Shown one piece after another: positions 1 through 27,079 of a DNA stretch of 27,079 nucleotides. The stretch comes from a virus. The DNA lies in IMG/VR virus record IMGVR_UViG_3300024346_006356, positions 1 to 27,079 of that record; one strand, written 5' to 3'. Positions within the stretch are counted from its first letter, which is position 1, and each line of letters begins with the position of its first letter. The position numbers and the translations under genes are program-made. Under the pieces are notes generated by a model. That model did no database searches and was not told where the DNA came from. It worked only from the letters and a program-made list of their open reading frames with translations.

Positions 1-78
1 TTGGTTATCAAGAACCACATACTTAGGCTGGTTAGTCATCACTCCGCCGGGTCTAGCTAACCGCTTAACATATCTCAT
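1..78 (-). CDS. Hypothetical protein, 3' part outside the window
   Basis: Only the first 26 codons are present and the frame stays open to the window edge. It starts with ATG overlapping the stop of the upstream gene (ATGA at 75-78), the same coupling used by most neighbours. A GAGG lies about 10 nt before the ATG, a rather long spacing; a second in-frame ATG at codon 14 has a GGAG only 2 nt before it, too close. The visible part (MRYVKRLARPGG...) is basic and gives no family hint. Being in register with the - strand operon is the main support. Confidence 0.55.
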   Translation of the reverse strand, partial: MRYVKRLARPGGVMTNQPKYVVLDNQ

Positions 79-287
79 CGTGTGTAAGCCTCAATGTGAA
101 CAGAGTCAACCTTCTTAACAAACCGGCTATCAAGCAAGCCTTGCAGAATATCACGTATCGGCATCCAGTCCTGAATCTCACCGAACTCAGCGATTATCTC
201 ACTACGGATCATATGCCAGTGAGCTATATCGTGGTCATTGATAACTCGAAGGATGATAGTTTGAATCCTAGTCTTGTTTAGACGCAT
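75..287 (-). CDS. Small basic protein, possible winged helix, 70 aa
   Basis: I chose the ATG at 287 because GGAGG sits 6 nt upstream inside the preceding gene, which it overlaps by 20 nt. The protein starts MRLNKTRIQT. Residues 9-65 alternate as helix-helix-helix and then a short beta-like segment (FVKKVDSVHIEAY), which resembles small winged-helix DNA-binding domains; this is pattern reading only, with no family recognised. It is the second-last gene of the leftward chain in this window and overlaps the next gene by ATGA. A regulatory role is plausible but unproven. Confidence 0.72.
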   Translation of the reverse strand: MRLNKTRIQTIILRVINDHDIAHWHMIRSEIIAEFGEIQDWMPIRDILQGLLDSRFVKKVDSVHIEAYTR

Positions 288-492
288 TCTGAGCCTCCAT
301 AATATCATCAATTGCGTTCTGAATCTTCGTAGTATATCCCATGATACCGTGCCAGGTAAGGAAAGCGTCGAGCAGTTCGTAGACTGTATCGTGTTTCAGC
401 TTATCCTCAACCTCGCCGTCAGTGTCATCCTCGATATCGTGATACTTCTTGATATCATCCAGGGTCCGACTATTAATCTTATTTACGTCCAT
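268..492 (-). CDS. Small acidic hypothetical protein, 74 aa
   Basis: The ATG at 492 has AAAGGA 7 nt upstream; longer in-frame starts lack a binding site and run into the preceding gene. The product is very acidic (DIEDDTDGEVEDK around residues 20-32) and predicted helical, with no Cys. It overlaps the preceding gene by 14 nt and the following one by 20 nt, so translation is probably coupled. Small acidic helical proteins are common among phage early proteins that bind host factors, but no target can be inferred here. No recognised family. Confidence 0.8.
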   Translation of the reverse strand: MDVNKINSRTLDDIKKYHDIEDDTDGEVEDKLKHDTVYELLDAFLTWHGIMGYTTKIQNAIDDIMEAQNASKQD

Positions 493-979
493 TTTTAGTT
501 CCTTTCCCAAATTGTAGGGTGGGCTTCTGACCACGTCTGCGTGGTTTATATTCTTTCTCAAACACAGGCACATCAGGTATGCTTGGCATAGCTTTGATAT
601 CGAAGATGCCTATTTTCTTAGCTTCATTGACCAGGTGGATATGGTCCAAGTGAGCCATGTTAGATTGAATAATAACATTTATAGCTTTATGAACTGGTCT
701 ATGCAACCGACTTTCAGCCTGCCGGTAAGGGTCACTAATACTCAGGCCAGTACCGTACAGAGCCATGAAAGCTAGAGCCTTACGCTCCATCCTAGCATAG
801 TCTACAGTGGCTAGCGCCGGGAACTCGCAGTAGAATGGCCCCAGCTCGTCCCAACCACATTCGCCAGAGGAAAGAATAACCTCAGGCTCCAGGGGACCAC
901 CTTCCAGGCCGTAGGTAAGTAACTCAAACAAGACCAGAGAATGCTTACCGACCAGACTATTTGCGAGGTCTCTTTGCAT
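479..979 (-). CDS. Hypothetical protein, 166 aa
   Basis: The start at 979 (MQRDLANSLV) is preferred over an ATG 8 codons upstream because AGGGAG lies 7 nt before it. The N-terminal half is mixed alpha/beta; the centre (SISDPYRQAESRLHRPVHKA, about residues 90-109) and the strongly basic tail (KPRRRGQK..., last ~20 residues) suggest a soluble, perhaps nucleic-acid-contacting protein. No motif was recognised. It overlaps both neighbours (23 nt upstream, 14 nt downstream), typical of the translationally coupled operon. Confidence 0.82.
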   Translation of the reverse strand: MQRDLANSLVGKHSLVLFELLTYGLEGGPLEPEVILSSGECGWDELGPFYCEFPALATVDYARMERKALAFMALYGTGLSISDPYRQAESRLHRPVHKAINVIIQSNMAHLDHIHLVNEAKKIGIFDIKAMPSIPDVPVFEKEYKPRRRGQKPTLQFGKGTKNGRK

Positions 980-1196
980 TACTAAACTCCCTGTAGGCAT
1001 CATGAGTTAGAAGACCCGCTATGCGCTGTGCACGGATCCAGTCTATACAAGGCTTCATACCGTACTCATAGTAGACTATCTCTTCACAGTACCATACCTG
1101 CCAGACCTGGTGGTCCACGCTCCATCTAAGCATGCAATTACCATACTTAGTATCTCTGAACTTCTTACCCCAAGGGTCAGTAGTTACGTTCATCAT
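957..1196 (-). CDS. Small Trp/Tyr-rich hypothetical protein, 79 aa
   Basis: Starts are ambiguous: GTG (1205), ATG (1196) and ATG (1193) are all in frame. GGAG is 3 nt before the first ATG and 6 nt before the second, so translation probably begins at 1196 or 1193. The product is rich in Trp and Tyr (LRWSVDHQVWQVWYCEEIVYYEYG, in part) and ends in a basic KRPRK tail. The stop of the preceding gene overlaps the start codons. No family recognised. Confidence 0.75.
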   Translation of the reverse strand: MMNVTTDPWGKKFRDTKYGNCMLRWSVDHQVWQVWYCEEIVYYEYGMKPCIDWIRAQRIAGLLTHDAYREFSNAKRPRK

Positions 1197-1462
1197 TGAC
1201 TCCACGACTGCTTGCTGGTTTGCCAGTCAGTTATATCGACCAGCTCACGCTTGGTTGTATACCACAAAGAGAAGAGCTCCTCACCCTGATTGTCCAGGAT
1301 GAGTACTTGCCAACCAGTACTAGCCTCGCAAGCTATAGCCTGCACCAGGTGACCTTTGTCACACCAGTAGTCTTGCATGAAGTCAGGAAATTGGCCATCA
1401 CTATGGACTTCCACAATCTGATCTTCAGGCTTCATGGCCGAATTACATAGAGGGCACTTCAT
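1193..1462 (-). CDS. Putative zinc-ribbon protein, 89 aa
   Basis: ATG at 1462 with AAGGA 8 nt upstream. Residues 3-6 are CPLC and a second potential metal pair, C..KGH (about residues 34-38, WCDKGH), follows, so the N-terminal ~40 residues could form a zinc ribbon. The rest (ASTGWQVLILDNQGEELFSL) looks like a small beta domain. The gene overlaps its upstream neighbour by 20 nt. This is one of more than ten Cys-rich small proteins in the region. The role is unknown; a nucleic-acid or protein adaptor is possible. Confidence 0.78.
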   Translation of the reverse strand: MKCPLCNSAMKPEDQIVEVHSDGQFPDFMQDYWCDKGHLVQAIACEASTGWQVLILDNQGEELFSLWYTTKRELVDITDWQTSKQSWSQ

Positions 1463-1787
1463 CGTCAGTATCCTTGTGCACAATTATCTTGCACTCTTTA
1501 CACTGGAAAGATATGACACCCTCTCCCTGAAACACGAGTGGGACAATGTGCTTCATATCATCAAAGCACTCCGGGCAGGACATCTCAGGACAAGGACGCA
1601 TGATGTGCCAATCCTCTGGATACCGAACCTTGTGCTCACGAATGGTCTCACGCATGTAGTCCAGGACATCAAGAGGTCCAGGCACCAGCTCCGCAAGCTC
1701 TTCAAGGTTATCCATCTTGGTTGTATACCAATCAGGGATATCAACCTCACTTCCATGTAACTGATCAATCAGAGATTCTAAAATCAT
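1443..1787 (-). CDS. Putative zinc-ribbon protein, 114 aa
   Basis: ATG at 1787 with AAGGAG 8 nt upstream. The N-terminal ~60 residues are acidic and helical (MILESLIDQLHGSEVD...). The C-terminal part holds CPEMSCPEC (about 67-75) and CKEC (about 96-99), a classical two-pair zinc ribbon. A stop 12 nt from the preceding gene and an overlap with the next place it in the same operon. Family not recognised; the zinc-ribbon call rests on the paired Cys spacing. Confidence 0.82.
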   Translation of the reverse strand: MILESLIDQLHGSEVDIPDWYTTKMDNLEELAELVPGPLDVLDYMRETIREHKVRYPEDWHIMRPCPEMSCPECFDDMKHIVPLVFQGEGVISFQCKECKIIVHKDTDDEVPSM

Positions 1788-1799
1788 AACACCAACTCC

Positions 1800-2315
1800 T
1801 TATTTGTTGAACCACACATGGCCAGGACCAATAAGCTTGGAGCCATTGGATAACTCCACTTCAAACCAGTAGAGTTCAGAATATCCATCATAAGGACTAC
1901 GACCTAAGCTGTAGCCCGTCCCCAACATCGCAGTAACGATGGAGCTGATTTCATCGGGGTCACAGACGCCATCAAGTGTATCAGGCTTTAACCCATCTGT
2001 CCAGTCCTTATCGCGAATCTGTGCTTCCCATTGCGGTTCCACTGGAAGCAGTTCCGGAAAGTCTGTTGAGATGTAAGTAGGAACCCAAGCATCGTAAGGC
2101 AAGTTACTGTAGGGACACAGCAGTTGCTGTTTCAGAGAGATGATGTCCACACCGGCCTTCCAAGCTGCATCCCACGGATTTGTCGAGAAGTAGTCCAATG
2201 AGATCATGGCTTTGAGGGAGTCCGTGGCAGGCAAAATGTGGTGCGCCAGGCCATAGACGTCAATATCACCTACTTCCGGTACATACGGATTAACTTGTCT
2301 CTTAGCTGTTATCAT
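1800..2315 (-). CDS. Hypothetical protein, 171 aa
   Basis: ATG at 2315 with GAGGA 4-7 nt upstream. It is a soluble alpha/beta protein with a hydrophobic, aromatic C-terminus (ELYWFEVELSNGSKLIGPGH). No Cys pairs, membrane segment or recognised motif. It overlaps the preceding Cys-rich gene by 14 nt and is followed by a 12-nt gap. Function unknown. Confidence 0.82.
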   Translation of the reverse strand: MITAKRQVNPYVPEVGDIDVYGLAHHILPATDSLKAMISLDYFSTNPWDAAWKAGVDIISLKQQLLCPYSNLPYDAWVPTYISTDFPELLPVEPQWEAQIRDKDWTDGLKPDTLDGVCDPDEISSIVTAMLGTGYSLGRSPYDGYSELYWFEVELSNGSKLIGPGHVWFNK

Positions 2316-2487
2316 AAATCCTCACTTTTATCTTCTGGTTACAGTAGGGACACACCACATCGTGTATGCGACATGACGGGTGGTCAAAATTTCCGGCTGT
2401 TGTCCTATAAGGGATTCCCAGGGCGTTCACCTGGGTGGGTTCACAACAATCATATGTTAGAATTAACTCTCCGTCGATACTCTTCAT
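2302..2487 (-). CDS. Small Cys-rich putative zinc-ribbon protein, 61 aa
   Basis: ATG at 2487 with AAGGTG about 9 nt upstream. Cys residues fall as a CC pair near residue 14, a single Cys near 39 and CPYC near 46-49, consistent with one zinc site; the CPYCNQKIKVRIY segment is a typical second knuckle plus strand. Start and upstream stop overlap as ATGA (2484-2487), so it is coupled to the 45-aa Cys-pair gene before it. The two may act together or even be remnants of one longer zinc protein, but both have their own start signals. Confidence 0.75.
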   Translation of the reverse strand: MKSIDGELILTYDCCEPTQVNALGIPYRTTAGNFDHPSCRIHDVVCPYCNQKIKVRIYDNS

Positions 2488-2621
2488 GAGATATACACCT
2501 TATTCCTTATACCACAATGCTTACACGTAATAATTATATGGTCTACGGCTTCTAACTGTCCGCTGACGTTCTGGTTCGGTCCTGCGTAGATAACTAGGCG
2601 CGTTCCGTTTGATGCCTGCAT
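2484..2621 (-). CDS. Microprotein with CKHC knuckle, 45 aa
   Basis: A short frame with a textbook start: AGGAG 7 nt before ATG at 2621. The product begins MQASNGTRLVIYAGP and ends CKHCGIRNKVYIS, with one Cys pair (CKHC). Its TGA overlaps the next ATG (ATGA), the same coupling seen throughout the operon; this junction and the strong binding site are the main support. With one Cys pair it could chelate zinc only as a dimer or with a partner, perhaps the next gene's product. It is the first gene after the 2640-2815 non-coding stretch. Confidence 0.72.
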   Translation of the reverse strand: MQASNGTRLVIYAGPNQNVSGQLEAVDHIIITCKHCGIRNKVYIS

Positions 2622-2643
2622 TTACTTCTCCTATTAAAGGTTG

Positions 2644-2665
2644 CCTGGGGTTTTTACACCCCAGG
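2644..2665 (-). terminator. Hairpin, possible terminator or leader stem
   Basis: CCTGGGG (2644-2650) pairs perfectly with CCCCAGG (2659-2665) around an A/T-rich loop. In the - direction it is followed by CAACCTTT, so the U-tract is weak. It lies between a promoter-like motif at 2745-2760 and the start region of the 45-aa gene, so it may end a short RNA or partly control the gene that follows. Confidence 0.4.
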
Positions 2666-2745
2666 ACTTGGTGCACGAAGGAGACCAATCGCTCACGCAC
2701 TTATTGAGTTACTAGGCTATTTAATCTTGGTCAGACGGTCCCATG
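2644..2745 (-). ncRNA. Candidate small RNA carrying an anti-ribosome-binding-site sequence
   Basis: No open frame with a start signal occupies 2640-2815. On the - strand this stretch runs from a TACAAT promoter-like motif (near 2751) to the hairpin at 2644-2665 and contains ATTGGTCTCCTT (complement of 2678-2689). That is the exact reverse complement of AAGGAGACCAAT, the ribosome binding site of the gene starting at 14192, and nearly so for about seven other genes. A transcript from here could pair with those sites in trans. It is equally possible that it is an inverted, non-functional copy of the spacer module. Confidence 0.3.
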
Positions 2746-2760
2746 TTTATTGTACGACGA
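2745..2760 (-). promoter_or_regulatory. Promoter-like motif, copy D (TACAAT variant)
   Basis: On the - strand it reads CGTCGTACAATAAAC, matching three other copies at 3049-3068, 3241-3258 and 3368-3385 (core CGTCGTACTAT..TAAAC). It may be the -10 part of a promoter for the 2640-2740 region, or an operator. No standard -35 is seen. Confidence 0.4.
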
Positions 2761-2815
2761 CCTTTGTGCCGACTGTGGCAGGATTCAACTGGCGTTGCTT
2801 ATTCAGCTGTCTCCG

Positions 2816-3004
2816 TCACCTCAGGTGGGTTTTCTTAACGTGCTCAGCAAGGACGGACTTTCTATCCAGGTTAAACATCGTATCTCTGGTGTCAAGACCA
2901 CCACAATAGCTTCTAACCGCGTCTTGAACGTACCCAGTCATCTCTTCAACTGTGGCTCCGCTAGGAACCGCGAATGATACCAGAAACATTCTTCTCATAG
3001 CCAT
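2816..3004 (-). CDS. Small hypothetical protein, 62 aa
   Basis: ATG at 3004 (MAMRRMFLVSFAVPSGATVE) has AAAGGAG 8 nt upstream. The N-terminus is hydrophobic (MFLVSFAVPSG) but too short and polar for a convincing membrane segment; it looks like the first strand of a small alpha/beta fold followed by a helix (VEEMTGYVQDAVRSY). It stands alone, directly downstream of a TACTATATATAAAC motif near 3055, which may be its own promoter. No family recognised. Confidence 0.72.
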   Translation of the reverse strand: MAMRRMFLVSFAVPSGATVEEMTGYVQDAVRSYCGGLDTRDTMFNLDRKSVLAEHVKKTHLR

Positions 3005-3048
3005 GCGCTTAACTCCTTTGTTCCTAGTGTTTTTTGGGTATTGTTTCT

Positions 3049-3068
3049 GTTTATATATAGTACAACGC
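3049..3068 (-). promoter_or_regulatory. Promoter-like motif, copy A
   Basis: - strand GCGTTGTACTATATATAAAC. It lies about 45 nt before the ATG at 3004 with no gene in between, so it is the natural promoter candidate for the 62-aa gene. A TACTAT/TATATA -10 is present; no clear -35. Confidence 0.45.
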
Positions 3069-3240
3069 ATTTTTCAATCCTAATCTGACTGCGCCTCTCG
3101 ATGTCCTCATCGATTTTGAATTAGGCCCATTTTTAAAAAAACGGAAACGTAGTACTATATATAATCAATAACAAATTCATTATTATATTAGGAACCATGC
3201 TCGTTTCACTCGTTCCCAGTGCTTCTGGCCAGTGACCGCC

Positions 3241-3258
3241 CGTTTACATAGTACGACG
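3241..3258 (-). promoter_or_regulatory. Promoter-like motif, copy B
   Basis: - strand CGTCGTACTATGTAAACG, sharing the GTACTAT..TAAAC core with copies A, C and D. Downstream in the - direction is a hairpin-forming, gene-free stretch. Confidence 0.4.
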
Positions 3259-3292
3259 TAATCGTCCTATTTAATTCATTCATATACTATCT

Positions 3293-3366
3293 AGGAGCTC
3301 TAGCCCAGCAACCTAGCATCAGCTTTTTTCGCAGGTCGGCGAGATTTGGCGGATTCTAGAGCTCCT
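3293..3366 (-). ncRNA. Candidate hairpin RNA, 74 nt
   Basis: AGGAGCTCTAG (3293-3303) and CTAGAGCTCCT (3356-3366) are perfect inverted repeats of 11 bp enclosing about 52 nt. In the - direction the stem begins a few nucleotides after a TACTATATTAATC motif (copy C), where transcription from that motif would start, so this may be a short structured transcript. Acceptor-like stem and length recall a tRNA, but no T-loop or anticodon arm can be drawn. An operator or protein-binding palindrome is the alternative. Confidence 0.4.
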
Positions 3367-3367
3367 C

Positions 3368-3385
3368 GATTAATATAGTACAGCG
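3368..3385 (-). promoter_or_regulatory. Promoter-like motif, copy C
   Basis: - strand CGCTGTACTATATTAATCG. It sits immediately upstream of the 11-bp inverted repeat at 3293-3366 and about 40 nt after the stop of the preceding gene. Confidence 0.42.
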
Positions 3386-3428
3386 TGCTAGAACGCTCTA
3401 ATCCAACGCCCCTAGCGTATAAAAATTT

Positions 3429-3614
3429 TTAATTTAGTTCGCCGAGTTCTAGCAGGACATCATATATCTTGTCGTATGTATTACACTGCTTAAACAATGC
3501 TTGAAAGTGCTCAGGCATGCCTTCTACCATTGCAAACAGTTCAGCTAGTTCTCTTGGCTGGACTGCCTGGTCTCTCAGCGCGGTAGTTTCGGCTGTCAGG
3601 TCCAAACTTTTCAT
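3429..3614 (-). CDS. Small helical hypothetical protein, 61 aa
   Basis: ATG at 3614 (MKSLDLTAETTALRDQ) with GGAGGA 6 nt upstream. The product is entirely helical by pattern (RELAELFAMVEGMPEHFQ, then KIYDVLLELGEL). It overlaps the preceding gene by 74 nt, the largest gene overlap in the window, yet has the better start signal. Last gene before the non-coding region at 3005-3428. No family recognised. Confidence 0.75.
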   Translation of the reverse strand: MKSLDLTAETTALRDQAVQPRELAELFAMVEGMPEHFQALFKQCNTYDKIYDVLLELGELN

Positions 3615-3921
3615 GATAGTCCTCCGATCTATAAAAGGTGTTGTTAGTCTTGAGTAGGACCACCCGCCCCGACCGCATGAACTCGTAATGGTCATCGCAC
3701 TTGACTAGGGCAAGGATTCTATTGAACGCGGTTACCTCGGCTTGGGTGCTTACCTGCCAGCTGACGACGTAACGGAGCTCCATATCGACCCAGAGTTTCA
3801 TCTCACCATGACGGTAGATAATGAGATGGTCGCGAACCTTCACGACTTTCAGCCCACTTCTCACATCACGGATATGTCTGTCAGGACCAAGCAATACTCT
3901 ATTTGTCAGTTTTAGTATCAT
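3541..3921 (-). CDS. Hypothetical protein, 126 aa
   Basis: ATG at 3921 with GTGAGG 7 nt upstream; overlaps the upstream gene by 23 nt. Residues 1-95 are rich in beta strands (VVKVRDHLIIYRHGEMKLWV). The last ~30 residues, which overlap the next gene, are polar and basic (NYRAERPGSPAKRTS) and may be a disordered tail or the product of an old frameshift. Function unknown. Confidence 0.75.
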   Translation of the reverse strand: MILKLTNRVLLGPDRHIRDVRSGLKVVKVRDHLIIYRHGEMKLWVDMELRYVVSWQVSTQAEVTAFNRILALVKCDDHYEFMRSGRVVLLKTNNTFYRSEDYHEKFGPDSRNYRAERPGSPAKRTS

Positions 3922-4315
3922 CTGGTAACCTCACAGGTGGAAGCTGACGTCTGACGATATCCCAGTCAAGACTGAATTGGCTCAGGTACCACCTCACGGA
4001 GCTCTCAGAACAGCTACTCGCAATACCGTACGATTTCCAGACCTCACGAATGAGTTCTGCAATCATCGGGATGGGAATCTGAGCCAGCTCCTGATTCTCG
4101 ACCAGGAGCTTTACGGCTGACTCGATCTTGGGTTTGACGCCACGCTTCGTCTTCTTGAGTTGCATGATTTCTTTACGTGCGGTTTCCAACTCAATCCAGA
4201 GGGATTCCACTGTGGCATCTTCAGGCGGACCGATTGGCCCCGGTTCTGCATTGCCAAACAGGGTTTTCAGCTCCTGTATGGCGACCTGGATTTGTTGCTC
4301 AAGAGGTAGGCTCAT
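3899..4315 (-). CDS. Divergent member of the four-paralogue family, 138 aa
   Basis: ATG at 4315; GGAGAT lies about 7 nt upstream inside the preceding gene, which it overlaps by 17 nt. The N-terminal half has a coiled-coil-like helix (ESLWIELETARKEIMQLKK). The C-terminal half (IPMIAELIREVWKSYGI, then SSVRWYLSQ and LDWDIVRRQ) aligns with the C-terminal domain of the proteins at 5330, 8432 and 11404. The arrangement of helices followed by a basic tail suggests a winged-helix-like nucleic-acid-binding module. This copy has a longer N-terminus than the other three. Confidence 0.8.
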   Translation of the reverse strand: MSLPLEQQIQVAIQELKTLFGNAEPGPIGPPEDATVESLWIELETARKEIMQLKKTKRGVKPKIESAVKLLVENQELAQIPIPMIAELIREVWKSYGIASSCSESSVRWYLSQFSLDWDIVRRQLPPVRLPDDTKTDK

Positions 4316-4724
4316 CAGGAATCTCCGTTAGTGTCACCATTTTAGGTGGCTTCTTTGAGAACAGGCTTTTGTTGTCCACGATGTTACCATGAGCAACAGT
4401 TTCCCCGTCTTCGTTAATGACCCACACTTCTTGCCCCGGGATTACCTTGGGTGCTATTAAACCTACGTCAATAACAAGTGCGGCTTGCAGGGCAGCATTG
4501 CCTTCCTTGGTAGCGGAGACTCTCGGAGAACCGTCCTTCTTCTCGAGGATGAACGCTCCGTACCTGCCAGCTTCAATGTGGGTCTGGATAAACTTGCGCA
4601 AACGATCCGCCTCAGCAGACCAACGATTTGATAGAGGCTTAGCCTTCATAAACTTGCCAAGGATTTCTTCAGTGGTAAGTTTGGAGGCAATCTCCTCATC
4701 TGTGGTACTCGCCTTGATAATCAT
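4299..4724 (-). CDS. Hypothetical protein, 141 aa
   Basis: ATG at 4724 with AGGAGG 6-7 nt upstream; its ATGA overlaps the upstream stop. The N-terminal part (TTDEEIASKLTTEEILGKF) is helical; the C-terminal half (KVIPGQEVWVINEDGETVAHGNI, in part) resembles a small beta-barrel or SH3-like domain. The rich charged residues and lack of Cys suggest a soluble regulatory or DNA-associated protein. Family not recognised. Confidence 0.82.
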   Translation of the reverse strand: MIIKASTTDEEIASKLTTEEILGKFMKAKPLSNRWSAEADRLRKFIQTHIEAGRYGAFILEKKDGSPRVSATKEGNAALQAALVIDVGLIAPKVIPGQEVWVINEDGETVAHGNIVDNKSLFSKKPPKMVTLTEIPDEPTS

Positions 4725-5167
4725 CTTTCCTCCTGTTCGACTTTGAGCTGCGCTTCCAGCTCCCTGATTGTGTAGACTAAATCACGTATATCCTGCACGG
4801 ATGGCAGGTTACCAAGCAAGGCTTGGGACTCGACAGTTTTAAGGGTGGCTTCGTTAACGATGCGGAACTCGCAATCACACGGTACATAACACAGACAACC
4901 TGGACAGGCATCGACAGGATACAGGCCGATGTCAAAGTAGAACGTTCCGTCTGGCTCCTCAGTAGAAGTATGCCAGTCACCGTTCTCCATAGGGAAGACA
5001 AACAGACGCTGGTCCGCTAGGAAGTAAGCTTGGTTTTGGTCGGGTTTGGATAGGGAATTGAACCACTCCATTACTGACTGCGCAACAGAAAAGTCGAGAG
5101 TTATGTAACCCTCGTCATCACGGCGGGCGAGAAAGATAGGAGCTCCTTCACACGAGATGGTAATCAT
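4721..5167 (-). CDS. Hypothetical protein with central Cys cluster, 148 aa
   Basis: ATG at 5167 (MITISCEGAPIF) with TGGAG 8 nt upstream. The N-terminal two thirds are beta-rich; a Cys cluster CPGCLCYVPCDC (about residues 92-103) could bind zinc; the C-terminus is a coiled-coil-like helix (YTIRELEAQLKVEQEER). This order, beta domain, metal knuckle and coiled coil, would suit an adaptor protein that dimerises. It overlaps the next gene by ATGA. Confidence 0.8.
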   Translation of the reverse strand: MITISCEGAPIFLARRDDEGYITLDFSVAQSVMEWFNSLSKPDQNQAYFLADQRLFVFPMENGDWHTSTEEPDGTFYFDIGLYPVDACPGCLCYVPCDCEFRIVNEATLKTVESQALLGNLPSVQDIRDLVYTIRELEAQLKVEQEER

Positions 5168-5169
5168 AG

Positions 5170-5328
5170 TTATGCTCCACTGCACTTAGCACAGAATAGA
5201 AACACGAAGACCCCAAGGCATAACCACTTCTCTACGTTGGGGTACGACTTACCTGAACGGGGTGCAGGCGAACCAGAATCCTGGTCCGCCTGACGATCCG
5301 CCAGTCCTTTTAAAGGGCTGATGTCCAT
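5170..5328 (-). CDS. Small single-span membrane protein, 52 aa
   Basis: The long frame here begins inside the upstream gene; the credible start is ATG at 5328, one nucleotide after that gene's stop, giving MDISPLKGLADRQ. The start signal is weak (GGCGG). Residues 1-34 are hydrophilic, 35-47 (WLCLGVFVFLFCA) form a short hydrophobic segment, and the C-terminus ends CAKCSGA. A small phage membrane protein (for example for superinfection exclusion or host-envelope modulation) is possible but nothing specific can be claimed. Confidence 0.6.
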   Translation of the reverse strand: MDISPLKGLADRQADQDSGSPAPRSGKSYPNVEKWLCLGVFVFLFCAKCSGA

Positions 5329-5329
5329 G

Positions 5330-5737
5330 TTATACCGCCATCTGCATGAGGTCGGCAGTGGTGAGGTTGAGCTTCTGACGAGGAACGATATCCCAATCAG
5401 TTTTCTTCTTGCTGGCATACGAGGCGACAGACTTGTTGCTCGTCTTGGCCTCAGGAAGAATCTGCACAACCAGTGCAGCGATCTGCTCGTAGTTGAAGAT
5501 TGCCAATGCAGGAGTGGTTAGCATCTCCTTGATGACGTCCTCAACCTTGAAGGCACGTTCGACCTTCGGCTTCTCCAGGGAGATGACCAGGTCAATCAGG
5601 TCGTTCTTGTTCAGGTCCTTGAGCTCGACTTTCCGAGCTTCAACGACGTCAGGAGAGTCTGCATTCAGGCCGAGGTAACGGGCTACGATTTCCTGTGAAA
5701 CGGTTGAAGCGGTTTTCAGTTGCTCGATGCTGTTCAT
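5330..5737 (-). CDS. Four-paralogue family member, 135 aa
   Basis: ATG at 5737 (MNSIEQLKTAS) with GGAGG 7-8 nt upstream; first gene after the non-coding region and preceded by a TATAAT promoter at 5790. The layout is a helical N-terminus, then LKDLNKNDLIDLVISLEK, then VEDVIKEML and a conserved C-terminal block YEQIAALVVQILPEAKTSNK / SVASYASKKK / DWDIVPRQ. The same block occurs in the proteins at 3899, 8432 and 11404. Helices followed by a basic wing-like segment suggest DNA or RNA binding. Function unknown. Confidence 0.85.
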   Translation of the reverse strand: MNSIEQLKTASTVSQEIVARYLGLNADSPDVVEARKVELKDLNKNDLIDLVISLEKPKVERAFKVEDVIKEMLTTPALAIFNYEQIAALVVQILPEAKTSNKSVASYASKKKTDWDIVPRQKLNLTTADLMQMAV

Positions 5738-5789
5738 GGCATCCTCCAATCAGTTAGGGTTCATGTTGCTTTGCTTGACTGTTAAGTTC

Positions 5790-5818
5790 ATTATAACATC
5801 TTAGGAACTTGAATGACA
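5790..5818 (-). promoter_or_regulatory. Promoter P1 for the leftward 5330 operon
   Basis: - strand TGTCAT, 17-nt spacer, TATAAT, with an extended TGT before the -10 and the spacer element TCCTA 6 nt upstream of TATAAT. Transcription would begin near 5783 and give a ~45-nt leader before the ATG at 5737. The spacer element recurs in the promoters at 5911, 8344, 22277 and 22444. Confidence 0.7.
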
Positions 5819-5910
5819 CAAAATAATGTACGGGAAACTCTTTTTGTCATCCGTCCTCCGTCGGGCTACCCGTCTGAAAACTTGGTTGGCTGAATCAATC
5901 TATTAAATCT

Positions 5911-5939
5911 ATTATATCACATAGGACTGTTGTAGTATA
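5911..5939 (-). promoter_or_regulatory. Promoter P2, upstream of P1
   Basis: - strand TATACT, 17-nt spacer containing TCCTA, TATAAT, with extended TGA before the -10. It shares the exact TATACT and 17-nt spacing with the + strand late promoter at 22444. It lies just downstream of the T-tract ending the GC-rich RNA candidate, so it begins a new transcript that reads through P1. Confidence 0.68.
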
Positions 5940-5940
5940 C

Positions 5941-6075
5941 AAAAAAACGGACGGGGGCGGGCGTTAGGTGTCCCAGCCAGTGAGCTAGATGGGGAACGAC
6001 AGTCCGGTTCCCCGTGGCTGAACGGAGAGGCCCAACCTCAGGACGGAAGGCGGACCCCGGCCCGGCCCCTAAGAC
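5941..6075 (-). ncRNA. GC-rich structured RNA candidate, ~130 nt
   Basis: In A/T-rich surroundings this segment is strikingly GC-rich and folds on itself. The ends pair (5953-5962 with 6060-6069: nine pairs and one mismatch). Inside, GGGGAAC/GTTCCCC (5991-5997 with 6007-6013) is capped by a 9-nt loop and flanked by AGCCA/TGGCT (5975-5979 with 6015-6019), and GAGG/CCTC forms another arm near 6027-6039. In the - direction the 3' end is followed by seven T (5947-5941), like an intrinsic terminator, and an ACTATATC box (6077-6084) precedes it. No reading frame fits. It does not match tRNA, tmRNA or RNase P as far as I can judge. Confidence 0.55.
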
Positions 6076-6198
6076 AGATATAGTCTCAGTGCGCCTCGTG
6101 CGGTTACTACCCGCGGAAATATTTTATTTAAAGCTTAGCTCATAACTAAGCAGTGCCTCGACCTACATAGTAGGGAGGTCTCGAACTGTGTACTATAA

Positions 6199-6224
6199 AG
6201 CCACTGAACTTTCGCTCAGTGGCT
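6199..6224 (-). terminator. Rho-independent terminator of the 6237 gene
   Basis: AGCCACTGA (6199-6207) pairs perfectly with TCAGTGGCT (6216-6224), 8-nt loop, followed in the - direction by TTTATAG. A second small hairpin, CTAACT/AGTTAG (6224-6239), abuts the stop codon. It would end the transcript coming from the P3 promoter at 8344. Confidence 0.72.
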
Positions 6225-6236
6225 CTAACTAAACAG

Positions 6237-6758
6237 TTAGCTTATTGCGCAGACACCTAATTGGTTCCAACGCAATACCTGATACCACATCTCGTAGTCT
6301 GAATGTAGTACCTCTTTCCACAGATCACCAGAGCAGTCACGTTCAAGTACTTGCTCCAGTAGGTCGTAGACTAAGGCCTGATCAGGTCGGTTAGTAAAGC
6401 TGTCTGGATTATTCCTCCAGCTCTCGAATTGCGCGATGAAGTATTGCTTGTGATCATCACGGTCCCAACGCTCGTCGTTCATCTCCTCCCAGAAGATCAT
6501 CACAAAACCTTCAGTAGGCGAGTTGTTACAGATGTTGAAGGTCCTGCCAGTAGCCGCGAACAGTTCAGTATCCAGGAACTCAATCATCTCATGCATCAGA
6601 TGATTACCGTCGGCTTCCATCCAACGTACACCGATTGAATCGCTCAAACAGTTTTCTACGTAGATAGCAGAACAGAGGTCGCAGTCTTCTGCAGATTGCT
6701 TACCGAGGATGTCACCAACCAATGCAACTAGGTCTTGCTGTGAGTTTACAGTTTTCAT
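6237..6758 (-). CDS. Acidic hypothetical protein, 173 aa
   Basis: ATG at 6758 with GGAGA 9 nt upstream. Acidic, mainly helical in its C-terminal half (FIAQFESWRNNPDSF..., WKEVLHSDYEMWYQVLRW). The N-terminus (MKTVNSQQDLVALVGDIL) is a helix; the middle holds a strand-turn region (GFVMIFWEEMNDERWDRD). Last gene of a transcription unit, directly before a terminator. It is separated from its upstream neighbour by a spacer containing the GCGCATACCTAATCACGC hairpin shared with the spacer at 15118. Function unknown. Confidence 0.82.
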   Translation of the reverse strand: MKTVNSQQDLVALVGDILGKQSAEDCDLCSAIYVENCLSDSIGVRWMEADGNHLMHEMIEFLDTELFAATGRTFNICNNSPTEGFVMIFWEEMNDERWDRDDHKQYFIAQFESWRNNPDSFTNRPDQALVYDLLEQVLERDCSGDLWKEVLHSDYEMWYQVLRWNQLGVCAIS

Positions 6759-6772
6759 GATACTTTCTCCAA

Positions 6773-6792
6773 TGCGTGATTAGGTATGCGCA
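6773..6792 (-). promoter_or_regulatory. Spacer stem-loop (type 3) before the 6237 gene
   Basis: TGCG/CGCA stem around a TACCTAATC-type loop. Nearly identical to the element at 15118-15138, where the stem is longer (ATGCG/CGCAT). It lies immediately before the ribosome binding site of the next gene. Confidence 0.5.
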
Positions 6793-6807
6793 ATCCCACC
6801 CAAAGGG

Positions 6808-7353
6808 TTAGTAAATCTCTACGAGCATGGTAGAACCCTGCCGGGTCTTTTGCATGCAATGTTTGGCGGCTAGTTTATCTTTCAAGATGTTCCATACAAC
6901 TTCCTGCTCAGCTTCAGTAGTGTCCAGGTACTGAAGGATAAAGGCACCGTTGTCTCCAGTATAGAAAGACCCGGCAGATTTGCAATCGTCCAGACTTGCA
7001 AAGGTGAGGTTGAAGATTTCCCTCATCCTGTCTTCAGGACTCAGTTCAGCTTCCCAAGGTGTGAATTCCAACAGCTCGATACGGAACATGTAGTGATGAC
7101 CACAGTCTTCACCGTAGCATTCATGCAGGGCATTCAAGTACTCATGCAGAGCATTGACTTCTTGAGCCATTGCCAGGAAGACTTCGATGTCAAAGATGGT
7201 ATCGCCAGTGGGTTTGTCATCACTGTCAAGAAGCTCGAATGTGATGGCCACTTTCATGTCGTTCACAGTTGCACCGATGCTAGTCGCGCAAAAGTCAGAG
7301 AAGATACCTGTGCTGTTGAACTGTAAGCCTACTTCTGGTTTGATTGTGTTCAT
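6808..7353 (-). CDS. Acidic hypothetical protein, 181 aa
   Basis: ATG at 7353 with GGAGA 8 nt upstream; overlaps the upstream gene by ATGA. The N-terminal half is beta-rich (MKVAITFELLDSDDKPTGD), followed by a helix with LHEYLNALHECYGEDCGHHY (Cys/His cluster around residues 72-92 that could bind metal) and a C-terminal helical segment. No known domain recognised. The pairing with the larger gene upstream suggests related roles. Confidence 0.82.
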   Translation of the reverse strand: MNTIKPEVGLQFNSTGIFSDFCATSIGATVNDMKVAITFELLDSDDKPTGDTIFDIEVFLAMAQEVNALHEYLNALHECYGEDCGHHYMFRIELLEFTPWEAELSPEDRMREIFNLTFASLDDCKSAGSFYTGDNGAFILQYLDTTEAEQEVVWNILKDKLAAKHCMQKTRQGSTMLVEIY

Positions 7354-8321
7354 GATTTTTCTCCATTGTTCTTGTTAGGGTTAGGGAACTTGCTGTGGGG
7401 GTTATCCAATATAACCTTATACTTCTTGTCTTTGATTACTACTTCAGAAGTACCACACCATACGGCATCTATCCAGATCGTCTTTCCATGCACGTTAGGA
7501 AAACGTTCCTTGTCATCTGGATAGGTTCGAGGGTGACCACGTCTTTCATGGACTGCCTTTTTCCCATTAGTCATCTCATGTGACGTGTTCAGATATTTCC
7601 TGATTTCCTTAGGCTTGAGCAGGATATACTCAGGACGTTCATGTACCTTTGGTATGTAGCCAGGTTTACCTTTCTTTACTTTCTTCTTCCTTGGCGATAT
7701 CTCAAGGACAAACCTGTCTACAGTGTTAATCTCAGCTAGAGCTAGGAATGTCTCTACTAGCATACCACTAGCCATGTCTTTCATTTGCTGGGAGTGCAGA
7801 GCTTCTTCATCCATCCTATACTTTGTCTTGTCTAGTAACCTGCCGTTAATGTCTACAAAGAAATTACCAAACTGTATGTCGATGTCCACTTCATCATCGT
7901 TAACTACATCCAGAAGCAGAGTACCATGGTATACCACACTTTCATTCTGTCTATGCTTCATGTTCTGATACATGATCCAGTCTATGTTACTGAAGCCAAG
8001 TGGTTGGTTCAGCGATACCACTAGGTTATCTAATACCACTGTGGTATGCGGAAAAGGCAGTAACACTCTATCTTTAGCCTTGCTCATACAGAGTGACCGT
8101 TGTTCATTTGTGTGGTAGTACTGATCAGGCACCTTAGAATCAGGCAAGAATTTGCCATCTTCAGTATAGTGGTTATGCTCGTCATACACAGGTACTATGG
8201 CTTTCTGGGTAGGATCGCGGTCTGGTATGGAGAAGACATTGCCCTCTCTAACCATGTCTTCGTATAAGGCCGGTATTCTTTTGTCTCTGACTATTCTAGC
8301 CAGCATATCAAATGTTTCCAT
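7350..8321 (-). CDS. Phage protein with C-terminal RRGHPR motif, 323 aa
   Basis: ATG at 8321 with GAAGGAGACC upstream, 22 nt downstream of the P3 -10 box, so first gene of its unit. Residues ~60-230 look like a mixed fold with FFVDINGRLLDK and VETFLALAEINTVDRF. The C-terminal part carries HERRGHPRTYPDDK and then GKTIWIDAVWCGTSEVV (about residues 258-295). An R-G-H-x-R motif followed by a strand with V-W-V/I occurs at the C-terminus of many phage proteins of unknown function; I recall this pattern but cannot assign an activity. The tail (NPHSKFPNPNKNNGEKS) is disordered. Confidence 0.85.
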   Translation of the reverse strand: METFDMLARIVRDKRIPALYEDMVREGNVFSIPDRDPTQKAIVPVYDEHNHYTEDGKFLPDSKVPDQYYHTNEQRSLCMSKAKDRVLLPFPHTTVVLDNLVVSLNQPLGFSNIDWIMYQNMKHRQNESVVYHGTLLLDVVNDDEVDIDIQFGNFFVDINGRLLDKTKYRMDEEALHSQQMKDMASGMLVETFLALAEINTVDRFVLEISPRKKKVKKGKPGYIPKVHERPEYILLKPKEIRKYLNTSHEMTNGKKAVHERRGHPRTYPDDKERFPNVHGKTIWIDAVWCGTSEVVIKDKKYKVILDNPHSKFPNPNKNNGEKS

Positions 8322-8343
8322 TGTGGTCTCCTTCTTTAAGGTT

Positions 8344-8372
8344 ATTATATCACACTAGGATGCTAAAGTAAC
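8344..8372 (-). promoter_or_regulatory. Promoter P3 for the 7350-6237 unit
   Basis: - strand GTTACT, 17-nt spacer with TCCTA, extended TGA, TATAAT. Transcription should start near 8337, giving a ~15-nt leader before the ATG at 8321. Same architecture as P1, P2 and the late promoter. Confidence 0.7.
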
Positions 8373-8394
8373 CTAAATAATTTAACTCCCAAAT

Positions 8395-8420
8395 GGTACC
8401 TCATGTACTCATGAGGTACC
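8395..8420 (-). terminator. Palindromic hairpin downstream of the 8432 gene
   Basis: GGTACCTCATG / CATGAGGTACC is a perfect 11-bp stem with a 4-nt loop, just after the stop of the 8432 gene and before P3. The T-tract is poor (ATTTGG in the - direction), so it may act as a terminator or RNA end-protecting hairpin. The same GTACCTCA/TGAGGTAC stem recurs at 20884-20910. Confidence 0.55.
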
Positions 8421-8431
8421 AATAGGATCCG

Positions 8432-8818
8432 TTAAGGCAGGGTTAGCATAGCCGCGATTTCACGCATAGGCTTTCTAGACACAATGTCTAAACCCTTCTT
8501 GGCACCCTGAGACGGGTACCATTGTAGTGATGAAGCTGTTGTTTTGCTGTCTGGGACCATAGAGGTAATAAGTGCTGCAATAGTGTCCCATGTGAGCCAT
8601 GCACAGTCCGGATCAGTCAGAATAGCGTAAACTATGGTCTCTATCTTGACCGGAGGACTAGATTTGAGCTCTTCGGCTAGTATATATTCGATCAATTGAG
8701 CCTTATCGAGTTTTTCCAGCTTAGTTCTGAGCTTCTTTTGCGTGTTTTGGGCAGTGTTTGCGTTACTTTCGATGTGTTTCTTGGCCTTTTTGACCGCTTT
8801 TAATAGAGTTGGATGCAT
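8432..8818 (-). CDS. Four-paralogue family member, 128 aa
   Basis: ATG at 8818 with AAAGGAG 9 nt upstream. The N-terminal ~35 residues are Lys-rich and helical (KAVKKAKKHIESNANTAQ). The conserved part follows: KLDKAQLIEYILAEEL, then IETIVYAILTDPDCAWLTWDTIAALITSM (in part) and SSLQWYPSQ...LDIVSRK. DPDCAWLTWDTIA closely matches DPKCAWLDYTTIA in the protein at 11404. Basic N-terminus plus winged-helix-like C-terminus suggest nucleic-acid binding. Last gene of its unit. Confidence 0.85.
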   Translation of the reverse strand: MHPTLLKAVKKAKKHIESNANTAQNTQKKLRTKLEKLDKAQLIEYILAEELKSSPPVKIETIVYAILTDPDCAWLTWDTIAALITSMVPDSKTTASSLQWYPSQGAKKGLDIVSRKPMREIAAMLTLP

Positions 8819-8830
8819 GATATTTCTCCT

Positions 8831-9940
8831 TTATCGGGTTGATGATTTGAGAAAAGGCTGACGTAGACAGACGTCAATCACTTCGCGGACTCGTTTACCT
8901 ATAGCAGAATTCTTAATACCTTTAGCTTGAGCTACTCTCCTTGTTCGTTTGTTTAACTGTACAACCGCGGCTGGTACATCATGACCTGGTTTACCTCGTA
9001 GCATCCAGATTTCATCTACATTTGCTATGATGTTTCTAGCATAATGATCCCCACCTACGCACGTGTTCATCTGTTGACCCCAATATTTCAAGGTTTCTTT
9101 ATCGCGTGCAGGTTCTAAAATATACTCCTCATAGAGTATAGTCTCAGGCTGTTCAGGGAAGGGCCTATTAACATCGACGCAGTTGGATTTCACATACTCC
9201 AGACGCCGCTGTTCTTGTCCTGCCTGTATATGTGCGTACAGTTCCGCTGGTGGGTAATTCATGTAGTCACCGGAATGTACCAGGTCACCAATTGTGTCAC
9301 TGCAGTTACCGAACTCATATCGATGTCCAAAGCCGAAGATCTTCCATTGAGCTTTGTACTTGATCAAGTGTGGTTGCCAGCGTTTACTACTTAGCATACC
9401 GGCTGCCTCAAAGTCACCGTAGTAGCCCATACACTGGAGTTCTTCTACCTTGAGAGACTTACCCTCAGCAAGGCAGGACCTAACTGCCTGGGCTATATCG
9501 AATGTGCCTAGACCAGGTATGAATAAGTCTCTACCTCGGTTAACCTTAGCCCAAGCTCGCAATTCCGGTGTATTGATTCTACACCAACCGTGCTCGTTAC
9601 CGAACACACCTAGCATGTCTGTCTCACCCGTGATTTTCCTAACGTTATCAAAGGCTTCAGGAAACAGTTTCATGTAGTAGTTGAGCTTGAAGCCGTCTCT
9701 ACCGGGATAAGCCAGAACCTCCTTACAAGCTTCAGGACCTTTCTTCTTGTACAAGGTCATCATGTTGGTATAGCTTACATACCAACCGCCTCGGTATTCT
9801 CCTATGAACTTGCTAGGCAGGTAAGTCCACAGTTTGGTCTTGCCGTTAGAGTTAGGCTTTAGCATAGGAAACAAGTCCTCTGCATAGTTAGCGCCAGTTG
9901 CTTTCGCGAGAGCCTCTACTGCGTTTTCTAATAATTTCAT
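8831..9940 (-). CDS. PcfJ-like protein, 369 aa
   Basis: ATG at 9940 with AAGGAGACC 8 nt upstream. The C-terminal ~80 residues hold the PcfJ-type signature: MNTCVGGDHYARN (CVGG at about 294-297), EIWMLRGKPG, then AAVVQLN and a VAQAKGIKNS block. PcfJ is an uncharacterised protein family named from an enterococcal conjugative plasmid and found in phages; its biochemical activity is not established. The N-terminal 290 residues contain several aromatic repeats and no recognised domain. A second PcfJ-like gene is at 19324. The family call rests on the CVGG-H-A and Q-A-x-G-x-x-N pattern. Confidence 0.75.
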   Translation of the reverse strand: MKLLENAVEALAKATGANYAEDLFPMLKPNSNGKTKLWTYLPSKFIGEYRGGWYVSYTNMMTLYKKKGPEACKEVLAYPGRDGFKLNYYMKLFPEAFDNVRKITGETDMLGVFGNEHGWCRINTPELRAWAKVNRGRDLFIPGLGTFDIAQAVRSCLAEGKSLKVEELQCMGYYGDFEAAGMLSSKRWQPHLIKYKAQWKIFGFGHRYEFGNCSDTIGDLVHSGDYMNYPPAELYAHIQAGQEQRRLEYVKSNCVDVNRPFPEQPETILYEEYILEPARDKETLKYWGQQMNTCVGGDHYARNIIANVDEIWMLRGKPGHDVPAAVVQLNKRTRRVAQAKGIKNSAIGKRVREVIDVCLRQPFLKSSTR

Positions 9941-9947
9941 TTTGGTC

Positions 9948-9973
9948 TCCTTATCCCCGTCATGCCGATAGGA
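9948..9973 (-). promoter_or_regulatory. Spacer stem-loop (type 2) before the 8831 gene
   Basis: - strand TCCTATC pairs with GATAAGGA (one bulged A), so the AGG of the ribosome binding site AAGGAG is inside the stem. A relative lies at 16794-16815. Confidence 0.5.
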
Positions 9974-9985
9974 CAGCAGTTAGTG

Positions 9986-10477
9986 TTAGATGTACTCTAG
10001 GATGATCTTAACATCATGCTCTATCAGGTCTGCTAGTTCTTGGCCAGTCCAAGGGCAGAGCAGAAAGCTGATCTTAGGATTTTCACTGAAGTGCATGTAC
10101 TCACCTAGATGAGTACACTCTTGATCTTCATGCTCAAGTTTCCAGTACTCCTCTCTGGATATGTTGCAGTTAACCATGCATTCATCTGACACATGAATGC
10201 TATGAGTGTTACCTTTAGAGCCTGTGTATTCATAACTCCAGATCATGCAGCCACCACCAGAGTTCCACGAGCTCCAGCCAAGCTTAAGACCTTCAGGCTT
10301 GAGTGCGAAGTCTAAAGGTGGTAGCTTACGACCACGACGTTCCGCTTGTACAAAGCGGATGATAGGCATGATGTCATTACTGTCATCATACGCTCGGATG
10401 ACTTCTTTAGCACTCAGTTCATGCAGTACACAGTCACACAGGCAATCGAACAACAACTGTACGTTGAGTTTACTCAT
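9986..10477 (-). CDS. Hypothetical protein, 163 aa
   Basis: ATG at 10477 with GAAGGAG 9 nt upstream; ATGA overlap with the upstream gene. Contains a short N-terminal helix with CLCDC (about residues 12-16), a basic stretch ERRGRKLPPLDF, a Gly/Trp-rich centre (GWSSWNSGGGCMIW) and a Cys-poor C-terminus. The mid-region looks like a small beta domain. No family recognised. Confidence 0.82.
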   Translation of the reverse strand: MSKLNVQLLFDCLCDCVLHELSAKEVIRAYDDSNDIMPIIRFVQAERRGRKLPPLDFALKPEGLKLGWSSWNSGGGCMIWSYEYTGSKGNTHSIHVSDECMVNCNISREEYWKLEHEDQECTHLGEYMHFSENPKISFLLCPWTGQELADLIEHDVKIILEYI

Positions 10478-10689
10478 GGCTTGTCTCCTTCGATGAAGTT
10501 AAAGTTAACTACGGTTTGGCCGCAGTTCATGGCAAAGGTCATCATAGCGCGCTTCTGAGCAGAAGGGTTATCCTTCCTGAAGCAGCCTAGGATTTTCTTG
10601 CCATGAATAGGATGTTGGAACTGGTACGAGATGTACCCTTTCTCCATAGGATTCTGTACAGCTTTGAAGTACACGTTGATCTTTTTCAT
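10474..10689 (-). CDS. Small basic hypothetical protein, 71 aa
   Basis: ATG at 10689 with AAAGGAGACC 9 nt upstream, immediately after a type-1 stem-loop. Basic N-terminus (MKKINVYFKAVQNPMEKGY) and a conserved-looking KKILGCFRKDNPSAQKRAM segment, suggesting a nucleic-acid-contacting alpha/beta protein. Translationally coupled to the next gene by ATGA. Confidence 0.8.
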   Translation of the reverse strand: MKKINVYFKAVQNPMEKGYISYQFQHPIHGKKILGCFRKDNPSAQKRAMMTFAMNCGQTVVNFNFIEGDKP

Positions 10690-10697
10690 GTTGGTCT

Positions 10698-10726
10698 CCT
10701 TTAGGCCTTTTATTGTCTTGCCCAGG
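10698..10726 (-). promoter_or_regulatory. Type-1 spacer stem-loop before the 10474 gene
   Basis: - strand CCT.GGGC - loop AAGACAATAAAAG - GCCT.AA.AGG: the stem closes on the AGG of the ribosome binding site. Loop core GACAATAAA is shared with the elements at 14201 and 18087. Confidence 0.6.
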
Positions 10727-10735
10727 ACGCTAGGG

Positions 10736-11407
10736 TTATTCTACTGAGTTGTCCAGCCAGGTCATGATCAAGTTCTGTAACTCTGCGAATTGCCGATGCT
10801 GTTTATTGGTCAGTTCATCAGCACAACTCACACCCCAGATCATTTCCTTAGTGATGTAGAAGGGTTCAGTCTCGAAAGACTCGTTGTCAATACGACAACC
10901 ACTCGGACAGCTAAGGCCACCAGAGTCTAGTGTCCAGTCACCGAAGGATTTGTCCCTCATCATGTCTGCATAGAGCCACTCGTAGACCAGCTCCAGTTCT
11001 TCCAGTTCTTCTGGACCGAAGCAGCCACGTTCCAAGAGCTCTTGGCGACTATTGTCCCAGTCTCCAACTTCAATACACATGTCTGGACCGTAGCCTAGAT
11101 CGAAGTTAGCACAGCAGAAGGTGAAGTCAAAGCGGTATTCACAGTTGCCCGCAATGACTGTAATGCGATCACCGAAGTTCTTCTGGAAGTAGCCTGGAGG
11201 AGATTCCCAGGTCCAACCTTTAGCTTCGATATGTTCCATGGATTTACCTATGCAGCTGTGGCAAATACAATGGGTAGTGTGCTCTGCCAAGACGTTATCG
11301 TGGCAGGTTGTGCACAGAGTGAAGTAATCGCCTGTTGAGTAGTTCGCATCAGGGATCATGGGGAGCATCTTGACGTTTTGCTGGTCATCGACTAGAATGA
11401 GTTTCAT
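10736..11407 (-). CDS. Acidic Cys-rich protein, putative zinc binding, 223 aa
   Basis: ATG at 11407 with AGGAGG 9 nt upstream; ATGA overlap with the upstream gene. An N-terminal Cys/His region CTTCHDN...HCICHSC (about residues 32-52) has the spacing of a zinc ribbon or treble clef. A long acidic central region (ELLERGCFGPEELEELELVY) is helical and more Cys pairs (SCPSGC) follow. No known family. Acidic zinc proteins may mimic nucleic acid or bind host factors, but this is speculation. Confidence 0.82.
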   Translation of the reverse strand: MKLILVDDQQNVKMLPMIPDANYSTGDYFTLCTTCHDNVLAEHTTHCICHSCIGKSMEHIEAKGWTWESPPGYFQKNFGDRITVIAGNCEYRFDFTFCCANFDLGYGPDMCIEVGDWDNSRQELLERGCFGPEELEELELVYEWLYADMMRDKSFGDWTLDSGGLSCPSGCRIDNESFETEPFYITKEMIWGVSCADELTNKQHRQFAELQNLIMTWLDNSVE

Positions 11408-11808
11408 GAGTCTGTACCTCCTAAGTTAATGAGCTGCATCATTGCAGCCGTACGTTCTGACTGTGATTTCCGAGGTTGTACATTCCATCCTTTCTGTTCG
11501 GGATATTTGGATGCGTAACTCGCGATAGACTTGTTAGTAGTCTTAGCGGTTACGATTGCGGCTTTAACCATGTCAGCAATGGTAGTGTAGTCTAACCAAG
11601 CACACTTAGGGTCTTCAAGGATAGGTTTTACTACATCCTCAACCTTGATGCCATCGAATTTCTCTGTAGCCAAGACCATCTTAGCAAGCTCTTCTTTACT
11701 GAGCTTCATCAGATCTTTCATACGGTCTCCTTGTGCATCGGAACCGTTTACGAGGTTATTGATATGAGCTGTGGCTGCCAGTGTTGCTTCTACGAGTACG
11801 TTTTTCAT
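11404..11808 (-). CDS. Four-paralogue family member, 134 aa
   Basis: ATG at 11808 with AAGGAGACC 8 nt upstream, preceded by a type-1 stem-loop. A short helical N-terminus is followed by LMKLSKEELAKMVLATEK, VEDVVKPILEDPKCAWLDYT and the signature TIADMVKAAIVTAKTTNKS-IASYASK, ending GWNVQPRK. It is closest to the proteins at 5330 (TSNKSVASYASKK) and 8432 (DPDCAWLTWDTIA), linking all members. Probably a small winged-helix-like binding protein; function unknown. Confidence 0.85.
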   Translation of the reverse strand: MKNVLVEATLAATAHINNLVNGSDAQGDRMKDLMKLSKEELAKMVLATEKFDGIKVEDVVKPILEDPKCAWLDYTTIADMVKAAIVTAKTTNKSIASYASKYPEQKGWNVQPRKSQSERTAAMMQLINLGGTDS

Positions 11809-11815
11809 TTGGTCT

Positions 11816-11842
11816 CCTTGGGCAGTTCAATGCGTACCCAGG
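11816..11842 (-). promoter_or_regulatory. Type-1 spacer stem-loop before the 11404 gene
   Basis: - strand CCT.GGG - loop TACGCATTGAACTG - CCC.A.AGG, pairing CCT with the AGG of the ribosome binding site AAGGAGACC. Nearly identical to 12424-12451 and 18351-18377. Confidence 0.6.
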
Positions 11843-11851
11843 CTCCTAGAG

Positions 11852-12415
11852 TTAAATAGTTGCGGTTTCGAGCCAATGCTTAAGCTCTTCTTCTGTGTCA
11901 CATTCAAACATTTCGCAGGCATATTCTTGCCAACCATCTTCGTCTACTTCAACGCTGTTAACATAGAACTTCTTAGAGCAGTCTTCCCGATGCTCCTCTA
12001 TGTCAGGGTGTACCCAGACAATCAGTTTGCATGCTGGGTGGAAGTAGCTAGGACATGCATCATTGTGCCAGGATTGATCTACCCAAGGTTCCTCCTTTAA
12101 CCAAGTAGGGATAGTGTTAGGCCATTTTTCTGAGTCAGGAAACTCTACCTTCTGTGGTGTGTAGTTTTCTACCAAGTCACGGTAGTAGTTATCGTATAGC
12201 TTCTCCGCAATAGCCAGTAGTTCATTACCGTACGGAGTAAGCTTTTCCTGTACTTCACCACAGTCACACTGAATGTCTATCATCTTTTCGATGTTAGCAA
12301 CCAGTAGGTGTAGCTTAGCTACATTGAACTCAAGCCAGTTACCATTGACCATGTCGTATACGCCACCAGGATTGAGCTCCAATTTACCATCATGAATACG
12401 GATTTCTTGTGACAT
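11852..12415 (-). CDS. Acidic hypothetical protein, 187 aa
   Basis: The open frame extends upstream, but the start is ATG at 12415 (MSQEIRIHDGKLEL), with AAAGGAGACC 9 nt upstream and a type-1 stem-loop before it. Contains a CDCGE knuckle (about residue 48), later Cys residues (DACPSYFHPAC, EHREDC) and a very acidic C-terminus (CDTEEELKHWLETATI). Possible metal binding; no family recognised. Confidence 0.82.
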   Translation of the reverse strand: MSQEIRIHDGKLELNPGGVYDMVNGNWLEFNVAKLHLLVANIEKMIDIQCDCGEVQEKLTPYGNELLAIAEKLYDNYYRDLVENYTPQKVEFPDSEKWPNTIPTWLKEEPWVDQSWHNDACPSYFHPACKLIVWVHPDIEEHREDCSKKFYVNSVEVDEDGWQEYACEMFECDTEEELKHWLETATI

Positions 12416-12423
12416 TTTGGTCT

Positions 12424-12451
12424 CCTTTGGGCAGTTCAAAGCGTACCCAGG
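12424..12451 (-). promoter_or_regulatory. Type-1 spacer stem-loop before the 11852 gene
   Basis: - strand CCT.GGG - loop TACGCTTTGAACTG - CCC.AA.AGG; the ribosome binding site AAAGGAG forms the 3' side. The loop differs from the 11816 copy at one position. Confidence 0.6.
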
Positions 12452-12461
12452 CTCCAAGAGT

Positions 12462-12971
12462 TTAAATGCGGTTGAGATTGACACCCTCAATTTCTGTGGA
12501 GTCGTTCTCGTCCTTGTCACCCCAAGCGATGACATGGTTCATCTTGAGAGTCAACCACTCCTGAGCAGAGCGTTTCTTAGCCATTGCAATCTGGCTAGCA
12601 GTGCTCATGCCACGAATTTCCATGTCCACATGGTTCATGATAATCAGTAATGCGATTAGATCATCTTTCTCCATGAGTTCATACTGCTTGATGCAGTTGA
12701 CACATTGACCGACAATGCAAGACTGTTCGATATGAGCCTCGTCAGAGTAGGTCTGGATTACCTGCTTGAACGATGTCTCAGTCTTGCAGGTTAAGCAAGT
12801 CTGATTCACCACAACAGGGACGTTGATCTTCTCACGCTTGGTGAAGTTACCATGATACTTCTTCTTGGTTTTCTTCTCCTTAGGCGCAAGGGATTTCAAC
12901 ATCGAGATAGCGACCGTCTCGCTAAGACCAGCTTCCATTAGCACGTTGAGTTGCTTTTCTTGATCTGTCAT
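12462..12971 (-). CDS. Zinc-ribbon protein with Lys-rich linker, 169 aa
   Basis: ATG at 12971 directly follows the stop of the upstream gene; AAGGAG lies 9 nt before. Residues 5-25 (LNVLMEAGLSETVAISMLKS) look like a small UBA-like or helical hairpin. A Lys-rich linker (KEKKTKKKYHG) follows, then a zinc ribbon CLTC...CVNC (about 59-62 and 90-93) and a C-terminal helical domain (ALLIIMNHVDMEIRGMS). The UBA-like reading is only a pattern. Possible nucleic-acid or RNA-polymerase binding; unknown. Confidence 0.82.
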   Translation of the reverse strand: MTDQEKQLNVLMEAGLSETVAISMLKSLAPKEKKTKKKYHGNFTKREKINVPVVVNQTCLTCKTETSFKQVIQTYSDEAHIEQSCIVGQCVNCIKQYELMEKDDLIALLIIMNHVDMEIRGMSTASQIAMAKKRSAQEWLTLKMNHVIAWGDKDENDSTEIEGVNLNRI

Positions 12972-14192
12972 TTACTTAGTCTCCTTCTTGGTTGAGGGCT
13001 TCAGATATTGCTTGAGCTCATCGAATTGATGCCCAAGTCCTTTGATACTGACATGGTATTTACCGTAGCTGTCACCATGATTTCGTACAGATGTAATTTC
13101 CATGCGTCTGAAGTCGTACCATCTTTGGCGCATAGCATAAGTGACATCACGTATGGATCCATCGTCTCGGTAGTGACTAAACCCTAGCATCTCTTCCTCA
13201 GAGAAATGCACACGGACTGTACGATGGAATTCCTTATCCTTGTCTGTGATCTTCTTGTAACACTTCGCATGCATAACCTCGCCATGGTTGTGTACGAATA
13301 CCTCTCGGCGTGGATAGTCGTCTATTGGTTCGGATATCTCTGCGATAACCGTCCTGTCACCAGGTACCAGTCGTTCTTTGCATGCATAACACTTAAGCCG
13401 TCTGTCTACATCCTGCTCCAGAGGATAGTAGTTGATACTAGTGCTGTCCTTCTTTTCGTGTGTCAGTATACCCAGGTTACACTTGACACCGCGACTTTGA
13501 TATTCCTTATACACGGCCTCAGCTGCGAATAGATCGTCAGTGTACAGATTAGGTATATCTGACTTGTAGCCGAATGCTACTTGGTACTTCTTACGATACG
13601 GTTGATCTTTCTTCAGTCGTTGTAAGCCTTTCTGAACCTCATACTTGATGTGGTCCATTTCATCCTGGAACACAAAATACCAGCGACGGAATTCATCATA
13701 GTTTGGATCGTCTTGCCGGATGTCAGGTAGCAGCCGTTTCATATAGGTAGTGGCTAGGCCTATTTGATCACTGAGGAATCTAGAGTATGTCTCTTTAACA
13801 TCCTCGAATGTTACTTTGAAGTCTGACTCAGGTTTCATGTCAGCTAGCAGAGCTTCCTTGTCGTTAAGATTGTAATGTGTACAGCCCAGTTGGCATTTGG
13901 TCTGCTCTGTGGAGTTGAGCACAAAAGTATGGTCACAGATAACTGATGCCAGTCTATCTTTCCATTCAGAGAGAGTTTTGATAGTCTCAAGAACTGGATC
14001 GAGGTTGTCAGTGTTGTTACCCCAGAAAGACAAGTTCAAGAATACCTCTTTGTGGCTTTGACCGACGTCTAGAACATGAGTAGCTAATGCATTCCGCATT
14101 TGCTGATCTTCCATGCTATAGAAGGTGCTCCGTTGGTGAGGACATTTGCTCGAGATAGTAGTTCCACATTTGATACAGATAAAACCTTTCAT
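12972..14192 (-). CDS. Large multi-Cys hypothetical protein, 406 aa
   Basis: ATG at 14192 with AAGGAGACCAAT immediately upstream. N-terminal zinc ribbon FICIKCGTTISSKCPH (Cys/His pairs at residues 6-19), a second site CDHTF...CQLGCTH (about 107-126), a central helical domain (WYFVFQDEMDHIKYEVQKGL) and a third Cys set CYACKERL...H..CYKK (about 277-320). C-terminal ~60 residues are basic. Three metal sites in one protein suggest a nucleic-acid-binding role. I do not recognise the family. Confidence 0.85.
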   Translation of the reverse strand: MKGFICIKCGTTISSKCPHQRSTFYSMEDQQMRNALATHVLDVGQSHKEVFLNLSFWGNNTDNLDPVLETIKTLSEWKDRLASVICDHTFVLNSTEQTKCQLGCTHYNLNDKEALLADMKPESDFKVTFEDVKETYSRFLSDQIGLATTYMKRLLPDIRQDDPNYDEFRRWYFVFQDEMDHIKYEVQKGLQRLKKDQPYRKKYQVAFGYKSDIPNLYTDDLFAAEAVYKEYQSRGVKCNLGILTHEKKDSTSINYYPLEQDVDRRLKCYACKERLVPGDRTVIAEISEPIDDYPRREVFVHNHGEVMHAKCYKKITDKDKEFHRTVRVHFSEEEMLGFSHYRDDGSIRDVTYAMRQRWYDFRRMEITSVRNHGDSYGKYHVSIKGLGHQFDELKQYLKPSTKKETK

Positions 14193-14200
14193 ATTGGTCT

Positions 14201-14228
14201 CCTTAGGCCTTTTATTGTCGTGCCTAGG
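14201..14228 (-). promoter_or_regulatory. Type-1 spacer stem-loop before the 12972 gene
   Basis: - strand CCTAGGC - loop ACGACAATAAAAG - GCCTAAGG: seven pairs with one bulged A. Compared with 10698 the stem changes G to A and gains a matching T, a compensating pair. Confidence 0.62.
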
Positions 14229-14237
14229 ACGTTAGGG

Positions 14238-14729
14238 TTATTTACCTTCTAGAAAGCGCTTAGCTGCAGGAGACCATTTCTCCGGCACACTATCTTCTAA
14301 CATGAACGCGTATGCTGCTGAGAACGGTTTCTCTCTAGTATACTCACAGCATACGGTGTAGCCATCACAACCGCCTTCGAATTTCGCATACAGTCTGGCA
14401 CCATCAGGCTCTTTGCCGTGAGTGTTACGAAACTGTATCATGAGGGCCTCACAGATTTTGCGAGACGGGTAGGTGCCGAATGGATCTTCTTCATGAGGAC
14501 AGTCAGCTATGTAGATGAAGTCCTTTCCTGGAGTTATGACGTCTTCCTCAAGTTCGTCACAGCCTTGGCAATGCCGTACAATGATACAGTTTTCACCGTC
14601 CATACGGTAGGTTACGAAGTCAGCGATTGGCAGTGGTGGATCGCCAGGTAGCGGACGTTCATCTTGTATGTCTGCGAAGTGAGTGCAGACACTGCGAAGG
14701 TACTGGCCGAGCTCTTTCATTTTACTCAT
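14238..14729 (-). CDS. Hypothetical protein with CxxC pairs, 163 aa
   Basis: ATG at 14729 (MSKMKELGQYLRSVC), with GGAGG 8 nt upstream; an earlier ATG lies within that binding site. Cys pairs HCQGC (about 69), ADCPHE and GGCDGYTVCCEY may bind a metal. The region DGARLYAKFEGGC looks beta-stranded. It overlaps a 52-aa gene upstream by ATGA. Unknown function. Confidence 0.8.
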   Translation of the reverse strand: MSKMKELGQYLRSVCTHFADIQDERPLPGDPPLPIADFVTYRMDGENCIIVRHCQGCDELEEDVITPGKDFIYIADCPHEEDPFGTYPSRKICEALMIQFRNTHGKEPDGARLYAKFEGGCDGYTVCCEYTREKPFSAAYAFMLEDSVPEKWSPAAKRFLEGK

Positions 14730-14884
14730 AGTGGTTTCCTCCATAGTTGTTTTCTGTTGTCGAAAAAACATGCAGTCTTACCTATACGGAATGGCACATA
14801 GGGTTCGAACATGTCTACCAATAGCCAATTTTTCTTGTCTGGGTCAAGTGTATGACCGTAGTTTACCACCAGCTTCAAGCTCAT
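14726..14884 (-). CDS. Small hypothetical protein, 52 aa
   Basis: Short frame supported by AAAGGAG 5 nt before the ATG at 14884 and by ATGA overlaps at both ends (with the 14881 gene upstream and the 14729 start downstream), so it closes an otherwise unexplained 150-nt gap in the operon. The product starts MSLKLVVNYGHTLDPDKKN and ends FFDNRKQLWRKPL; soluble, beta-rich, basic tail. No family. Confidence 0.75.
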   Translation of the reverse strand: MSLKLVVNYGHTLDPDKKNWLLVDMFEPYVPFRIGKTACFFDNRKQLWRKPL

Positions 14885-15105
14885 GACTGCTCCTTTGGGC
14901 ACTTGTAACCGTTAAAGATAATCTCAGGTACTGTCTCACCACAGTTGATGAGGAATTTACGACGACCGATTACATCGCCGGCATGTGTTAAGCCTTCTTG
15001 GTACATCTCAAGACGCTCATTGTACTCAGTCCATAAGTCTTTAATAGACTGACGACGTTCCATGATGATGCGATGTTCTTCTTCTGTCAATTCTAGCGTT
15101 TTCAT
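14881..15105 (-). CDS. Small helical hypothetical protein, 74 aa
   Basis: ATG at 15105 (MKTLELTEEEHRIIMER) with AAAGGAGACC 8 nt upstream, after the type-3 stem-loop. A long charged helix (EEHRIIMERRQSIKDLW, then YNERLEMYQEGLTHA) is followed by a short basic stretch (GRRKFLINCGE). A coiled coil or dimerising helix is likely. Coupled to the 52-aa gene by ATGA. Confidence 0.8.
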   Translation of the reverse strand: MKTLELTEEEHRIIMERRQSIKDLWTEYNERLEMYQEGLTHAGDVIGRRKFLINCGETVPEIIFNGYKCPKEQS

Positions 15106-15117
15106 TTGGTCTCCTTT

Positions 15118-15138
15118 ATGCGTGATTGGTATGCGCAT
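15118..15138 (-). promoter_or_regulatory. Type-3 spacer stem-loop before the 14881 gene
   Basis: ATGCG/CGCAT stem (15118-15122 with 15134-15138), loop CATACCAATCA on the - strand. Same element as at 6773-6792, 8.3 kb away. Confidence 0.52.
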
Positions 15139-15153
15139 CCCACCTTAAGAGGT

Positions 15154-15756
15154 TTACTCGTCCAGCAACATTTGTTCTACTATGTAGCGCGAATTTTCCT
15201 CAGGCTCAGTGAACACCCGGGATTCTGGGTATGTGGCTTCTACGCCAGCTAGCACGTACTGTAGTGTGTTGTCATCAGACACGGTTACCACACAGCTTTC
15301 GTGACCGCATTCATCTATCCTCATGATGCGGATTTTCCCTGTGTACTTTACAGCCTCGATTTCCTTGTCAATCTCGGCCAGCCATTCGACACGCTTTTCC
15401 TCAGTCTCTGGCAAGGACACAGTCATGTCACAGCGAGGACAGTCAATTTCATCCTCATAACCCATGACGAATTCCAGTCGAGCGCCGCAGTGACACTTGT
15501 ACTCAGATGGGGCGGGCTCACCATTTTCACAAGCAGCACAGCAGCAGTCGTGACTAGGATTGAGGTATGTACCATGCTTACAGGTATCCCCAGGATGATG
15601 CCGCCAGCCTTGAGGATAACGCTTGTTCAGGGTGTCTGTGCATGTATCACACAGTTCGACTGTACCATGAGGACCAGTCATACCGCAAGGAAATTCAATC
15701 GTCTTACCGTGATAGCCGGATTCTACCCATACATCTACCTTGTTTTCACATTTCAT
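15154..15756 (-). CDS. Multi-zinc-site hypothetical protein, 200 aa
   Basis: The start is ATG at 15756 (MKCENKVDVWVESG) with GAGGAGG 9-10 nt upstream; the longer frame overlaps the previous gene. It has many paired Cys/His: LCDTCTDT (about 39-44), CKH...HDCCCAACE (58-74), KCHCGARLE (about 83-87) and IDCPRCDMT (about 100-104), i.e. two to three zinc sites of the ribbon type in the first 110 residues, then an alpha/beta C-terminus with another CGHESC. A nucleic-acid-binding or chaperone-like zinc protein is possible. Family unknown. Confidence 0.82.
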   Translation of the reverse strand: MKCENKVDVWVESGYHGKTIEFPCGMTGPHGTVELCDTCTDTLNKRYPQGWRHHPGDTCKHGTYLNPSHDCCCAACENGEPAPSEYKCHCGARLEFVMGYEDEIDCPRCDMTVSLPETEEKRVEWLAEIDKEIEAVKYTGKIRIMRIDECGHESCVVTVSDDNTLQYVLAGVEATYPESRVFTEPEENSRYIVEQMLLDE

Positions 15757-16003
15757 TGTCTTGTTCCTCCTCGTTAAGTATGGCATCAATTGCCCGATCG
15801 TAGGACTCCAAGTCCCAAGTGTGCAGCCAAGCAAAGAAAGCACGACGCTGATTTCTTGGTTGCACTAACATCATACCAGCCTGGAGCTCTGTAACTGCGC
15901 AGCCCAGGGTTGCTAGGAACACTACCGCATCTACTACCTGTGCTAGCATATGCCAGAACAGGTCACGACGTCTAAGGTTGCGTGAAACTAGTCCGAATGT
16001 CAC
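15746..16003 (-). CDS. Small membrane protein, 85 aa, GTG start
   Basis: GGAGG lies 7 nt before the GTG at 16003, and the GTG overlaps the upstream stop as GTGA. The N-terminus is basic (TFGLVSRNLRRRD) and is followed by a hydrophobic span (LAQVVDAVVFLATLGCAV, about residues 19-37); the rest is amphipathic and acidic at the end (NEEEQDNEM). One transmembrane helix is likely. It follows a 40-aa protein that also has a membrane helix, so the two could form a complex. Confidence 0.72.
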   Translation of the reverse strand: MTFGLVSRNLRRRDLFWHMLAQVVDAVVFLATLGCAVTELQAGMMLVQPRNQRRAFFAWLHTWDLESYDRAIDAILNEEEQDNEM

Positions 16004-16122
16004 TGTGTCACCTCCGTATGCAGTTGTACACACGCATCACACGTGTGGGGTTCTTTAGTCATGCTCTGATACATGCCGTTGATCAGAACTAATACGATAG
16101 CCGCGATAATGATCTTATCCAT
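16000..16122 (-). CDS. Membrane microprotein with CDAC motif, 40 aa
   Basis: AGGAGG lies 9 nt before the ATG at 16122. The product begins MDKIIIAAIVLVLINGM, an N-terminal membrane helix, and the soluble part carries CDAC. Its TGA overlaps the GTG of the next gene. The layout, a membrane helix and a Cys pair only 15 residues later, suits a tiny inner-membrane protein with metal or disulfide chemistry in the adjoining compartment. No homologue recognised. Confidence 0.72.
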   Translation of the reverse strand: MDKIIIAAIVLVLINGMYQSMTKEPHTCDACVQLHTEVTQ

Positions 16123-16252
16123 GGTACGGTACCTCCTCTTTCTTTGGTGGACAACATTTGATACAGAGGTAACCTTTTGTCAGGCTACCCCGGCCGATTT
16201 TGTCTACGGACCAGATTCTCTTTTCACAGATCAAGCAGTAGATTCCTTCCAT
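16115..16252 (-). CDS. Zinc-ribbon microprotein, 45 aa
   Basis: AGGGAGGA lies 5 nt before the ATG at 16252. The sequence holds CLIC near residue 6 and CIKC near residue 30, a complete two-knuckle zinc ribbon with a 20-residue spacer (MEGIYCLICEKRIWS...). It ends by overlapping the next gene by 8 nt. Minimal zinc ribbons of this size are common in phages; role unknown. Confidence 0.75.
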   Translation of the reverse strand: MEGIYCLICEKRIWSVDKIGRGSLTKGYLCIKCCPPKKEEVPYHG

Positions 16253-16262
16253 TGTATCCTCC

Positions 16263-16625
16263 CTAGTTGTTTACGTAGCCCTCAGCTACTAGTAATGGAC
16301 CATAGCCCTCGGATTCTAGCGCAGCTAGTACGTCTAGATGTGTGAGGCTCATGACCTCGATATCAGACACGTTGTAGTGTCCTTTCTTGCTCAAGATTTG
16401 GTTAACCGTACCGACGTTAAAGCCATTGGATTCGGCCCAATTTTTAATGGTACCGTTAACACTACGAATTATGAACTGTAGGTTGCTGTACTCGCGTTCT
16501 TTGTGCACAGGTTTAGTGTTCTCTAGCTTAACCCATGCATCACTACAGTAGTCACACAGGTCTTGACCATTAGGCATTTTATACAGTGTAGGTGCCTGGC
16601 ATTTACAGCCTTCGCATTCTCTCAT
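16263..16625 (-). CDS. Zinc-ribbon plus helix-turn-helix protein, 120 aa
   Basis: ATG at 16625 with AGGAGG 6 nt upstream; ATGA overlap with the upstream gene. Residues 4-27 (CEGCKC...CDYC) form a zinc ribbon. Residues ~57-85 (TIKNWAESNGFNVGTVNQIL) read as a helix-turn-helix of the XRE-like/phage-repressor type: an A-x-x-x-G turn followed by a T-V-N-Q-I-L recognition helix. A DNA-binding regulator is likely; its target might be the promoters in this window. Confidence 0.78.
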   Translation of the reverse strand: MRECEGCKCQAPTLYKMPNGQDLCDYCSDAWVKLENTKPVHKEREYSNLQFIIRSVNGTIKNWAESNGFNVGTVNQILSKKGHYNVSDIEVMSLTHLDVLAALESEGYGPLLVAEGYVNN

Positions 16626-16786
16626 TTGTTCCTCCTGGCGTGGTGTTGACGAAGTAGGGCTTCTTTCTTCGTGTATAGATCAAGCATGAAGGCCGGAGCC
16701 ACGAGATATCCAGTTGAAATGAAGTGAGGAATCATTGATTCCTTTACATAGTCAAAGGTACCGTTACTAGTTAAGATTCTTATCAT
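16622..16786 (-). CDS. Small hypothetical protein, 54 aa, paralogue of the 21863 gene
   Basis: GGAGGAGAC lies 5-8 nt before the ATG at 16786; ATGA overlap with the next gene. Its first 33 residues (MIRILTSNGTFDYVKESM and so on to GYLVAP) match the 32-aa protein at 21863 (MVKVLTKHNTVDYVKKDM ... GYIIAV), sharing the L-T-x-x-x-T-x-D-Y-V-K frame. The conserved repeat in two distant loci supports both genes. It has a C-terminal basic extension (LLRQHHARRNK) that the other lacks. Function unknown. Confidence 0.78.
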   Translation of the reverse strand: MIRILTSNGTFDYVKESMIPHFISTGYLVAPAFMLDLYTKKEALLRQHHARRNK

Positions 16787-16793
16787 AATAGTC

Positions 16794-16815
16794 TCCTCCC
16801 CGTATAGCCGATAGG
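16794..16815 (-). promoter_or_regulatory. Type-2 spacer stem-loop before the 16622 gene
   Basis: - strand TCCTATCGGCTATACGGGG then AGGAG: TCCT pairs with AGGA of the ribosome binding site. The loop resembles that at 9948-9973 (TCGGCATGACGGG). Confidence 0.45.
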
Positions 16816-16827
16816 ACAGCTGTTAGA

Positions 16828-17130
16828 TTATGCTACGTAGTAAGAATGACCACTGAACTGGTCAGTGTGAATTTTGATGTTAGCATACACGACGTGCTCA
16901 ACACCACGTGAGGTAACAATGATACCATCGTTATTGTTATTGATGGAGTCAGCAAGGATAGTCTTGTGCGATGTACGCACACGTTTGTCCTGCTTGTAAG
17001 TACGGCCACGGTAGTAGTTGTTACGTGTATAAGTGCGGCATGCATCGCAACGGCACTCACCTGTGGTAATAACAACATGCTTACGTGAACCAATCTGTGT
17101 GGGATAATCATCCCATTCCTTGATCTTCAT
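16828..17130 (-). CDS. Basic hypothetical protein with Cys pair, 100 aa
   Basis: ATG at 17130 with AAGGAG 8 nt upstream. It carries ECRCDAC (about residues 25-31) followed by a very basic, Tyr-rich stretch (RTYTRNNYYRGRTYKQDKR) and a beta-like C-terminus (GIIVTSRGVEHVVYANI). The basic aromatic region suggests RNA or DNA binding. It stands alone downstream of a large hairpin at 17203-17263. Confidence 0.78.
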   Translation of the reverse strand: MKIKEWDDYPTQIGSRKHVVITTGECRCDACRTYTRNNYYRGRTYKQDKRVRTSHKTILADSINNNNDGIIVTSRGVEHVVYANIKIHTDQFSGHSYYVA

Positions 17131-17202
17131 AATAATCTCCTTGATCAGTTAGGGTTAAAGATTCTGTTCGTACACGAGTTATGGTTTTTCCTTTCGGTTA
17201 GC

Positions 17203-17263
17203 TCGAATCGAAACCACTGTGAACATAGACGTAGTATCCATGTCGACAGTAGTTTCGGTTCGA
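17203..17263 (-). ncRNA. Long hairpin in the leader of the 16828 gene
   Basis: TCGAATCGAAAC (17203-17214) pairs with GTTTCGGTTCGA (17252-17263) over twelve positions with one G-U, then ACTGT/ACAGT (17216-17220 with 17246-17250) and further partial pairing continue toward the loop. It is far larger than a spacer stem-loop and has no T-tract, so it is not an ordinary terminator. The GGTTCGAATTC resembles a tRNA T-arm, but the other tRNA arms are missing. Leader regulation or a structured small RNA is possible. Confidence 0.5.
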
Positions 17264-17359
17264 ATTCTGAGCGGACCAACCCCTACCTTGCACCCCAGGC
17301 AAAATCTCTTTTTGGGTTAACTGTACTACTGGGGTATGGGTTAGATACACATAGCCACC

Positions 17360-17911
17360 TTAGACCTTAGTGAATGTAAACAAACCAGTCTGCTTACGAT
17401 GAGTCACCCGAAGGTAACCATGGTAAGTGAAGACTAGGGATTGGATGGTTAATCCAATGAGCCCATTGCTTAAGCCAACATGCACAAAAGCAAGGTCTGC
17501 TACGATCCACATCCATCCCATCAGGTCCAATCTCATTTTTGACATAGCCCATGCGCCAATTACGGCGAATGGAGTAGCCAGCATTGAGACCGGATCCATA
17601 TGGAAATAGAATCCGCTGCTGATGCCAATGGACACGAATAGTACTGTGGCCATCGACACGAGAAGACCGCTAAACGCACGGCTCTTGTACATAGGTAACG
17701 TGTACCAAGCAAGTGTCGCTTGGCATAGCCCGAAAGCTAAGTCACCAATGCTCAAGGCTACCATGATGTTTATGGTATTCCCTAGCAGGAATGCTTTAGC
17801 CCCATCTTCGTACTTCTGATGCACCATATAGGCTGAACCAGACATAGCAAAGACAGATGCTAATACACTCAGGATTTGGACTGTGGTCATGCTTTCGATG
17901 ATTCCGTTCAT
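17360..17911 (-). CDS. Multi-pass membrane protein, PnuC-like, 183 aa
   Basis: ATG at 17911 (MNGIIESMTTVQILS) with GGAGG 7 nt upstream. About six or seven hydrophobic spans cover most of the sequence (for example ILSVLASVFAMSGSAYMV, LLVSMATVLFVSIGISSGF, IWIVADLAF-like segment near 150). The late segment MGWMWIVADLAFVHVGLSNG and the final GYLRV resemble the C-terminal helices of PnuC nicotinamide riboside transporters, a family seen in some phages that salvage NAD precursors. The match is by pattern only; another small transporter family is possible. Confidence 0.72.
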   Translation of the reverse strand: MNGIIESMTTVQILSVLASVFAMSGSAYMVHQKYEDGAKAFLLGNTINIMVALSIGDLAFGLCQATLAWYTLPMYKSRAFSGLLVSMATVLFVSIGISSGFYFHMDPVSMLATPFAVIGAWAMSKMRLDLMGWMWIVADLAFVHVGLSNGLIGLTIQSLVFTYHGYLRVTHRKQTGLFTFTKV

Positions 17912-17928
17912 AATTACCTCCAGGTTAA

Positions 17929-17981
17929 GGTGAGTACTCCGAGAGAACACGACTAATTTCGTGTGCTCTCCCGTACTCACC
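17929..17981 (-). promoter_or_regulatory. Long leader hairpin before the PnuC-like gene
   Basis: GGTGAGTAC/GTACTCACC (17929-17937 with 17973-17981), a small internal loop, then GAGAGAACACGA pairing with TCGTGTGCTCTC (one mismatch), loop of 6 nt. The 3' arm stops a few nucleotides before the ribosome binding site of the 17360 gene. A similar hairpin (18932-18983) precedes the deaminase gene; both follow an ATGCCTATAAGAAA motif. Confidence 0.6.
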
Positions 17982-18013
17982 TCCCACTCACCACTCCGTG
18001 TAGTCAGGAGCGA

Positions 18014-18058
18014 CTAAGCAGCGACTGAAGATCTATGACTCGGTTTTCTTATAGGCAT
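18014..18058 (-). other. Leader element with 14-codon frame MPIRKPSHRSSVAA
   Basis: The sequence ATGCCTATAAGAAA occurs here and at 19058 in equivalent positions, before a large hairpin and then a gene. Here it opens a 14-codon frame. AAGGAGG lies only 1 nt before the ATG, too close for efficient initiation, so a translated leader peptide is uncertain. TATAAG could instead be a -10 box preceded by TTAACC-like sequence. Confidence 0.4.
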
Positions 18059-18086
18059 ACCTCCTTGTTAAGGGTTAAGTTCACAC

Positions 18087-18110
18087 GGCAGTTTATTGTC
18101 ATGCCCAGGA
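18087..18110 (-). promoter_or_regulatory. Type-1 stem-loop upstream of the 18014 leader
   Basis: - strand GGCA - loop TGACAATAAAC - TGCC, with GTCCTGGG upstream as in the other copies. Unlike the operon copies, no ribosome binding site follows directly; the leader element lies ~30 nt further on. Confidence 0.5.
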
Positions 18111-18118
18111 CAGTCATG

Positions 18119-18343
18119 CTACTCATTGTTTTGGACTTTAATGTTTAATGGTGCCAATTCTAGTCTAGCTGGATCATAAGTATAGCAGGTAATTCCCCAA
18201 GTCCGCTCATACGAAGCCCATCTAAGCTTAGCACCACTCGGTAGTACAAATCCATCAGGATGATGAGACTTATTAGGCATTTCACCGTTGAAGTATTTCT
18301 TTGCGATTGCTGTGGCTTTCTGGTGCGATATAGATACAAACAT
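18119..18343 (-). CDS. Small hypothetical protein, 74 aa
   Basis: ATG at 18343 with AAGGAG 5 nt upstream, after a type-1 stem-loop. Contains a helical N-terminus (SHQKATAIAKKYFNG), a His-rich turn (KSHHPDGFVLPSG) and a beta-like section (LRWASYERTWGITCY). Soluble; no recognised family. It stands as a single gene between two structured non-coding regions. Confidence 0.78.
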   Translation of the reverse strand: MFVSISHQKATAIAKKYFNGEMPNKSHHPDGFVLPSGAKLRWASYERTWGITCYTYDPARLELAPLNIKVQNNE

Positions 18344-18350
18344 TTTAACT

Positions 18351-18377
18351 CCTTGGGCAGTTCAAGGCGTACCCAGG
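18351..18377 (-). promoter_or_regulatory. Type-1 spacer stem-loop before the 18119 gene
   Basis: - strand CCT.GGG - loop TACGCCTTGAACTG - CCC.A.AGG, closing on the AGG of AAGGAG. Confidence 0.6.
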
Positions 18378-18414
18378 CTCTTAAAGGTTACATACAATAG
18401 ATAAGTATTAAGAT

Positions 18415-18490
18415 TGTGTCCCTCCCAGGATATGTGGGGAGGGACACATTCTGTTGCCAAGCTGTCTATACAGCTCCGAGTCTTAACTCG
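18415..18490 (-). ncRNA. Three consecutive hairpins after the 18505 gene
   Basis: In - strand order: CGAGT-ttaag-ACTCG type hairpin (18477-18490), GCTGT-atag-ACAGC (18461-18474) and a strong 12-bp hairpin TGTGTCCCTCCC/GGGAGGGACACA (18415-18448). All three are perfect stems with short loops. They follow the deaminase stop codon by a few bases and no T-tract follows. This could be a structured 3' end or RNA-stabilising element, a small RNA, or a factor-binding region. Confidence 0.5.
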
Positions 18491-18504
18491 ACACCGCTTA
18501 CAGT

Positions 18505-18909
18505 CTAAAAGTTGTAAGTCTTACCACTGTCAATTACGATCGCAGCAGCAACACCGTTAAGTGTCATTGTTTCGATGCAATTGTCACAGCAGTAAGTATG
18601 ACCTACCACATAGACTGTAGACTCTGCAGGAGAAACACCAGCATTGATGCAAGCATCAATAGCGGCGACTTCTGCGTGGAAGTCCTGGTTGCAAACGTCA
18701 GAGCACAGTTCATAACCAGTACCTGAGGCACAATTTAATGTGACTCTCGGGCACACGGTTACTTCACCGTTGCTCATCCAGTTAGCACCAAAGAACTCAC
18801 GACCGTCGACTGTAAGAAGCATAGCGTAAACACTCTGCTTAATACAAGGTTTCAGGTCAGGGCCTGCGGTTTCATCGCACCTGGCGATGATGTAGTCTTG
18901 CTTCTTCAT
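18505..18909 (-). CDS. Cytidine/dCMP deaminase-like protein, 134 aa
   Basis: ATG at 18909 with AAGGAGACC upstream. Zinc-dependent deaminase fold: FHAEVAAIDACINAG gives the HAE motif (His78, Glu80), and STVYVVGHTYCCDNC gives the second half of the site (Cys108 and Cys111, where PCxxC is usual). Further conserved Cys (PCIKQ, VCPR, LCSDVC) may bind a structural zinc as in some dCMP deaminases. The likely reaction is hydrolytic deamination of a cytosine nucleotide or nucleoside, but substrate cannot be read. A close paralogue is at 21349. Proline before the first catalytic Cys is replaced by Cys. Confidence 0.8.
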   Translation of the reverse strand: MKKQDYIIARCDETAGPDLKPCIKQSVYAMLLTVDGREFFGANWMSNGEVTVCPRVTLNCASGTGYELCSDVCNQDFHAEVAAIDACINAGVSPAESTVYVVGHTYCCDNCIETMTLNGVAAAIVIDSGKTYNF

Positions 18910-18931
18910 ACTTGGTCTCCTTCTGGGTTAA

Positions 18932-18983
18932 GATTAGCATCTAGGAACATACGGCTTATTCCGTATACTCCCTGATACTAATC
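18932..18983 (-). promoter_or_regulatory. Leader hairpin before the deaminase gene
   Basis: GATTAG/CTAATC (18932-18937 with 18978-18983), ATC/GAT inside, and an inner ATACGG/CCGTAT stem (18949-18954 with 18961-18966) with loop CTTATT. It lies just before the AAGGAGACC of the deaminase gene. A weak promoter-like TCCTA with AATCTT is embedded in it. Confidence 0.55.
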
Positions 18984-19028
18984 TCCACATAAGGTACATA
19001 TACCCTATGAGCGACCAGTTGGATTCAA

Positions 19029-19058
19029 CTATGCGAGCAAGCTATTTCTTATAGGCAT
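19029..19058 (-). other. Leader element with 9-codon frame MPIRNSLLA
   Basis: Second copy of ATGCCTATAAGAAA, opening a 9-codon frame. AGGAG abuts the ATG with no spacing, so translation is doubtful; a TATAAG -10 reading is possible. It is followed by an AGTTG/CAACT small hairpin and then the large hairpin at 18932-18983, in the same order as at 18014. Confidence 0.4.
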
Positions 19059-19080
19059 CTCCTGTTTGGGTTAGTATTCG

Positions 19081-19260
19081 TTAAGCTACGAGTTTCGCTG
19101 CTATTGCTGCACAGCGAGCTCGCATATCCAGCTCTTGCTTAACACACTGAGAAGACCAGCATAGCGCACGATAAGAAGCATCGGTTGCTAGTACGGTTAT
19201 CTCACAGCCACATGGAAGGTCTATAGTAAGCACCTCCTGTGGGGCATATGCCTTAGACAT
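19081..19260 (-). CDS. Small Cys-containing hypothetical protein, 59 aa
   Basis: ATG at 19260 (MSKAYAPQEVLTIDLPCG) with AGGAGG 7 nt upstream. It holds LPCGCEITV and LCWSSQCV (two Cys pairs that could bind a metal) and ends in an Ala-rich helix (RARCAAIAAKLVA). The same AGGAGGTGCTTA string occurs once more inside the gene without an ATG. Function unknown. Confidence 0.72.
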   Translation of the reverse strand: MSKAYAPQEVLTIDLPCGCEITVLATDASYRALCWSSQCVKQELDMRARCAAIAAKLVA

Positions 19261-19288
19261 AAGCACCTCCTGTTTGAGTTAAATGCAC

Positions 19289-19310
19289 AGGCAGTTTAAT
19301 GTCCATACCC
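19289..19310 (-). promoter_or_regulatory. Type-1 stem-loop upstream of the 19081 gene
   Basis: - strand GGGTA - loop TGGACATTAAAC - TGCCT (two G-U pairs). It begins shortly after the stop of the 19324 gene, and its sequence (GTCCTGGG...) matches the copy at 18087. Confidence 0.5.
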
Positions 19311-19323
19311 AGGACAGTGGAAC

Positions 19324-20808
19324 TTAGCGGATGTATTCGCCTTCAATTTTGTCGTTATCCTGTAGCCACTGCTCTACAGCCACCTCGTTAGGATAAGGAC
19401 ATGGATCGTTCTGCTTCCCGTAATGCTGTACAACTTTAAAACCTACAGCCGTCTTTTTAAGCTGTACGGTAGTTTCGTTACCGTCTACAGTTACGTGATA
19501 CATAAACGCTTCACCTCTATGACAGTCTTTATGATAACCGCCAACACAGTGATGCATTCTATCGCCTTCAGTTTGTAATTCACCGGCAGTAGTAATGTAC
19601 TTAATCTGGTCTGTATCAGGCAATTCACTCTCTGGGAATTTAGCATCCGGGTCAAAGCCGTTTTCCAGAGCTATACGACGACGTGAATTCTCAAATGCTA
19701 ACGTTACCGAAGTTCTAACGCCGTTAACCAGGTCTATAGGAAGAATCTCGTCTATGCGGTCGAAGAGCACGTCTTCATAACCATCATAGTCGTTTTCCTC
19801 ACCAACTTCCAACTGATCAAGCTTTTTACCAGCCCATTCGAAGAGCATACGATCATGTACACGAATGATACCAAAGTTAGTGCCGGTTAAGCCGTAGTTA
19901 GCGGCCCATACCCTACGAAGAGCCCCGTATATCATTTCGTCCAATTGTGCCCAGCCCACTTTCTTTAAGCTAGTACGCTGACCTTTTTCGCTGATACTCA
20001 CTAGGACCTGATGAGCTTCTTTCTTTCGCATGTCTATATCGCCAATGCGGTTATCTACCCACTCACGAAAAGACATACCGTTGTATAGGTCAACTGCTAG
20101 TATAGCAGGTAGCGTATTGAAGAGTGGATTATCTGTGAGCACATAAGGGTCCATTTTGTCGAGATGATCCTCAAAGTGGTTAATGAACTGAGCGCTAAAT
20201 CCACAAGTGTACCAGGCTATGGTCTTAGTGTGAGTATTGCACATATCGTACAGTACCTCCTTAGGAGTAAGGGTTACACAGCATTTGCACGGCAATACCA
20301 TGAGCGCCGATTCCAGGTCAGCACGGATATAGACCTTGAGAGATATAGGCTTAACAGAGGTGTATGCATAGCGTGCTGTAGCATTGGTAGATACATGAGA
20401 CACTATCTCAAAGCGACTTTCTTGCAGTACCTTAAGCAGCTTAGTGTACTCAGTAGAGAGAGCGGATGTATCTTTAATCATACGTGCTGTCTCACGGTGA
20501 CGTGTAAACACACTCTTAAGCATACGACCAGTAGACGTATCAGTACTAGAAGTAGTGTTAGACTTGAACATGTTACTAAGCCTACCACTCTGTGCTTCAG
20601 AGAGATCAACACTAATAACATCACCACCATACAAGTAAGCAGTTATCTCTGCTGTAGTCATATCTTCCTCCATCAAGGTATGTTGTTCTATACATACCTT
20701 GTTCTGATTATAAGTCCAAGCGTTAGCCTTACGTTGGTTATAAGAGCTCTCCATAGAAGCCTCCTCTTTAGTTAAGTTAGTAGTTAAGTTAGTAGTTAAG
20801 TTAGCCAT
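19324..20808 (-). CDS. PcfJ-like protein, 494 aa, nested start sites
   Basis: Three in-frame ATGs have good binding sites: 20808 (AGGAGG, 6 nt), 20754 (AGGAGG, 5 nt) and 20661 (GGAGG, 5 nt). Codons 1-18 encode an LTTN repeat (MANLTTNLTTNLTKEEAS). The C-terminal ~75 residues have the PcfJ-type signature MHHCVGGYHKDCHRGEAFMY (CVGG at about 421-424), then TTVQLKK, FKVVQHYGKQND and a final VEQWL helix. The central part includes basic helices. It is related to the 8831 protein at the C-terminus only, as far as I can see. Biochemical function of the family is not established. Confidence 0.78.
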   Translation of the reverse strand: MANLTTNLTTNLTKEEASMESSYNQRKANAWTYNQNKVCIEQHTLMEEDMTTAEITAYLYGGDVISVDLSEAQSGRLSNMFKSNTTSSTDTSTGRMLKSVFTRHRETARMIKDTSALSTEYTKLLKVLQESRFEIVSHVSTNATARYAYTSVKPISLKVYIRADLESALMVLPCKCCVTLTPKEVLYDMCNTHTKTIAWYTCGFSAQFINHFEDHLDKMDPYVLTDNPLFNTLPAILAVDLYNGMSFREWVDNRIGDIDMRKKEAHQVLVSISEKGQRTSLKKVGWAQLDEMIYGALRRVWAANYGLTGTNFGIIRVHDRMLFEWAGKKLDQLEVGEENDYDGYEDVLFDRIDEILPIDLVNGVRTSVTLAFENSRRRIALENGFDPDAKFPESELPDTDQIKYITTAGELQTEGDRMHHCVGGYHKDCHRGEAFMYHVTVDGNETTVQLKKTAVGFKVVQHYGKQNDPCPYPNEVAVEQWLQDNDKIEGEYIR

Positions 20809-20830
20809 GCTGCACCTCCTAGTTAGTGTT

Positions 20831-20859
20831 TATATAAGTAACTCTATGATGTAAGTAAC
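20831..20859 (-). promoter_or_regulatory. Promoter candidate inside the 17-bp repeat
   Basis: - strand GTTACT, exactly 17 nt, then TATATA. GTTACT is also the -35 of P3. The tandem repeat supplies GTTACT three times at a 17-bp pitch, so one repeat unit equals one promoter spacer. It would start transcription of the 19324 gene near 20824. Confidence 0.5.
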
Positions 20860-20886
20860 TCTATGATGTAAGTAACTCTATAAGTA
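20836..20886. repeat. 17-bp tandem repeat, about three copies
   Basis: The unit AAGTAACTCTATGATGT is repeated nearly perfectly (units begin at about 20836, 20853, 20870; the last copy ends AAGTAACTCTATAAG). It lies just upstream of the 19324 gene and ends beside a hairpin at 20884-20910. Confidence 0.75.
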
Positions 20887-20910
20887 CCTCACACTCGGGA
20901 CATGAGGTAC
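20884..20910 (-). terminator. Hairpin downstream of the 20918 gene
   Basis: GTACCTCA/TGAGGTAC (20884-20891 with 20903-20910), loop of 11 nt, followed in the - direction by TTATAG. The same stem sequence occurs at 8395-8420. Probably a terminator for the 20918 gene. Confidence 0.5.
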
Positions 20911-20917
20911 CTAACAA

Positions 20918-21244
20918 CTACTTAGACCTTGTTCTATAAGTATGATCATTGAACTCATACATCTCATCTAGTTGTACATATATCCATATAACCTCTTCTA
21001 GCACACAACCTAGTACCTCTGCAGCAAACCGAGGTGTCCAGTTGCGTCTGTAGCAATCTAAGACTAATCTTGTTCTGTTAAGTCTTGCCTCAAAAGACTC
21101 GTCTCTGTCAGTAAGCAGCACTGGTATAGGCTGCTCTGTAGGTCTAGTGATGTATCTACCCAGTAGAAAGAAGCTAACTACTAGAAGTAAAGCAACAACA
21201 CACTCAAGACCGGTGATAGGACCTGTAAAGATAAGTGACCACAT
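20918..21244 (-). CDS. N-terminally anchored membrane protein, 108 aa
   Basis: ATG at 21244 with AAAGGAG 6 nt upstream. Residues ~8-30 (TGPITGLECVVALLLVVSFF) form one transmembrane helix, followed by Arg and a polar segment. The C-terminal ~60 residues (RLNRTRLVLDCYRRNWTPRF, AEVLGCVLEEVIWIYVQLDE) look like a helical domain with a possible HTH-like turn (WTPRFAAEVLG). It could be a membrane-tethered regulator; no family recognised. Confidence 0.78.
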   Translation of the reverse strand: MWSLIFTGPITGLECVVALLLVVSFFLLGRYITRPTEQPIPVLLTDRDESFEARLNRTRLVLDCYRRNWTPRFAAEVLGCVLEEVIWIYVQLDEMYEFNDHTYRTRSK

Positions 21245-21311
21245 AGTACTCTCCTTTGTTAGGGAGAGGCTACCCGAGTAGTTACCTCTGTTACAGTTAG
21301 TGTATCTATAC

Positions 21312-21333
21312 AGTCAGTTTAACGTCTATGACT
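21312..21333 (-). promoter_or_regulatory. Type-1 stem-loop upstream of the 20918 gene
   Basis: - strand AGTCA - loop TAGACGTTAAAC - TGACT. Compared with GGGCA/TGCC at 18087 both arms change together, keeping five pairs. It is ~70 nt before the start codon; a separate GAGG/CCTC hairpin (about 21266-21288) lies between. Confidence 0.58.
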
Positions 21334-21348
21334 AGGACGGTAATGAAC

Positions 21349-21837
21349 TTAGAAGATGTATTCTTTACCATTGTCAATGCAGATAGCCTTCTTAACACCA
21401 GCAGCCTTCATTGTATCTTGACATGGCTGACAGCAGACAGTGTGACCAGTAAGGTATACAATTGAACCTTGTGGGTCAGCACCAGCGTTGATACAAGCAT
21501 CGATCGCAGCAGGCTCAGCATGAAACTCTTGGTTACATACATCTGAACACAACTCATAACCAGTGAGTGATGGGCAGCCAGCTGTAACACGTGGACACAC
21601 AGAGACATCATAGTTAGACATCCAGTTGGCACCAAAGTGTTTAGTACCATCCACAGTGATCAAGACAGCATTGACAGGCTGCTTGATACAAGGGAACATA
21701 AACCCTGCAGCCTGAGCACAGCCCTCTGTAATGTACTCGTTGAAAGGCTTCAAAGTAACCTCCTCCTTAATAGGACTAGAATTGATCTTTACAGCAACAG
21801 CACCAATGAATCCAACCAGCATGATAAGTTCAAACAT
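21349..21837 (-). CDS. Deaminase-like protein, long form with membrane anchor, 162 aa
   Basis: ATG at 21837 with AAGGAG 8 nt upstream yields an N-terminal hydrophobic segment (MFELIMLVGFIGAVAV) before the deaminase domain. The domain is a close paralogue of the 18505 protein: FHAEPAAIDACINAG supplies HAE, and HTVCCQPC the Cys pair. A TTG at 21753 (codon 29) has AAGGAGGAGG 5-8 nt upstream and would give a 134-aa protein, exactly the length of the paralogue, aligning from its first residue. So this gene may yield a soluble form and a membrane-anchored form. Substrate unknown. Confidence 0.8.
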   Translation of the reverse strand: MFELIMLVGFIGAVAVKINSSPIKEEVTLKPFNEYITEGCAQAAGFMFPCIKQPVNAVLITVDGTKHFGANWMSNYDVSVCPRVTAGCPSLTGYELCSDVCNQEFHAEPAAIDACINAGADPQGSIVYLTGHTVCCQPCQDTMKAAGVKKAICIDNGKEYIF

Positions 21838-21862
21838 GATGTATCTCCTTATGTTGTTAGAG

Positions 21863-21961
21863 TTAAAGGACAGCTATGATGTAACCGATAGCGAGATAGT
21901 GAGCGACCATATCTTTCTTGACATAGTCTACCGTATTGTGCTTAGTCAGTACCTTAACCAT
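21863..21961 (-). CDS. Microprotein, 32 aa, paralogue of the 16622 gene
   Basis: GGGAGG lies 6 nt before the ATG at 21961, and the ATG is 1 nt after the stop of the upstream gene. The product starts MVKVLTKHNTVDYVKKDM and ends GYIIAVL. Twenty or so positions match or are similar to the first 33 residues of the 54-aa protein at 16622, arguing that this frame is translated despite its size. The C-terminal 12 residues are hydrophobic. Confidence 0.72.
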   Translation of the reverse strand: MVKVLTKHNTVDYVKKDMVAHYLAIGYIIAVL

Positions 21962-21962
21962 G

Positions 21963-22250
21963 TTATACCTCCCTTGTCAAGACAGTAACCTTGACTACAT
22001 TGTTTGCAGTATACTTAATCTTGTTGTAGTACTCTTCGTCTACATCAGTATATACAACAGTCTTAAGCTCATTAGTAACCTTGTCATTATACTCTACAAG
22101 AATATCAAATGACTTAGCTACATACTTTTGCCTCTTTGCTGTAGATACAAATGGAGCAGGTAACTTCATACCACATGTAGGGCATTGTTCACCTTTGTAT
22201 AAGTAACGCTCCTGAACATTTGCTTTACAGCCTTTACAATATCTATTCAT
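21963..22250 (-). CDS. N-terminal zinc-ribbon protein, 95 aa
   Basis: ATG at 22250 with AAGGAG 9 nt upstream; first gene of the leftward arm after the divergent control region. Residues 5-8 (CKGC) and 23-26 (CPTC) form a zinc ribbon, followed by a basic linker (STAKRQKYVAKSF) and a beta-rich C-terminus (DILVEYNDKVTNELKTVVY). As the first leftward gene it is likely expressed early; role unknown. Confidence 0.82.
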   Translation of the reverse strand: MNRYCKGCKANVQERYLYKGEQCPTCGMKLPAPFVSTAKRQKYVAKSFDILVEYNDKVTNELKTVVYTDVDEEYYNKIKYTANNVVKVTVLTREV

Positions 22251-22276
22251 GATAACATACTCCTTATATAATATTT

Positions 22277-22305
22277 ATTATCTTAACTAGGCATAGGGCA
22301 TTAAA
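22277..22305 (-). promoter_or_regulatory. Promoter P5 for the leftward arm
   Basis: - strand TTTAAT, 17-nt spacer ending GCCTA-N5, GATAAT: a weaker match to the P1-P4 pattern. It lies about 27 nt before the ATG at 22250. Confidence 0.5.
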
Positions 22306-22386
22306 CATATACATTACACATATATACATTATACCAGGCTAGTCGCAAAAATTTCATATTTTTTTGAAATCTCAATCTATAACTAG

Positions 22387-22425
22387 GGTTAATACACTGA
22401 GCTCCCGATGCGTAACTGGTTAATA
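22387..22425. repeat. GGTTAATA direct repeats, 31 bp apart
   Basis: GGTTAATA at 22387-22394 and 22418-22425, about three helical turns apart on the same face, each preceded by AACT. They lie between the divergent promoters, so an operator for a dimeric or cooperative regulator is possible. Confidence 0.45.
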
Positions 22426-22443
22426 AACAGGTTTAGTATTGGG

Positions 22444-22472
22444 TATACTCCTCGTTCCTAATTTCTTATAAT
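22444..22472 (+). promoter_or_regulatory. Promoter P4 for the rightward structural operon
   Basis: TATACT, 17-nt spacer containing TCCTA (22456-22460), TATAAT (22467-22472). Identical -35 and spacing to P2 on the other strand. Transcription would start near 22479, 22 nt before the first ATG. Confidence 0.75.
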
Positions 22473-22500
22473 ATTATTAATTCAAGAGGAGACGGACGAA

Positions 22501-23028
22501 ATGGAATCGGTCAACCTAGCACAGGCACAGAAGATAGCAGTGGCCATTAATTCGTATGGTGAGAAGAACTCTGACATGGACTTTGCGTCTCTAGTAGCCT
22601 TTGTAGAAAAGAAGACTGAAGAGGACAAAGACACCATAGCTATAGTAATAGAGTTCCTACAACGTATTCAGGGTGCTACGGAGATTATTCCCATTCACGA
22701 CCCTGAGGCTCTTACCATGGCTGCGCGTGTGGAAGAGTTCATGTCGATGCCCATAGACCTTGCAAACGAGATTCAGTATAATTACGGCGTAGCCCGTGCA
22801 CTGCTTGCCGTCATCCTTGAACGTGGCTCTAATCCTGATAATGAAGAAGTCAGAAAGACCCTCAGAGAGATATCGCGCTTCTCTGACGCAATGCTTAAGA
22901 TGCAAGAAAGAGTTTACAGCATAGAGCAAGTTCAGAAATTCCAAGAAATGGTATTACGTATACTTGAAGAGACTGCTCCTGAAGTACGCGATCAGGTCAC
23001 AACGCTTCTACTGGAGGCTGAACTGTGA
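22501..23028 (+). CDS. Putative terminase small subunit, 175 aa
   Basis: ATG at 22501 with AGAGGAGA about 10 nt upstream. The protein is almost wholly helical and acidic, from MESVNLAQAQKIAVAINSYG through an N-terminal helix-turn-helix-like part to a long C-terminal helix (VYSIEQVQKFQEMVLRIL). The role is assigned from position: it is immediately upstream of the large terminase with a GTGA overlap (23025-23028), the classic place of the DNA-recognising small subunit. No sequence signature proves it. Confidence 0.6.
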   Translation: MESVNLAQAQKIAVAINSYGEKNSDMDFASLVAFVEKKTEEDKDTIAIVIEFLQRIQGATEIIPIHDPEALTMAARVEEFMSMPIDLANEIQYNYGVARALLAVILERGSNPDNEEVRKTLREISRFSDAMLKMQERVYSIEQVQKFQEMVLRILEETAPEVRDQVTTLLLEAEL

Positions 23029-24734
23029 GCACTGAACACGGAGCATCCTTTAAGGAACAACTGAAGACTAGAATCCAGTCTCAGTCTGATCGTCAGATTC
23101 CTTCTGAGTGGATATGTGAGAATACACTGCTTAGGCAGAAGCCCTATTCTTTCGTAGACCATGAGTATCAGATTCAGTTCGTGGATGACAAGCACAGGAT
23201 AGTTACCGCTAAGAAGTGTGCTCAGATCGGGTTCACAGAGATACTGCTTCGGTGGATGCTCTGCTTCCTTGTTCAGCACCAAGGCTCACAGACTATCTTC
23301 ACACAGCCCACCGATACAGACGTAGGTAAATTCGCTAAATCTCGAGTCGACGTTCTCTTTGAAGAATGTGATATAATCAAGCGTTTAGGTACTGGAGGGA
23401 TTGATAGTGCATACCTTAAAAGAGTTGGACACAGCTTCCTTAACCTCAGAGGAACGTTCGGAACCAAAGCAGCTATCTCTGTTCCCTCCGACGCAAATGT
23501 ATACGACGAAATCGATTTCTCCAATCCTAGAGTACTTAGCCAGTTTAAGTCCCGGCTCCAGCATTCTAAGTACAAGCTTGAACGACTCATCTCCACGCCC
23601 ACACTACCTAATTACGGAGTTAGTGCGCTCTATAACCAGTCTGACCAAAAACGGGTTATCTGCAAGTGCGTAGCTTGTGGACACTTCCAATTTTTAACTT
23701 GGGAGAATCACATCTGGATCCGGCACAACACAACAGGCAAAGTCTGGAAAAAAGATCCCGATAGCATAGATTTGTACATTGAAAAGCCTTGGGAATACAA
23801 GCCATACATCGCATGTGAAAAATGCGATCGGGAGTTAGATAGGAACTGGCACAGAGGCAGCCGTGAGTGGGTTGCCGAATTCCCTGAGAGGGCTGCCGAT
23901 CTGGATAATGGAATTAGCGGGTACCATATCTCTCAGCTAGACGTTGATTTCGTCGACGTCTCAGACATCGTAAAGGCGTCTGACAAACGGTTTCCCGAGG
24001 GATTCAAAAAGGAGCAGGATTTCGATAACTTCGTTCTGGGGAAAGAGAGTTCAGGCGGCGAGGGCATGAAGATTGATGACAGTGTCCGCGCGCTCGCCGA
24101 GTTCCGTATGGATGCACCCTTAGCGGCATCTGGTACCTTTATCGGGGTTGACCTTGGTAACACCTGCAACATTGTTGTCATTAAGGATTTCTGGATCCCA
24201 GGTATTGATTACCGGGTGCCGATTGTTATAACCGCGTTCACGATTCACCGTGACGAGTTAGACAACCTCGATGACGTAGTAGACAGGTTCCGCGCGCTCT
24301 ACACTGTCAGTGATGCGCAACCCTACACGACATCGGTGGCTAAAATAGCCAAGCTTAAGAAGTACGACAAGCGCTTCAAGATCTGTTACTTTGGTGGAAA
24401 GAAGAGTTTCAGCACGTCGGACTCTGCCATTGAGGTTACTGCTAATCGAACTCAGATGTTGGACATGGTCACAGACGATCTTCCTAAGGGTGACATCCGC
24501 GTAGCTGATACAGTGCCGGATGAGTTCTGGACTCACTTAAAGAATCTAGTAAAAGTCAAAGTCGAAGATGAAGACGGAAACGTTACTTTCGATTATGTTA
24601 AGGTCGGCGACGATCACTATGGCTTTGCTACAGGATATGCTTTGCTTGCAAGAAAAATGTTCTTCGAACTCAAACCGCAGGGAACCACTGGCGTAGCGCC
24701 TGTCGAAATCTCTGGGCATAGGACTGAACTATGA
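23025..24734 (+). CDS. terL: Terminase large subunit, GpA-like, 569 aa
   Basis: GTG start at 23025 with GGAGG 7 nt upstream. The packaging motor ATPase and nuclease that cuts and pumps DNA into the prohead. N-terminal ATPase: an A-motif region VTAKKCAQIGFTEILL (about 60-75), IFTQPTDTDVGKFAKSRVD (about 91-108) as in lambda GpA, and Walker B-like VYDEIDF (about 159-165). A Cys knuckle pair (CVAC about 215-218; CEKC about 264-267) follows. The nuclease half opens with FIGVDLGNTCN (Asp376 as first acidic residue). Length fits GpA-type terminases. It overlaps the portal gene by ATGA. Confidence 0.9.
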   Translation: MSTEHGASFKEQLKTRIQSQSDRQIPSEWICENTLLRQKPYSFVDHEYQIQFVDDKHRIVTAKKCAQIGFTEILLRWMLCFLVQHQGSQTIFTQPTDTDVGKFAKSRVDVLFEECDIIKRLGTGGIDSAYLKRVGHSFLNLRGTFGTKAAISVPSDANVYDEIDFSNPRVLSQFKSRLQHSKYKLERLISTPTLPNYGVSALYNQSDQKRVICKCVACGHFQFLTWENHIWIRHNTTGKVWKKDPDSIDLYIEKPWEYKPYIACEKCDRELDRNWHRGSREWVAEFPERAADLDNGISGYHISQLDVDFVDVSDIVKASDKRFPEGFKKEQDFDNFVLGKESSGGEGMKIDDSVRALAEFRMDAPLAASGTFIGVDLGNTCNIVVIKDFWIPGIDYRVPIVITAFTIHRDELDNLDDVVDRFRALYTVSDAQPYTTSVAKIAKLKKYDKRFKICYFGGKKSFSTSDSAIEVTANRTQMLDMVTDDLPKGDIRVADTVPDEFWTHLKNLVKVKVEDEDGNVTFDYVKVGDDHYGFATGYALLARKMFFELKPQGTTGVAPVEISGHRTEL

Positions 24735-26188
24735 AAAACTGGCTGACAAAACCAATCTCTAGTAACTTCGCGCCCAGCACTATTAAGAACCAGCCCGTCG
24801 AAATTGGGAATCTTAAGACAGTGCGGCAGACGCAGGGACAGACTGTGGACAAGAACAATCCACTTGGTCGTGAAGATCGTACCCTGTACAAGACTAATCT
24901 GAATGACTACCGGTATGCTCAGACCGCGGATGAACTGCTCCAGACGTTCTCTAAGTGGGACCCAGATGTGTCTGCGGGAATCTGGAACTTCTTGCGACTA
25001 GCTAACAGCGGCATGCGGGCTGTAGCTTTGAATGACAAGCTTCAACCGGATGCTAAACTTCAAGAAGTTCTCGATGCCATCTTGTTTAGGATGGCGGGGT
25101 TTACAGACTTCAAGAACTGGGATATTTTTCGGCCTATCGAGTTGGTAGCGTCAACCATAATGAAATATACTCTACTCCGCGGTGCTTGCGGGTTAGAGAT
25201 GGTTTTAAACAAACATAAGACCGCTCAGAAGTATGTTATCGTTGATCCTATCAAAGTGCAGTTTAGGCAGCCTGAGATTGGCAAGTTTATTCCGTTCCAA
25301 AAGAAAGCGGATGGAACAGAGGTACTGCTTGACACGCCTACGTTCTTCTGGCAGCTGCTTGATCCCGATTGTGACTCACCGTATGAGACACCTCCGTTCC
25401 TGCCTGTTATCCAGGCTGTCTTATTTAACATCTCTGTAATGCAGGACCTCGAGCGGATCGTAAAGCGAGTGGCTTATCCTCGCATCTCTGTTAAGATCGT
25501 TGAAGAGACGCTCCGTAAGTTTGCTCCGATTGAAGCGCAGACCGATGATTCAGTGATGGCTAACTGGTTGCGAAATCAAAAGACCAGCATCGGTGAAGCG
25601 CTCCAAGGGCTCAAGCCTGAAGATGCTGCTGTGTTCTTCGACTCCCTAGAGATTGGGATTCTGGAGACCAAAGGCAATACAACGGTTGACTTCAGACCAC
25701 TCAAAGAAGTCATTGATCAGCGGATTATCACTGGTATGAAATCACTGCCGACCATCCTGGGCCGTCAGTTTGGTTCCAGTCAGACTGTTGGCGGTGTTGA
25801 GTCTCTTCTCTACGCAAAGTCTATCAAGTCAATTCAAGAAGTTGCAGTTCACATGCTCTCGCGGTCATTGTCTTTAGCCCTACGCTTAGAGGGTAAGAAA
25901 GGGTACGTTCATGTTAGCTTTAAGACTGTCAGTCTTAAACCGGAAAGCGAGCTTGAAGCTTTTAAGGTCCTGGAGCAAGCCCGCGTTCTTGAGCAACTTT
26001 CTCTTGGCATCCTTTCTGATGCAGAAGCTCTAGTCATTCTTACAGGTAACCCGCATAAACCGGCTGGCTACTCAGACCTTAGCGGAACAGGCTTCTATAA
26101 AGGAACTAACACGGATGCTGCTGAAGCTACCAATGCAACAAGGAACCCAACTGATGCCGAAGCTGCTGGTGGCGGGAGGAACACTTAA
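24731..26188 (+). CDS. Portal protein, 485 aa
   Basis: ATG at 24731 overlapping the terminase stop; AGGA 7-8 nt upstream. It forms the dodecameric DNA gateway at a capsid vertex and binds the terminase. The order small terminase, large terminase, portal supports the call. Sequence features are those of Mu gp29/DUF935-like portals: DPDVSAGIWNFLRLANSGM (about 77-95), a central domain with KYVIVDPIKVQFRQPE, and SLPTILGRQFGSSQTVGGVE (about 338-357) before a long helix. The C-terminal ~30 residues are Asn/Ala/Gly-rich and disordered. Confidence 0.82.
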   Translation: MKNWLTKPISSNFAPSTIKNQPVEIGNLKTVRQTQGQTVDKNNPLGREDRTLYKTNLNDYRYAQTADELLQTFSKWDPDVSAGIWNFLRLANSGMRAVALNDKLQPDAKLQEVLDAILFRMAGFTDFKNWDIFRPIELVASTIMKYTLLRGACGLEMVLNKHKTAQKYVIVDPIKVQFRQPEIGKFIPFQKKADGTEVLLDTPTFFWQLLDPDCDSPYETPPFLPVIQAVLFNISVMQDLERIVKRVAYPRISVKIVEETLRKFAPIEAQTDDSVMANWLRNQKTSIGEALQGLKPEDAAVFFDSLEIGILETKGNTTVDFRPLKEVIDQRIITGMKSLPTILGRQFGSSQTVGGVESLLYAKSIKSIQEVAVHMLSRSLSLALRLEGKKGYVHVSFKTVSLKPESELEAFKVLEQARVLEQLSLGILSDAEALVILTGNPHKPAGYSDLSGTGFYKGTNTDAAEATNATRNPTDAEAAGGGRNT

Positions 26189-27079
26189 TGGAAGTTCTAC
26201 AATTTAGAAAAATTGCTAAGGAGCCAATAGCTACTAGCACCATCCACGTCTTCCTAGCTGGGACTCAAACCCTGGCTACAGGATTAAAGACTATGGCGGG
26301 TGCTGCGCTAGTTAATCCTTTCACCGTGTCTCAGGCTGGGACTGTTGACGATTGGGGCTTTGCGCCGACTGATGATAAACTTAGTCATATCTACGACATC
26401 TGGTGGGAAGAAGAAAACTTCTTTATAGCTAAGAACTATCTTTTTGCCCCTAGCACATCTCAGAATCTTTCAACAGCTGGAACACCCACTTTTGCGGGTA
26501 TGAACGTAAGCCCGGGTGAAATAGATGGAAAGATATCCGGCCAGTCTTTTACTGGGTTTGAGAACAAGACAGACTCTGTGATTACCTTTGATGAAGGTAC
26601 TAGGACATTCAGTATAGCGCCGACTGGCGAGAGCTACAATGTCTGGCTTCGTAGTGTGAAGTTTACAAAGTCTGCTGAAGAGACAATTGTTATTCCCGAT
26701 GTTGAAGGTCTAGTTATTATTATCTTTGATGATAACGGTTCTTTGGCCGCCGTTACTGAGTTGCCTAATCCTATCCCAGCGCTTATAACAGCTTACTACT
26801 GGGATGCTGAAAATCAAACCACGCTAGGCGGGTCTATGGAAGAACGCCACGGCGTTATCATGGATTCAAGCACTCACCACTACCTACACTTTACTGAAGG
26901 TACTGTGTTCCGGTCTGGCGGTAACATTACGATTAACCCGAACAGTTCTATGGCTCTGACGGATGTAATCTGTTATGATGAAGACCTTGAACTTAAGGCT
27001 ACTCATGTAGATGTGCCCGTAGTAGATTATGACCAGGTTCTGGATCATTCTATTAACGGATATGGCCTATTCCCCGTCA
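26188..27079 (+). CDS. Putative virion structural protein, 3' end outside the window
   Basis: ATG at 26188 overlaps the portal stop (TAATG) with GGGAGGA 8 nt upstream; 297 codons are present and the frame is open to the end. Residues ~18-75 (HVFLAGTQTLATGLKTMAG, NPFTVSQAGTVDDWGF, then IYDIWW) resemble the beta-module at the start of many phage tail-fibre and virion-associated proteins. Residues ~118-200 (TRTFSIAPTGESYNVWL, then VIPDVEGLVIIIFDDNGSL) match a recurrent beta-rich segment in phage structural proteins. It is thus most likely a tail- or baseplate-associated structural protein; exact role unknown. Confidence 0.68.
   Translation, partial: MEVLQFRKIAKEPIATSTIHVFLAGTQTLATGLKTMAGAALVNPFTVSQAGTVDDWGFAPTDDKLSHIYDIWWEEENFFIAKNYLFAPSTSQNLSTAGTPTFAGMNVSPGEIDGKISGQSFTGFENKTDSVITFDEGTRTFSIAPTGESYNVWLRSVKFTKSAEETIVIPDVEGLVIIIFDDNGSLAAVTELPNPIPALITAYYWDAENQTTLGGSMEERHGVIMDSSTHHYLHFTEGTVFRSGGNITINPNSSMALTDVICYDEDLELKATHVDVPVVDYDQVLDHSINGYGLFPV

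Follow-up and report, generated by a model that had tools for sequence, protein, structure and literature searches.

An RNA element that, judged from its sequence, almost certainly folds into a compact H-type pseudoknot of ~25–29 nt (typically ~27) defines what appears to be an undescribed family of cis-acting RNA pseudoknots at cistron ends, with the GUCCY-hairpin and Lacto-int candidates compared by table entries alone. Covariation and position together show that the family is located at the ends of cistrons. In the window, a viral stretch of 27,079 nt, eight related elements, all on the minus strand, occupy the eight spacers in which the original prediction had placed a family of structured elements, as single copies, one per spacer (Table 1). 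A gap-tolerant pseudoknot descriptor recovered seven of the eight and matched nowhere else on either strand, against a mean of 0.01 and a maximum of 1 in 200 dinucleotide shuffles of the window. The eighth copy, 18085–18111, keeps S1 and the loop and forms only four of the six S2 pairs; it is listed by a stricter ungapped descriptor, which counts three of four S2 pairs there. One mismatch reduces S1 to two pairs in two of the eight copies (18379 and 11844).

Table 1. Pseudoknot copies in the window, with flanking genes and pairing in both helices.
Coordinates	Strand	Sequence by segment	Upstream side	Downstream side	S1 pairs	S2 pairs
21311..21338	-	GTC C TAGTCA TA GAC GTTAAAC TGACTG	10 nt past TAA of ORF 21349-21837		3	6/6
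19288..19315	-	GTC C TGGGTA TG GAC ATTAAAC TGCCTG	8 nt past TAA of ORF 19324-20808		3	6/6 incl. wobble pairs
18354..18379	-	AGC C TGGGTA C GCC TTGAAC TGCCCA	no clear gene directly upstream	adjoins SD of ORF 18119-18343	2/3	6/6
18085..18111	-	GTC C TGGGCA T GAC AATAAAC TGCCGT	7 nt past TAG of ORF 18119-18343		3	4/6
14204..14230	-	GTC C TAGGCA C GAC AATAAAA GGCCTA	7 nt past TAA of ORF 14238-14771	adjoins SD of ORF 12972-14192	3	5/6
12428..12453	-	AGC C TGGGTA C GCT TTGAAC TGCCCA	8 nt past TAA of ORF 12462-12971	beside SD of ORF ending at 11852	3	6/6
11819..11844	-	AGC C TGGGTA C GCA TTGAAC TGCCCA	7 nt past TAA of ORF ending at 11852	adjoins SD of ORF 11404-11808	2/3	6/6
10702..10728	-	GTC C TGGGCA A GAC AATAAAA GGCCTA	7 nt past TAA of ORF 10736-11407	beside SD of ORF 10474-10689	3	5/6

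The element combines a short stem, S1 (NNC/GNN), with one C, a second stem of 4–6 bp, S2 (URRRYA/UGYYYA), and a loop rich in A whose last bases are usually UAAAC. Because S1 (GTC/GAC or AGC/GCT) crosses S2, each copy is a pseudoknot and not the stem-loop initially described: the stem recognized at that time is S2, while the supposed loop, CA(T/A)T(A/G)AA, comprises the third loop and, ahead of it, the 3′ arm of S1. Covariation supports both crossing helices of the H-type pseudoknot. When S1 was left free in the search, both outer pairs formed in 122 of the 126 matches listed; when S2 was left free, pair types were seen to swap within S2 among the matches listed. S1 paired in 97.4% and S2 in 83.5% of cases, against 22.1% and 40.0% after shuffling. 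A degenerate-pattern search of viral contigs found at least 120 stretches, and the reversed pattern found two; the totals of the viral and bacterial-genome pattern scans are lower bounds. Few unpaired bases are conserved, and much of that conservation, at fixed positions such as the loop UAAAC and C9, was imposed by the search patterns. In independent searches, covariation of S1 and S2 was very strong in unrelated phages and bacteria, which bears out the earlier claim of a selected RNA structure. Recent duplication of whole spacers, set against covariation at the outset, is ruled out, since both helices change together in unrelated contigs.

Carriers include unrelated phages of Staphylococcus, Lactobacillus, Roseobacter, cyanobacteria, and Mycobacterium, as well as crAss-like phages, and their hosts span many phyla; in bacterial genomes, the element is sparse. 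The genes upstream of the copies are diverse, so the role looks generic. In three named phages, the copies depart from the descriptor, with a 9-nt third loop in Arthrobacter phage Amigo, a changed 3′ arm in Bacillus phage Page, and an S1 mismatch in Escherichia phage flopper. Other candidates are probably not copies, namely a Fusobacterium phage blast match (H27) in an opposite-strand CDS that covers part of the query, and two Klebsiella matches (H25/H26) within a tail gene; locus L008 has a 20-mer in common with the element, but its S2 does not pair.

No Rfam family matched the element in the searches made. Rfam 15 at gathering gave no match in the window and, up to E 5, three matches in positions 10400–21700, none at a copy. 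At gathering in 30 loci, no match covers a copy, and a single hammerhead match reaches into one copy, sharing its final 3 bases; in locus L213, with four copies, none of nine matches up to E 10 lies at a copy. The hammerhead core CUGANGA...GAAA is absent from the element itself. The literature searched, covering few subscription papers, gave no description of it, and the papers listed for its sequence strings look unrelated by title. The STAXI motif (RF01728) is likewise a pseudoknot near mobile-element genes, described in PMC2864571 as two or three tandem repeats with UUCG tetraloops; the window copies are single, and RF01728 gave no match in the Rfam searches made. In a table of the same source, GUCCY-hairpin and Lacto-int carry no Rfam accession; judged by those table entries alone, their name and groups (GUCCY; Bacteroidetes, Proteobacteria; Lactobacillales phages) could make them partial views of the element (PMC2864571).

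Copies that start nearer than 6 nt to the preceding stop codon are rare. With gene starts and ends near the copies taken from ORF heuristics, an ORF of at least 100 codons ends no more than 100 nt upstream of 157 of the 309 nonredundant copies among the matches listed, and 152 lack one. Thirty of these 157 begin exactly 6 nt past the stop; 81 lie at 6–12 nt, 72 at 13–100 nt, and only four closer. Where both ends of the spacer are known, the distance is exactly 6 nt in 22 of 102 cases (1.9 expected). The stops before the element are TAA, TAG, and TGA in 86, 24, and 11 cases, versus 641, 287, and 422 elsewhere in the loci, so that TAA is enriched and TGA depleted. The spacing is not confined to one reading frame, and position is tied more tightly to the upstream stop than to the downstream start, the distance to which spreads from 5 to 336 nt (114 copies).

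The 3′ neighbor is usually a gene and sometimes a tRNA, a U-run, a hammerhead ribozyme, or a DUF2800 RNA; in most cases, what comes next is another gene or nothing recognized, rather than a known 3′-end maker. Among the matches listed, a tRNA lies directly 3′ of 14 of the 224 viral copies and of none of the 105 bacterial-genome copies, and in nine of the 11 tRNA-flanked copies with an ORF end found, the element sits 5–8 nt past the stop. At least six T residues directly follow 16 of the 309 copies listed, compared with 0.07% of control positions. A hammerhead core lies 3′ of the element in loci L146 (two places), L350, L351, and L352, and a DUF2800 RNA is directly 3′ in some loci. Reverse tests, which are weak, found the element in none of five type II hammerhead loci, at two of three Hammerhead_3 matches (all three in one genome), and in none of three further DUF2800 loci (one over the cut-off, two under); obligate pairing with either RNA is thereby rejected. 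The linker downstream of the element is G-poor, and a strong hairpin does not regularly follow, z falling below −2 in 12.6% of 50-nt downstream stretches versus 17.2% upstream.

We tentatively propose, with somewhat less than even confidence, that the element is a cistron-end roadblock keeping exonucleases off the upstream coding region. A ribosome with the stop codon in its A site has its unwinding site just short of a position 6 nt past the stop. The knot would act as a mechanical roadblock directly past the stop codon, and the 6-nt minimum would leave it outside the unwinding site of the terminating ribosome, so that translation of the upstream gene would not melt it. Once a 3′ end had been made downstream, whether by RNase P at a tRNA, by a ribozyme, by a terminator, or by an endonuclease cutting the G-poor linker, the knot in its folded state would halt 3′-to-5′ exonucleases short of the coding region and thereby stabilize the upstream message. 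The preference for TAA and depletion of TGA would be expected if leaky stops let ribosomes melt the knot. Covariation in S1 and S2, the 6-nt stop spacing, the TAA bias, the 3′-end makers found in some loci, and the G-poor linker all argue for the roadblock; against it stand the 152 of 309 copies with no ORF of at least 100 codons close upstream, the 72 of 157 at 13–100 nt, the lack of a known 3′-end maker after most copies and of a tRNA after any of the 105 bacterial-genome copies listed, and the weak reverse tests. A bacterial subfamily, in which a conserved peptide ORF ends within the knot, also counts against the roadblock, as translation would open the knot there.

Some of these observations would also suit an action on the ribosome at the stop, whether by stalling or timing termination, by keeping post-termination ribosomes out of the gene that follows, or by promoting read-through or frameshifting: the 6-nt mode matches the spacing of frameshift and read-through pseudoknots, and very few copies lie closer. 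We regard this as unlikely, because the spacing is not limited to one frame and the element also lies between stops and tRNA genes, where there is no next start; the depletion of leaky TGA and enrichment of TAA speak against read-through as the main role. Rather doubtful, too, is an RNA-processing site or 5′-end cap through which the downstream message would have its stability set, favoring, for instance, the expression of scaffold and capsid above that of portal and protease. In four Gram-positive phages, the element does have portal, minor-head, or protease genes on one side and, on the other, the gene that precedes the major capsid gene (annotated as scaffold in two, a minor structural protein in one, unnamed in one), and hammerhead and tRNA neighbors show processing nearby, with the element directly 5′ of tRNAs, hammerheads, or U-runs in some loci. 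However, its position follows the upstream stop more than the downstream start, and the downstream RNA in the tRNA cases needs no such cap.

An element countering transcription termination, as a put-like antiterminator or a Rho roadblock in the untranslated gap past the stop, would fit the G-poor flanks and the location of copies in gaps of long phage operons where no translation takes place, but this role is improbable: some copies run directly into U-runs, which resemble terminators rather than anti-terminators. A translational operator had been one suggestion of the original prediction, with a phage RNA-binding protein or closure on the SD controlling the downstream gene. Five window copies do adjoin the SD and can pair 3–4 bases with it; three of them have the predicted outer CCT upstream and two have CTC. 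This relation is local: across the family, there is no fixed relation to the downstream SD or start, and flank complementarity equals that of mismatched flanks (4.12 vs. 4.07, sd 0.06; 309 nonredundant relatives among the matches listed), so an outer SD-pairing helix is rejected as a family trait. An SD precedes 44 of 81 starts after the element and 113 of 239 other intergenic starts, frequencies that do not differ and that also reject ribosome recruitment replacing the SD. Moreover, tRNA-flanked copies have no start directly after them, and with hosts across so many phyla, one cognate phage protein would be unlikely. As a general role, an operator is thus quite improbable, although the five window copies adjoining an SD may locally affect the gene that follows. 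A very small self-cleaving ribozyme can hardly be entertained: phages are a setting common to the element and hammerheads, but its conserved unpaired bases are few, with much of their conservation imposed by the search patterns, and the hammerheads directly 3′ in some loci would be redundant.

Viral frameshift and read-through pseudoknots are small H-type knots 5–9 nt past the A-site codon; the present element is likewise a small H-type knot at similar spacing, but it follows ordinary stops, favors TAA, and keeps no fixed frame. The T4 gene 32 autoregulatory pseudoknot is a phage mRNA pseudoknot and an operator for one gene, whereas the present element follows many unrelated genes in unrelated phages. 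The preQ1-I and SAM/SAH riboswitches are also H-type knots near ribosome-binding sites; the present element, in contrast, has no Rfam match and no common metabolic gene context. Exonuclease-resistant RNAs (xrRNAs) are a feature of eukaryotic RNA viruses, where they block 5′-to-3′ enzymes. They are likewise compact folds in viral RNA (PMC6299227, PMC7527734), and the exonuclease stop proposed here would resemble theirs in its working. Unlike xrRNAs, the present element occurs in dsDNA phage mRNAs, is far smaller, and would face 3′-to-5′ enzymes.

It is possible, though we lean slightly against so broad a claim, that dsDNA phages whose hosts belong to many phyla share a single tiny device to mark and protect the cistron end, one that sits at the smallest stop distance at which a terminating ribosome leaves it folded and that is combined with interchangeable 3′-end makers (a tRNA with RNase P, a hammerhead, a U-run, or a DUF2800 RNA). 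If the roadblock reading is true, the element would be a bacterial-virus counterpart of exonuclease-resistant RNAs, and engineered operons would gain a 27-nt part that could stabilize their cistrons or insulate them. The fixed spacing after the stop codon opens the link to the terminating ribosome to direct testing, and the element provides a means of testing how message ends are controlled in phages.

A ~27-nt H-type pseudoknot, a selected structure tied to cistron ends, is found in the window, a 27 kb virus record whose terminase is 28–30% identical to its best 20 hits, all from Vibrio phages. The pseudoknot copies all sit among the - strand genes, and all eight spacers share the fold 5'-S1-C-S2-(1-2 nt)-S1'-(6-7 nt)-S2'-3', where S1 is a short stem (NNC/GNN), S2 a stem of 4-6 bp, and primes denote the 3' arms. 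The original prediction described simple stem-loops with arms such as GGGC/GCCT and AGTCA/TGACT; this pairing is real and corresponds to S2, but the simple stem-loop gives way to a pseudoknot since S1 crosses S2. For seven of the eight copies, a TAA or TAG stop of an ORF lies 7-10 nt before the element, the exception being the copy at 18379, which has no clear gene directly before it, while the Shine-Dalgarno (SD) of the next gene adjoins, or nearly adjoins, five of the eight.

Features of the window and of related loci (L-numbers, gathered by pattern searches of viral contigs and bacterial genomes)
Feature	Record	Position	Strand	Detail
Terminase and portal genes	window	23025-26188	+	
Pseudoknot copy	window	21338	-	GTC C TAGTCA TA GAC GTTAAAC TGACTG
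Pseudoknot copy	window	12453	-	AGC C TGGGTA C GCT TTGAAC TGCCCA
Inverted repeat	window	18418-18449	-	strong, GTGTCCCTCCC...GGGAGGGACAC, no T-run, shortly upstream of knot 18354-18379
Paralogue-like ORF pair	window	18505-18909; 21349-21837	-	deaminase-like Cys/His pattern, judged by eye only; a pseudoknot copy comes after just one of the two
Two proteins, C-terminal PcfJ-like domain (PF14284)	window	8831-9940; 19324-20808	-	same phage
DUF2800 RNA (RF02960)	L142	1-101	-	starts at base next to knot
DUF2800 RNA (RF02960)	L210	1691-1849	-	starts at base next to knot
Two hammerhead-like cores	L031 (viral contig)	5339; 9978	+	away from any pseudoknot copy
Small peptide loci	L138, L139, L140, L149, L150, L153, L156, L162, L165, L166, L186, L190, L200, L204, L221, L234			

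The copies far exceed chance: a gap-tolerant descriptor found seven in the window versus a mean of 0.01 in 200 dinucleotide-shuffled windows, none of which gave more than one. Exact matching at 19 fixed bases picked out nine further viral contigs, and the degenerate pattern CCTRRRCANGNNNNTAAACTGYYYA matched at least 120 stretches in viral contigs, compared with two for the same pattern reversed. A looser pattern run over 39 whole records (36 viral contigs and three named phages, chosen since most held a hit) gave 70 matches in 38 records and none when reversed; the 70 matches inform on copy number (up to eight) and strandedness, not frequency. Within each of the 38 matched records, all copies share one strand.

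With the outer S1 positions left free, both outer S1 pairs formed in 122 of the 126 viral matches listed, in 16 combinations, and in 111 of the 122 listed from bacterial genomes. With S1 fixed and S2 free, among 132 distinct matches listed, position 7-25 was paired in 128 and 6-26 in 114, the outermost pair 5-27 was optional, and 8-24 was occupied by GC (98), AT (18), TA (6), GT (6), CG (1), or a mismatch (3). After removal of near-duplicates from the matches listed, all tested pairs formed far more often than with shuffled partners, for viral S1 (97.4% vs 22.1%, n = 115), genomic S1 (90.2% vs 35.0%, n = 102), and S2 (83.5% vs 40.0%, n = 115), bearing out the earlier claim of a selected RNA structure. 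One Polynucleobacter copy carries U-A in place of the otherwise fixed Y9-G23 pair.

Position was analyzed in 309 nonredundant copies among the matches listed, with ORF ends and starts assigned by heuristics. An ORF of at least 100 codons ended within 100 nt upstream of 157 copies, and none did for the other 152. The stop-to-element distance (n = 157) was 5 nt or less in four, 6-12 nt in 81 (exactly 6 nt in 30), 13-30 nt in 25, and 31-100 nt in 47. Where both spacer ends were found, 22 of 102 copies lay at 6 nt, versus 1.9 expected under uniform placement (maximum 8 in 20,000 simulations). A helix starting 6 nt past an A-site stop codon lies barely beyond the point where the ribosome unwinds RNA. 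The stop before the element was TAA in 86 cases, TAG in 24, and TGA in 11; the remaining stops of these loci numbered 641, 287, and 422, respectively. The distance to the following start codon varies more than that to the stop, with a median of 28 nt past the element (114 copies).

Descriptor-fitting copies occur in 11 of 14 named-phage records tested (Synechococcus S-H35, Moorella MTATph1, Cellulosimicrobium DS1, Staphylococcus SA13 and StB12, Roseobacter SIO1, Lactobacillus prophage Lj771, crAss-like cr7_1, Cylindrospermopsis CrV-01T, with three copies within a 6 kb stretch, Mycobacterium Labelle, and Lentibacter ICBM2), and phages Amigo, Page, and flopper carry deviating forms. The ICBM2 copy is contained in an annotated glutaredoxin CDS, whose start falls between the ribonucleotide reductase (RNR) stop and the copy. 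Bacterial genomes are sparse in the element: 20 genomes, chosen because each held a match, gave 39 matches (eight in the richest), some of which look like chance, versus eight for the reversed pattern. Rfam searches of the window and of sampled relative loci returned no match covering a copy, and literature searches found no description of the element. The 2010 candidates GUCCY-hairpin and Lacto-int, compared by name and groups alone, could be partial sightings. As a shape, the H-type pseudoknot is well known, and we know of no counterpart for the position rule; we regard the element, compared with both candidates by description only, as a categorically new RNA family with a position rule.

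Upstream genes are diverse: of 120 proteins selected, 93 were scanned, and DUF932 (12), Hsp20 (7), RNR (5), and minor head protein (5) were among the commonest products. By ORF heuristics, 329 copies were followed by a same-strand gene (188), nothing within 150 nt (98), an opposite-strand ORF (29), or a tRNA (14). The 14 tRNA neighbors all belong to viral copies (224 in total) and lie 1-30 nt from the element; in the tRNA-locus set of 14, which includes one copy not itself beside a tRNA and leaves out L283 as redundant, an ORF end was found for 11 copies, nine of them 5-8 nt past the stop. At least six T directly follow 16 of 309 copies, versus 0.07% of control positions; for half of the 16, no ORF ends within the preceding 60 nt. 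Four Lactobacillales prophage loci (L101, L188, L201, L220), with no Rfam match at gathering, share a conserved ~100-base stretch (tagcgtgaagtgatagacgtgtg...) lying after the pseudoknot and ahead of the next SD.

Other RNAs follow some copies. At L142 and L210, DUF2800 RNA starts immediately 3' of the knot. At L146, two copies precede hammerhead ribozymes, one a match to Rfam Hammerhead_3, with a predicted cut ~5 nt past the knot. A search for this arrangement found it at L350 and L351/L352, the predicted cut at the latter coming after the ribozyme. L146 and L161 belong to a Polynucleobacter MAG contig, SSFP01000090.1, which holds several copies; hammerheads come after two of them and AT-rich inverted repeats after another two. 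In weak reverse tests, none of five type II hammerhead loci and two of three Hammerhead_3 hits (the three come from a single genome) carried the element. Among four DUF2800 hits, the sole carrier was the L142 locus itself; the independent DUF2800 locus L353 has no pseudoknot.

We propose that the knot would stay folded during ribosome termination at the upstream stop and would block 3'-to-5' decay from ends formed just downstream. Such a termination-proof decay block would explain the spacing minimum, the TAA preference, the indifference to the downstream feature, and the wide host range, together with the linker downstream of the element, which is G-poor.

The proposal leaves one bacterial subfamily unexplained, found in Omnitrophota, Desulfobacterota, and other groups, where the reading frame of a conserved peptide (~20-29 residues, AHCxEGC...SW) terminates within the knot. 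The peptide, with a consensus near RYMLRPVAHCKEGCxxxSWA and an SD-like site, accounts for 16 of 21 small ORFs overlapping the knot; NCBIfam gave no family match for the four tried. Genes downstream include those for Rrf2 regulators (four of ten proteins scanned), an RNR, an ArsP permease, RseC, and PTPS/QueD-like and GrdB-like proteins. In that subfamily, the knot would be opened by translation of the small peptide, an effect that may serve regulation.
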